In this document: positions 1-64,000 of the stretch, one piece after another
Layout: each line of letters opens with the position of its first letter
How positions within the stretch are numbered: the first letter of the stretch is position 1
Origin: Isoetes taiwanensis
Lineage: Eukaryota > Streptophyta > Lycopodiopsida > Isoetales > Isoetaceae
DNA length: 64,000 nucleotides
Direction of reading: 5' to 3'
Assembly: GCA_021234155.1 (NCBI GenBank)
Contig: JAJEKV010000003.1
Location: 16,538,386-16,602,385, forward strand
Translations under genes and position numbers: made by a program
The notes under the pieces: model-generated
Database searches by the model: none
What the model saw: the letters and a program-made list of their open reading frames with translations, nothing else
Told to the model about the DNA's origin: nothing

Positions 1-412
1 TGTTTAATGTGAAAAGTCTGCAACTAAAATATCAAATCCTGAGGATCCAAAAGATTACCAAAATGTGCCAAGAATTTCTTGACCAATTCATCCCAAGAGT
101 TAGCTCCTAAACTTATAACATACTCAAGCCAAGCTCTAACCTCATCATTCTTGAAACATTTTTTAAACTCAGAGAACTTGCATCCTTTTTTGTGCCCATA
201 CTCTTGGTAATACTCCTCAAAAGTCTTTAGAAAATTGTTAGCATTCATGCTTGGATCAAAGGTAGGAACAAGAATAGGCATATTCAACTCAAAGTAATGA
301 CAAGGCATACCTAAATTTGCCTCAGATAGTCACAAAGAGGGTGCTGCAAAAGAGGCTTCATGATTCTCCTGTGCTTTAGCATGGTCAGATGTCTCATTAT
401 TCTCCTGGGGGC
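1..412 (-). pseudogene. gag N-terminal fragment, family B/C Ty3 element
   Basis: Antisense gag start of the same Ty3 family as elements B and C below. From 308 downward it reads a 94-residue stretch with the family motifs PTFDPSMNANNF, EEYYQEYGHKKGCKFSEF and EVRAWLEYV, which match the gag of element C at 29600-29870 almost residue for residue. The frame upstream of 308 (to about 412) is gag-like but carries a TGA. The window edge cuts the rest. To the right it joins directly onto the middle of an LTR, so the PBS and the LTR end next to gag have been deleted. It is the relic of a broken element and is not expected to function. Confidence 0.8.
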
Positions 413-1168
413 CAAACCAGGAATATGCCGTATTTTTTAATTTTGAAAAGCTAGGCTATGGTTTAAAAGGTCACTCATAAAATAGTTGAAGAATTTGGAG
501 CACTTAGGCAATGGTAACCCTAATGTGTTGGGAATATGCCAAGTTTAGGCATCATAATTGGGAATATTCCATAGGGTACACATGTAACATGGTCACTCAT
601 GGCACAATGATAGGTGGGACATAAGGGTATAGGGAGTTGCAAGAAAAGTTAGGCTAGGAGAATTTGCAAAAATGTGGCATAGGAGATGAAAAGAAAAGGG
701 ATAAAAATATATGGAAGGCAATGGTAAGAACAACTCATGGGGGAATAAGATGCATTAGAAAAGGAGGGATTAGGCAAGGCTTGATATGGTATGCAAGGGT
801 GAGCAAAAGAGGGTATAAGGGAAAAATGGCTAGAAAATTTCAAAAGTTTAAGAATACGGTGAAAAAAAAATGGATAAGAATGGCTAAGGGGTGGAATCAA
901 GTACCATGGGGTCTTCCAAACTTTGTCTTCCAATCTTCAAAAGGCATCTTCCAATCTTCTTAACCTATAATCTTAGCATCTTTTAGCTAACTTTGACCTC
1001 AAATGGCATACCTTCATGGAAGTTGACCTTGAATATTTTGTGTTGACTTTTGAAAATTGGTATTGTTTGACCTCCACATCAATGTTGACTACCAAGCTCT
1101 TCTTTGACTTAGTCTCCCTAGTTTCAATATATAGCCAATAATTAGTATGTTGCCCTTTGGGGGCAACA
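413..1168 (-). repeat. Truncated LTR of family B (antisense)
   Basis: Matches about the last 700 bp of the LTR of element B (16900-17649) in the same orientation, including the segment about plant-like TGACCTC repeats and the palindromic LTR terminus GCCCTTTGGGGGC ending in CAACA at 1168. The other half of the LTR is missing, and the gag fragment abuts it at about 412. Confidence 0.8.
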
Positions 1169-2338
1169 TCTCGCCAAAACAAGAAAATGGTTGGTCCCCT
1201 CAGCCATATTATGCCAGAAGGAGTAGATAGAGGGGTCTTCAAACTATGTCAGAGTGTGCAAATGAGGACAAGATGGGATAGAGTGTAGGGTGCAAATATT
1301 GAAGAGATGAGTGTGAGTGTGGTGATGTTGTGGTAATAATGAGGTGAAGTGAGTGTAATGAGTGTGAATATAGTGGTAATATGGTATGGATAGAGTGTGG
1401 TGGGTGAATAAGGATGAAATAAGTATGAGGATGATAAAGAAATGGTGTGAATGAAGTGTGAATGATATAAGGAGGTGAAATGAGTGTACTAGTGCTGAGA
1501 TCTCGCCAAAACAAGAAAATGCATGTCCCTTCTTCAAAAATTTGCAACTCTGCTATGGTGGTGAAGCTGAAATGCAGAGTGCTTTGCTTGGGAATGAATA
1601 CAAGAATGAATATATAGCATTATAACAGGGGGCTTTTCTTTCTGTTTTTGTACTGTTTTCTCTAAGGTTTTCATATGATTTGGTGGCCGTATTCATCCAG
1701 ATGTACTAAATAGTATTTCTAGAGTGCACCCTTTTTGTCAGCCATTGATTTTAGAAAAGGGGCCAAATCCTGTGGTGGAGACTTCTTTATTTTTGGTCCT
1801 CACATTATTTTTAGGGTTTTTTTTAGGGTTGTGTGGCATTTTTTAGGGTTTTTGTGTGTGGCCAAGCTTTTGGGATCAGGTAGAAGCTGCTGGTAATGCA
1901 CTTAAATCTTCGGATCCACATTCTACAAAATCAGCTTCACCATCATAGCAGAGTTGCAAGAATTTGATACTAACTTCCATTTAAAACTCCTTATTCTTGT
2001 TTTCATTCCCAAAAAGAAGAAGAGCACTCTGCAAATCACCCTTACCACCATAGCAGAGTTGCAACTTTTGAAGGTCAAGAAGGAGACATGCATTTTCTTG
2101 TTTTGGCGAAATCTCAAATACTTGCACATTACTCCATCTCCATTCCATCACCACCCTACCTTTTCTCACTCACCATACTCCATTCACATCATTCCATGAC
2201 CACATTCACACTCATTTACACTCTCATTCCATCATGTTTCCACTTGGACACTTTGGTACAAAGTTGAAGACCCCTCTAGTTATTTATTTTTGACATCACA
2301 TGGCTGAGGGGACCAGTCTTTCTCTTGTTTTGGCGAGA
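1169..2338. repeat. Facing pair of family-B 3' untranslated regions
   Basis: An imperfect large inverted repeat. Left arm 1169-1620 is the antisense 3' UTR of a B-type element and right arm 1930-2338 is a sense one, each ending in the motif TTCTTGTTTTGGCGAGA directly against an LTR. Both arms carry the motif again 330 or 230 bp away, and both carry the hairpin unit whose arms read GCACTCTGC and GCAGAGTTGC. The spacer 1620-1930 (T-rich, TTTTAGGG runs) is unrelated to either arm. No coding sequence is seen here. Confidence 0.7.
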
Positions 2339-4303
2339 TGTTGCCCCCAAAGGGCAACACGCTAATTGTGATCTATGCATTCAAACTAAGTCAATTCATC
2401 TTGGAAGACTAGGTCAAAGTTTGGAAGATTCTTGGTATTCAATATTGATATGGAGGTCAAAGGTTGCTCATTCTTCAGGTCAACAAGAGCTCAAGTTGAA
2501 AAGTTCACAAGAGGTATTTTATTTGGGGTCAAGTGCTTATTCAAGAATATTCCCTAGAAGAATCTGGGTTATGAAGTTTGGAAGGCATCTTTTGAAGATT
2601 GGAAGTTAAGAGTTTGGAAGACCCCATGGTACTTGATTCCATCCTTTAGCCATTCTTATCCATTTTTATTCATATTCTATTCTTATCCCTTGGAATTTTC
2701 TAGCCATTTCTCCCTACACCCATATTCTCTTTTGTTCACCCTTGTATACTCTATCATGCTTTGACCAATTACTTCTTTCCCAATGCATCCTTATTTCCCC
2801 ATAAGTTATTCCCACCATTGCCTCCATATCTTTTGCCCTTTTACTTCCTATGCCACATTCTTGCAAATTCCCTTAGCCTAAACCCTCTTGCAACTTCTCA
2901 TACCCTTATGCCTATCTATCATTGTGCCATAAAAAAGCCATGTTATGTGTATACCTCATGGAATATTCCCGTTCATAATGCCCAAAATCTGGCATATTCC
3001 CAAAACATTAGGGTTACCATTGCTTAAATGATCCACCTCTTCAATATTTTTCATGAGTGACCCCTTAAACCATGGCTTAACTTTTCAAAACTATAAAATA
3101 CGGCATATTCCTGGTTTATACTTCAAGAAATACGGGAACCGTATCACGCAAATTTGCAGAAAATACAGCTGCTTCAAACCTAAATATGGAAAGAGCTCGA
3201 ATCATGCCGGAATCGAATTTTTAAGCTATAAAAACTACCTAATCCTGGACTCCCGCTCTTAAGCATCATATTAAGCCTAAATCTAAGCCCTAAGATGCCG
3301 GAATCATTAAATTCAAACTTACATACCAGGGGATCGTCAACAGAAGTTTTTCGAAGGCCCAGACGTACTCAAATCCGACATTGATCATTGTTGAGCAAGA
3401 TCTGAACGATTCTTGAAGTTCCTGAGCACTCCTCAATTGGATTTACAAAGATCTAGTTGACATTACTTTCAAAAAATTATCTTATGTCTTCTGATGATTA
3501 TTTTACTGTATCTGGAGCTATGATGCATCCTTACCTATTGTTATCATGATATATTTACCTTCATATCAATTTAAATTGACTGCCAAGTTGTCAAATCCAT
3601 CTCTGATATTTTTCTTAGCAATTCTTGCCTTAAAATATTTCACAGAAAAACCTTGAGTGTTTTCAAGCACCTTTGGCCCACTAGCCATCTATTCTTAGAG
3701 CCTGTGTGAGCTAGAGGATTTGAAATCATCCAAAAATACCACACCTAGCTCAAGTTATAAAAATTTGCTCACTGTTTTGATCAGTTTTGACTGTATTTTG
3801 CCAAATCCAGCCACAAAAAATACTTTTACAAGTCCAAATGGAAATCTGACTACTTGTCTCTCTTCCTTATCACCATTACATTATATTGCTTTGGAAATTC
3901 CCAAAAACACGCTTGACAACTCCAAATCTCATTTTCTGATCACTGTTTTTCATATTTGACTGCTATTGACCAAGTTTTGACCCCACTTTGAGATCGAATA
4001 ACTCTCAAATTTAGTCTCTGACTTGGTCAGGGACTTTATCATTGGATACCTACAACTTTTTTGAGCCAGTCTACAGCAGTTGACTCGAGAAATCAACCCA
4101 CATTTCATCACCACATCTGTTTTAGTAAAGGTACCATTTTTTTGAAATGGGAAAGGTATAGAACTTCAAATTTTTGAGCTTCTCTATAAATTTATCTTGC
4201 ATAGACTGATCACCTTAAGTGATCTGGAGGTTCTAACCCCAATTTGGGTGAAAACTTAGATTGGTTCATTGTGGTTGACCTTTAAGCCAGGTTTAGGGTC
4301 AAC
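2339..4303 (+). repeat. Complete LTR, family B (sense), copy D1
   Basis: A full-length LTR of about 1965 bp. It starts TGTTGCCC at 2339 and ends GGGTCAACA at 4303, the reverse complement of the ends of element B. It has the terminal hairpin (TGTTGCCC and GGGCAACA at 2339-2359) and, near its 3' end, the PBS-like TGGAGGTTCTA at 4225-4235. It differs from the LTRs of element B at many positions, so it is an older insertion. No PBS follows it. Confidence 0.8.
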
Positions 4304-4592
4304 ACAGGGAGGCATGCATTTTCTTGTTTTGGCGAGTTCTCAACATCTGCACATTCATCTCACCCTCATACACTCCATTCCCATCATCACCTTATCATAT
4401 TCACATTCATTTCCACGTTTTTCACTCATCATATTCCACTCACATTCTCACACTACCATATTCACCTTTGCTCCACCAACACTTGCACTTTACACTCTTT
4501 CTCTCTACCATAACTCTCACTTGGACACTTTGGTACAAAGTTGAAGACCCTTTATGGCTGAGGGGACCAGCCATTTTCTTGTTTTGGCGAGA
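4304..4592 (+). repeat. Residual internal region between two LTRs
   Basis: 289 bp that match the repeated 3' UTR of element B: the motif TTTTCTTGTTTTGGCGAG near 4320 and again at 4573-4592, with CACTCATTCTCAC-like low-complexity filler between. PBS, gag and pol are all missing, so this element is reduced to LTR - 3' UTR - LTR by a large internal deletion. Confidence 0.75.
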
Positions 4593-5800
4593 TGTTGCCC
4601 CCAAGGGGCAACATACTAACTGATGGTTTATGTATTGAAGTTAGGACAAATCATTTTGGAAGGCTAAGTCAAAGAGGAGCTTGGTAGTCAACATTGATGT
4701 GGAGGTCAAACAACATATATCTTCAAAGGTCAATACTCAAGGTCAACTTTTATGGAATGTACTCTATTTGAGGTCAAGGTTAGTCAAAAAGGTGATGGGT
4801 TAAAAAGATTGGAAGATGCTTTTTGAAGATTGGAAGTTAGAGTTTGGAAGACCCCATGGTACTTGATTCCACCCCTAGGCCATTCTTATCCAATTTTTAT
4901 TCACACTCTATTTCCATCCTTTTGAAATTTCCTAGCCATTTCTCCCCAAACTCATATTCTCTTTTGCTCACCCTTGCATACCCTACCATACTTTGCCTAA
5001 TTCCTTCTTTTTTAATGTATCTTTATTCTCCCATAAATTATCCTCACCATTGCCCTCCATGTTTCTTACCCCCTTTTCTTTTCACTTCCTATGCCATATT
5101 TTTGCAAATTCCCCTAGCCTAATTCTTCTTGCAATTTTTATGCTCATCTACCATGGTGTCCTAAGAAGCCATGTTGTATGTATACTCTATGGAATATTCC
5201 CAATTATGATGCCCAAGCTTGGTATATTCCCAAAAACATTAGGGTTACCATTGCCTAGGTGATCCAATTCTTCAATTATTTCATGAGTGATCCCTTAAAC
5301 CATGGCCAAGCTTTTCAAAATTATAAAATACAGCATATTCCTGGTTTATACCTCAAGAAATACAGTCACTGTATCGCGCGAATTCTCAGAAAATACAGCT
5401 GCTTCAAACCTAAATCTGGAAATGAGCTTGAATCACGCCGGAATCGAATTCTTAAGCTTTAAGAACTGCCTAATCTTGGACTTCCGCTCTTAAGCATCAT
5501 ATTAAGCCTAAATCTAAGCCCAAGATGCCGGAATCATTAAATCTAAACTTATATACCTGGGGATCATTGACAGAAGTTTTTTGAAGGCCCAAACGCATCA
5601 AACCTCAACATTGATACATGTTGAGCATGATCTGAAGACGTTTATGAAGTATCTGAGCATTCCACAGTTCGATTTGAGAAAATTGGATTGATATTCCTGT
5701 TATGATTTTATTATATGACCTTTTGAGATATTTTGATGATTGATTTATGATCCTGAGACCTCTATTCATCTTGTATTACCTTCATATAAATGATTTGTGC
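4593..5800 (+). repeat. 3'-truncated LTR, family B, copy D2
   Basis: Starts TGTTGCCCCC at 4593 and follows the LTR of element B and copy D1 to about 5800 (ACCTTCATATAAATG), where similarity stops. The last ~700 bp of the LTR are missing. Confidence 0.7.
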
Positions 5801-6458
5801 TATCTTTTGAAACACATACTATATTGAGCTTGAATGCTGCAAAAGAATGGAATGGCTACAACTAAGCTATTCCTTTTGTGACGTTAAAAAGAGTTTTTTT
5901 CTTTCTTTTGCCAGATTGATGTATTTCTGTTTGTATTGCATCTTAATTCCAGATGCACTTAATTTTCAAATGAACATACCAATATACTCATTACAACGGA
6001 TGCAACCAGGAAATAGCACATAAACTACAAGGCCTTCACATTGGACGCATGCAGGACATCTAATGGCACGTAAAGTGCCTTTCCAGTTTACTGCAACATT
6101 CACATGGCACTCATCTCGCTAATGTTACCTTTGCTTTCACTATTTATTTGTGCTATCATAGCCCCAGAATGGTGTTACAAAAATATATTATGCCAATGTA
6201 CATATGTTACTCCTTTATGTTGAACAACAAATGTTCTTTATGCATTTTATGCAACGACAAAATGGAAACCTTTAATAGAATGGTGGTATTGGAACATCGG
6301 TATCTTGACATTCATGCCACTAAAACCAAAGCCAAACCAAATGTATATATATATGTATCAATAAACAGATAAGACTAACACTTATGCGCATAATTCACTA
6401 TACAACCATATGTATCAAGAAACAGAAACACAGAAAACAACACTTATATTTTAGAAGT
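5801..6458. other. AT-rich sequence, no gene recognised
   Basis: No coding similarity, LTR or tandem repeat seen. The 74-codon open frame at 6148-6372 has no family motif and looks like chance. Confidence 0.4.
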
Positions 6459-6878
6459 TCTATTATAATAAAACATTTGAGATAAATATGCAGACATTCT
6501 TGAGAAAACATAAACCATATTATACAATAGTGATGCATCTTTCCTTTAATAATGCATTACTTAGATGCTTCTGATAGAAGCAAGAGGCAAACCAATTTCA
6601 ACAAAGCAAGCTCACTCACATCATTTGGAATGAATCATCAGTAGTTGCTACACTTATAATGTTCCTTTAAGACCCCTCTAACCATTCATAATTCATCATA
6701 TTCAAGATTGACTCTATATAACTCTACACTTCATAATTGAATACATACCCATTGAAAAACTTTAACAAGCCCACTTGCACTCTTGCCTACAATTTGATGC
6801 TTACCTCCTCCGTGGACGTTAAAATAATATCTATCTTAATTATGTACTAGGCCCGGCAACGCCGGGCACCATTACTAG
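6459..6878 (+). mobile_element. Probable short non-autonomous Helitron; 3' end secure
   Basis: The 3' end is convincing: hairpin arms GCCCGGC (6851-6857) and GCCGGGC (6861-6867), an 8-nt gap, then CTAG at 6875-6878 followed by T, as Helitrons end. The 5' end is tentative: TCTATTATAATAAAA at 6459 resembles the Helitron start at 53761, but the base before it is T instead of the expected A. If the start is wrong the element extends further left. The 3' tail matches the two other Helitron ends in this window (GGGCAC then CTAG). Confidence 0.5.
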
Positions 6879-8601
6879 TACACAATAAACCCTGTTATTG
6901 GCTATGAAAAGTTAAGAACTGCACTTGACTATGTGAAATGTCTCTGAACTGCATGTCAAAGAAACCAGCCAAGGCTCTGTTTCAAGTGCTCCAATTGTTG
7001 GCTGAAAGTAAAACAATACGTTATAGACAAAAAAGTTATATGTTATAGCAATAACTGCTGCTCAGGATTAACACTGTTCATTAGTATGGCTTTATTCTTG
7101 CGCCAAGTTCAAGTTGGATAGACCGAAAATATCAACATGTTGAAAGGAGAATAATTGTGTTTGACAAATGATAAGTCAAACTTCTAGGAATATGAGACCT
7201 ATAAGTAACAAAATAGGCCACACACACTGAACCACTGAGATGGCTTTTGCACCTGCATATCACAATGTACAATCAGAAGCCAATTGTACCAGCTTCCAAA
7301 TCCAGACCCAAGACCACTATTGGAAGAAAGCTGTGGAGGACTGGGGGAAACTAGGATTATTGTTGTCCAAAGCAAGACCATATTCAGGCATGCCCTGCAC
7401 ATACTTACTGTGTTTAGGTGCCGATGGCAAACCATGAACAGGTGAAATGTCTTGAAAATGTTGTCTGTTCATCATTCCCATTGCCTGCTTAATGCTTTTC
7501 AATCTTAAGCGCTTTGTGACATTGCAGACATCCTAGAACAACCCCATAGATGTTTGTAATACAACTCTAAGTAAGAGTTGCAAACTTCTAATAGGACATA
7601 CTCTGCATCTCTTTTAACAGGAATGTATGTATGGCATTTTAGTGATTAACAAACGTAAAATACTTATTGCACCATTGCAGAATCTTAAATGAAAATGAGG
7701 TGTCCTTGTCAAAATTATATTGCCAGAAACAATGGCAATATTGTAAAAAGAATAGATTGAACTTTTCATACAAAAAAATGGACAGATATAACTCTACTGG
7801 AAACAGAAAATGTACCAAGTTACACGCCATTGTCTTTCTCGTAGTCCCCTTACACATAGGTTAAAGGTTAAAGCTGCATAGCTTTAAAAAATATCAGTAA
7901 TTTCGATTAAAACTGATATGCTAACAAATCTTTATATGCTTCTGATTTATTCTTTGGTGCCAAAATTAAGTCCTCTTATTTCAAATGCAAATCTTCATAA
8001 AGAAGGAATACAAAAATAGATATATCTACCTAGTTGTCCTCCATAATTGTTCAAAATGATGCGATGCCCGTACAAAAATAAACATCTACTTGGCTGTCCT
8101 CTAGAACTGTTCCAAATGATGTGTTATTGGCTTGCCTTGATAGTTCCAAATAAAACCTACAGAAAACAATATGGCAGTGAATGTCTATATTAAGGCAAAA
8201 AATCCATCTATAACATTTATGGAAAGCAACATTTTTTGAAGAGCAAGCAAAGCAGAAAGAGATTGTTTGCTATGAAATGCATATTGTTCACCTGCATGGT
8301 TTCAAAAACGTAAACCACCAGGGAGCCAAAATTCCTGGATTTTGGCTTAATTGTTTAAAACAGGTATTTTTTGGGTTGTAGGCTTCTGGCGGTGCCGCTT
8401 ACAGCACTGCCACAAGTACATTAAAATTTTGTCTCAAAATTTAATGCCTCAAAATCGATCATTGATAGTATCAAACAACATATTAAGATCAAAGATCTGA
8501 CTGAGTGATCAAACAACAGATTAAGATCAAAGATCAAAGATCAAACAACAGATTACAAAAATGGACCATTGAGTGATCAAAATTTAATGGCTCAAAATCA
8601 A
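6879..8601. other. No gene recognised; possible degenerate exon near 7320-7540
   Basis: On the minus strand about 7540-7320 reads an open frame with NRQHFQDISPVHGLPS, which looks exon-like, but I cannot assign it. Elsewhere there are short direct repeats: GATCAAAGATCAAA and CAAACAACAGATTA recur at 8475-8560, and TTTAATG(G/C)CTCAAAATC recurs at 8439 and 8583. Confidence 0.35.
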
Positions 8602-8890
8602 TCACTGATCGCCACTTGAATCGGGTAGAACAAAGGTGCAGTTATTAAATGTCGCTCCCACTTGATCTGCTTCATCTTTATATTTCATTTCTGCAATATC
8701 CTTCAGCTTACCCTCTTCTGCCTGATGGAATGCATAGGCATGGGAAATACAACTCTGAAGCCTCTGATGGCTGAAAGTTCTTTCTACCACTGATAAGCTC
8801 AAGTAACATCAACCCAAAGCTATAAACATCATTCTTCTCCGATTTTGCTAGCTTATAGAGCCATTCAGGAGCTAGGTAACCACTGCACCC
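8602..8890 (-). pseudogene. Receptor-like Ser/Thr kinase exon fragment (C-lobe)
   Basis: The antisense reading begins after a good splice acceptor (TTCTGTTGCAG) at 8890 and gives the kinase subdomain VIII-IX signature of plant receptor-like kinases: GYLAPEWL, then [20 protein letters not shown]. Downstream the frame changes at about 8745, after SELYFP, to continue as [18 protein letters not shown]. This order is typical of the C-lobe of G-type lectin S-receptor-like kinases of the SD2-5 class, which are membrane kinases. The ATP-binding lobe, catalytic loop and extracellular domains are absent from the flanking sequence, and the frame is shifted once, so this is a broken fragment. Its neighbour is the LTR of element A, 360 bp away. 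The subfamily is an inference; the kinase assignment is firm. Confidence 0.75.
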
Positions 8891-9248
8891 CTGCAACAGA
8901 ACCAAAAACTGAATGAATGAAGCAAGAAAGTCGATGAATGAAGCAAAGAACTCGAGGAATGAAGCTAGAAAGTCGAGGATGAAGGTAATACTTCAAGATG
9001 ACCTACAAGAAAGATAAACATTTGTTAGAAACAAGCAAACAGGAAGGCAAGAACATAAAGGAGGCAAGCACGGCCGAAAACTTGCATGCAACAAACAAAA
9101 CAGGGCTTGATCTTCAAAGAAAAGCTCCCTATTGTGAAAAAACTCGATCCAACAAGCGCCAGATACAACCAGCTCAAAAAACTCGTCAAATCATCAAGCG
9201 CCTCAACGGAATGACGTAGCGCCATCACCGAAGCTCTGGAGCTCCGCC
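8891..9248. other. Intron-like or intergenic remnant, nothing recognised
   Basis: Contains three degenerate direct copies of a GAATGAAGC(A/T)AGAAAGTCGA-type unit at 8912-8975. No coding similarity. It ends at the target-site duplication of element A. Confidence 0.4.
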
Positions 9249-9253
9249 ATAGC

Positions 9254-10711
9254 TGTGATGACCCTTACTTCCTCTACGATGCTCCCATCATATCAGAAGG
9301 CAGAGTTCATCCCCCTAACAGCCAAACTGGCAGGGGCCATACACCTGACACCAATCCCAAGAACTGGGTCAATGAGGAAGAGTGGATGGGTCATTTGCCC
9401 CGTCTTCCTTCGGGATCGACCTAGCTACGGAAGCGCGAATAAACATGAGCACATGACATCGATACATCAATAAGATCACCTCGAAGGGTGAATACACCAT
9501 AACATAGCATGAGTAACGAAGTCAATGCAGACCGAATTCATGGCAAATGGATTGGGCTGGTATAAGAACATGGCTGTTGGGTAGTCCACTCCATCTGCCC
9601 CTCCCGTGCACACTTTGCAGAGTAGGTTGAAAAGTATTGGGACCGGACTGTAGCCTGCCGGGTACATAGCCAAGGGGGCTATTGCTGGGTTGCATCTCCC
9701 CAGCCCCGATGGGGCAGGAGGAGAGTCACCTCCCCTCCAGAGGCATGCATGCCCATCACAGGCGGCTAGAGGGCCACTGCCCATATTTGACTTGAACCCC
9801 ATTGAAGGTGACGCATCACCCAAGAGATGTCGAGCTCATGCCTTGCCCACACGCAGTGGCAAACCATTAAGCCTAGCCCACTAAGATTCCTGGTAGGCTT
9901 TACACACCAGAGGGATCAATCAGTGATGGGACAAGTCCCCCTTATTCCACCGGTCTAGCCCCGCCACCCACAACCAGGCGGGCTCTTGCACACGGGCCGC
10001 ATTAATTTGGAATTAATGAGGCTATCTAGATACATCAACTACTGAGGCTTTCAGGGCCTCTACCCCCCTTCCCAATACACAGGAGAGCATCTATCAAAGA
10101 ACATCATCATCATCAAGACTGGAATATAGAATAACATCTAATCTATCTACCTAAACATCCACAGTTAGGTTCCTTTGTTAGGGCTTATGATCTTAGACTC
10201 TATAAGGCCTCTAAGGTTGAACTAATATGCTAAACCAGCCCATTGCCGGACTAAGAGTCGGCATTGCACAACAGAATGACAATTTACCTGATCCCTGACT
10301 TGCTCCAGCTCCTCGAAATATGTCCATGCCTTCAATCAGGCTGAAGTAGCTGCTCCTAGAAGATCTGTTGTGCAAATGCGGCTTATCGACGCCTGGCAAT
10401 GCGAACTAGGATCTTGGCTTGGCCAGAATGGCCCAAGGAAGCCAAAATGCGAAAGGGAAAAGGTTTAGGGTTTCCCTTTTGGTTCCTTACATGGGAACTT
10501 TTAGGGTTAGGGTTAAAAGGGGTCAAATGGGTTATTGCCACTTGGCAAGGGGGGTTATAGTTGTATATGTTTATTATGCATGCACAACATCCGAGGTTGC
10601 CTCCTAGGTGCAACCCTTCACGGCTCTCACATACTTGTCATGCTGACATGTACGTGTGACGTGGCAATATAATATACGTATTTGGATCGTATGTTATACT
10701 GGAACGTCACA
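9254..10711 (-). repeat. Element A 3' LTR
   Basis: Starts TGTGATGACCC and ends GGAACGTCACA on the + strand. It pairs with 44015-45531 across its full length. It is about 60 bp shorter, mainly from a deletion next to about 9514 that removes sequence kept at 44259-44345 in the other LTR. Near 10498-10520 it has degenerate telomere-like TTAGGG repeats, also present in the other LTR. Confidence 0.92.
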
Positions 10712-11406
10712 ATCTCCCCACCAGCATCACGCGTCTCCCCATCTTGGAAACCTGCATACCCTACAATTACATTTGATATATATAATTTTACAACATAATT
10801 ACCCCAAGGTACTATTTCAATTTATCATAACACATCCTTGTTTAATATCATACTATGGTAAGAGGTTCTTTGATCTTCTTGCTTTATCGTCTATTATTCA
10901 CAAAATTTTATGGCTTACACCATTATCATTAATATAGTTTCAAAAATTCTCTAATTAAGGTTCCGTATCGTTTCCTTACAACACATTATGACAAAACATG
11001 TGTTGCAAGTCTTCGCAGTGCGACCTTCCTGCTGCTAGACTCTCCTATTGGCCTACAGGTCCAACTCTACGTCAGTATACATTTAATTATTATAAAGTTG
11101 GTTGTTAGGGAACCACCCATTAATTACAATTTATATGAATGCAAGTCTAATCTCCTGGCATATGAAGATTATGTTTCTTCCATCTTGGCCGTGGAGACAG
11201 CGCCCTATCATGCCTAGGATGATCACTCATGCCTACACCTTTAGTTGCCTTTGGCGTGAAGGGCGGCGTCCTTCCCGTATTTAGGCGTGAAGGATGGCGT
11301 CCTTCCCCTGGTAGGCATTGACTAGAGGTGCTTTTCTATCAATGCATGCCTGAATGATCTCTTATCTCTCAAGGTCATCTACTTCTGTGGGACGGAAGTA
11401 GACTTT
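10712..11406 (-). other. Element A 3' untranslated region with polypurine tract
   Basis: On the minus strand GGTGGGGAGA (10713-10722) sits one base from the 3' LTR, a standard polypurine tract. The rest carries no coding similarity. It holds two short copies of GGCGTGAAGG(G/A)(C/T)GGCGTCCTTCCC around 11257-11310. Confidence 0.8.
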
Positions 11407-12780
11407 TTAATCTTCTTTCCACTCACCTATCGGATCGGTATCGACTACTTCGATGATGAGCCGACCCTTGCATTGCTCCATGAATTGGAGGTACTGCTTC
11501 TCCAAATCTGATTGTAGTATCCACGTAGCGTCCTCCACAGGTAAGTGCGTCCATTTCACTAGGTATTGGAGAAATTGGGATTTCCTTGTCTTCTTATAGG
11601 CCCTGTCAAGAAGAACCTCTGGGATGATTTCGAGTTGGTCGTCCATCATTTCCAGTAACTTAGTTGTCTCCAATACTTCCTCTGGATTAGGAGTGTACCT
11701 CTTTAAGAGACTTACATGGAAGACCCTATGGATTTTGAGATGTGCTGGCAGGTCCAACTTGTAGGATTGGCTACTTACTCTTTTGGTTATCCTGAATGGT
11801 CCATCCCATTTTGGAGCAAGCTTCTTGCAGTTGCCGATGCGGAGCTTGGCCTGCTTCACCTTGATCTTTAACCATACATTGTCTCCCACCTGAAATTCCC
11901 TTACCGTCCTGTGCTTATCGGCTATGCTTTTCTGCCTACTTCTCGCGGCTAGAAGGTATCCTCTTACCTCCTCCGCTAGCTGCTGCATATCCGATAACAT
12001 CTGCTGGAAGACTTCCACTTTTGACACTGGGTTGTGCCAAGTATCTGGGGTAAGACACTTATACCCATAATTAATCATGAAATGAGACATCTGGGATGAC
12101 TCCTGCTTTGTGCTGTTGTAGGCAAACTCCACTACGTGGATGAAATCATCCCACTTAGACTATTTGTTCCACACATAATTCCTTAGCATATCTTCAATGA
12201 TCCGGTTGGTTCTCTCTGTCTAACCATCCGTCTGCGGGTGGTATGTTGTGCTCATAGAAAGCTTCGTCTGAATGGTGGTAAACAAATCCTGCCAGAATGC
12301 ACTCATAAATTTAGAGTCTCTATCCGAGATTATTTCCCTTGGCATCCCGTGGAGTCTAAATATCTCTTTGGTGAACAATATGGCAGTATCCAATGCCGTG
12401 TCTGTGGTCCTACACGACACGAAATGTGCCATCTTCGACAACTTGTCCACCACCACCATTAGTGCATCCTTGCCTCTTACTGTCCTCGGAAGCCCTGTAA
12501 TGAAATCCATACTTATGACTTCCCATTTTGCATTTGGCACTGGCAATGGCTCTAAGGCTCCTGGAATTCGTAGTTGCTTCGCTTTCGTCTGCTGGCATAA
12601 CTAGCACTCCCGAATGTATCTCGCTACTTGCTTCTTCATGCCGGGCCAAAAGTAGCTGCTTCTGACTTTGAAATATGTCTTCATGAACCCTGCATGCCCT
12701 GCTATGGGACTGTTGTGTGTATCGTGGAGTATTAACTTCCTTACTCCCGAAGATTCTGGTACACACAACTTATTCTTATG
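11407..12780 (-). pseudogene. Integrase with C-terminal chromodomain (element A)
   Basis: Integrase inserts retroelement cDNA into the genome. In sense order, a zinc-binding H2C2-like stretch (about 12780-12600) is followed by the catalytic core at 12546-12220 with WEVISMDFITGLP (first Asp), ISDRDSKFMSAFWQ (second Asp) and TTYHPQTDG. A stop follows that motif, then NRIIEDMLRNYVW resumes. From 12132 the frame is open to the end: MEFAYNST, GPFRITKRV, VSLLKRY, and a chromodomain near 11640-11480 with LLDRAYKKTRKSQ, QYLVKWTHLPVEDATW. Chromodomains of this class steer integration to marked chromatin. The first zinc-binding half is shifted in frame relative to the core, and the core has a stop, so the gene is dead. 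Family assignment is secure; it is a chromovirus. Confidence 0.9.
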
Positions 12781-13440
12781 TATAACAGGTTACCTTCCTT
12801 CTTATAATGCTTGAAGGTATCCCTTTCCTTATTTGTTCTTGCCTCTTTAGAGAGGCTTGTCCACACTTCTTTAAAGTCGCCGTCTGATGGCAACGTCTCT
12901 TCGATCCTTTTGCCATACTCACTTGTGAGAGTCAATATGGCGTTGCAATGGGTTCTTGTCTTCAATGGCTTCCTGGAGAGCGCATCTGCTACTACATTTA
13001 GCTTCCCTGGCTTGTAGACTATTTCGAAGTCGTACTCTTCGAGAAACTCCATCCACCTCCTTTGCCTCAAATTCAGGAGTGATTGCGTGAATATGTACTG
13101 GAGGCTTTGATGATCTGTGTCTAGTTGGAACTTTCTTCCCAACAAGTAGTGTCTCCAGATTCTCAAGGCCCTCACAATGGCCAAAAGCTCTTGGTCATGT
13201 GTTGGGCAGCATTACTCTGCATCATTCATCTTCTTGGAGTCGTATGTGACTACCCTTCCCTCCTGCATGAGGACTGCTCCCGTTGCTATCTTGCTAGCAT
13301 CTGTCGCTACAAGCTTATCATTACTTGGATCTGGCAAGACTAAGACTGGCGCAGTCGTTAAAGCTTCCTTCAATGTCTCAAATGCTGCATGGGCCTTCCT
13401 TTGCCAATGACTCGCCCAATCTTTTATCTTTCCTGCTTTG
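12781..13440 (-). pseudogene. RNase H domain (element A)
   Basis: Degrades RNA of the RNA:DNA hybrid during reverse transcription. In sense order: LVATDASKIATGAVLMQ (first Asp), TYDSKKMNDAE (Glu), [19 protein letters not shown] (third Asp), [16 protein letters not shown], and [11 protein letters not shown] (last Asp). All four catalytic acids are visible. A TAA interrupts the frame right after NDAE near 13213. The connector to integrase follows at 12960-12780. Gene order RT, RNase H, IN is the normal Ty3 order. Confidence 0.88.
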
Positions 13441-14426
13441 GTGAGGTCCGTTCAATAGGGCTGCCACCTTTGCAAAGTTCTTAATGAACTTCCTATAATA
13501 CCCTGCTAAGCCGAGGAAGCTCCTCACTTCATGTGTGTTCTTTGGTGCCAGCCAATCAATTACCGCTTCAATCTTTGCAGGGTCGGTGGAGATCCCTTCT
13601 GCTATGATTACGTGCCCCAAGTACTCCACTCTTTCCGTCGCGAAGTGACACTTGGATAGCTTCGCAAAAAGCTGATGCCTCCTCAACTTTTCAAGTACTT
13701 TTCTCAAGTGCTGGACATGCTCCTCTAAGGATTTGCTGTAGACTAGAATGTCATCAAAGAAAACTATGATGAAAGTATCTAGGAACTCGCGGAAAACATC
13801 ATTCATGAGCCTCATGAAGATTGTTGGAATATTGGATAATCCAAACGGCATCACTGCGAACTTATAATGGCCATATCTCGTCCTGAATGCAGACTTATGG
13901 ATGTCCTCTTCCTTGATTCTGATCTGGTGATAGCCTGACCTTAGATCTATCTTGGAGAAGACCTTTGCTCCTTGCAACTGATCCATCAAATCATCTGATC
14001 GAGGTAGGGCATATGTGTTCTTGATGGTGTGCTTGTTAAATTGACGATAGTCAATGCACATTCTAAGACTTCCATCCTTCTTCTTGACGAAGAGTATTGA
14101 CGCTCCAAATGGTCTAGCAACTCCTGCAATTGCTTCTTCAATTCCGTCAACTCCTGGGTTGACATTCTGAAGGGCGCCTTGCTTGTTGGCTTAGTTCCTG
14201 GCTCAAGTGCTATTTCACACTCGATTCCTCTGTAAGGTGGAAGTTGCTTAATCTCATCTGGGAACAAATCATGAAGTTCCTTCACCAACTTTGCTATAGG
14301 CTTTGGGAGCTTGCTCAATGCTTTGGTCTCTTTGTCTTCCTCTGTCTCCTGCTCGTCAACTTCGAGTTTAAAGACATAGGCCACTTGCTCCTTCCTTATG
14401 CACTTAAGTAACTTCTTACTAGACAT
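13378..14426 (-). pseudogene. Reverse transcriptase (element A)
   Basis: Copies the element RNA into DNA. In sense order from 14426: [35 protein letters not shown], then a frame change near 14100, then [65 protein letters not shown], and the catalytic box [10 protein letters not shown] (13770-13740), where the usual Ile or Val before Asp-Asp is Phe. It then continues with [25 protein letters not shown] and [13 protein letters not shown]. Two frame changes (about 14100 and 13440) make this copy non-functional. Assignment to Ty3 chromoviruses is secure. Confidence 0.92.
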
Positions 14427-14740
14427 GCATTCATGATTGGGGTGACTTCTTTACCTGTTATCTCAATGACCTTGCCCTCTAGCGTCGTTAATGTTACTTT
14501 TCGCTTCCCACAATCAATTGTGGCTCCTGCTGGTCCAAGGTATTCCATGCCTATGATCAAGTCGTACTTGCCGATGTTCATCACTTCTGCTCCCATTCCA
14601 ACATTGATACCTGGCAAGTCTATGTCAAAGTTGATCCTCTTCCCTGCTGTGTGTCGGATTGCCCAACTAGCCAACACAACCTGTAACCCCTGTCCTTGCA
14701 CTCTGGAAGGTTCTTGATGTCGTGTAGGGTCAGGTAAGCT
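14396..14740 (-). pseudogene. Retropepsin-like region lacking a visible active site (element A)
   Basis: The C-terminal half of a retroelement aspartic protease is clear: LQVVLASWAIRHTAGKR, then KYDLIIGMEYLGPAGATID, the usual DLILGMDWL block. About 20 residues upstream of LQVVLA one expects the catalytic Asp-Ser/Thr-Gly loop; in its place the open frame reads NPVIIQGEAYLTLHDIKN. Either the loop has been deleted in this copy or this lineage uses a different arrangement. It overlaps the start of the RT-coding segment, as normal in a polyprotein. Confidence 0.65.
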
Positions 14741-15392
14741 TCTCCTTGAATGATGACTGGGTTAGGCTGGTGATGCCTAATCCAAGTGGTGGAGCTGTCC
14801 TTGTCGCTCTTAGCCCCTCTTCAAAACTCTGAAGTTCCTCCTCTGCTTGCTGCCTTTCTTGTGTCGGGTCGACGTTGATGATGTCTTCTACGTCTGACCC
14901 ACGTCCTTTCTCTTCCTCCTGCTCTGCCTCCTCGTACTCCAGAAGCATCTGCTCCTCTTCACCTGCTGCCATGGGCCATAGGCTCGAGCTCTAGGGGTTG
15001 GACAGATGGTTCTCCTATCTGGGGTTGGGCTCTTTGGGATAGGAATATAGCTACAGCCGCAGTGTAGGAGAAATATCTCCTCCTATTTACAGCTACTGGC
15101 ATGTAATTGGGCAAGCGGCTAGCCTTATTTTCTAGGTACTTATCTATCTTGGGAATGTCCTGCAGAGCTGTACCATGCTTGATGCAAAGTATCCTATGCA
15201 AGGGGGAAGTTCTAATAGAGAGGGCCCTATCTTGGTATGGAATTCAGTCATGATCTCTTGGTAGTAAGGAGTAGCATTGATGGTGGAATCCACATCGATC
15301 TCCTTCTGAAAAACAACGAAGACCGAGCCGATGTCAGCTTCAGCCACATGAGCAGTGGCGTTGTACCATCGCCTAAATGCAGATGTTACCAT
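14730..15392 (-). CDS. ORF2 leader of element A, function unknown
   Basis: The ATG at 15392 opens a minus-strand frame (MVTSAFRRWYNATAHVAEAD) in the position where gag is expected before the protease. The frame changes near 15190 and again near 14975. Later parts are rich in Glu (EEEQMLLEYEEAEQEEEKG, 14960-14900) and resemble a flexible acidic linker. I see no retrotransposon capsid consensus and no CCHC zinc knuckle. It lies 113 bp downstream of its own TATA box (15505-15511). It could be a diverged capsid or a different leader protein. The frame changes mean it is probably broken here. Confidence 0.45.
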
Positions 15393-15504
15393 GATGCTAG
15401 AGCTGCTGGGGTTATCAAACAGATGAGAAAGCGCCTCTGGGAGCTGAAAAATTGCCTTGGAGTGAGGAGCAAAGGAGTAGGGTGCAAATGAGGGTTGTGG
15501 TCCT

Positions 15505-15511
15505 CTTTATA
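15505..15511 (-). promoter_or_regulatory. TATA box and telo-box before ORF2 (promoter module 2)
   Basis: The minus strand reads CTATAAAGAGG. About 35 bp upstream in sense is CCAAACCCTAAAATTTTT, a telo-box. This mirrors the ORF1 promoter (43377-43384), including the CCAAACCCTAAAAT block. The distance to the ORF2 ATG is 113 bp. Confidence 0.6.
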
Positions 15512-15682
15512 GACAAAACCCTAATTTGGAAAAATTTTAGGGTTTGGGGATAATCTATCATTCTGAGGTGCTGCTATGGAAATCATAGGCAAACTAGGTT
15601 AAAGAATGCATCCTAAGGATCCTATTGCAACAAATTTCATCTAATTTGGATGTAGTTGGGATAAGTTAGATCTAATTTGGTT

Positions 15683-15730
15683 TGACCACTCACAAAGTGC
15701 GCGAGAGGCACTTTCAAGATTTTAGGAATG
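15683..15730. repeat. Dyad element copy 2b, first part
   Basis: GACCACTCACAAAGTGCGCG then AGGCACTT(T)CAAGATTTT. It is the first part of a ~75-bp dyad, interrupted by element B; it resumes at 36943-36977 with GCTCCTGGTGCACTCTGTG. Arms GTGCGC and GCAC...CTGTG pair around a TTCC-AAAATTTT-GGAA-like centre. Confidence 0.7.
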
Positions 15731-17649
15731 TGTTGACCCCCAACCTGGCTAGAGAGTCAAACACAAGAAGCCAACTTGAGTTTTTACTCAAGTTGGGGTT
15801 AGAACCTCCATATCACTTAAGGTGATCAGTCTACACAAGAATTTCTCAGGGGAAAAGCTCAGTTATCAAGTATTCATACCTTTCCCAATTCTAGAATATG
15901 GAGCCCTTACTCAAGTCGATGTAGCTCTCATAGACGGATTGATTTCCAAGGTCAAGTGATTGTGACTTGTACAGAAAAGTTATAGGCAAGCAAGGGTGAA
16001 AACCTTGACCAAGTCTGAGATTTAATCTGCAAGATATTCGATCTCAAATTTGGGTCAAATTTTGGTCAATATCAGCCAAAACTACAAACAGATCTTAGAG
16101 TTTTATAACTTGAGTTGCAGATAGAATTTTGAAGAGATTCCAAAACTAAGGTGCAGTATAGATCCCAAAGGTGAGGGGCATGTAATCAAATCATAATTTG
16201 GATCACTAAAACTATTTTTTTGGCACTGTTTTGTGAATATCAGTCTAAAATTGTATCAGACAGAATGCAAAAAATGGTAACTTGAGTTTGGGATGGATTT
16301 CTTTCGAAATTTTTGTGCACATAGGTGCAAATATGATAAGAAAGGAAGTGCAAATGGTCATATGCAAGAAAAAATGAAGGGATACTTCACTGTAAAAATG
16401 TTTGTGATGCAAAAATACTAAAGGATCATGACAGTCAACTTTTTAAATACTTGGCAGGCAATTTTCATTGAAATGAAGGTAATACACGGTGAATAAGAGT
16501 CTTAGGATCATAGATCAATCATCAAGATAGCTTAGGAGGTCAATAAATAATATCAAATCAAGAATATCAGTCCAATTTTCTCAAATCGAACTGTGGAACA
16601 CTCAGATACTTCATGAACGTCTTCAGATCATGCTCAGCATGTATCAATGTTGAGGTTTGATGCGTCTGGGCCTTCAAAAACTTCTGTCATTGTTTTCCCC
16701 GGTATATAGATTTAGATTTAATGATTCCGGCATCTTAGGACTTGATTATAGGCTTAATGGGATGCTGATGAGTGGGAATCCAAGAATAGGTAGTTTTTGT
16801 AGCTTAAGATCCCAATTCCGGCGTGATTCGAGCAAGTTTCTAACTTTAGGGTTCTTCAACTGTATTTTTCCAGAGTTTGCGCGATACGGTGGCCGTATTT
16901 TTGGAGGTATAAACCAAGAATATGCTGTATTCATTTAGCCATTTCGAAAAGCTAGGCCATGGTTCAATAGAGATCCAAAAATAATTATGAAGTCATTTGG
17001 GTCTATAGTAACCCTAATAATTTGGGGAATATACTAGGTAGATACCATGACTGGAATATTCCATGGGGGATACTTGGGTGGCATGGGTAATTAGGCACAT
17101 TTGGTAAATGAAGTGAGGGAGCATAAGAATTTGCAAATAAGGGTTGGGCTAGGGACATTTGCAAGAATGTAATATGGAAAAAATGAGAGAAAATATATGG
17201 AATGGGAAGATCATCCTTTGGGGTGAACAAAAGGCCTTTAGAAAAGAAGGATTTAGGCAAGCATGGTGCAATTGGCAAAAAAGTGAACATGGGAAGATAT
17301 AGGCATGAGAGAAATATGACTAGGAAAATTTTGAAATGGGGGTAAGAATATGGATAAAAAATGGCTAGGAGGTGGAATCAAATACCATGGGGTCTTCCAA
17401 ACTTTGTCTTCCAAACTTCAAAAAGCATCTTCCAATCTTCACAACCCAGAATATCATAGAGCATCTTTTGAATACTTTTGACCTCAGATAAAGCATCTTC
17501 CATAGGAGTTGACCTTTGAAGATTAATATTGTTTGACCTTCATGTCAATGTTGACTACCAAGCTCTTTTTTTATTTAACTCTTCCACAATAACTTGACCT
17601 ACTTCAATACATGAACCAACAGTTAGTATGTTGCCCTTTGGGGGCAACA
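15731..17649 (-). repeat. Element B 3' LTR
   Basis: TGTTGACCCC at 15731 to GGGCAACA at 17649. The last 21 bp form a hairpin (TGTTGCCC and GGGCAACA). Near 15770-15795 is a perfect 11-bp inverted repeat (CCAACTTGAGT and ACTCAAGTTGG), and at 15800-15810 the PBS-like TAGAACCTCCA (antisense). Confidence 0.95.
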
Positions 17650-18532
17650 TCTCGCCAAAACAAGAAAATGGCTGGTCCCCTCAGCCATAAGGGGTCTTCA
17701 TATTTGCTCCAAAGTGTCTAAGTGAGAATTATGGTAAAGAGAAGGTGTAAAGTGTATGTGTTGATGAAATAGAAGTGAGTAGGGTGGTGTGAGGATGTAA
17801 GTGAGTGAGAAAAGGTGAGAATGAGTGTGAATATCATAAGGAAGTGATGGAAATGGAGTGTATGAGATGAGGTGAGTGGGTGGATAAATGTTGAAATCTC
17901 GCCAAAACAAGAAAATGTGTGTGAAAAAAGGTAAGAATGAGTGTGAATATGGTCAAGTAGTGCTGGAAAGGAAGTGTAGAAGGGTGAAGTGAATGTGCAA
18001 GAATTGAGATCTCGCCAAAACAAGAAAATGTATGCCTCCCTGATCCTTAAAAATGCAACTCTGCCATGATGGTGAAGCTGAATTGCAGAGTGCTTTCTTT
18101 TGGGAATGAAAACAAGAATAAGGAGTTTAAATGGATAGCAGGACCACTTATGGCAGATGAATAAAGATGGAGAAAGGATGCACCTGTCATGGAAACATAC
18201 AAACAAGTTAATCTTGATCTTTGCACCTCTGCTATAATGGTGAAGCTGAATTTGCAGAGTGCACATTTAGGGAGATAAAATGAGAGTGCATAGCTGAATG
18301 GAGGGCAGGACCACAATGAGACAGATGAATGAAGATGGAAAAAGGGTGCTCCTGCAAATGACACTTGGCAATTAATAAAAATCCTTGTTCTGAAGCTGTT
18401 TGATAGCTCATCCTTCATAATGGCTAATCTGCAAATATAAACTCAATGAAGACATTAGTTCTAAATTTAAGACAAAGTGAAATCTAATCCAACCTATCTA
18501 ATATTTAACTTTAATTCTAACTTGTCTAGGTT
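17650..18532 (-). repeat. Element B 3' UTR with iterated motif and hairpins
   Basis: The motif TCTCGCCAAAACAAGAAAA (sense TTTTCTTGTTTTGGCGAGA) occurs at 17650, 17894 and 18010, spaced by AC/TC-rich filler. Two copies of a hairpin unit follow (GCAACTCTGCC...GCAGAGTGC at 18054-18095 and 18225-18263). The motif copy at 17650 is exactly against the 3' LTR, where a polypurine tract is expected; only GGCGAGA is purine-rich. Confidence 0.75.
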
Positions 18533-20221
18533 CTAGAACATAAAAAGAGACAAGCATATATGATGATCCCAGTACCTTTTCAGGTGAATAGTGTTGATAG
18601 GATTTGGAAGTGGCATTCCTGAAGTTAATTCCTTTAACCAATAAGAATTGGTGCCTGCAGGTTCCAACACCTCATAGGGACCTTCCCAGAGGTTTTCAAA
18701 CTTACTAGCCGAGTCTTCCCTTGACTTATTCCATTTTAGAACTAACTCTCCAGTTTTGAAAGTTCCCTGTATTTTATGAGCAGCTTTGAAAGCAGCCAAA
18801 TCTTTGGCTTTTTTTAGCAGATTAGCATTCTCAGCTTCCATTCTATACTCCTCTAAATGTAAAAGGGTATCCAATCTTTCCTGCAAAGCATATTCAAAAG
18901 GCAAACATAACTTATGGGCTAACCTCAGAGATGGAAGCTCAAGTTCTACTGGAAGTACAGCTTCAATGCCATATACTAGATTGAAGGGTGTGTGAGTGGT
19001 TGCTGCTTTAATGGTGACTCTATAAGCCCATAGAGCATCCACCAGTTTGACATGCCAATCTTTTTTATTATCATCCATTGTTTTCTGCAAAATGCTTTTC
19101 AAAACTTTATTAGTAGCTTCTGCTTGACCGTTACCTTGGGGATAGTAGGAGGAGCTCTTGGTATGTTTGACCTTAAGAATGGTCAATAAATTAGCAATAA
19201 CGTCATTCACAAAAGGAGTACCTCTATCAGAATGCAATTGTAAAGGAATACCAAACCGTGCACAAATATACTCATGTAAGAACTTTGTTGTTGTAATGGC
19301 ATTAGCCTGTCTTAAAGGAATTGCCTCTGCCCACTTGGTAAAATAATCTGTAGCCACAATAATGTGCTGATGTTGTCCTGCAGAAGGGGGGTTAATAGGG
19401 CCAATATAATCTAATCCCCATATTTGGAAAGGTCCTGGAGAAATAATGGGGTTTAATGCAGCTGGGAGGAGGATCCTTTTGCCAAATATTTGACACTTGT
19501 GGCAAGATTTTATAGCAGTATAACAATCTTTGAATATTGTAGGCCAATAATAACCTGACCTGAGAATTTTCTTGGCAGTAGTATCTCCAGCAAAATGGCC
19601 TCCACATACTCCTTCGTGCATTTCTCTAATGATCAAGGCAGACTCCTCTTCATTGACACACCTCAGTAATAGTCCATCCCTGTTGACTTTACATAAAACA
19701 TCATTAATCATTTTAAATTGCCTACACTTTTCTTTAAATCTCCTTTGCTGGCTCGAGGTCAGCCCTGAGGGCATTTCCTTGAATTGAAGAAAATTCGTTA
19801 TAGGTAGCTGCCAATCCTGTTGGTCCTGTTCTTTATCATCTGCCTGCAGATAAGCTAAGGCATCCACAAGGTCAACAACTTCTACTGCATCCTCATGATC
19901 AAAGAAAATGTAAGGTAAATAAAGACTGGGACTCTTCACCTGATGTAACTCCTTTATGGAAATATCAAAGGTTTCTAGCTTGCAAGCCCACCTTTGAATT
20001 TTTGGTTTAGAGGTAGCCTTACCAAATAACAAACCTGTTGGATTTTGCTTCATATAAACTTGAACAGAACTCTTCAATAGTAAGTGACCTTGTCTGTCAA
20101 TGAGGAACATAAGAGCAGCAGCACTCTTCTCCATTCTGGTGTATTTTTCTTCAGTTGAACTCCACTGTTTGCTCGCAAAAGCTATGATGTGCTTGTCCTG
20201 CAGAATAGCTAGGCCTATGGC
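18533..20221 (-). CDS. Degenerate RNase H and integrase (element B)
   Basis: In sense order: the tail of the Ty3 RNase H (AFASKQWSSTEEKYTRMEKSA), a linker, the zinc-binding domain (MHEGVCGGHFAGDTTAKK, CHKCQIFGKR) and the integrase core with IWGLDYIGP (Asp 1), LHSDRGTPFVNDV (Asp 2), SSSYYPQGNGQAEATNK (Glu), then LWAYRVTIK, FNLVYGIEAVLPVE and the C-terminal FENLWEGPYEVLEP. All three catalytic acids are present. The RNase H lacks its third and fourth acids: where TDH is expected it reads VYMKQNPTGLLF, and where NVVADALSR is expected it reads SPSLYLPYIF. The frame is continuous with the upstream RT except for one TAA at 20222-20224. No chromodomain. The gene functions in integration; this copy has one stop. 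Confidence 0.9.
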   Translation of the reverse strand, partial: AIGLAILQDKHIIAFASKQWSSTEEKYTRMEKSAAALMFLIDRQGHLLLKSSVQVYMKQNPTGLLFGKATSKPKIQRWACKLETFDISIKELHQVKSPSLYLPYIFFDHEDAVEVVDLVDALAYLQADDKEQDQQDWQLPITNFLQFKEMPSGLTSSQQRRFKEKCRQFKMINDVLCKVNRDGLLLRCVNEEESALIIREMHEGVCGGHFAGDTTAKKILRSGYYWPTIFKDCYTAIKSCHKCQIFGKRILLPAALNPIISPGPFQIWGLDYIGPINPPSAGQHQHIIVATDYFTKWAEAIPLRQANAITTTKFLHEYICARFGIPLQLHSDRGTPFVNDVIANLLTILKVKHTKSSSYYPQGNGQAEATNKVLKSILQKTMDDNKKDWHVKLVDALWAYRVTIKAATTHTPFNLVYGIEAVLPVELELPSLRLAHKLCLPFEYALQERLDTLLHLEEYRMEAENANLLKKAKDLAAFKAAHKIQGTFKTGELVLKWNKSREDSASKFENLWEGPYEVLEPAGTNSYWLKELTSGMPLPNPINTIHLKRYWDHHICLSLFMF

Positions 20222-21298
20222 TTAATCAGTGATGGTAATGTAGACCTCAAATGGCTTGTTCAAATCAGGTTTTTTTAGAAGAGTAGCCTCAGAAATGGAT
20301 TTTATAAGCAACTCAAAAGACTCCTGGCAATCTGATGACCATGTGACAGGGACATACTTGCTCTCAGATTTGGAAATCCTGCCTATCCTTGTCAACTTGG
20401 AAATAGGACTTATAATGTGAGCAAAATTAGGAATATACATCCTAAGAAAACTAGTCATGCCAATAAAACTTTTGACCTGCTTCAGATTTTTGGGGGGTAC
20501 CAGCTTTTTGAGAGCTTCAACTTTTTCTTGTGCCACTTGTATACCATTATTGGATACCTCATGCCCCAAAAGTTGCCCTTTGGATGCAAAAAAAACACAT
20601 TTCTTTGGGTTAAGATTGACTCCAAATTCCCTGCACAAAGAGCATATTTTTGCAAGCAATTCCAAATGATTAGTAGGGTGAGATCCTAAGCAAAGGTCAT
20701 CCAAATAAACTCTGAATTCTTGAGGAGACATAGGCCTTAAAATAACATCCATAGCTCTCTGGAAAGTAGCAGGTGCATTCATTAGTCCAAAAGGCATTCT
20801 CTTCATTGCATAAGTTCCCCAAGGGGTAATAAAAGAGGTCTTGGGTTGGTCTTCTTCCTTAATGCCAATTTGATTAAATCCTAAAAATCCATCTAGAAAT
20901 GAGTACACCTCTTTCCCTGCTACAACATATAAAATTTCTTCTAAAAAAGGCAAGGGATAGCAGTCCTTGATGGTAGCTTTGTTAAGATCTCGATAATCAA
21001 TGCAGATCCTTAAGGCACCACTTTTTTTCTCTACAGGTACAATGCAAGACACCCATCCTGGATTAATGATTTCAATAATAACACATGCATCTAGCATTTT
21101 ATCCAACTCATCTTTAATCAATCCCATCAATGAAGCATTAATTCTTCTCAGTTTTTGAAAAACAGGTTTACATCCCTCCTTAATCTTGATTTCAAATTGG
21201 CATACCTCAGCTTTAATACCAGTAAGCTCAGAATAATCCCAAGCAAACACATCTTTCCTTTCTTCAAAGAACATTTGTATATTCTCCCTATTTTGGTA
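20222..21298 (-). CDS. Reverse transcriptase (element B), C-terminal part of split pol
   Basis: Open frame reading FFEERKDVFAWDYSEL, FQKLRRINASLMGLIKDEL, RICIDYRDLNKATIKDCYPL, FLEEILYVVAGKEVYSFLDG, FNQIGIKEEDQPKTSF, MKRMPFGLMNAPATFQRAMD, and the catalytic YLDDLCLGS at about 20690. Then come LNPKKCVFFASKGQLLGHEV and FIGMTSFLRMYIPNFAHI. Upstream, the frame was cut by element C at 21299; the missing N-terminal neighbour resumes at 32421. The first ~28 codons of the open frame to the right of 21299 come from the LTR of element C and are not part of pol. One TAA terminates it at 20222. Residues needed for catalysis are intact. Confidence 0.92.
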   Translation of the reverse strand, partial: YQNRENIQMFFEERKDVFAWDYSELTGIKAEVCQFEIKIKEGCKPVFQKLRRINASLMGLIKDELDKMLDACVIIEIINPGWVSCIVPVEKKSGALRICIDYRDLNKATIKDCYPLPFLEEILYVVAGKEVYSFLDGFLGFNQIGIKEEDQPKTSFITPWGTYAMKRMPFGLMNAPATFQRAMDVILRPMSPQEFRVYLDDLCLGSHPTNHLELLAKICSLCREFGVNLNPKKCVFFASKGQLLGHEVSNNGIQVAQEKVEALKKLVPPKNLKQVKSFIGMTSFLRMYIPNFAHIISPISKLTRIGRISKSESKYVPVTWSSDCQESFELLIKSISEATLLKKPDLNKPFEVYITITD

Positions 21299-21299
21299 T

Positions 21300-23687
21300 T
21301 GTTGAAGGCTTTTTTGGCAAAACCTCCAACCTAATGGTTTAGAACCTCCAGGTTGCTTAAGGCAACCACTCTGAATCACCAAAACCTGGAAAAGTCACTG
21401 AAATTTCAAGATCAGACTGCTTTCCCTGAAGCAAAAAAAATGGTCTGACCATAAACTTGTGCCATTTAAAATCAAATCAAGCAAATCAATTGATTTTTGA
21501 TAGAGATCTTCTTAACAGATGTGGGAATCGGTGTTCAAAAGTCTAGATAGAGCTGAGATAAGCAAGGTTCTCAAAATCACACTTCTGACTGGGTCAAAAA
21601 TTGGTCAATACCAGCAACAGCAAGCTATTTTTTGCAGATTGAAGATGGAACAAGTTTTTTTAGTTTTGGAAATTTGAGATATCTCTGACTGGTGTCTAGA
21701 TTGAAGGCAACTTAAAAATTGCAGGAAATTAACAACCTAAAGGGTAGAATTGATTAAAATCTCCTATCAGTCTGACTGTGCAAGAACCCGAGAGCAACTT
21801 TACCTAATATGAAATCTAATTGGCTTTTTTGTGTTTTTTTCAAGTGTATCAGTTCGGAAATACCCTCTAGTTATAGTGCATAAAAATTTCAAACTAAATT
21901 ATTTTTTAGTTTTCTGAAAATCAAGGATTAAACTCAAGAACAATCACCACACGAATTTTTTTCTAAGGTCAGATTTTCATTCAAGAAGCTATTCAAAAGA
22001 TCAACATCAATTTCCCTGAGTCTAATGGTCTCAGGAAAAACAATCAAACAGATCAAATTGTCAATAATCTCAAAAGTGGTCGATAATCTCAATAGCCCGT
22101 CAATTCTTCCGAATTTGGAGGCTAGAGGAGCAAATGCAGCTAGGAATCAGTCAATCCGGCTCGGAAAAGCTTCAAGTCGACGTTCTTCACGCATACAACC
22201 CCCGGAAAACAATGCAAGATCTCAATCCATCTTAAACGGCCCTGTTTCAGTTCAAATCTTGGCAAATTCCTGTTTGAAATTCAAATTTTTGTTTGTTTAT
22301 GAGTCGGTATGGATGCGTGTAGGTGAATGGAGGGTGCAGAGCTATGATTAAGCAGGTAATTCCAACCAATTTTCCGGATCTTGGCCTTCATCGAAAATTA
22401 GGGTTCTTGAAAAATAGTCCAAATATCCCACAGGCATGTTTAGAAAAGCAGACTAGTGTATAAAAGGAATTTTACCGCAATTTCTTCCGAATAAACGTGC
22501 CATTATGAAGGGGGAACCGGCCCGTGCCGTTCCCCCCATGCCCCATGGTGCCACGTGGAGGGTGTGGATTGGTGGATGAGTCTGGCGGGGGGGTGTAGAA
22601 AATGCTAGGTGGGGTAGAATAGGAAAATTTTTTTTTTTTTTATAGAAAGGCCGCGAATCTCAAGGCAATAATCCAAAGGCCAAGATAAAGGATATTAGCA
22701 TATTCTCCCATCTCAATTGGAATCTTTTGCTAGGAATAATTTTTTGCATAGCTTAACCATAGGATGTGAAATATGGCAAAAAAAAGATGACTAGGCAATT
22801 GTGATGGCATATGACATGGCAATGGTGATGACTAGGCAAATGACATGGCAATGTATCTTGACTCAATTTTTGTCTAGCCAAAAACTTTTTCAACTTATGG
22901 ATGTGGATGACACGTGTATGGCATATATGATGATGAGGAGGATGATGTGCAAATGACATGGCACTCCCAAGTGGCAATATTACATAGAATCATAATCAAC
23001 TTGAAAAATGGAAGCCCTTTAGCCAATTTTTAATTTTTTGAACTTGGGGATGGAGGGAGTATGATGTGAGTGATGATGAGGAATGATGGAGATGTGAGGT
23101 GGCTTCCAAGGTTATACGTGGCACAATGCCACCTTTATGCATAACTTTTGCAAATTTCTTGACCATTTTTCTTTTTGGAAGCTTATCATGGAAATGAATG
23201 TATGGAGTTATGGAAGAGATGAGAGTGAAGCTTTTTTGGCTAGACAAAAAATGTTGTCAATTGGAAAACAAGGTTGATTGAGGATGTACCAACTTGGAAA
23301 TCAAGGAAAGAAGGTGGTATGGGGTGAAATAATGGTATAGGAATTTGCCTCAATATGAACTTGATCTAGAGTTATTTTGCACATACCATGGAACTCTTGG
23401 GGGTCTTCAAAACCTTCTTATGTCTTCAAAGTAAATGTTTGTGTCCTTTGCTCTCTTGTTTGCTCAAATATGATGACTTGACTTTTTCTTGCTCCTTGTG
23501 ACCATTTAATTTGATCTAATGAAATAGCTTCCATGAATGTCCTTCCTTAGTCTTCATCAAAAAAATTCTTCAATGATCTGAAACAAAATAATCCTTCAAG
23601 AGTGTAATCAGCTTAAAATCAGCATTGGCAGCTTGTCTTCTTCTTGTGTTGTACAATTTCCTCTTGCTGCCACAAAATGTGGCAGCA
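21300..23687 (-). repeat. Element C 3' LTR
   Basis: TGTTGAAGGC to TGTGGCAGCA. The last 23 bp are a hairpin with 10-bp perfect arms (TGCTGCCACA and TGTGGCAGCA). PBS-like TAGAACCTCCA at 21340-21350, and a second, weaker one (AAACCTCCAACC) near 21320. Confidence 0.95.
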
Positions 23688-24727
23688 TCATGCTAAAAAA
23701 GAAAGAGGAAGCTGGTCTGCCAGCTCCCATACTTCAACCTCACAGCTTCAGCATGTTGAGAAGTTTGCCTTGATGGGAAGTTGAACTAGGCACTTCTGAG
23801 GGAAATGAATGTGGCAAGGAGTGAAGTCATATGGAATAAATAGGCCAACAAGTGAGCAGATGGAAGTATGACAATGGCTGGTGCACCTGCATGGAAATAA
23901 AAATGTTCAGCATTTGCAAGCCTGCTTGGTGGGATGTTGATTTGGCAGTGCTTGCTAAAGGGATAGGAATATGAAAAGAAGAGTATATGATAAGGCTTGA
24001 TGCTAGGTAGGACCACAAATGTGCAGATGAATGATGGCCAACCCGTGCACTCGCATGACAAATAAATATGATTAGCATTTGCAAGCCTGCTTGGTGGGAT
24101 GTTGATTTGGCAGTGCTTGCTAAAGGAATAGGAATATGAAAAGAAGAGTATATGATAAGGCTTGATGCTAGGTAGGACCACAAATGTGCAGATGAATAAT
24201 GGCCAGCCTGATGCACCTGCATGACAAATAAAGATGATTAGCATTTGCAAGCCTGCTTGTGTGGGATGTTGATTTGGCAGAGCTTGCTAGAAGGACATGA
24301 TCATGAAGTGAAGGTAAGGAATAAGGCTCGGATCTTTGGGCGGGGATCACTAATGCACAGATGAATGATGGTCAGACTGGTGAACCTGCATGGAAAATAT
24401 TCAACCTCTTGAAGACAACATCCCTGGACTGCTAAACCCTGTTAAAAGCTACACATGACATTTTAAGCAGTAACAAAGTCAGAATAATACTTAATCAATC
24501 ACAAAGAACATACGTAACAAAATGTTTTTGATGTTTTTGATGTTTTTATCTTTTTATAATTTTTTCTCAAAGTTGAATTTATGTCTAAACACACTTAAAT
24601 CCTAATTTAAGTTAAGGATGCATCTTCAGATTATGCAAACAAACATAGGGCAACATGTTGTTGCCAATACCTCTTCAAATGTAGAATGTTGATAGGATTT
24701 GGCAGCTTATAGTTATCTTCCACGATC
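23688..24727 (-). repeat. Element C 3' UTR with ~165-bp tandem repeat
   Basis: About 3.3 tandem copies of a 165/166-bp unit at 23880-24395; the phrase CATTTGCAAGCCTGCTTG starts at 23911, 24077 and 24242. Units 1 and 2 are nearly identical, the last is diverged. Sense sequence next to the LTR is pyrimidine-rich (TTCCTCTTTCTTTTTT), with no clear polypurine tract. Confidence 0.85.
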
Positions 24728-26001
24728 TTAACCAATTATGAATCTCGTCCCCGCTACACCTATAACTTCAAAAGGACCCTCCCATAAATTCTCAAATTTG
24801 CTTGCAACCTTCTCCCTTGCTTTATTCCATTTCAAAACCAATTCCCCTTCCTTGAATATTCCTTGGAGCTTGTGAGCAGCTTTAAAAGCTGCAACATCCT
24901 TGGCCTTTTTAATCATAACAGCATTTTCTGCTTCATATCTGTGCTCATCCAATTGCATCAGCCTTACACACCTTTCCCTCACACTTCTTCCATTTCAGTT
25001 GATTCTATGAGCCAACCTTAATGAAGGTAACTCGAGCTCTATAGGAACCACAGTTCCACACCATAAACCAAGCTAAATGGAGTATGATTGGTAGAATTTT
25101 TTACTGTAGTTCTATAAGCCCACAATGCATCATAAAGTTTTTCATGCCAATCTCTTTTTGACAAACTAACAGTTTTTTGCAATATGGACTTAAGAACCTT
25201 GTTTGTTGATTCTGCTTGGCCATTTCCCCTGTGGATAGTAGGCTGAACTCTTTACATGCTTAACCTTAAGGATCTCTAGGAGTGTAGCAATAACTTGATT
25301 TACAAACTGAGTTCCTCTGTCAGATATAATTTTAAAAGGTATCCCAAACCTGCTGCAAATATTTTCATGCAGGAACCTAGCAGTTGTAAAAGCATTTGCT
25401 TCCCTAAGAGGTACAGCTTCTGCCCATTTAGTGAAGTAATCTGTTGCAACCAAGATATATTGATGTTGAGCAGATGAAGGGGGATCTAAGGGTCCTATAA
25501 AATCCAAACCCCAAACTTGGAATGGTCCAGGTGATACAATGGCGATGAAGTGGTGTTTGGCTGTAATATTCTTTTTCCAAAAATCTGGCACTTATGACAA
25601 CTTTTAATTTTATTATAACAATCTTTAAACAAGGTTGGCCAAAAATACCCTGACCTCATGATCTTCTTTGCTGTAGTATCTACAGCATAATGGCCTCCAC
25701 AAATGCCTTCATGGCATGCCTCTATGATTAATTCAGCCTCACCCTTGTCAACACACCTGAGCAGCACCCCTTCTTTATCCACCTTGCATAGCACACCTTC
25801 AATGAGCCTAAAAGTTTTACACTTTTCCTTGAACCTCCTCAGCTGGCTGCTATTCAGATCTTTTGGTATCTCAGCATGCTCCAAAAAATTCTTAATGTCA
25901 ACCTGCCAATCAATCATCTCACTGCCAAAAGCTACTATGTTAGTTGTATTTTCCTCATTCAAACCTTCTTGATCTTCATACTTAAACATCATATTAGGCA
26001 A
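24728..26001 (-). pseudogene. Integrase (element C), frame-shifted
   Basis: In sense order: EACHEGICGGHYAVDTTAKK and CHKCQIFGKRILQ (zinc-binding), then FQVWGLDFIGPLDPPSS (Asp 1), KIISDRGTQFVNQV (Asp 2) and SSAYYPQGKWPSRINKQ, where the frame shifts before the usual Glu helix; a C-terminal segment resumes at 24982 (FKEGELVLKWNKAREK, FENLWEGPFEV). Strongly similar to the integrase of element B. Frame changes near 25500, 25210 and 25000 make it inactive. Confidence 0.88.
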
Positions 26002-26605
26002 ATAAGCACTAGGATCTTCAAGAACTTTAATTACTTTAATGTCAATATCATAATTTTGTACCTTACAAGCCCATCTGCATAACTTTGCCTTTGGTAAATT
26101 TTTGCAAACAATAGTGTCAATGGGTTTTGCTTCATGAAAACACAGGTATGACTGTTAAGCGATAAGTGTCCATGCTTTTCCAATAAGAACATTAGTGCAG
26201 CAGCACTTTTTCTAATCTTTGATATCTAAGTTACGTGGTCGGACCATTTTTGCTTGAAAAGGCTATAATTCCATGTTCTGTGGCGGGGCTATACCTATGG
26301 CTCTCTTGGTCACACTTATATATGCAAAGGAAAGTTTTTGTAAGATCAGGAGGTTTTAAAATAGTAGGATTGCAAAGGGTTTCTATAATTTCCTCAAAAG
26401 CTCTCTGGCAAACATCATCCCATTTTATAAAAATATACTTACTCTCTTCCTTGGAGTATTTACCAACCCTGGTCAACCTGGCTATAGGACAAATAATGTG
26501 TGATAAGTGAGGCACATATATCCTAAGAAAACTTGTCATCCCCATAAAACCTTTAACCTTTTGAGGGTTTTACGTGGTGTCAACTTCTTCAAGGCTTCCA
26601 ATTTC
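26002..26605 (-). pseudogene. RT thumb and degenerate RNase H (element C)
   Basis: Open part 26545-26231: MGMTSFLRIYVPHLSHII, RVGKYSKEESKYIFIKWDD, then stops. Below it, pieces of the downstream RNase H are visible in shifting frames; the place of the last catalytic Asp reads DPSAYLPNMMF, close to the SPSLYLPYIF of element B, so loss of that acid is shared by the lineage. Confidence 0.7.
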
Positions 26606-27547
26606 CTACTGACCACCACGGATCCCTTGAGTTGATATCTCATGTCCAAGAAGATCCCCTTTAGAACAGAAGAAAACACATTTCTTAGGATTTAGGCTCA
26701 CTCCACTTCCCCTGCATAATGAACATATTTTTGTTAGCAAACTGAAATGATCTCTGATAAATGTGCCTAAACACAAATCATCCAGAAACACCACAAGTAA
26801 TTGTGTGCATCTCCTTGAAAATAGTGTCCATAGCTCTCTGAAAAGTGGCAGGAGCATTCATTAGTCCAAAAGGCATTTTTTTCATTGCAAAATTACCCCA
26901 AGGTGTAATGAAAGCAGTCTTTGGTTGATCCTCCTCCTTTATGCTGATTTGATTGAAACCTGAAAAACCATCCAAGAATGAAAACATTTCCTTACCTGCT
27001 ACTGCATATAGCACTTCCTCTAAAAAAGGTAGAGGATAACAGTCCTTAATTGTGGCTTTGTTGAGCTCCCTATAATCAATGCATATCCTAATTGTCTTAT
27101 TCTTTTTCTCAACAGGTACTATACAAGATAACCATTCTGGATTCATAATTTCTGCTATTACCCCAGCATCCTTCATCCTATTCAATTCTTCCCTAATCAA
27201 GGTCATCAATGATCCATTTATCCTCCTCAGTTTTTGTATTACTGGCTTAACTCCTTCCTTTGTTTTTATCTCAAATTCACAAATCTTCTTGTCAACCCCT
27301 TTCAGCTCATCATAATCCCAAGCAAATACATCACTCCATTCTTCAAAAAAATCTCTTACCCTACTCTCATCCTCTTCCTGAAATAAATCCCCTACATAAA
27401 GAGTCCTTTCCTGATTATTCTTTTTTATCTTCAGCTCCCTGGCCTGTTTTTCCTCACTAGCATTAATCACTAATATGGGATACAACTGCTGTAATTCTTT
27501 CCTCTCCAATTCTTCCTCATTGATGGCACCTTCAGCTAGATGCTCTA
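26606..27547 (-). pseudogene. Reverse transcriptase (element C)
   Basis: Open frame from the upstream RNase H continues: FFEEWSDVFAWDYDELKG, IQKLRRINGSLMTLIREEL, IRICIDYRELNKATIKDCYPL, SFLDGFSGFNQISIKEEDQ, MKKMPFGLMNAPATFQRAMD; a frame change at about 26800, then VVFLDDLCLGT (catalytic FLDD) and SLNPKKCVFFCSKGDLLGHE. A second stop region at 26605. Same architecture as element B. Confidence 0.9.
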
Positions 27548-27923
27548 ATAGAACATTCTGCAAAAGTGCATCAGCCTCTGAATTAAACTCCCTTGGTATA
27601 TGATGTATCTCCCATCTTTTGAAATCCAATAATTCTCCCAAAACTTCATCCCTTAAGAAAATCATATCCGGATTCTTTGACTGATATTCTCCCAATACCT
27701 GTTTGCAAACAAGCTGAGAATCTCCAAATATAACCAGCTCATTAATTCCCAAATGTTTGGCTTCTTGTAAGCCTGCTAATAGAGCTCTGTATTCTGCCAC
27801 ATTTGATGTTATCCCCTGAGTAAATTCTGCCAACTTTAGCCAAAAGCTTGTTAGAGTTATCTCGATAATTGCGAAGAAGCGAAGAACATTCAATTTTTTT
27901 GATATACCTCCATCAAACCACAT
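27548..27923 (-). CDS. Second RNase H domain upstream of RT (element C)
   Basis: Ribonuclease H of the archaeal-like type that plant Tat elements carry, here placed before RT. Visible catalytic residues: Asp in MWFDGGISKK, Glu in NVAEYRALLAGLQEAK, Asp in ELVIFGDSQLVCKQ, Asp in REFNSEADALLQN. It is in the same open frame as the RT and begins at about 27923, where the frame to the protease is broken. The matching domain in element B is 32579-32966. Confidence 0.85.
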
Positions 27924-28059
27924 GTATGCATGTTCACCAGATTTTTTAGCTTACCCTCTTCTATTGAACATGTTGCAATTGTAGGAACAAAATCTCATAT
28001 TCTCCACAAGGATTTTGGGATAGCATGTCTATCTCTAAGAAATTTAAGGCCTCCAGTTC

Positions 28060-28566
28060 TCAAACCCGTTGTAGAGAGTCACTTTCTTTTTCCCATCTGA
28101 AATAATACATTCTCCCTTGGACCACACCGGCCTTGCATCCACAGTAGACAACCATTTCCTGCCCAAAAAGTAGATCATAAATATCAGTATTCTCATCAAC
28201 CCCTTCAAAAGCTACCACCACAAAACTAGCAGCCACAATAATACCCTCAATGTCAACTAAAACACTACTAATTATCCCTATAGGATGAATTTTTGTGTTA
28301 GAGAATGATTTCAAAACCATAGGTGCTCGTCTATCACATTCCAAACCACAAGATTTCATTATGTGATGTGGCATCACATTCAAAGGGGAACCACCATCTA
28401 ATAATACTTTGGTTAGAACCTTTTTACCAATGTTTGCAACACAAGTAAAAGGCCCCGGATCAGCATCATCACCGGGATAATACAAGCTCACCAACATGAT
28501 TAGTAAACATATCCTCTTTTTTTCCTCATTTAAACTCAACAACTTTTTTTTTGTAAGAGGGAGCAA
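28060..28566 (-). pseudogene. Retropepsin (element C)
   Basis: Aspartic protease with active-site VLLDGGSPLNVMPHHIMKSC, followed by LVDIEGIIVAASFVVVAFEG and DIYDLLFGQEM. The active-site triplet reads Asp-Gly-Gly in place of Asp-Thr/Ser-Gly, as in element B, so it is a lineage trait. The C-terminus goes out of frame near 28140. Confidence 0.82.
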
Positions 28567-30010
28567 TCCTTAGCAAGGTTAGTAAGTCTATGCTTATCTT
28601 AGAATTTTTTTAGCAAAATCTCCAAATCTTCTCCTTCTTTATCTTTTCTTGCAAATTTTTGGGTGGAGGAGGTTGGTACTACCCTAATAATTTCATCTTT
28701 CCTCTCCTTATCTTGATGAACAACTTTTTTGAGCAAGGGGATGAGATAATACCTGATTGCCTTCAAAATCTTTACCTCTTTACTGCATTCCCTTCTTTGG
28801 TTACAAATTACGCTTCTTTGCCTTTGGATTCCAAATTCCTCGAGTGTGTACAGCCAAAATCTCTTCTTGATCCTCCATTTCTGCACAAATCGATAGATGC
28901 ACTTGTTTACATTTGCTTTGGCTAACTCTTGTCTAGCAAAATACTCTTTGACACTACACTTATCTTCAAGATGACCTATGCCCTTACAAAAAGTACAAAC
29001 AGGACATTCTTTACCATAATGCCCTCTCCTACCACACTTAAGGCAAGGCCTATAATAACAAACTTCAGAAGAATGACTATCCCTTAGACAATGAATGCAT
29101 GGGGGAAAGACCCTTTTCTCGGTTTGGATGCCTTCAACTCTTGAAGTTGTTTAGTCACTTCAGCCAATGCCTCAAATGCATCTTGAGCAACTTCGGATTT
29201 TTGAATCTGCGGTGGGGATAATTGCCTCCTCGGCCTTGGTAGTTCTCTTCTCCTTCACACGGCATAGATTGGCACTGATGTTGTGTATTCCTGTTCAAAT
29301 TCTGGTGAAAAGGATCATTAGTAAATCGCATCATAGGTTCATTGAGCGAGAAATAAACATCTGCTAATTCTGTAGCTTTAGTAAAGGCCTTATGTATGGT
29401 GTCAAATCCTTCAGAATCCTGTATCCTGGTCATCTTCTTGTGCACCCTAGGTCTGTCACTTAATCCATTTATAAAAGCTGCTACTAAATCCAAAGTATGA
29501 TGGAGGACATGCTCAGTTTGGCATTTTAACAAATATGCATTAAACCTTTCTGTATATTGATGAATAGTCTCACCATGCTTGATGTGGAATGAGTGTAGCT
29601 CCAGAGCTAATTCTCTTGGCTTAACCAATTTCCCAAATCTGGTTAGAAACTTAGGCACAATATCTTCCCATGTTCTAGTACCTAAAGCAGTCACATAATC
29701 CAACCATGCTCTTACCTCCTCATTCTTGAAACATTTCTTGAATTCTGAGAGCTTGCAGCCTTTCTTGTGTCCATAATCCTGGTAATATTCCTCAAAAACC
29801 TTCAAAAATAATTAGCATTTATGCTAGGATCAAAAGTTGGTGCGAGAACCGGCACACTAAGCTCATAAGATTGATGGAGACAAGTGTTCCCCAATACATT
29901 GATTCCTTGGGGCCGCAGTGAGAACTCTCGGGGTTTTCTTGTGCCTCTGGCTGCTTTCAAGATGATCATTTCCCTTCTTGGTGCCATTAATTCTTCTTCA
30001 AAGTATAGTA
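28567..30010 (-). pseudogene. Gag with zinc knuckles (element C)
   Basis: Capsid and nucleocapsid precursor. The likely start is MAPRREMIILKAARG at about 29988. Then come LSVPVLAPTFDPSINANYF, a one-base shift near 29805, and a 216-residue frame: EEYYQDYGHKKGCKLSEF, EVRAWLDYVTALGTRTWED, RFGKLVKPRELALELHSF, YTERFNAYLLKC and VAAFINGLSDRPRV (retrotransposon gag core). Past 29155 the frame is broken; zinc-knuckle Cys/His spacing (CGRRGHYGKECPVCTFC) is recognisable near 29040-28980. Homologous to the gag fragments at 1-412 and 33900-34900. Confidence 0.85.
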
Positions 30011-30028
30011 ATCCCGGTAGGACCTCCA
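30011..30028 (-). other. Element C primer-binding site, tRNA-Gln type
   Basis: Sense TGGAGGTCCTACCGGGAT, 3 bases from the 5' LTR. It is complementary to the 3' end of plant tRNA-Gln as I remember it (ending ...CCCGGTAGGACCT plus CCA). Confidence 0.75.
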
Positions 30029-30031
30029 AAA

Positions 30032-32416
30032 TGTTGAAGGCTTTTTTGGCAAAACCTCCAACCTAATGGTTTAGAACCTCCAGGTTGCTTAAGGCAACCA
30101 CTCTGAATCACCAAAACCTGGAAAAGTCACTGAAATTTCAAGATCAGACTGCTTTCCCTGAAGCAAAAAAAATGGTCTGACCATAAACTTGTGCCATTTA
30201 AAATCAAATCAAGCAAATCAATTGATTTTTGATAGAGATCTTCTTAACAGATGTGGGAATCGGTGTTCAAAAGTCTAGATAGAGCTGAGATAAGCAAGGT
30301 TCTCAAAATCACACTTCCCGACTGGTCAAAATTGGTCAATACCAAAGAATGACAAGCTATTTTTGCAGATTGAAGATGGAACAAGTTTTTTAGTTTTGGA
30401 AATTTGAGATATCTCTGACTGGTGTCTAGATTGAAGGCAACTTAAAAATTGCAGGAAATTAACAACCTAAAGGGTAGAATTGATTAAAATCTCCTATCAG
30501 TCTGACTGTGCAAGAACCCGAGAGCAACTTTACCTAATATGAAATCTAATTGGCTTTTTTGTGTTTTTTCAAGTGTATCAGTTCGGAAATACCCTCTAGT
30601 TATAGTGCATAAAAATTTCAAACTAAATTATTTTTTAGTTTTCTGAAAATCAAGGATTAAACTCAAGAACAATCACCACCGCGAATTTTTTCTAAGGTCG
30701 ATTTTCATTCAAGAAGCTATTCAAAAGATCAACATCAATTTCCCGAGTCTAATGGTCTCAGGAAAAACAATCAAACAGATCAAATTGTCAATAATCTCAA
30801 AAGTGGTCGATAATCTCAATAGCCCGTCAATTCTTCCGAATTTGGAGGCTAGAGGAGCAAATGCAGCTAGGAATCAGTCAATCCGGCTCGGAAAAGCTTC
30901 AAGTCGACGTTCTTCACGCATACAACCCCCAGAAAACAATGCAAGATCTCAATCCATCTTAAACGGCCCTGTTTCAGTTCAAATCTTGGCAAATTCCTGT
31001 TTGAAATTCAAATTTTTGTTTGTTTATGAGTCGGTATGGATGCGTGTAGGTGAATGGAGGGTGCAGAGCTATGATTAAGCAGGTAATTCCAACCAATTTT
31101 CCGGATCTTGGCCTTCATCGAAAATTAGGGTTCTTGAAAAATAGTCCAAATATCCCACAGGCATGTTTAGAAAAAGCAGACTAGTGTATAAAAGGAATTT
31201 TACCGCAATTTCTTCCGAATAAACGTGCCATTATGAAGGGGGAACCGGCCCGTGCCCGGCCCCCATGCCCCATGGTGCCACGTGGAGGGTGTGGATTGGT
31301 GGATGAGCTGGCAGGGGGGGAGGTAGAAAATGCTAGGTGGGGTAGAATAGGAAAATTTTTTTTTTAATTTTTATAGAAAGGCACGAATCTCAAGGCAATA
31401 ATCCAAAGGCCAAGATAAAGGATATTAGCATATTCTCCCATCTCAATTGGAATCTTTTGCTAGGAATAATTTTTTGCATAGCTTAACCATAGGATGTGAA
31501 ATATGGCAAAAAAAGATGACTAGGCAATTGTGATGGCATATGACATGGCAATGGTGATGACTAGGCAAATGACATGGCAATGTATCTTGACTCAATTTTT
31601 TGTCTAGCCAAAAAACTTTTTCAACTTATGGATGTGGATGACACGTGTATGGCATATATGATGATGAGGAGGATGATGTGCAAATGACATGGCACTCCCA
31701 AGTGGCAATATTACATAGAATCATAATCAACTTGAAAAATGGAAGCCCTTTAGCCAATTTTTAATTTTTGAACTTGGGGATGGAGGGAGTATGATGTGAG
31801 TGATGATGAGGAATGATGGAGATGTGAGGTGGCTTCCAAGGTTATACGTGGCACAATGCCACCTTTATGCATAACTTTTGCAAATTTCTTGACCATTTTT
31901 CTTTTTGGAAGCTTATCATGGAAATGAATGTATGGAGTTATGGAAGAGATGAGAGTGAAGCTTTTTGGCTAGACAAAAAATGTTGTCAATTGGAAAACAA
32001 GGTTGATTGAGGATGTACCAACTTGGAAATCAAGGAAAGAAGGTGGTATGGGGTGAAATAATGGTATAGGAATTTGCCTCAATATGAACTTGATCTAGAG
32101 TTATTTTGCACATACCATGGAACTCTTGGGGGTCTTCAAAACCTTCTTATGTCTTCAAAGTAAATGTTTGTGTCCTTTGCTCTCTTGTTTGCTCAAATAT
32201 GATGACTTGACTTTTTCTTGCTCCTTGTGACCATTTAATTTGATCTAATGAAATAGCTTCCATGAATGTCCTTCCTTAGTCTTCATCAAAAAAATTCTTC
32301 AATGATCTGAAACAAAATAATCCTTCAAGAGTGTAATCAGCTTAAAATCAGCATTGGCAGCTTGTCTTCTTCTTGTGTTGTACAATTTCCTCTTGCTGCC
32401 ACAAAATGTGGCAGCA
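30032..32416 (-). repeat. Element C 5' LTR
   Basis: Same ends, terminal hairpin and PBS-like site (30072-30082) as 21300-23687. Differences are scattered substitutions and small indels, the largest cluster near 30318-30360. Confidence 0.95.
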
Positions 32417-33326
32417 GGTATTCAATTAGATCTCCAACAAACAAGGTTCTAGTCTTACCATTTTTTGTGATGGTAATCTCTTCAGTATCCTTTTCCTCTG
32501 ATGCATTAATGGTTAGAATAGGACAAAGAGCCTTTACCTCACTAGCATCAAGGTCTTCCTCTGGAATAGCTCCCTCAGTTAGGTGTGACATAAGAGTTTC
32601 TCTGCATAGGGCATCAGCTTCCACATTTTTCTCTCTTGGTATGTGGGTAATCTCCCATGAAGCAAAACTCGAAAGTACTCCCATTACTTGGTTTTTTAAG
32701 AGCTCCATATCTGCATTTTTTGTTTGGTAGTCTCCTGAAACTTGTCTACAAATTAATTGTGAATCACCAAAAATGTGAATGTTGGCAATATCCATAGCTT
32801 TGGCTTCCTGAAGACCTGCAATTAAAGCCTTATATTCTGCTACATTAGATGTAATTTGGGGGAAGATTCTCCCTACTTTAGCTAAAAGTTTATGAGAGGA
32901 ATCTTTCAGAATAGCAGATGATGCAATATTTAGTTTTTTAGAAATACCTCCATCAAACCATAAGAATCCTGATGGCCCTTGTTTGCTGGGGAGTGCACAT
33001 TCCATAATGAGAGGAACCATTTCACATTTCCTTGGTCTTGTATTTTTTATTCTGTAAAATCCCAAAGGTTCTTCAATTAGCATTTCTTTGATAAAGTTTA
33101 CCTCTTCATTGGAACCATAGGAGCCATCTTGATTATAGATTGTAGCAGTTTGAGAACCATTGGAGATGGTACATCTCCCTTGAGACCAGACTGGTCTAGC
33201 ATCCACAGTGGCTAACCACCTTCTTCCTAAAAGTAAATCATAGATATCAGATTCATCCCCTATGTCTTCAAAAGCTACCACAATAAAATTAGCAGCTATA
33301 GTTATGCCCTCTGTATTGACAGGCAC
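32417..33326 (-). CDS. Protease tail and second RNase H upstream of RT (element B)
   Basis: Continuation of the element B polyprotein before the element C insertion. It opens with the end of the protease (EGITIAANFIVVAFED, DIYDLLLGRRWLATVDARP) and then carries a complete RNase H at 32579-32966: LWFDGGISKK (Asp125 of this frame), NVAEYKALIAGLQEAK (Glu164), IHIFGDSQLICRQ (Asp188), REKNVEADAL (Asp238). After it comes TRTLFVGDLIEYL, then the frame runs into the LTR of C at 32416. In the uninterrupted element the RT would follow directly. A single TAA (33327) separates it from the gag-protease frame; element C has a sense codon there, so the stop is a mutation. Confidence 0.9.
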
Positions 33327-35004
33327 TTAAGTTACCACACCAATAGGGGTGATCTTAGCATTATAAAAAGATCTCAATAGTATAGAAGCTTTCTTATCCA
33401 CCTCGAAACCACATTTTTTCATAATGTGATATGGCATAATATTTAGGGGGGATCCCCCATCAAGTAACACGTTTGAGAAGGTATAACCTCCTAAAGTAGC
33501 TGAACATGTGAATGCACCAGGGTCTTCTTCATTCTGTGCTAGAACAAGGTTAGTGGCATCAGTGAAATTCACACAAGCATTTAATACCTCACCACTAGTT
33601 TGCTGCAGTACCCTTTTTCTATAGCTAGGTGCAATCTTTAGCAATGTGAAAAGATCCACACTCACCTTGGAATTTTTAAGCAAAACATCAACCTCATCAA
33701 AGTCTTGATCTTTCTTACCATATTTTTGCTGAGGGGGTGGAGCTATAATTTGAGCAGGTGCTTCCACTACAGGTGGTGAAGACCTGGCAGTAGAATGCCT
33801 ACTTGGTTCAGCATGTGCATGAGCTTCATTCATGCTTCTAGTTTGCACCACCATAACTTCTTCAGATTTGGGAGCTTCTGTAGCTTGAATAAACCTTATA
33901 GAGGTGCTTGGTTCAGCAAATCTCACAGGAGGTTTAGGCTCTGGTCTCCTTTCTTTTTCCTGCTTAGCAAAATATTCCTTAACAGCACACCTAGCATCAG
34001 TATGGCCAACTTCTTTGCAAAAAGAACAAACAGGACATTCCTTTCCAAAGTGGCCTTTTCTATTACATTTGGGATACACTTGCCAATAGCAAATTTCTGA
34101 TGGATGAGAATTCCTATTGCAATGAATACATTCAGGGTAAATTTTACCTGTTCTTGCAGCCTTGAGTTCAACCAATTGTTTGGTTATTTCTGCTAAAGCT
34201 TCAGTAACCTTAGATAGATCTGACTTCACCTCTGCAACTTGAGAATTTGCTTCCTCCTCTTTAGATTTCTTCTTTTCTTTCTGTATGGCATAAACTGGAA
34301 TAGAAGGGTGATGATCATAATGTGCATCAGTAGCATCAGGGTAAAACGGGTCATGGCTATGGTGAGGAACATGGTGCTTGTCAGGTAAGGTAGAGAGCAT
34401 CTGAGTCAAGTCAGTAGTTTTGGCAAAAACTTTGTATATAGAATTAAATCCTTCAGCAGCTTGGATCTTGAGTGGTCTTCTTTCCAGACCATTGATGAAA
34501 GCAGTAACTAAAAACAGAGTTGGGATGGTGACTTGTGCTCTTTGACACCTGCTCATAAATGTACTAAACCTCTCCTTGTACTGATTCACACTCTCACCTG
34601 CATGTATATAGAAACCTTGCAACTCATTAACCAAATCTTTTGGAGCAGCTAACTTACCAAACCTGTCCAGGAACTTCTTGACAAGAAGTGGTACCCATTA
34701 ACTTTTCATAAGTTAACCAAGCACCAACTTCACTTTCTTCTTTGAAACATTTTTCAAATTCTGAGAGCTTGCAGCCCTTCTTGAAGCCATAATCCCTGTA
34801 AGTAGTCCTCAAATATTCTCAAAAAGTTGTTAGCACTCATACTGGAATCAAAAGTAGGCAAAGGAACAGGAACATTCAACTCAAATTGGTATGGCATGTT
34901 TTAGTTGAGAAACTTGAATTCAATGGCCTTTCTCTGCAATGATCTGATGCATCAATATCTTCTAATGGTTCTTGTTCTGCTGGAAATTTTTGCTTTGGAG
35001 CCAT
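33327..35004 (-). pseudogene. Gag and protease N-terminus (element B)
   Basis: The start is probably MAPKQKFPAEQEPL at 35004. The N-terminal part (MPYQFELNVPVPLPTFDSSM, 34900) and the region 34640-34900 have frame changes. From 34634 the frame is open for 435 residues: YKERFSTFMSRCQ, LVTAFINGLERRPLK, a coiled linker, two to three zinc knuckles (CIHCNRNSHPSEIC, CNRKGHFGKECPVC, CKEVGHTDARC), a Pro-rich stretch, and the protease active site NVLLDGGSPLNIMPYHIMKK. The active-site triplet is Asp-Gly-Gly. It ends at the TAA that interrupts the protease. RNA packaging and particle assembly are the family roles. Confidence 0.88.
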
Positions 35005-35024
35005 GAGTTCTGAAATCCAGGAAG

Positions 35025-35042
35025 ATCTCGGTAGAACCTCCA
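35025..35042 (-). other. Element B primer-binding site, tRNA-Gln type
   Basis: Sense TGGAGGTTCTACCGAGAT, 3 bases from the 5' LTR. It fits the 3' end of plant tRNA-Gln (…GGTAGAACCT plus CCA). It differs from element C at three positions, as expected for a different tRNA-Gln gene. Confidence 0.75.
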
Positions 35043-35045
35043 AGA

Positions 35046-36942
35046 TGTTGACCCCCAACCTGGCTAGAGAGTCAAACACAAGAAGCCAACTTGAGTTTTT
35101 ACTCAAGTTGGGGTTAGAACCTCCAGATCACTTAAGGTGATCAGTCTACACAAGAATTTCTCAGGGGAAAAGCTCAGTTATCAAGTATTCATACCTTTCC
35201 CAATTCTAGAATATGGAGCCCTTACTCAAGTCGATGTAGCTCTCATAGGCGGATTGATTTCCAGGGTCAAGTGATTGTGACTTGTACAGAAAAGTTATAG
35301 GCAAGCAAGAGTGAAAACCTTGACCAAGTTTGAGTTTTAATCTGCAAGATATTCGATCTCAAAGTTGGGTCAAATTTTGGTCAATATCAGTCAAAACTAC
35401 AAACAGATCTCAGAGTTTTGTAACTTGAGTTGCAGATAAAATTTTGAAGAGATTCCAAAAGTGCAGTATAGGTCCCAAAGGTGAGGGGCATGTAATCAAA
35501 TCATAATTTGGATCACTAAAACTATTTTTTTGGGACTGTTTTGTGAATATCAGTCTAAAATTGTATCAGACAGAATGCAAAAAATGGTAACTTGAGTTTG
35601 AGATGGATTTCTTTCGAAATTTTTGTGCACACAGGTGCAAATATGATAAGAAAGGAAGTGCAAATGGTCATATGCAAGAAAAAATGAAGGGATACTTCAC
35701 TGTAAAAATGTTTGTGATGCAAAAATACTAAAGGATCATGACAGTCAACTTTTTAAATACTTGGCAGGCAATTTTCATTGAAATGAAGGTAATATACGGT
35801 GAATAAGAGTCTTAGGATCATAGATCAATCATCAAGATAGCTTAGGAGGTCAATAAATAATATCAAATCAAGAATATCAGTCCAATTTTCTCAAATCGAA
35901 CTGTGGAACACTCAGATACTTCATGAACGTCTTCAGGTCATGCTCAGCATGTATCAATGTTGAGGTTTGATGCGTCTGGGCCTTCAAAAACTTCTGTCAT
36001 TGTTTTCCCCGGTATATAGATTTAGATTTAATGATTCTGGCATCTTAGGACTTGATTATAGGCTTAATGGGATGCTGATGAGCGGGAATCCAAGAATAGG
36101 TAGTTTTTGTAGCTTAAGATCCCAATTCCGGCGTGATTCGAGCAAGTTTCTAAGTTTAGGGTTCTTCAACTGTATTTTTCCAGAGTTTGCGCGATACGGT
36201 GGCCGTATTTTTTGAGGTATAAACCAAGAATATGCTGTATTTAGCCATTTCGAAAAGCTAGGCCATGGTTCAATAGAGATCCAAAAATAATTATGAAGTC
36301 ATTTGGGTCTATAGTAACCCTAATAATTTGGGAAATATGCTAGGTAGATACCAAGACTGGAATATTCCATGGGGGATACTTGGGTGGCATGGGTAATTAG
36401 GCCACATTTGGTAAATGAAGTGAGGGAGCATAAGAATTTGCAAATAAGGGTTGGGCTAGGGACATTTGCAAGAATGTAATATGGAAAAAATGAGAGAAAA
36501 GATATGGAATGGGAAGATCATCCATTGGGGTGAACAAAAGGCCTTTAGAAAAGAAGGATTTAGGCAAGCATGGTGCAATTGGCAAAAAAGTGAACATGGG
36601 AAGATATAGGCATGAGAGAAATATGACTAGGAAAATTTTGAAATGGAGGTAAGAATATGGATAAAAAATGGCTAGGAGGTGGAATCAAATACCATGGGGT
36701 CTTCCAAACTTCAAAAAGCATCTTCCAATCTTCACAACCCAGAATATCATAGAGCATCTTTTGAATACTTTTGACCTCAGATAAAGCATCTTCCATAGGA
36801 GTTGACCTTTGAAGATTAATATTGGTTGACCTTCATATCAATGTTGACTACCAAGCTCTTTTTTTATTTAACTCTTCCACAATAACTTGACCTACTTCAA
36901 TACATGAACCAACAGTTAGTATGTTGCCCTTTGGGGGCAACA
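35046..36942 (-). repeat. Element B 5' LTR
   Basis: Pairs with 15731-17649; a ~20-bp segment after CCAAACTT (near 36710) present in the left copy is missing here. Terminal hairpin at 36922-36942; PBS-like TAGAACCTCCA at 35115-35125. Confidence 0.95.
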
Positions 36943-37160
36943 GAATGGCTCCTGGTGCACTCTGTGAGGGGTGGGGCTCTGTTTGGGTCTAAGATAGCTC
37001 AAAATTTACTATCTAAGGGTGAAATCCTACTTATCTCGATGAGTTAAGGCGGATTGTGCCCTTAACTTTCTACATTTGGCCAAGTCTTGGCAAAGAGCAG
37101 TGGCCGACCACTCACACAGTGCGCGAGAGGCACTTCCAAAATTTTCAGAATGGCTCCTGG
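36943..37160 (-). other. Element A segment between two insertions
   Basis: Contains the second part of dyad copy 2b (36943-36977) and the first part of copy 2a (37106-37160). No ORF. The right end is the hAT target duplication GCTCCTGG (37153-37160). Confidence 0.8.
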
Positions 37161-37499
37161 CAGGGAATAAATTACTAAACCCATATTTTTGTTTAGCCAG
37201 AATAGGTTTAGCTAAACTACCTCGAAATTGGAGTCAAAACTTTCTTAAGTTTGGCTAAACTAGATGTTTTTTCTAAACTAAAGTTTCTTGTCTTTAGCTA
37301 AACAAGATATTTTCTTCCTTCAAAAGTTTCTATCACTTGGCTAAACTTTGACAAAGAAATGATATAAATAATAGCCATTTGTTATTGAAAAAAAAACAAT
37401 ATTTTTAAAGAAGGGATTTATTGCAATATTGTTCAGTATATAAAATAAATGGAAACATCTTGTAATAATAGTATTATGAATCATTAATCATAAATATAT

Positions 37500-38201
37500 C
37501 TAATCTTCATCATCCACAATAAACAATTGGTTAAGGTCTTCTTCTTTGCTTGTTTGTACTTCAGACAATGTATTGGTGTTGTTCTCCTCAACTGCAACGT
37601 ATGTTCTAGTAACCGATCTGCGCTTACAAGCATCATTCCAAAGTTCAAAAACCCTCTTATATGGGAAATCATACAAGCTGTAATCACATGCATACAGCCT
37701 TAGTGTGGCATCCAAATTATCATCAAGCCTATTTCTGAGCTTATTCTTCAAAAAACTCAATGTGGAAAAGCATCGTTCATCTTGGACACTTCCCAAAACC
37801 ATGCAAAGACATAATTCTGCAAGTCTAAAATACTCAGAAATTGCTACACGCAATAGACTATTAGATCCAAGCAATTCCCATAGTCGAGTGACAGCACCAA
37901 ATTCTAATGGGTCCTTGAGATCTTTAAATCGTTTAACCATGGTATCTCCAAAAAGAGGGCCCTGTGCTTTTAATTTCTGATAATCCAAAAGCCCATCAAT
38001 GCGGCCATCACTGAAACTCTTTTCACAACAAAAGTATTGTTTGATAATCTTCATTTTCGACTTAAAACATAAAGCAATAGATTTACTTGAGCTAGCCGTA
38101 CTATTCCAATTATGAGGGAAAACCACTCCAATGGCATCCAATACTTCATCAGGAGGAAAACAAGAGCGAAGCTCATTAGCTAAAGCATTTGCAGCCTGCA
38201 C
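37500..38201 (-). CDS. hAT transposase, C-terminal exon
   Basis: A 233-codon frame ending in the hAT dimerisation region: FRLAELCLCMVLGSVQDERC, then FSTLSFLKNKLRNRLDDNLD. Upstream of it are LRSCFPPDEVLDAIGVVFPHN and FKDLKDPLEFGAVTRLWELL. The hAT dimerisation domain completes the catalytic fold (last acidic residue) and mediates multimerisation. An apparent intron of about 200 bp, 38202-38402, containing the A tract, separates it from the previous exon; a splice acceptor-like TTGGTCATGTGCAG lies at its upstream edge (sense). The frame is intact. The extreme C-terminus after the dimerisation motif is Asn/Ser/Glu-rich. Confidence 0.85.
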   Translation of the reverse strand: MQAANALANELRSCFPPDEVLDAIGVVFPHNWNSTASSSKSIALCFKSKMKIIKQYFCCEKSFSDGRIDGLLDYQKLKAQGPLFGDTMVKRFKDLKDPLEFGAVTRLWELLGSNSLLRVAISEYFRLAELCLCMVLGSVQDERCFSTLSFLKNKLRNRLDDNLDATLRLYACDYSLYDFPYKRVFELWNDACKRRSVTRTYVAVEENNTNTLSEVQTSKEEDLNQLFIVDDED

Positions 38202-38252
38202 ATGACCAAATCAGATTTTATTTAAGCATCATAATAAGAAGTATGATTTTCC

Positions 38253-38284
<32 letters not shown>

Positions 38285-38402
38285 GACTTTTGGAGCAAAA
38301 TCAGAATTTTTTAAGCACCAAATCACTATTAATATTAAAAATTTCAAGCTCGATCATGCAGATTAAGATATTATAAGAAAACTAGTTATAAGCAAGAGAG
38401 TT

Positions 38403-39707
38403 TCATACCTCTTTCATCTTATGCTTCACCTTGTCCACCACATAACCAAAGTCCTCGTATTGAAACTCAGCTTTGATAAGTCGATTGGCTCGTCCACGAG
38501 GTTTCTTCATTGTCAATTCCATGTACTTGTCCCTCACATGGGCACATAATATTCCCCTTTCATTACATGCTAGAAAGCTCTCAATAGATCCAATCTGCAC
38601 TAATTTCCTCCACATGGAAAATACTTTATGGCGCTCAAAGCAAGTCTGCCGAGTGTTAGGATCATCAATGTATAATTGTTCAATCTCCACTTGCATTGAT
38701 TTGCGTGCAATATTATACTCAGGTATGAAGATATTACCATCTTGCGATATTGATATTAAATAATAAAGCTTATGTAGCAGCGGTTCCAATGCAAACAAAG
38801 TCAAAATAGTTTCTCCATCTACCAAAAGATTGTAAAGCTCGGTAGCAGTGTTTACCGTTGCTCTATCGTCGCTACATGTAAACTCATCTGCACATGCAAT
38901 CAAAGATGCATATTCTTCACACAATCTTTTGACAGGACCATACAAAGATATCCACCTCGTAGAAACATTCTTCAATATTCTTTTTCCATCCGTAAGTCCC
39001 TCTGCTAAGGATTTGAAAGCGGCACACCTCTGTGGACTTTTAGAAAAGAATTTATATGCCTTTTGTACCAGTAACTCTACCTTGGCAATATAGGAAAAAT
39101 CTGAAATTACCTTATATGCCAAATTAGTGCGATGACTCATGCAATGTATAACCTGCAAATAAGGAGCCATATGCGTTTGAATTCTGACTCCTAATCCAGA
39201 TCTGCTGCCCTGCATAACAGAAGCTCCATCTGCTCCAAAGCAAATCAATTTCTTTGCACAATCTCTTGCCGTCATACCAACAACATTGGAGATATGGTCC
39301 ACAATGACATTATACAAAGTTTCAGCATTAGAACTGGTACTCAACTTGAAGATGCCGAGATAGTGCGATTTTCTTTGATATCCCACAACATTATATAAAT
39401 GCATTGCAGCCCAATTCGTGTTATCAACGGCAGTAACTTCATCAAAAGACAAGGACAAAAATTCAGAATTTTCTACCATATCGCGAAGATCACTCTTAAC
39501 GGCCTCGTTCATAAAACCAGCAAATTCCCAACCTGCAGGAATAGACCAATGATATAATGGACATAAAGGCAACTCATTAGAGAGAAATAGCTCCCTAATT
39601 TCTGGGTATTGAGTCATGGGCCTGCCACTTTTCAGCAAGAAGAAGATAGCTTTCATTTGAACACTTTTTGTTCTAAACTCCTTCTTGTCCTGTTCAGAAA
39701 ACATCAA
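38403..39707 (-). CDS. hAT transposase, central exon (RNase H-like core)
   Basis: A 434-codon intact frame. Early motifs MTQYPEIRELFLSNELPLCP and FAGFMNEAVKSDLRDMVENS, then FLSLSFDEVTAVDNTNWAAM (a first catalytic Asp is likely here), HYLGIFKLSTSSNAETLYNV, LICFGADGASVMQGSRSGLG (second Asp), IHCMSHRTNLAYKVISDFS, and RILKNVSTRWISLYGPVKRL. This is the KAT/DUF4371-like class of plant hAT transposases related to zinc finger protein 862 types. The exon is preceded by CTTGTCCTGTTCAG-like sequence at about 39680, so a further 5' exon with the DNA-binding zinc finger is expected. It catalyses excision and insertion of the element. Together with the C-terminal exon it looks complete over the core. Confidence 0.9.
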   Translation of the reverse strand: MMFSEQDKKEFRTKSVQMKAIFFLLKSGRPMTQYPEIRELFLSNELPLCPLYHWSIPAGWEFAGFMNEAVKSDLRDMVENSEFLSLSFDEVTAVDNTNWAAMHLYNVVGYQRKSHYLGIFKLSTSSNAETLYNVIVDHISNVVGMTARDCAKKLICFGADGASVMQGSRSGLGVRIQTHMAPYLQVIHCMSHRTNLAYKVISDFSYIAKVELLVQKAYKFFSKSPQRCAAFKSLAEGLTDGKRILKNVSTRWISLYGPVKRLCEEYASLIACADEFTCSDDRATVNTATELYNLLVDGETILTLFALEPLLHKLYYLISISQDGNIFIPEYNIARKSMQVEIEQLYIDDPNTRQTCFERHKVFSMWRKLVQIGSIESFLACNERGILCAHVRDKYMELTMKKPRGRANRLIKAEFQYEDFGYVVDKVKHKMKEV

Positions 39708-41600
39708 ATGTAGAGGCGTTCAAAATGTTTTCCATAGCATAATAGTGAAAATAGTGAACCACTTTATACAAAAGGACATTAGAGACAATATGAGTTAGTC
39801 CGGAAAAACAAAATCTAATGCTTGTTCTATAATGGGATGGATAAGCATGGTTGATCTATATGAGAATACATGTAGCATGAGTGAGATGGTAAAAACTGAT
39901 CTAAGAATAAAGAGTTAAAAATTAAAACACACAAGACCCCCTCTATCATTATCTAGCAGAAGGCAAGGAGTAGGTCTATTATTCTAAGTATTATCAGCTG
40001 TCATCATTGCTTATTCCTATAAGGAAATCTTTAGTTTTAGCCTGAGCCGTTCTTAGGCATGTCTAACCTGCACGCTTATCTGATCATTTCATAAAAGAAC
40101 ATGATTCATAATTCACAAATCAAATTAGAGCAGTGAATGGGTTGTTAAAGTTCTCAGCTTAGTAGGCTACTAGCTTTTGTATGCAACATTTAAAGAGTTA
40201 ATATAAGAGCAAATGAGCAGAGCATGGACTAGAGGTGGACAGAATAAGCAATCTCAATCTCAATGCAGATTTGACATGTCATAATAAAACATAACAATAT
40301 ATCTTAGGTGCTCAATCATTGTACCTCTGTTTGCGGGCCCTATTATTTTGATATTGAACAAAGGTTGGTATCAGAAGCAACCTGTAAGCACTTTAGTAAG
40401 CACTCAAATTTCTAAGCAAAAATACATCAGGAATTTAAACGTACTAAGAGTCAACAAAGTAAGAGCACCAGGAATTTGCACGTACTAAGAGCAATAAAGT
40501 AAGGTAGCATATACAATGATGTGTTCTTACAAGTCACAATCGTACTAAGAGTCAACTTAAAAGAAAGAGAGCAATAAAGTAAGGTAGAAGAAGACAAAAT
40601 GCTAAAGATAAAGAAAGCAATCAAATAAAAGCACCTTAGAGTACCTTAGAGTAGCTTGCATACGCTTTTGTACTTGACAAGCTTTATTTAATGCACACAA
40701 GTCTCGTTGAAACAACCCAAAACCATTTATGGATGATGTTGATCTAAACTTACTTAATCTGCAGAAAAAAGGACTGTAAACATGTGCATAAGAGGTAAGA
40801 GGGTAAAAATAATAGCTCAACAACAACATGTGCATAACAATAGCTTAAAAATAAGAATATGGCATAACAGAGTACAAGTAATAAATGCTTGCCTTAAACC
40901 CATAATTTCACTAGTCTATGCAATGATTTAGATGAGGGCTAGCAGGATAGCGACCATTTATTTGATATGGGGATGCACATCACCAATAAGAAATCTACCT
41001 AATATGTTCATTCAAGGCTACAACTGCATTTGACAGTTAAATGTCTTAAACCGTCCATACATTAAGGCAATTAGTTCTGTTTTGTCTTTGTCCTAGTATA
41101 TAGCAATGAGACAGAGCTTTTAGGATGCCTTTTAAAGCATCCATCTACACAGGAATGCTATGCATTAACAGTTATTCCTGGACAAGACTTTTCCATTGTC
41201 TTTAATGCGTGCCAATGGAACTTTGAAACACATTTTAAAAATTACATAGGTCCAGCTTATGGATGCATGCATGGTTAATTCTTGAGCAGAACATTTCTAA
41301 GGCTCCATCACCAGCATCACTGCGCAGTGATTGGAGTGTTATGGTTATAGCCTTGGCAACAAAATTTGCATCTACAAAAATGGGACCCGGATAAATTGCA
41401 TCTACAAAAATGGGACCCGGATAAATGGATTTTATTACGACAAGGAAAGAGACAGAAAAGATATGGGAAGATAATTTTGTGTCTGGTTTCCTACAGATGT
41501 GACCCAATTTCGTCCTTCTATACAAAAGATGAACACAAAGCCTAAAAAATGGACTCAAACCTTAATAGTTTAGCTTGATGTCTTCTTGTAAAAGTCTGAG
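39708..41600 (-). other. hAT non-coding interior (large 5' intron or spacer)
   Basis: No coding similarity. Short direct repeats: GTACTAAGAG with GTAAGGTAG/AGAGCA at 40440-40590, and the 30-bp duplication at 41367-41426. Confidence 0.5.
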
Positions 41601-41619
41601 AATCGCCTTAGATCATTAT

Positions 41620-41859
41620 CTATGTATTTTTTATGCTTGAATCTGAAATCTGCAACACAAAAATTGGATCAATTTTTTTTTTTACAGATCCTATTGGGCG
41701 ATTTGATGAAGCTCCTACCGGATTTGAGGATTGATGTTTGGCGATTTGGCCAGTCTTGGGAGCCCCACACCATATAATGTTAAGCAATTTTTGACACAGA
41801 TGGAGCTCCACCGACAATGATCTTTGGCGAAACACCCCGATGGTTGGCGGTGGCGCCAA
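41620..41859 (-). CDS. Possible 5' exon of hAT transposase
   Basis: A 79-codon frame reading FRQRSLSVELHLCQKLLN, GAPKTGQIAKHQSSNPVG and GSVKKKIDPIFVLQISDSS near the 5' end of the transposon. Its position and basic content suit an N-terminal segment of the transposase, but I see no clear BED or TTF zinc finger, and the intron to 39707 would be about 1.9 kb. It could be chance. Confidence 0.3.
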   Translation of the reverse strand: MAPPPTIGVFRQRSLSVELHLCQKLLNIIWCGAPKTGQIAKHQSSNPVGASSNRPIGSVKKKIDPIFVLQISDSSIKNT

Positions 41860-41981
41860 AAATCTTAGGCAAAAATTTTTTTTTTTTGGTCATTTTTTAC
41901 ATTTAGTTTAGCCAAAAAAAAAAATTAAAAACCCCTAAAAAATCGCCAAATAGCGAAATTTAGCTCTTATATTATTCCATG

Positions 41982-42158
41982 GCTCCTGGCACACTCTGTG
42001 AGGGGTGGGGTCAAAAACACTGGCTTTTGGTCCAAATTCGGTAATTCCAAATGCAGATATCATGATTCATGAATTGAACCTAATTACTTACAATTTTACA
42101 CCTTAACATGATCAAAACATAATTTTGTATTTACAAAAAGTTCCATATTTACAATAAA
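41982..42158 (-). other. Element A segment after ORF1, with dyad copy 2a second part
   Basis: 41982-42011 completes dyad copy 2a (GCTCCTGGCACACTCTGTG...GGGGTC). The remainder is the AT-rich 3' UTR of ORF1. Confidence 0.7.
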
Positions 42159-43272
42159 CTAACAGTCTTCTTTCTTAATAAACCTAGCTAGTTTCATGTC
42201 CCTAGGCATACAAGTTACTCTATTTGCATGGAGGGCACATGGTAGAGAGTCTTCAAAATGTTGGACTAGCTTCTGCTCCGCCGCCTCCTGTAATACGAGT
42301 AACATATCATCTGTTACTCTCTTCGTGCTGTCGAACTGCTGCAAAATCTCGCGGGTCAGTCTCACGAAGGCAGCTCGTGGTATTAACAGCCCGTAGCTCC
42401 TTTGAAAATGGCGGATCTCCCAAGCAGCTCTCGCGAAGTATGAATCCGCCTTTCTCTTCATTGGCTTCTTTGGGGGTGTTGGTCTCTCCGGATGTTACCT
42501 TGTGCTTCTCGTAGTACGTCGAGTACTCATACATTTTCATGTATTGATTGTACCCCTTCAACTTCTTTCTGCACTCTTGCTCATGCTTGAGTACATAGGA
42601 CTCTCGTGCTGGCCTGCCCTTCTTCGGGTCTGTTGTTGGCTTTGGCCACTTGGGGTAAGGGGGTGCTGCTGCTGCCGATTCCTCCTCCTCGGCGTCGACA
42701 TTTGAAGGTCCCGAGCCTTTAATTGGGTGGGGGACCCTTGTCTCCTCCTCGTCCAACTTAGTGTCCGAGGATGAAGATGGCAGTCTGTCGGGCTCCCGCT
42801 CCGTTATGGTGACCCCCTTAGCTGGTGTAGACTTCTTCTTGCGCCGGGGTTCCTTAGGCACCTCGGGATCCTTCCCTTTGTCCTCTTTTCGCTTTTGGCG
42901 TTCTTGCCTCAGCCTCTTCTGCTCCATCTTCTCTTGGATTCTCTTTCTCTTTGCTGCCCTCTTCCTCTTCCCCATCTTCTCAATCTTCTTTCTGCGCACC
43001 ATCTTCTCTGGTAGATCTTCGTCCTCGTCCTCCTCGTTCTGTCCTCCATCACCCTGACTCTCAGGATTTTCCTGCTCTTCCGTATCTTGGGCGTGTTCTT
43101 CTTGATCCTGCTGCTCTTGATCCTCCTCCTCGACATCGGGATTTGGGTCCGGGTTCTCCTCTTGCCTGGCTCGCTCCTGAGTCTCTCTGGCCTTCTGTTG
43201 AGTAGCAAGGACTTGGGCGCTGACGAAATCATCAGGTACTACCATCCGAGCATTTTGTTTGGTCCGGGCCAT
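42159..43272 (-). CDS. ORF1 of element A: histone H3-like protein with H3-tail mimic
   Basis: About 370 codons. The start ATG at 43272 has a strong plant context (AAACATGGC) and gives MARTKQNARM; after Met removal this equals the H3 tail at 7 of 8 residues through Arg8, with Met at position 9. Residues 30-90 are acidic (EEEDQEQQDQEE, EEDEDEDLPEK). Residues 91-150 are Lys/Arg-rich and helical (VRRKKIEKMGKRKRAAKRKR). A Ser/Pro linker follows to about 265. The C-terminal ~98 residues (42461-42159) are an H3 fold: AAWEIRHFQRSYGLLIPR (alpha-N, alpha-1), FVRLTREILQQF, LQEAAEQKLVQHFED (alpha-2), CALHANRVTCMPRDMKLAR (loop 2, alpha-3). By hand count 44 of 90 residues equal plant H3 with no gap. The two halves are out of frame by one base at a G5 run (42472-42476), either a mutation or +1 frameshifting. 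It sits where gag is expected, with its own TATA box. Confidence 0.88.
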
Positions 43273-43376
43273 GTTTTGAAATAGGGTGATCGCCTTCCGG
43301 GCGCCTAAAAATCGCCTTGTTCGATGAAGAGCAGCTAACTGGAGAAGGAAAGTGAAAATGAGGAACCCTAATGGTC

Positions 43377-43384
43377 TATTTATA
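43377..43384 (-). promoter_or_regulatory. TATA box and telo-box before ORF1 (promoter module 1)
   Basis: The minus strand reads CCTATAAATAGACC. About 25 bp upstream in sense is CCAAACCCTAAAATCCCC, a telo-box (AAACCCTA). The distance from TATA to the ORF1 ATG is 105 bp. This matches promoter module 2 at 15505-15511. Confidence 0.65.
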
Positions 43385-43491
43385 GGTCTGGGGATTTTAG
43401 GGTTTGGACCTGCAATTTCATGTCGTACCATTCTGCAAGGCATTAGTGTTTGTAGGATAATTACATTAGGTTTGTTTAGGAAAAAAGTGTC

Positions 43492-43568
43492 CACCACTCA
43501 AACAGTGCGCGAGAAGCACTTCCAAAATTTTCGGAATGGCCTAGGGCGCACCTTGTAAGGGGTCACCC
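43492..43568. repeat. Dyad element copy 1b
   Basis: CACTCAAACAGTGCGCGAG, then CACTTCCAAAATTTTCGGAA, then GGGCGCACCTTGT and GGGGTCACC. Outer arms (ACAGTGCGC and GGGCGCACCTTGT) and the near-palindromic centre give a two-layer dyad. 108 bp before the TATA box. Confidence 0.8.
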
Positions 43569-43702
43569 CTTTTTTACTCAAACTTTCAATTTATAAGGTG
43601 TTTCTTAGTGTTATAATATATAGATCTAGCTCAAATTTAAGGACTAAGCTGTCCTGCCCTATCAGATTACACTAATTATGCATCTATCTAGGTCAACATG
43701 GG

Positions 43703-43781
43703 TCCACCATTTACACAATGCATGAGGAGTACTTCCAAAATTTTCGGAAATGCCATGGGCGCACTCTGTGCGGGGTCACAC
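43703..43781. repeat. Dyad element copy 1a
   Basis: ACACAATGCATGAGGAGTA, then CTTCCAAAATTTTCGGAA, then GGGCGCACTCTGTGCGGGGT. The left arm is diverged; the core is kept. 213 bp from copy 1b, as copies 2a and 2b are about 205 bp apart once insertions are removed. Confidence 0.75.
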
Positions 43782-43784
43782 CTT

Positions 43785-43979
43785 TTTGGCCATAATTTTC
43801 CAGGGTTTTGCTAAAATTCTTACTATCCTAGCATTACTCTACTTAACTGCTCTAAGGATTGGAAAGGAAAAAACAAATTAAAAAAAAAAAAAAATCCCAA
43901 TTTTCGAGGTTCATGCTTGGGTGGCTATTCCCAAGACTGGAAGTCTACTGTTAGTCCTAACAGGGAATGGTCAGTGCCC
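43785..43979 (-). other. Element A leader between PBS hairpin and dyads
   Basis: Contains an A-rich run (43872-43893). No coding sequence. Next to it at 43980-43999 is a perfect hairpin. Confidence 0.5.
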
Positions 43980-43999
43980 GATCTTGGTCTACCAAGATC
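43980..43999 (-). other. Hairpin directly downstream of the element A PBS
   Basis: GATCTTGGT, CT, ACCAAGATC: a perfect 9-bp stem with a 2-bp loop, one base from the PBS in sense direction. It may be an RNA packaging or dimer signal. Confidence 0.7.
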
Positions 44000-44000
44000 A

Positions 44001-44013
44001 TGCTCTGATACCA
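44001..44013 (-). other. Element A primer-binding site, initiator tRNA-Met
   Basis: Sense TGGTATCAGAGCA, one base from the 5' LTR. It is the usual initiator-Met PBS of plant Ty3 chromoviruses. Confidence 0.95.
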
Positions 44014-44014
44014 C

Positions 44015-45531
44015 TGTGACATCCCCTACTTCCTCTACAATGCTCCCATCATATCAGAAGGCGGAGTTCATCCCCCTGACAGCCAAACTGGCAAGGGCCA
44101 TCCACCTGACACCAATCCCAAGTGGATGGGTCATTTGCCCCGTCTTCCTTCGGGATCGACCTAGCTGCGGAAGCGTGAATAAACATGAGCACATGACATC
44201 AATACATCAATAAGATCACCTCGAAGGGTGAATACACCATAATATAGCATGAGTGACAACATCAACATAAATAATAGCAACAAAAGGGAATCCTACCCAG
44301 GGCTCAGACTCATGGGGAATCGACTGACGGCTTGGGTCTCCAGAAGTCAATGCAGACTGAATTCATGGCAAATGGATTGGTCTGGTATAAGAACATGGCT
44401 GTTGGGTAGTCCACATCCGCCCCTCCCGTGCACACTTTGCAAAGTAGGTTGAAAAGTATTGGGACCGGACCGTAGCCTGCCGGGTACATAGCCAAGGGGG
44501 ATATTGCTGGGTTGCATCTCCCCAGCCCCGATGAGGCAGGAGGAGAGTCACCTCCCCTCCAGAGGCATGCATGCCCATCACAGGCGGCTAGAGGGCCACT
44601 GCCCATATTCGACTTGAACCCCATTGAAGGTGACGCATCACCCAAGAGGTGTCGAGCTCATGCCTTGCCCACACGCAGTGGCAAACCATTAAGCCTAGTC
44701 CACTAAGATCCCTGGTAGGCTTTACACACCAGAGGGATCAATCAGTGATGGGACAAGTCCCCCTTATTCCACTGGTCTAGCCCCGCCACCCACAACCAGG
44801 CGGGCTCTTGCACACGGGCCGCATTAATTTGGAATTAATGAGGCTATATAGATACATCAACTACTGAGGCTTTCAGGGTCTCTACCCCCCTTCCCAATAC
44901 ACAGGAGAGCATCTATCAAAGAACATCATCATCATCAAGACTGAAATATAAAATAACATCTAATCTATCTACCTAAACATCCACAGTTAGGTTCCTTTGT
45001 TAGGGCTTATGATCTCAGAATCTATAAGGCTTCTAAGGCTGAACTAACATGCTAAACCAGCTCATTGCCGGACTAAAAGTTGGCATTGCACAACAGAATG
45101 ACCATTTACCTGATCCCTGACTTGCTCCAGCTCCTCGGAATGCGTCCATGCCTTCAATCAGGCTGAAGGCAGATGCTCCTGGAAGATCTGTTGTGCAAAT
45201 GCGGCTTATCGGCGCCTGGCAATGCGAACTAGGATCTTGGCTTGGCCGGAATGGCCCAAGGAAGCCAAAATGCGAAAGGGAAAAGGTTTAGGGTTTCCCT
45301 TTTGGTTCCTTATATGGGAACTTTTAGGGTTAGAGTTAAAAGGGATCAAATGGGTTATTGCCACTTGGCAAGGGGAGTTATTGTATATGTTTATTACGCA
45401 TGCACAACATCCGAGGTTGCCCCCCTAGGTAAACCCTTCACGGCTCTCACGTACTTGTCATGCTGACATGTACGTGTGACGTGGCAGTATAATATACGTA
45501 TTCAGATCGTATGTTATACTGGAACGTCACA
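44015..45531 (-). repeat. Element A 5' LTR
   Basis: TGTGACATCCCC to GGAACGTCACA, 1517 bp. Pairs with 9254-10711 with many substitutions and several indels, so element A is older than B or C. Confidence 0.92.
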
Positions 45532-45536
45532 ACAGC

Positions 45537-48197
45537 CGAGGAAGAAAGAAGGTAAAAGAAAAGGTGCCGGAAAAAAAAAATTAATCTTCCGCCAGGTGGC
45601 CGGAATTTTGGCTCCCTATACGTGAGGGAGCCGCCTGGTTCTCGGGGTTTCCGGCGGGAAACTGGCAGCAGTGTCGTCGTTCGCGGCATTATCCCTCCAA
45701 CCAGGCGGTTCCCTAGCACATATGACCCATTGCAAATAAAGGATGGCCATAAAAGATGGAAGATTTACTCCAATGACATTTAGCAAAGAATAGATGGGAT
45801 TATGATATAACCTCAATGAAATGGAATGTCATAGGTCCATCAATCTGCACCCTGCCCTTGCTGCAGCTCTTGAAATCGCAAAAAATGAAACTAATAACTT
45901 CCCATAATGCCTGCAAAAGAAAGAGCATATGACGACAATATAGAATTAATCAGTGCTCACTCTGATGACTGACATAAAAAATTAAGAATATGAATATTAC
46001 CTCTACATGTTGCCATAGTTGTTGTGCCATATGATATTTAAAGCTTGACCTAACTCACTTGTGAAGGATGCGCACCAAACTACAGCCTGAGAGTTTCGGC
46101 GCCTTTCCTTCAAAGGCTCCTTCGCATAGTTCCAGTCTTGGAGTTTAAATGCTCTGCAATGTGTTTTAAAAATGTGAGTACCAACCTGTTAAACGTGAAA
46201 TCTTGTCTCATTCCTTGCGGAAGAAGCTATAGAAATATCTCATGCTGATATCTGATAGCAATCTATGCCGAGCTTTGGCTATGGCAGGTCGAGCTTTATC
46301 CAAGGGTATTGGCACCATAGACCTGGGCTTAAAGTGGGAGGAGAAATCACGTCATAGAAAAACGGAAGCCAAATATGGAAAAAGGGATATTTATACCTAT
46401 AAATATCACGCCCCTCCCTGATGGCTTTATGCAGAGTTAAATATCATCTCCATAAAGTATCAGAGCTTCAATTTCTAAAGATTGAAGTGCTAGAGAATTA
46501 AGGGCCCTCGGGAAAATATGAAGCATATCAACAAAGAGCAACGGACATTGCACATCTCAGAAAATGCCCAGGCCACGTCTTTGTTTGAGAATGATTCCTC
46601 TCTTGAAAATCAAAATACAGCTCTTTCCAAGCATGAAATCCTGAAAAATGCAAGAGTTAAGATAGAGGCGTGAGAGAGAGGAGGCAACCAGAGAAAGAAA
46701 AAAAGATTCAAAACCTAAAATTTGAACTTGAGCTCCAATCTCCAGCTCCAAGGCCTATGCTCCAAAATGAAAGCTCCAGCAAGATTTTCCTGAAACCATA
46801 AGCAACACAGTTTGCATTGCCATAAACTGCCGTAATGTAAACCAAGTTAACCGGCTATAATGATCCACCGCTCCCAAGAAATTAACTGCTCGGGCATTGT
46901 GAAAATCTATTGTGAGGGAAAACATAGCTGGAATAATAAACTTCCAATTATTTCGTTTGGTATTTGAGGACCGTATTTCACGCATGGTTTTGCCTAGATT
47001 TGGGTTATGTATCGTATGCAAAACCATAGTCCAACTGTATTTTTTGAGTGACTTGAGCTGCTTGTTGGCCAGTCAAAGTAGCATTCCAAAAATGGCTCTG
47101 GGATGTGTGTGTGTGTGTTTTTTTTTTTTTTTTGGTTTGCATGGTTTCAGAATGGAAGGATAAGAATGCAAACCCTTTCTTCTTTCGGCAGAAGCGGCAA
47201 GGGATCCGAGCGGGGCGGTAGGGGTTCTGGCTGAAGCTCCTTCACTTCTTGAAATTAGAAGGAAACATTTTCAATATTAGATCGGAGCTGAAGAGTAGCC
47301 CCAAGTATGTGGCAGCACAACACAACGAAAGAATTGGAGATATTGGGGCCGGAGGCATTCCAGATTGCATAGGGCTGCTGCAGATTCCAGATTTCTGGAA
47401 GCATTCGAGATTGCATAGATTCCAGATTGCATAGGGCTGTTGGTAAGGTTGAGGCCCTGCCGCAAGATCTGGGCAACAGATCCCAGCAGAAGTCGGGCTT
47501 GAAGGCACGCTGCTGCCAGAAACAACAGAAAATTGCACGATGCTGCCAACTTTTGGGCAACGGATCCGAAGAATCTAATCCTTTTCTTATCTCTGGTTTT
47601 TGCAGGCTTACTTCAAGCAAATAGGGTTTGCGATTTAGGGAAAGGGGTGCGGCAGAAGATCGGCATCTCTATCTCTCCTCTAGCAAAAGCTATTGGGATT
47701 CCCGCAGCAACCAAATAGGCACAGATGGATTCGATCTTCAGTTTTTATTGTTATTGTTTGTTTTTTTTTTTTCTTAATCTGTCTATCTCATCTTCTTACA
47801 GGAACCAAGCATAGAAATTTATTCCAGATATATACATGGCGAATTCAGCCTCTTGATACAGATGCAGAATAACTCAAAACAGTTTCACTCTAGATTTTCT
47901 ATTTTAATTCCATTTGTTTATCAATTCTACTTGCATTTCTTGTCAGCCAAAGACAACACACACAGATTAAGGCCAGATTAAGGCTCCTAAAATTCATCAG
48001 AGATTTCAGCAGACCATTCTCTCACAGAGCATTATTTTTTCCACACAACATAATCATCGTAATCACTTAATAATCACTTAACTGAAACAGAAGAAAAGCA
48101 TCATGTATTAGGTTTTTGGTTTTTGTTTTTGTTTCCAACCATATGCTCGGTTTAGACCATGGGAAGTGGCAAGCAAATTCTTGACAAAAAATTTAAA
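45537..48197. other. No gene recognised; one strong inverted repeat
   Basis: At 45633-45713, GGGAGCCGCCTGGTT pairs with AACCAGGCGGTTCCC at 14 of 15 positions. The block next to it, CCGGAATTTTGGCTCCC, is echoed inverted at 8318-8335 (GGGAGCCAAAATTCC), on the other side of element A, so both flanks may belong to one older repeat. A TG/T tract lies at 47107-47134. Near 47358-47440 the phrase AGATTGCATAG recurs in direct repeats. Open frames here have no motif I know. Confidence 0.4.
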
Positions 48198-48994
48198 GGC
48201 AATTTATAAAAATGCCCTTCTATTTTATCTAAATTATGAGAATATCCCAGTATTCTCATAAATTATAGAAATGCCCCTACGTCGAGCTCCTATCCCCGAA
48301 AATACAGTGAACCGCATACCCAGGGATTTGTGATTCGCCGTAGAAGCTTGAGCTTGCTTTGCTTTGCTTATATAGGCTTAAGTATTTTCAAAGAGCATTG
48401 CCTTGCATCTTCCATATCCTTTAGCAGCAAAAGCTGCTGGTAAAAGCTCATTGTGCCTGAGAAAGATCTCATTTATCAGCTAGCTGAATTCCCTCTGCAA
48501 GCTTTTGTGTAGAACCTTCTCTATAGAAGCTGCGGCAGACCCACGATGCAATGCATCACTGGCAAATTGTGTAGCATTGAAGTCATCATACAAGCATAGA
48601 TTCGGGCAACATTTCTGTGGTCTCGGTTGCATTCTCACCACAATTTGGGGACTCTGTCATATCGATTTGAAGGGCTTCTATGGCTGGGCACAATCCAAAT
48701 CACAATCCAAAGCATGAAATCTGAAAGAATAACATTTCAGAATCCAAAGCATTCAATTCATATAAAACATGCAATTCCGTTCCATTAATATAAAAACGAT
48801 TCATAGCCCGTTACAAAAAGCTTGAACTTAAAAGAAAGCGATCCATGGCTGCCAACGATTTTGGCAAACGTTCCACAGAATTTGGGCTGGGTCTGGTACG
48901 GACCAAATGGCAGGCAAGGGCATTTCTATAATTTATGAGAATACAGGGGTATTTTTATAATTTAAGTAAAATACTAGGGCATTTTTGGGTTGCC
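48198..48994. mobile_element. MITE-like element with ~75-bp inverted repeats
   Basis: 48203-48275 and 48908-48985 are inverted copies of each other: left reads AAAATGCCCTTCTATTTTA, ATTCTCATAAATTATAG, AAATGCCC; the right arm is its reverse complement with a few changes. Possible outer ends GGCAA (48198) and TTGCC (48994). Each arm holds two inner repeats of TATA(A/G)AAATGCCC. No convincing target duplication, so the boundary is uncertain. The interior has no ORF of note. Confidence 0.55.
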
Positions 48995-49280
48995 CCTAAG
49001 GGGCAAACCCTCATTTATGTGGGTTTATGGCATATTCAAGTATATGTCAGCATATGCCTAGGATATGCTGATGATCGCCCAAACCGGCCATTGCCGCGAA
49101 CCGCGATTAGCCTCAAGTTGCCCGAACCCCTTCAGGACTCCGGCTTCTTGCTCTTTAAAATTTATGTGCTCTTATGCCTTAGCTCTGCTATGGTGGAATA
49201 AGCTAGCAAATGGTGGCCTTGACCATGGCTTCAAAACCCAGGTGGGTTTTTCAGTTTAACTGTTCAAAATAAAATGGAAG

Positions 49281-49718
49281 TTGGAATACATAAGGAGCTT
49301 TTTCATAGTAAACAGACTGGTGAGCGGCATTAGCAACAAGCCAGTGTTTGTCGCAGAAACAAATGAGGTCATGCCATTTCTTTATATAAAGGTAGAGAAG
49401 GCACTATTTCGACCCTCCACAAATGCATCCACGTTGAGAGCATGTCGTAATTTTCACAATAAAGATCAAGTGATTGTCAACATGACTTCTACTAGTTCCA
49501 GTTGTTTTATCCCCGCTTTGGATATGAGTATCGCTTTATCTGTGGACAATGAAGGAAGCCCACCGCCTATTTTGAGTTATAAATATTGTTGTCTTTTCTG
49601 CGAGAAACTAGAAAACAGCCCTCACGCCGAAAGCACAATGGGAATATTGGAGAGGGAAAACATTGGATACAGGATCGAATATTGTAAAGAAGTCAAGACC
49701 ATCTCTCAAAGGTGGTAA
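49281..49718 (+). CDS. Hypothetical 145-codon ORF
   Basis: The longest frame in the gap before the TTC5-like pseudogene. It begins MEYIRSFFIVNRLVSGISNK. I recognise no domain, signal peptide or membrane segment. It could be a remnant exon of unknown origin or chance. Confidence 0.25.
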   Translation: MEYIRSFFIVNRLVSGISNKPVFVAETNEVMPFLYIKVEKALFRPSTNASTLRACRNFHNKDQVIVNMTSTSSSCFIPALDMSIALSVDNEGSPPPILSYKYCCLFCEKLENSPHAESTMGILERENIGYRIEYCKEVKTISQRW

Positions 49719-49839
49719 GCATAACAATGATAAATGAAACATAGGTGCATGATCACATCTATGAAGCACTCTCCTTAACTACTTGAGAATCGCCTCCTGT
49801 AATTTGTGATTACAGGTTTCATCCTTCTGCAGGAAGGTC

Positions 49840-52800
49840 CACATTTTAAAGTACCATCTTGTTGAATCGTGGAGCGGTGAAGCCGGATCCTTCCTTGGTA
49901 GATGTATGGTCATGCTTGGAAAATTGCTTCGAAGAAGAATGATCTTAACTCTGCAAAAAAATTGTCTCACACTTGCTTTAAGCAAGGTAAGCGATGTTAA
50001 CCTCATTTTGTAATGCTATTTGGTAGTTACAATTCTCGTGCAATGTTCAAAATAGGGGCCTAATAAACGTATCCCTCAACAGCTTTCCATGCTAGAAAGG
50101 TGTCTTGCAAAAGGCAAGTTTCATTGTCTTTTTGCTACGTGTCCTTTGAAGTACAAGAAATATCTTATGTACGTATAAATGCCCATGCAGGAACACCCGA
50201 TGAAGCGGCAGTTATTGAGGAAAGCATTAAGCATGCAAAACAAGCCATTGAACTCGATATCAAGGATGGCGATCTTGGTGTATGCGTTATCAATCTTTGG
50301 TTATCATTCATAACATGCTTGACTTAATTAATTGAGGTCCATATGTACTTGGTTAAATGCGGATGACCCGGGAAATGCTTATTTGACAAGTTTTTTTTGC
50401 AACTGGTGCTTGAGATCGGAACAAACTTTGTCAGTCTCTAAAAGCATATCAAAATGCTGTACGTAATGCTACTTCTGATTAACTTGCTTACCCCTGTATG
50501 TCATCCGAGTATTTACTATCTACTACTACATTTTCATATAGAATTAGATCAAGTCTTGGGAAACGTCTAAACTCCTAGCCCAAAAATAAGGGATGTTTTC
50601 CTATGGGAATCGACAAAGCAGCACTAATTAATATCTATGACATTTGCTTTTGCAAGAATTGCCTCAGATATGTTCGACAGAGCCAGTGTTGGTCTTCAGA
50701 TCATCAGCCCAAAGACATTTTATTCCACATATTGATGTAAACTGGTTTCTAGGGAAGTCTATACAAATTTGTCATGATATGTTCTGATTAGGCCATAATT
50801 CTTAGGATTCATTAAACAAATGTGCAGGAGTTGGGCCTAAAGTGTATTTTTTTCCTTAGATCCTTTGCCTTTCCTGTGTTTAGTTGCTTCCTTCTTGCAC
50901 ATATTTGTTAGAAGACAAATCAAATTTCTTTTCCTGTATGGTTTATTCATTAGTCAATTGGAGCGTAATAATCCGTGGCCGATCTTGTTTATGCGGTTTA
51001 ACTTTGATGCCCCTATCTCCACGGCCATTGAAAACCGCTTAAGGACCGGAAACTATAGATCCGGTAAATCTGCGAGATCGAATGATGACTTTTAATACTT
51101 CATGAAAGATCATGCCTATCAGCTTATTCTTCTCCCGAAGTGGCCTCAGGAAATTACATCCTTGACATTGCAGTTTGCAAAATGATGCTTTAGCTAACTT
51201 GCTAGAAGATATGCATCTCTTGACCAAAATGCATTTCCATGACAAAACTCATTTGGAGGTTTGAAATTTGGGGATTCATACGATGAATGATGAGTGGGAT
51301 CAATGTAAAGCTTTTTATGGCACAATATCGCCAGCAGTATTCATTGTTAGACTACTGCAGCTTGGTACGGATTTCAAGCAAGAGTATCTATGCAACGAAA
51401 TAACACGACATTGGATGCTTGGAAGAGAATCTCAACATCTCCTGGAAGGTCAGGAAGCATGTTCCAAAGAGAGGAAACTCCATTACGTTGCAAAAACACA
51501 CAATCTTTAACATTTCTTCCAAGGTTGATCTGTATGAATTGCCAATTTCATGTACATCCTTGTGAATTTCTAGACCTACTTTTGAGGTTGAAGTTTCTAG
51601 GCATTCAAACAAAACCCTGTCTATTGTGAGATTCTTCATTTAGCATGCTTGTAGCTGGGATTCTTAATTCTGAAAAAATTTATCTGCTGAGCTGATCTGT
51701 TGCATATTTTGCAGGAGAAAGATGACCAGGCAAATGGTAATCCTGATTTATATTTCAAGAGTGCTATTGTAAGTATATGCATACTCAAGAATATTCATGG
51801 CTTGCATTTTTCTTATAGGTTCTAAAAATGGAAATGTTTGTATAAATCTTTAAGATGTTTTCATGGCCCATATGAATAGATGTTAGATCAGTTCATATGA
51901 GTAGACGTCTTCATTGTAAAATCTAGTATATGCAGTTGTATCCACCCTAGTAACTCTTCTCATTTCCTCTCTTGTTTTTTTCTTTCCTTTTGTTCTTTTG
52001 GGATCCTTTCTCTGTCATTGCTAGTATCAAAGATGGGGGATGCTTGGGCCTTAATATCTAGAATGACAGAATCATTACAAATGCTTTTCTTGAGCCATTA
52101 ACATTTAGAATGGCGTAATTAGATATAAACTATTTACTCTCTTGTATCCCAAGGTCCCTTTTTTTAGCAGCAGCTTCAAAGCATGGGAGTGGATTGGATT
52201 GTCTATTCTCATCAGCCCACTTGTCATCTGTTTTAGAAAGCATAATTTTGAGGCTTAACATGCTATTATTCTAGTTTTAGGAATTCACTTTGTGTTGTGC
52301 ATGCCATTTCTGTTTTGTTTTTGTCAAATCTTGTTAAACAACTCTGGTTTTATAGGCCTATCAATATCTAGAAGACTATGAGAGCGCGCTAAAAGCTTAC
52401 AATGCTGCATGTGAGGGGGATCCTAGACTTCCAGGGAAAAGTGAAATAGAGAAAACTATGAAGCTACTAGCAAAACGGAGGATTTAACAACGCATAAGGT
52501 GAAATTTGTGCTCGATGTATCCTGAAACCAGTTTAAATTTTTCTCACTGACCATATTTGCAGGGAAGGCTCAAACCAAAAAAGTTTGCTTCATTGGTGGC
52601 ATCCATCCCTTCTGCTAAAAGTGATATTTGTCCTATGAGTATGCTGAAGGATGGCCTGAACAAGGGAATGGTTGTAGCTTGCAAAGTCCTCGTGACAAAT
52701 CTGTGCCTTTGTATGTGAGCTTGGATTTAGCACATAACATACTTCAATGCTGATTCCTCAAGTATTATTGCTTTTTTCATACTTTACTGTTTATACAGAA

Positions 52801-53160
52801 CTTTACTGCTTATACGATATTATATTGCTTGAGATTCAGAAGGGAACCGCTTCGTTCTTTCAAGATATGCACTCCGTAGTGGCTTAGTGAGTTTAAGTTA
52901 TCATAAGACCAAATTTTGGTTCCTATTATTGAATAGCTTTTTGTCGCAGATAAGGGATGGCGCTTCTATTGCTTTGTCGGGCCCTTTTTCCAAAGTAGGA
53001 CAGCTTCTTGGGAAGACAAGGTTGAGCCATGGACATGCGGCCTTTCTTAGTCGATGCTTATATTAAGTATGTTTGTGATTGTTGTGCGTGTGAACTGCAG
53101 TGTACACATACAAAGGGGTGAGAATTGATAGTCCACAACAAATTGAAGTTAGGTGGCTAG
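49840..53160 (+). pseudogene. TTC5-like TPR/OB-fold protein, broken gene
   Basis: Exon-like pieces in order match tetratricopeptide repeat protein 5: 49873-49995 (VKPDPSLVDVWSCL, then a frame change), 50055-50113 (GPNKRIPQQLSMLERCLAK), 50191-50280 (DEAAVIEESIKHAKQAIELD), 51715-51768 (DDQANGNPDLYFKSAI), 52356-52487 (AYQYLEDYESALKAYNAACE), 52563-52718 (LKPKKFASLVASIPSA, MLKDGLNKGMVVACKVLV), 52950-53000 and 53099-53160 (YTYKGVRIDSPQQIEV). TPR repeats bind partner proteins; the C-terminal OB fold is typical of TTC5. Acceptor AGs precede most pieces. A TAA at 52485-52487 replaces the expected continuation, the first exon is frame-shifted, and the N-terminal TPRs are absent. Intron-containing, hence a genomic copy and not a retrocopy. 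Confidence 0.72.
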
Positions 53161-53375
53161 TCCATATCCCCAAAGGATGCAAGTGTGCTCGATTATACAT
53201 TCGTAGCACATACCTTCATAATTGTAATATCAAGCATAAATTATAGTTCAAGTTGTCTCAAAATGTTTATAGGAATCGTCATAAATGTCATAAAAACATA
53301 TTTCATGTCTAGTCTAGTCTTCTATTAACAGTGTTATAGTAGGCTATAGTCGCATTATTTGATTAATTAGGTCGC

Positions 53376-53555
53376 AGTGATGAAGAGGGTTCTAATGGAA
53401 AAACTTATTAAAATTTAGTTGATGACTCTAGTCAAGCTTTCTCTCTCATGCTTTTTGGGAAAAAAACTTTGATCACATTGTGTCATATTGTTGTATGTGT
53501 CTCACGAACGGGATCCCTAAGAATATGCCCATGCATCTTTCATTTCTAGGGCTAC
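53376..53555. repeat. Paralogous empty site of the Helitron
   Basis: Near-duplicate of 53665-53760 joined to 55716-55790. Here the sequence runs TTTGATCACATTGTGTCAT without interruption; the other copy has the Helitron between CA and TTG. Confidence 0.85.
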
Positions 53556-53760
53556 TATTTGGCCCCTTTTTTTAGAGCACCAGCCCTACTAAGCCTACGG
53601 CATTAGTTTTTATTTTATTTTTATTGAAAGATGCTTTCATTCATAATGGTTTTTTTTTTTTATATGAAGAGGGTTCTAACGGAAAACTTATTAAAATTTA
53701 GTTGATGACTCTAGTCAAGGTTTCTCGCTCATGTTTTTTGGGAAAAAAACTTTGACCACA

Positions 53761-55715
53761 TCTTTATATTATAAAAATATAGCGTGTGTCTTCCATGGAG
53801 ACCTAGATCGAATGGTTGAGAATTTGATCGACCGACGGTGAAGATGACATGTGCATGACTTCAACCAAAATTTCATCGTGAGGTTCACTCAATCCGACAA
53901 TGAAGGGGTAAAAGGGGAAAGGAAAAAGGGAAAAGAGAGGAAAAAGGGAAAAGAGAGGAAAAATGGAAAAGAGAGGGGAAAAGGACAAAAGGAAAGGGAG
54001 AAAGGAAAAAGGGATAATAGAAATAAAAGATAGATAGATAGATAGATGAAAATAGAAAAAGGAAAGGGGAAAGTGGGAAAAAGAAAAAAAAAGTGGGGAA
54101 GTGAAAAAGGGAAAGGGAAGGAGAAAATGAAAAAGGGGAAGGCAAAAGGGCCGAAAGAAAAGGAGAAAGTGAAGGCAAAAGGGCCGACGGAAAAGGGAAG
54201 GGGAAAAGGAAAGGAAAAAAAAAAGTGGAGAAAAAGAGAAGGGAAAAAGGGCATAGAAAAAAGGGAAAGTGAAAAGGAAAAAGGCGAGGGTGGGAGAAAA
54301 TGGAAGGGAAAAAAAAAAGGGAAGAGAGAAAGTGTTGGGAGAGGAGGAAAATAGAATGGAAAAAGGGCCATCGGGAAAAGGGAAAGGGAAAGGGAAATGG
54401 GAAGGGAAAAGGAAAATGGTGAAAGGCACGGAAAAAAGGGGAAGAGGAAAAGGGTGAATAAAGGGGAAAAGGGAGGGAAAAAGGGTATGAAAAAATGGAA
54501 GGGAGAAAGGAGAAAAGAGAAAGAATGAGGAAAGAAGAAAAGGGAAGAGAAAATGGCATGGGATAAGGGCACCGGAAAAATTGGGAAAATGAGGAAAAGG
54601 GAAGGAAAAAGGGGAAAAAAAAAGATGGGGAGAAAGGAAGGGAAAAAGGGCATGGAAAAAGGGAAAGGGAAACGAAAAGAAAAAAGAAAAAGAAAGGGGG
54701 AAAGGGAAGCTAAAAAAAGGGAAGAGGGAAACGGGAAAAGGGAAGGAAGAAAGGGCACGAGATAAAGGGGAAGAGGATAAGGAAAGGCAAAAAGGCATGG
54801 AAAAAAGAAATGCGAAAGAAAAAAGAAAGAGGGAGGGGAAAGGAAACTTGAAAAAAGTGCACGAAGAAAAAGGGAAGAGGTAAATGGGAAAAGGGAAGGG
54901 GGAAGGGCATGGAAAAAAGGGGAAGAGGGAAAGGGTGAAGAAAGGGAAAAAGTGAGGCAAAAATGAGCGTGCGAAAACGGAAGCAAAAAAGGGCATGGGA
55001 AAGGAAAAGAGAAGGGGAAAAAAAGAGGGAAAAGAAAAGGGAAAAAAGGCATGAAAAAAGGGAAAGTGAAAGGAAAGAAAATAGAAAAAGAAAGGGGGAA
55101 AGGGAACCGGGAATAAGGGCATGAGAAAAAGGGGGGGAAGGGGAAAAGGGGACAAGATAAAGTGAAAGAGGAAAATGGTGAAGAAAAGGGAAAAAAAGGA
55201 AGCGAAAAAATGCATAAAAAAGGAAAAGGATGGAAAAAGAGGAAAATGGGCATAGAAAAAAAGGGAAGACAAAAAATGTGGAGAAAAGGGCATGGAAAAA
55301 GGGAAATGGAAAAGGAAAGGAAGAGGAAAAGGGCAAGGAAAGGGAAAAAAACACAAAGAAAGGGGAAGAAGGAAGGGGTCGAGAAAAGAGGAAAATGGAA
55401 AGGAAAAAATCCATCAGGAAAAGGTAGATGGGAAAGGGAATAGGGAAGGAAAGCCTGGGGAGAAGGGTGGAGAAAAAAAAAAGGGGAAAAGAAGAAAAGA
55501 AAGCATGTAAGGAAAACGAGAAAAAAGGTAAAAAAAATGGAAGTGTGTAGGGAAAAGAAAAAGGATAAAAGCGAGATAGAGCAAATGGCATAAGGAACGA
55601 GAAACGACGTCGAATGCTTTAATAATGAAGCTCTTTCGGGTTATTCTCTTATTGCTACAATATATTATTTATAGATTCTCAGCTTATGCCTAGCAACGCT
55701 GGGCACCGTTCCTAG
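53761..55715 (+). mobile_element. Non-autonomous Helitron, 1955 bp
   Basis: Starts TCTTTATATTATAAAAATAT directly after A and ends with hairpin GCCTAGC-AAC-GCTGGGC (55688-55704), then CTAG (55712-55715) before T. No target duplication, as for Helitrons. The uninterrupted duplicate at 53376-53555 proves the insertion point to the base. It carries no Rep/helicase; nearly all of its interior is a purine tract. Confidence 0.93.
53900..55600 (+). repeat. ~1.7-kb homopurine (GA) tract inside the Helitron
   Basis: Almost only A and G on the + strand, in irregular AAAAGGGAAAGG-type units with scattered GGGCATGG(A)AAAAAGG phrases at intervals. Several long antisense open frames (Phe/Pro/Ser-only, up to 517 codons) follow from this composition and are not genes. 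Confidence 0.95.
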
Positions 55716-56029
55716 TTGTGTCATGTTGTTGTATGTGTCTCACGAATGGGATCCCTAAGAATATGCCCATGCGTCTTTCATTTCTAGGGCACGAAATGAC
55801 CCAACAAGAAACATGAAAATGAAACAGAAAACATGAAAACACACTTTCGGGCCACAGAAGGGCAACCCATCGTGCGCAGCATCTTGTTATAATTTGCCCA
55901 AAATTTAATGGCCTTTGATCTGGCATAAAACACAGAATAAGTAAGTAGGCCGGAAACACATTTTTAGATGCAAAATATAACACCCGGAAAAAAGGGCACA
56001 CCAGCGTTACCAACCACCCAAGAACATCT

Positions 56030-56165
56030 TCTTTTTTATTTTGGGAGGGCTTTGGTTTGTGAGCTTGGAACGCCGCATGTAACGCCGCATGCGGCGTTCC
56101 CTCTGCCCCTTGCGGGATTATTTTCGAAGTCGGCGTCTGGTTTTCTCTCCTCCCTAGCCATTCAA
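56030..56165. repeat. GC-palindrome repeat, copy 1
   Basis: Shares about 135 bp with 59120-59255 (TTTATTTTGGGAGGGCTTTGG onward). At 56067-56100 arms GGAACGCCGCATG and CATGCGGCGTTCC, 13 bp perfect, surround TAACGCCG. Followed by a pyrimidine-rich stretch. Confidence 0.75.
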
Positions 56166-59119
56166 CTTCGAGCGGGAAGGGAGAGGCTCAGAGCGGCGAT
56201 GGGCCTGGTCTGCTACAGCTAATTAGCTGGGGCTCATCTGGAGACTGACATTGCGGCTTGCGGTATGGTTATCTCCGCCGCAGATGTTATTTTGCTCAGT
56301 TCTGTGAAACCTGGGGAGATTGGATCTGTGTGCATGATCTTACCTTCTTTATATTTCTAATATCTTTTCTATTGTCTTGCATGCCTTTTCGCAGAGCAAC
56401 AACCAAGTATTCAATCGTGAGGTCTACACGATTCTTGCGTAGCCATAACACATGGCCTCATAGCCAAAAATTGTAACGAAATTGGAAAACCAAGCAGCCG
56501 GGTATGTTGAAGCCAATGGCAGCAGTGGTTAAGCGTTTTCTTGCCATGTATATTGCTCATTTTTATCCTTTCTTCGAATAGGAGCAGCATTACAAGTATA
56601 TTTATGCCATTTATATTCCTGCTTGACTGTCCTCCAGAAATGCAGGGCCAACAACTTTTCTTCTTGGCATTCTTTTGCAAACAGGAACATGATTTCAGCT
56701 TCAGTTTCTTTGGAAAAGCTCGGCTTTAGGGTTTTCATTTCGTGTAAGTTGAGGAAAGCAGAGATAACTGATTTGTTCTTCTTTTTTCTAGGATTTGACA
56801 GGCCTATTTTATATATAGATTTCGTTGTGAAGACTATCATTTTCATTCGAAAGTTCCATATGTAGGCTGATTTTGCATCCTCATAACAAATTTTTGTCTT
56901 TCTGGTATAACATACAGGGAAGAGACGTTATGGCTGCAAGCATGATATGGTGGTTAGATGAAGCATATCTTTCACAAGAAGGTGTGCATCCTTCTGTAGC
57001 TTATCCTTTGCAAATGTGTATTCATTTTTTTCCAGGTAAATTAAAGTGCTGGCCCTTTCAATCTAGGCCAAAACCATGAAGAAGATAGTGCCGCCTTGCA
57101 AGGTCGAGCATCCCCTCAAGCCATGTATTCCTATGGGCTATTTTTATGCGCTTCGTAGTTATGAAAGAAAAGTACAAGGCATTAAAATGCTCCATCTAGG
57201 TATGCTTCGCATATCATTTCCAAGGCCCATACTTTTATGCTCCCACACGCTGGTCGAAATGGATTCTCGATTTATTTCTTCTTTTATGTTCCGTGGTTTA
57301 AGAAGCACAAAGATCGGGACTTAAACAATCTTGAGGCCAACACTTTTCATTCTTCCGCTTGAAAATCATGATGCCACAATAATTATTGTTTTGTTTTCTT
57401 ATTTCTTCTCATATACTTTCGGTATTCATCATGCTTTGTTTGGAATTGGCAATATCTGCACATTCTACATATCTTCAACTATTTGTGTTAGAGAGCATTC
57501 TCTACCATATTATCTCAAGGTATGCTGCAAATGACTTGATAAAACGACATTTTTGTTAACAAATAGGTGACATAATATGCTAAATGTTATATTTTGCAGG
57601 ATTTTCTATTTTTAGAAGTTGATTGAGGGAGAGCAAGCAAATGATCATGATGTGAAGGAAGCAGATGATAACGATATGTTAAGGTAGGACTTTCTTTTTG
57701 CACGTGAATTACCGCTTAATGCATGCATTATACAAAATATGGGTAATTGTAAGATAGTTCTACATATTCTATCTCTGAACCATCCTTCAATTTGCTATTT
57801 GGGATTTTTATTTGTGCACAATGCGTGGGAAACTCACAAAAAATAATTATGTCCCGAGATGCTTAGACGATGGAGGTGAAAGTTTAAGAGAAATTTTAGC
57901 ATTTTGGAACATGTTATTAGGATTTGTTCTACTTGAAAACCTACTGCTACACTCCTGCATGTGAATGGTGCAAACAACTTGATAAACCAGCAGTTTTGTT
58001 AATAAGTAGATGACATAATAATGCTAAATGTTATATTTGTAGGATTTTCTCTCGCTTTTAACACGCCGATTGATGTCAAGCAAGCAGATGATAACGATGT
58101 TAAGGCATTTCATAACTATGGAGTGATCCATCCGCCTTCCTTAAGGCAATTTAGAGTGAATGCATTGGGTACATTTGAATTCGCAGCTAATGCCACCTAT
58201 TTTTATTGCAGATTAGGTGTTGGCATTTCTCATATAATGTTCTGTTTTATAGCCATGAGAGATGTTTTCCATAGCACATGAGGTACATATTTGCCTTCAT
58301 TTCAAATCATGTGCCTTATTATCCTGTAATATATATGGTTTTTATATTCTTAGCATGTTGTTTCTTTTTAAAGTGAGACTTCCTAGACCATAGAATATAA
58401 TATAAACAAGAATTAAGCAGTGTCATATCTATCAAGAAAAATTAAAGTCACAAGCAAGGGGTTTCCCAACAGACAAAATTCATTGATTCAAGCACCAAGC
58501 TTCTTTTGTTTCTTTGAATGTCCCCGCCATTGTAATTACTTCATCAAGTGATATATACACCATTGTCGCTTGTAAACTTCAAGTTTCTCCTTTCCTCGCC
58601 AATGTAAACTCATTGTACAAATTCCCTCTTCATAAGCAAACAAATTGAGAAATGTATTTGTCAATTATTTTTCAAAGACTTCTTTGTTGAAAGTCTTATA
58701 AGAACCTGGTATGGGTAGAGAATTATCTAGCAAAACCCATTCATTGTATTGGAAATGTTGTTATATGCTCCTTGAGTTCGAACTATTGTCAAATTTTGCA
58801 GCATATCCTTACTTTGTAATGCATCTTGAGGCCTAATGTAAATTTAAATGTGTTTGTGCTTCATATTTCCAACTTTGTTCATGTGATGAAGCTACACTGG
58901 ACTGCAAGCATATCCGGATTTAATTTGGTTAATTCTGGAAGAAAATGCAACTTTCTTGATAAGTTGAAACTATAGAGCATTATAAATTGCAAGTATTTGA
59001 AAAGCTATGATTGATTCATTAGCTGACCAGTTTAAAATAACTTATAAAATCCACATAATCGAATTGGGCATTATGATTACTTTAAGCCCAAATTTATGCC
59101 TATGACTTCATTTATCTTG
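56166..59119. other. Low-coding region with a ~150-bp direct duplication
   Basis: 57530-57690 and 57960-58115 are direct duplicates (ACTTGATAAA, ATGCTAAATGTTATATT, then GGATTTTCT and GCAGATGATAACGAT). The second copy looks exon-like after an AG (QADDNDVKAFHNYGVIHPPS), ending before GTG-type donor sequence; I cannot name it. 56930-57080 is another possible exon (GRDVMAASMIWWLDEAYLSQ), unassigned. Confidence 0.35.
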
Positions 59120-59255
59120 TCTTTTATTTTGGGAGGGCTTTGGTTTTTGAGCCTGGAACGCCGCATGTAACGCCGCATGCGGGGTTCCCTCTTACCCCTT
59201 GCGGGACGCCAATGCTAATTTCGAATCTGACCGCCCATTTCTTTCCTCCTTGCGT
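59120..59255. repeat. GC-palindrome repeat, copy 2
   Basis: Palindrome 59155-59188 with one mismatch in the arm (GGGGTTCC). Same orientation as copy 1, about 3.1 kb away. Confidence 0.75.
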
Positions 59256-60496
59256 TTGTGTGGCAGAAATTCGAGCTTGAGGTTTTCACTCTCTGTACTC
59301 TATGTTTTGGCGCTTCAGACTCTACATCTATGCTCCACAAGTTCTTGAGCTGGGACGGATCCGCATTATAAAGTGCTGCTTTGTTTAGTTCTATATACAA
59401 AACATACAATGTCTGTTTTGTGCCTTGATTCATTACATGCATTATTAGTTCCTACTTCTATATTTAAACTTCGATATTTAAAAAGACTCGATCATTGATA
59501 AAATGATACGGTTTAAAAACTTCTAAGTTTAGGACATTCAATAATCATATAACTGCATCAGTAATGCAATATCATCATTGGAGCCCAAGTTGTTGCAAAA
59601 TCACCATTGAAGCCCAAGTTCTGGTCCTTAATGTATTGAGATTGAAAATCCAAGGAATCCAAAAGACCATTCGTAAAAGTTTTTATTAATTGTTGGGGGT
59701 TTAGCGACAATGGTATTGTTAGCCAGCTATCAATGCATTTCGAAGCTATAAAAGGATTTAGATAAGTAGCCATGTGTAGAACCATTGTAAAATGATGTAT
59801 AAATTGTAATTATTGCACTCGCTGCTTGAAAGTCCATCTTAGAACGAGTTTTTCATCATGACGCAGGTGTATAAGAAAGATCCCAAATGCATTGCAGTTG
59901 CAATTTTCGATTGAAGGCAATGACCATATAAGACAACAATGATCTCAAGTCTTTTGTTAATGTAATAAATCAAGCATAGTAATTAGACATGTTTGTAGCA
60001 ACTTATGTGGAAAAATGGAATCAATTGATTGCTTTTAGAAATATTGACTTTACTTTCAAGCCATCAGCGTGTTGGACAAATATTACAATACTTTCTAGGA
60101 AGCCTAAATATAATATTTCTTTTATGCAATTGATAGTGCGTGAAGAATGCATCCACTCTTCAAGATTTTGTTTTATCAATGAGAATTTAGGAATTAGAAA
60201 ATTCCAAAAGACACAAGGAACTAAAAGGCATTCCAACCCTAAACCAATTTTCTCTATGCGTCTACTGCGTATGTTCCACCCCATGCTTTCCATTACTTCT
60301 ACCCATTCAAAGTGTTAGGGCTAATGCTCACATCTCTAAACCGTAAATCCTTCATAATTTGTTCATAATTTGTACTCCATTACGTCTATATCATGACTAC
60401 ATTTACATGTTTTTTTTTTTTTTTTTTTTTTTTTGACATTTATAGGTTTTAATACAAACTCCTTAAATTTACCCATTCCGCACGTAAATGACTAAT
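59256..60496. other. AT-rich, no gene recognised; T tract
   Basis: T tract of about 24 bases near 60411-60434. No coding similarity. Probably part of the Helitron whose 3' end follows. Confidence 0.4.
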
Positions 60497-60523
60497 GCCC
60501 GGCCGTCGGGCACACGTTTCTAG
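60497..60523 (+). mobile_element. Helitron 3' terminus
   Basis: Hairpin GCCCG-GCCGT-CGGGC (60497-60511), then ACACGTTT and CTAG (60520-60523) before T. Same design as the ends at 6878 and 55715. I could not place its 5' end. Confidence 0.75.
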
Positions 60524-60615
60524 TTTTATAATATGTGAACCATTATTGAGGTAACCCTGCCTTTGCTGGATTTTTTACTTTTTAGGTTGCGGTACACACA
60601 ACAAAGTCGTGCAAC

Positions 60616-62765
60616 ATGCTGTGCACCGGAAGATTTGAATTTGCTACAAGCCTACTTGCCGCAAGCAACGGAGATTATCAGAATAAAAGAACTAGGGATG
60701 GAGAGATTAGCAGAACAAGTCTCAAAAACGAGGAATACAATAAGATCATGCAGCGAGAAATGTTAAACCCATACGAGTATCACCATGCTCTAGGTAAGTT
60801 CGCTTTTCTTTCTCCGGCATTTATATTTCATAAGTTTTAAGTTTTAGGCAAAAACATAGCGAGATTTCCATGTTTTTAACTTTCCAGATGGGCTTCCGGT
60901 CAATTCAAATTTCATTCCATACTTTCATCAGATATTAAAAATCTTAACTTGTAAGTTGTAACATACCACAATGGCAGCATCCTATAGAAGGCGAAGTCTT
61001 GATTGGTTATTTAAGGTAACCTCAGGCTTAATAGCCTTTGATCCGCTTGGTCCATGTCCATCGCGATTATAAGACGACAAGAGATTGGGACGTTTATTTC
61101 AGAGACAATTTTGCTCATACTCAATAGAATCCGTAAGAATCTACCTGTAAATGATTTCTTTCGTGAGGATAATCATCTATTTCATAAGTAGATGCTCAGT
61201 TGTCTCTTCCAAATTCGAATTTACCGTATTTCCTAGGCAACTTAAAAGTATTCTGAAGAGCTTGGCAGTTAAAAGCCAAAATACATCATTAAACGCTATA
61301 ATATTTGAGACTAGGAATACAATCAAATTCTTTTTAAAAGAAGAATCTGTTAGATCTTTTGCCCGTGTCAATTTGTTACACAAGATCACCATTCTGCAAT
61401 TATATTGCTGTGCCTGTCTGCAGCTCCACACCTATCCTCTTGGGATGGTAAATCATGGGCGTGGGAAATATAATGCATGGTCTATGGCCTATTGTTAGTT
61501 TTTACAAGTGAGGATTGTTGAGGAAAATTGAAGGAATCGGACAGCCTTTTATGAATGAGAATCAAGAAGTGGTTTATTTTCCTCGAATCAAAGGAATTTG
61601 AAGTTTATGTTTGGTCCTTCACAACATAGTCTAATGTTTGCTTGAGTATGCGAGAAGTTGATGAGGCCTTCTTTAAAACCTTTGTTTGGAGAAAGAACTT
61701 TTTGATTCTGCAACCTACATCAATTACCAGGTCTTGGTTGTTATTTTATCTGTATCAGTTTTTAAGTCGCAGGCTAGAAACATGGTTTATCTTTGATGGA
61801 GACAAATGTACATGGTTTGGCTTTGTCATGCCTTTCCAAATGATTTTTATACCATCGTGCAAATTGGTTGGTTTTTGTAGGGATGTACTATACAAGATAG
61901 AAGAAAAGCTTATTGTAGGGTCCCAACCTCAAAACAGAGATGATATTAATTTTCTATATGATGAAGAGCATGTCACATCTGTCCTGAACTTACAGCAAGA
62001 CAAAGATATAACATATTGGGGAGTAGAATTGATTCAATCGTGCAACAGTGTAACAAACTTGAATTTCTTATACACGAAATCCGGTGAGTTAAAAAACATT
62101 GCCGGACAGTATAACAAGGGTCTTTTTGTTATAATCTTTTACAATCATAGCAAACATTTTATGGTTCATTGGAAACAATGTAACCATAGGCTTCTTTTCC
62201 AGAATGGATTACAAGAATCTGATAGAAGAAAGATGACCACTATGTACTTACACTCGTGAAGTTCCTGTTTTGGCAGGCAAAAGATTTTGATCCCCTTTCG
62301 CTGCGGCAAGAATTGCCAAGAGCAGTATCCATAGTGGAGTCTGTAATAGATTCAGGTCAAACAGTTTATGTTCATTGCACTGCGGGATTGGGAAGGGCAC
62401 CAGCCATTGCTATTGCTTATCTCTACTGGTTTCGCAATATGAATGTAGGTTTAATTAAATAAACTTGTTAATTCTACTGGCTCCGTGATATGAATGTATG
62501 TTTAAACGGAGTTCTGTTATTCTCGCAGTAACTTGGTATGCACTTTTATTTGCAGATGAATACTGCGTATGATTTTTTGGCAGCCAAGAGGCCTTGTGGA
62601 CCTAGGAAAGAGGCCATTCGTGGAGCAACTTATGATCTTGCAAAACAGGATTCTTTGAAAACTCCTTTTGAAAGCTTGCCAGACTTTGCTTTTACAGACA
62701 TTACGCCATGGGAAAGAAAGCTAATTCAAGATCGAGTTCGGAAATTATGGTCATCAATGCAGTAA
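60616..62765 (+). pseudogene. LSF2-like: LSF2-like phosphoglucan phosphatase, four exons, probable pseudogene
   Basis: LSF2 removes phosphate from starch glucans in plastids. Exons: 60616-60793 (EEYNKIMQREMLNPYEYHHA), 61881-62093 (EEKLIVGSQPQNRDD, VTSVLNLQQDKDITYWGVEL), 62277-62444 (DFDPLSLRQELPRAVS, the active-site loop VYVHCTAGLGRAPAIAIAY, catalytic Cys and Arg intact, general acid in DFDPLS), 62556-62765 (NTAYDFLAAKRPCGPRKEAI, ending WERKLIQDRVRKLW and TAA). The last two exons are in frame and perfect. Exon 2 appears to have lost single bases near 61893, 62030 and 62079, judged by shifts of the family motifs between frames. No carbohydrate-binding module and no full transit peptide are seen; the start is uncertain. 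Helitron end 93 bp upstream may have cut off the promoter. Single-base errors in the assembly are the alternative. Confidence 0.8.
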
Positions 62766-64000
62766 TTTGTTCCATCTCTTACACAAGTATATAGAAACTT
62801 TTGTTGCTTTCGTGAACTTCTAGCAATCGATGTTTGGGTTAATGTGATTGGTGAGACCATTTATGGAAGAGGTAATCTCCTCTGGTAAAAGATTTTGGTC
62901 GCCAGCGATGCGTGAGCCCTAAAATCTTTTGCCGAAGAAGATTAACAAGTAAACATAAGGTGATTCAGATTCTACAGAACCAGTTGCGGTCTGCAAAGTG
63001 GCAAGGTTTCTTTTCCTCATTTTTTTTTTGCGTTTATAACACCTTTAAAAATGATGATACTTAAAAATAGGATCTGTTACGTGGAATGGCAAAAGGGAGC
63101 CAGCAGCCGGGGTGTGCCAGCCAGCTTGCCTTGCTCTGGCAAGAATCGCCGACCTTTTGCATTTCCACAAAGGCCAAGGAAAGGCAGCTGATCTGGGAAT
63201 GATGCTTCAGGTTTTGAACTCAGCTCAGGTTTTGATGCTTCAGATGATCAGGGGCGATGCATTAGCTATGGCGATGGTGTCAGACTTCAGGCTCTTGCAG
63301 ATTTCAAGCTATGCTTCAGTTAAGAGGTAACTTGCCCCAACTGGTCATGCCAGAATGCTGGATCTATTTTTCATTCTTAGAATGATTGCCACAGGGCTTA
63401 ACTATCATTGGATGACAGACCAGATCGAAGACCAACTTTCCTTGATGTACATGTAAAGAGTTCACGACAACACACCTACAATGCCACATTCCTCTCCATC
63501 TACCTGAAACAAAACGTTGCTGCAGGATGGCCTCTTGAGGGTTCAAGAAGCATTGCCATAAACATTTTGTACTAAAAATAGAAACCATTATTACCTTGTC
63601 AACACTCCTAGTTAACCCTCACTTCACTTCAACAATCCAATCTAGAATAGGAAAAAAAAAAAAAACTCTTTTACGTTTTGTACTAAAATAGAAACCATAT
63701 TAGCTTGCCAACACTCTTAGTTAATCATCACTTGTCCGGGCCCAAAAGTCCTCACTTTTTAATAGTTATTCTTAGCTCTATCAATCTCCTCTTCATCCAA
63801 ATTTCATACGTGTCAAATCGCTTAAATTCTTCACACATTTTGTAGCATATGTCAAATCCTCAACTTCCATCCCCGTATAAGCAACCCAAAAGTCATGAAG
63901 AAGGTTATCATTTCAATCCTTCAAACAAAAGTCATGAAGTGAATGTTGCGTGCATGTCAATGGTATTGACTTTAGTAGAACCACTATGGCCAATGCGAAA
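62766..64000. other. 3' flank, no gene recognised
   Basis: The phrase AAAATAGAAACCAT(A)TTA...CTTG(T/C)CAACACTC(C/T)TAGTTAA occurs twice (63574 and 63684). ORFs here are short and without motif. Confidence 0.4.

Follow-up and report, generated by a model that had tools for sequence, protein, structure and literature searches.

Single H3 proteins are encoded by DNA viruses, and some of them have extended tails, by 53 residues in DSLPV1 and by 68 in a mimivirus-related one, according to the available sections of a review (PMC9145170). Altered H3 tails are also described as inhibitors: in fission yeast, H3K9M blocks H3K9 methylation dominantly by trapping Clr4, a G9a complex has been solved with ARTKQTARMSTGGKA, and phosphorylation of S10 or a mimic of it weakens H3K9M binding, the mimic lifting the block in cells (accessible parts of PMC5030085). 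At K27, Met or Ile inhibits but Lys or Arg does not (accessible parts of PMC6513997). The word "histone" is absent from a paper on additional ORFs in plant LTR elements (PMC7264820) and from two Isoetes genome papers. Among the entries listed by searches of open PMC text, judged by their titles and the beginnings of their abstracts, we found no case of a retrotransposon-borne core histone. Nor is a retrotransposon that encodes one known to us. Here we describe a large retrotransposon family in Isoetes taiwanensis that carries its own H3, maintained by selection.

The window, by which we mean the whole 64,000-nucleotide stretch of I. taiwanensis DNA that was analysed, contains an element on the minus strand that spans positions 45531 to 9254 and has an LTR at each end. 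The 5' LTR (44015..45531, minus strand) has TG...CA ends and matches the 3' LTR of the ORF1-bearing element (9254..10711, minus strand), with which it pairs, at 95.6% over 1197 nt and at 87% over a further 262 nt; the divergence between the two is K2P 0.052 over 1446 sites. The flanks, ATAGC (9249-9253) and ACAGC (45532-45536), are the same at four of five bases and may represent an eroded target duplication. The primer binding site (PBS) TGGTATCAGAGC (44002..44013, minus strand) follows the 5' LTR on its inner side; we take it to match the initiator Met tRNA, and the related copy L031 has the identical 12 bases. The protease region of pol is an ORF at 14396..14701 (minus strand) that aligns to the equivalent region of other copies, an assignment supported by the aspartyl protease Pfam match found in a complete copy of a sister subfamily, C. 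Reverse transcriptase (RT), RNase H and integrase occupy several broken frames at 11692..13998 (minus strand), where tblastn gave 85-90% to the pol of a relative in which the Pfam domains were found, and the integrase C-terminus is followed into a chromodomain at 11410..12132 (minus strand; PF24626 2.3e-21, PF00385 2.6e-8, the latter 7.4e-9 in copy L036). The LTR pair ending in TG..CA and the PBS, which together with this chromodomain mark a chromovirus, are present in the window's element and likewise in the C copy. The 5' LTR, the PBS, the H3 fold of ORF1 and pol all lie on the same strand, as the original prediction had stated.

The window's copy is far from intact. A gag query against the 64-kb window found no gag in it, and a broken remnant of a second added gene, ORF2, was recovered at 14659..15598 (minus strand) in four pieces at 54-82% by tblastn with a relative's ORF2. 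Separating ORF1 from pol are 21 kb of nested LTR elements (15731..36942, no strand assigned) plus other sequence amounting to about 5 kb. The nested element's LTRs (15731-17649 and 35046-36942) are 97.2% alike, and the repeat pair within it (21300-23687 and 30032-32416) is 98.4% alike. Between ORF1 and the nested element, two minus-strand ORFs at 37500-39707 have the look of a hAT/ZBED-type transposase by eye, and the larger had no Pfam match above the cut-off. Elsewhere in the window, a cluster at 414-5793 is made up of copies, some direct and some inverted, of sequence akin to the nested element's LTRs, and a long purine-rich, low-complexity tract with degenerate AAAGGG-like repeats lies at 53895-55507.

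ORF1 (43272-42159, minus strand) is laid out as an H3 tail beginning MARTKQ, a charged linker of about 270 residues and an H3 fold. In the window's copy, which is about 53 nt short of the intact 1167-nt copies, these parts are divided over two frames out of register: frame 1 (42307..43272, minus strand) encodes the tail MARTKQNAR and the acidic and basic linker and, once past a frameshift, terminates at 42307, and frame 2 (42159..42461, minus strand) encodes the fold. The original prediction had read 43272-42159 as a single ORF of about 370 codons, which is not the case here, and had not mentioned the N-terminal H3 tail. The fold itself, which it had recognized from 44 identities in 90 residues counted by hand, is confirmed. 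The segment 42461-42159 matched Pfam PF00125 at 1.9e-19 with 70.6 bits, the 60 listed of 185 PDB sequence matches were H3s with a best E of 4.6e-19, and the three PDB alignments printed were gapless over 87 residues. Compared with a host H3 (L032), 45 of 92 residues are identical; among six-frame segments of at least 25 aa in the window, the fold alone reached E<=1 against host H3. Residues C110, H113, R116 and D123, which together with L126 we take to form the H3-H3 interface, are retained in the window's fold, in agreement with the prediction, and in four intact relatives, and K115 has become N in the window's copy. Loop 1 of CENH3 is longer than that of H3. The window's fold aligns to canonical H3 without a gap in this loop, so it is not CENH3, and the earlier statement that it has no extra loop-1 residues stands.

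To place this copy in its family, we searched the I. taiwanensis assembly (1,658,258,908 bases in 1110 contigs); the candidate numbers given here for genome searches with ORF1, the histone profile and the N-terminal domain are not copy counts. The ORF1 DNA search gave 1087 first-look candidates, and the 40 that were scored all matched at 78% or more, with the window itself at 100%. For 20 window-family loci the context was fetched and protease or RT was sought within 10 kb. By hand counts of DNA matches, the leader between LTR and ORF1 is found upstream of ORF1 in 19 of the 20, LTR sequence on the same strand within 2 kb upstream in 12, and the ORF2 region downstream in 15, a tally that leaves aside L012 and L013, in which only the previous tandem unit has it downstream; protease or RT was reached inside 10 kb in 8. 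Four of the 20 have an ORF1 that is uninterrupted between its Met and its stop codon, with a length of 385 or 388 aa. Internally deleted copies occur in the family, which made a sample of eight loci chosen by RT and read at one fixed distance unreliable: ORF1 was seen in one of the eight, and a nearer look at two of the other seven found the ORF1 start with an internal deletion in one and no ORF1 in the second. In the RT list, of which 40 were scored, five other matches lie 3.0-7.4 kb downstream of scored ORF1 matches. At L012, L013 and L009 (G000:C1072:5319877-5372135), ORF1, part of the leader and the ORF2 region form head-to-tail units of about 2.3-2.4 kb. A second diverged copy, L020 (G000:C1034:16606968-16608073), adjoins the window on the right; it has the region after ORF1 in common with the window copy, and both are without a stretch of ORF1.

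The order in other copies is ORF1, ORF2 and then gag-pol with a chromodomain. In L028, a separate gag ORF precedes the protease (Retrotrans_gag 5e-16, Ty3_capsid 6e-15), and this gag was matched in 7 of 7 copies checked. Gag, protease, RT, RNase H and integrase follow one another in relatives, in whose gag a CX2CX4HX4C motif can be made out by eye, with the Pfam knuckle models below the cut-off. Because a separate Gag is encoded downstream in other copies, ORF1 is an added gene and not Gag. The proposal of a captured H3 in the gag position is thus borne out in that a chromovirus carries the H3, but not as to the position.

A genome search with the histone profile revealed further carriers of H3. 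It gave 8705 first-look candidates, of which 150 were scored. The top 15 matches, at 164-165 bits over the whole profile, were taken as host H3s, L032 being read as an example; the remaining scored matches reached 144-155 bits, many of them within open frames of 400-490 aa. Some of these loci were read and assigned to four sister subfamilies, B-E, whose long proteins open with an N-terminal domain of some 200 residues, continue with a linker that varies and end in a near-canonical H3 fold; in 8 full copies this fold agrees with host H3 at 75-81 of 92 residues. One C copy is structurally complete: between LTRs that are 96.7% alike over 1169 nt, a PBS is followed by ORF1 (485 aa), ORF2 (470 aa) and a gag-pol frame of 1385 aa. 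In the B copy L030, ORF2 and a broken gag-pol with a chromodomain lie downstream of ORF1, with no LTR pair or PBS in the flanks fetched. The reading of D and E covered ORF1 into ORF2, which is broken there; B, D and E are thus known from partial reads, and structural completeness from the one C copy. B and C are 45% alike in both ORF1 and ORF2, and C matches the window family at 76% over 651 residues in pol and 48% over 397 in gag. The window-family ORF2 matches that of B at 37% over 62 residues (E 4e-12), its first part having no match to B, and pairwise BLAST gave no match between it and the C ORF2.

The C-type N-terminal domain used alone as a query gave 2841 candidates, of which 150 were scored and 40 were stop-free in frames of at least 400 aa by hand count. 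The domain was rejected as a part of window-family ORF1, there being no match in the 4 intact copies. Homologues of C ORF1 outside the element were hard to single out, as that search was swamped by H3-domain proteins (120 of 4616 listed). One protein in ENA, P0004 (402 aa), is another long-tailed H3, with MARTKQTA, about 265 other residues and an H3 fold; a kinship of its insert with the element's N-terminal domain, suspected by eye, was dropped since the profile gave no support. ORF2, between ORF1 and gag, encodes an unknown protein of about 470 aa (L031, L030, L058-L060; window 14659-15598). It had no Pfam or PDB sequence match, and among the 8000 best-sharing protein-database candidates one homologue was found, P0132, which lies on a 2953-base ENA contig; the search in viral contigs gave nothing useful. 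The structure models were weak (mean pLDDT 58 for ORF1 and 44 for ORF2), and Foldseek with the ORF1 model returned no fold match at E<=0.001.

The substitution pattern indicates that the histone was maintained while it spread. When 21 window-family copies are compared in pairs, dN/dS amounts to 0.15 in the fold, 0.25 in the tail and 0.19 over ORF1 in its entirety, so that the dN/dS check proposed for the fold came out as purifying selection. Variants of the fold common to at least three copies comprise 40 synonymous and 9 nonsynonymous changes, as against 36 and 84 among singletons (Fisher p 7e-10). Given that the shared variants are mostly synonymous and the singletons neutral-looking, the gene appears to have been selected while the element was active and to have decayed after insertion. 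In B-E the fold has a dN/dS of 0.05 (24 copies, every one chosen for its histone score). Eight pairs of full B-E ORF1s were compared part by part: values of 0.00-0.06 were obtained for the fold in 6 pairs, of 0.12-0.16 for the N-terminal domain in 4 and of 0.12-0.66 for the linker in 5, the remaining comparisons being saturated. Such strong constraint on the fold suggests conserved host partners, for instance H4, H3 chaperones and DNA.

That the H3 is a gene of the chromovirus is supported by the 40 matches, the leader in 19 of 20 loci, the purifying selection and the same place in the C copy. The fold recurs in full-length LTR elements as the complete C copy, and in window-family matches with leader and ORF2. 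A separate H3 retrocopy inserted into one copy of the window's element, one of two outcomes that would have told against the original prediction, was not what we found, and the shared leader and ORF2 context and the substitution pattern contradict it. On the other outcome, copies of the element that lack the ORF, the eight RT-chosen loci bear in part, with ORF1 in one and its start in a second.

Close inspection of the fold distinguishes the subfamilies. C110, H113, K115, R116, D123 and L126 are kept in all 12 intact copies tabulated. Of the residues that we take to be H3's DNA contacts (R63, R83, F84 and Q85), R63, R83 and F84 are retained in 8 of 8 B-E copies, and in all 4 window-family copies R63 is replaced by P, F84 by V and Q85 by T, with R83 retained in 2 of the 4. 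Because of these losses, the window-family protein may not build ordinary nucleosomes. At positions 87-90, the 8 B-E copies have HAIL, FAIL or FALL versus SAVL in the host; TAIL is present in two of six single viral H3s that a review, in its available sections, expects to enter host nucleosomes (PMC9145170).

As for the origin of the histone, the tree groups B-E (79/16) and sets the window family on a long branch beside other long-branched and outgroup rows, away from B-E, and a single clade of all elements is not rejected (AU p 0.29). The fold sequence cannot decide the matter, but the similar place and order and the related gag-pol argue for one capture of H3 by the element lineage. By eye, B-E have RKYQ (one RNYQ, two RKFQ) and mostly QEAAE, as do the plant rows, whereas the animal rows have RRYQ and QEASE, which fits a plant source of the captured H3. 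The synonymous distance between B-E and host H3 is near-saturated, with pS 0.84-0.92 in four copies.

The tail of the window family deserves separate consideration. Residues 1-8 are those of H3, and the tail reads ARTKQTARM. Among 21 window-family copies, position 9 is Met in 19 and Ile in 2, K4 is present in all 21, R8 in 18, and position 10 is Val in all 21; a further copy, L073, also has Ile at position 9. It should be noted that Ile may result from ordinary decay of the Met codon and carries little weight. B-E are without a K9M-like tail, E keeping MARTK and B-D having other N-termini, although the alignment places a lysine at H3 position 4 in 8 of 8 B-E copies. The element's H3K9M-like tail peptide is ARTKQTARMVVPDDF. 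With Met or Ile at position 9 and Val at position 10, this tail has the form of the inhibitors, and phosphorylation at position 10 could not lift a block that it imposed. On this basis, the window family may be a natural H3K9M-type inhibitor that traps host H3K9 methyltransferases, with its sisters loading a large-tailed H3 into nucleosomes, a specific reading that we put forward tentatively and consider possible but doubtful. Speaking against the H3K9M-type reading, the residues after position 9 are VVPDD and not the STGG of H3, the family is diverged, and Met is encoded by a single codon. If true, a retrotransposon would disarm silencing through a captured and altered histone, a natural case of a histone mutation known mainly as cancer-type or engineered.

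More broadly, we propose that ORF1, which sits between the PBS and ORF2-gag-pol in the window family and in the one complete C copy, is probably an added gene of the chromovirus lineage that acts in chromatin, and not a structural Gag. The protein would be imported as histones are, with host H4 as its partner. Nucleosomes would take up the near-canonical forms, their large N-terminal domain standing in for the modifiable H3 tail, and in the diverged window family the exposed ARTKQTARM tail may serve as an H3K9M-type decoy for H3K9 methyltransferases. Either way, ORF1 would benefit the element at the level of chromatin, where the silencing of new or transcribed copies would be altered or prevented. 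If it does act in chromatin, a genome parasite has captured the protein on which the host writes its silencing marks. The existence of internally deleted copies suggests that ORF1 may not be needed in cis.

A role in the particle would place the protein elsewhere: ORF1 might bind cDNA or RNA during packaging or escort the pre-integration complex into the nucleus, its H3 fold condensing DNA. Its place before gag and its acidic and basic linker are in keeping with this, and certain viruses pack their genomes with histone doublets (PMC9145170, available sections). Yet the relatives have a separate Gag, and a fold constrained several-fold more than the N-terminal domain, with its H3-H3 surface kept, is not readily explained by DNA packaging alone, which leaves this role plausible but unlikely. 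We regard as more improbable still that ORF1 steers integration, the H3 part entering chromatin and the tail or N-terminal domain recruiting an integrase complex whose chromodomain reads histone tails; the element does have a chromodomain, and chromodomains are said to direct integration toward heterochromatin (PMC9289625, available sections), but a chromodomain alone would do this, as in ordinary chromoviruses.

Two other accounts deny the element any use of the histone. The broken window copy, the 4 of 20 intact window-family ORF1s and the internal deletions are what one would expect of a passenger, a functionless captured host fragment or an H3 retrocopy in one element. That account is very hard to reconcile with shared changes that are mostly synonymous beside neutral-looking singletons, with the same place in the window family and the C copy, and with the keeping of 75-81 of 92 residues in B-E at the synonymous distances from host H3 given above, and we consider it highly improbable. 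Least credible of all is a host histone variant locus, such as CENH3 or a long-tailed H3, overrun by transposons. An H3 fold with a tail would suit it, and long-tailed H3s occur elsewhere, but the relatives are many and dispersed (40, about 135 and 150 scored matches), and the ones whose surroundings were read are flanked by LTR, leader and gag-pol.

The element resembles chromoviruses in its LTRs, PBS, gag-protease-RT-RNase H-integrase order and chromodomain, and differs by a pair of added ORFs upstream of gag, of which the first encodes an H3 fold. Orchid Ty3 elements with an AlkB-type demethylase have likewise retained, through amplification, an additional ORF captured from the host, whereas the available sections of the same paper name no histone among the additional ORFs of plant LTR elements (PMC9289625). 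The nearest functional parallel, by analogy, are the single viral H3s with extended tails, which likewise comprise one H3 without other histones, an N-terminal extension and a changed chaperone site, and whose fold identity to host H3 of 73-87%, with about 73-89% taken as the range of the class, compares with 75-81 of 92 in B-E; the element differs in its LTR retrotransposon carrier and in an extension of about 300 residues with a novel domain (PMC9145170, available sections). The window family stands apart from them, its fold being only 45/92 identical to host H3. The anti-silencing protein VANC comes from VANDAL elements, which are DNA transposons, and is not known to have a histone fold. 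It is transposon-encoded and counters host silencing, as we suggest for the element, but is sequence-specific (PMC10398659, available sections). The bracovirus H4 CvBV-H4 is a tail-extended histone that enters host nucleosomes, as the element's protein may, but is an H4 of a wasp-borne virus (PMC9145170, available sections). With H3K9M, K-to-M inhibitors and EZHIP, the window family shares a tail identical over nine residues, ARTKQTARM, to the H3K9M peptide crystallised with G9a, and Met and Ile at the critical position, both of which inhibit in the K27 case (accessible parts of PMC5030085 and PMC6513997); it differs from them in the VVPDD that replaces STGG after position 9, and would be their putative counterpart in a retrotransposon.
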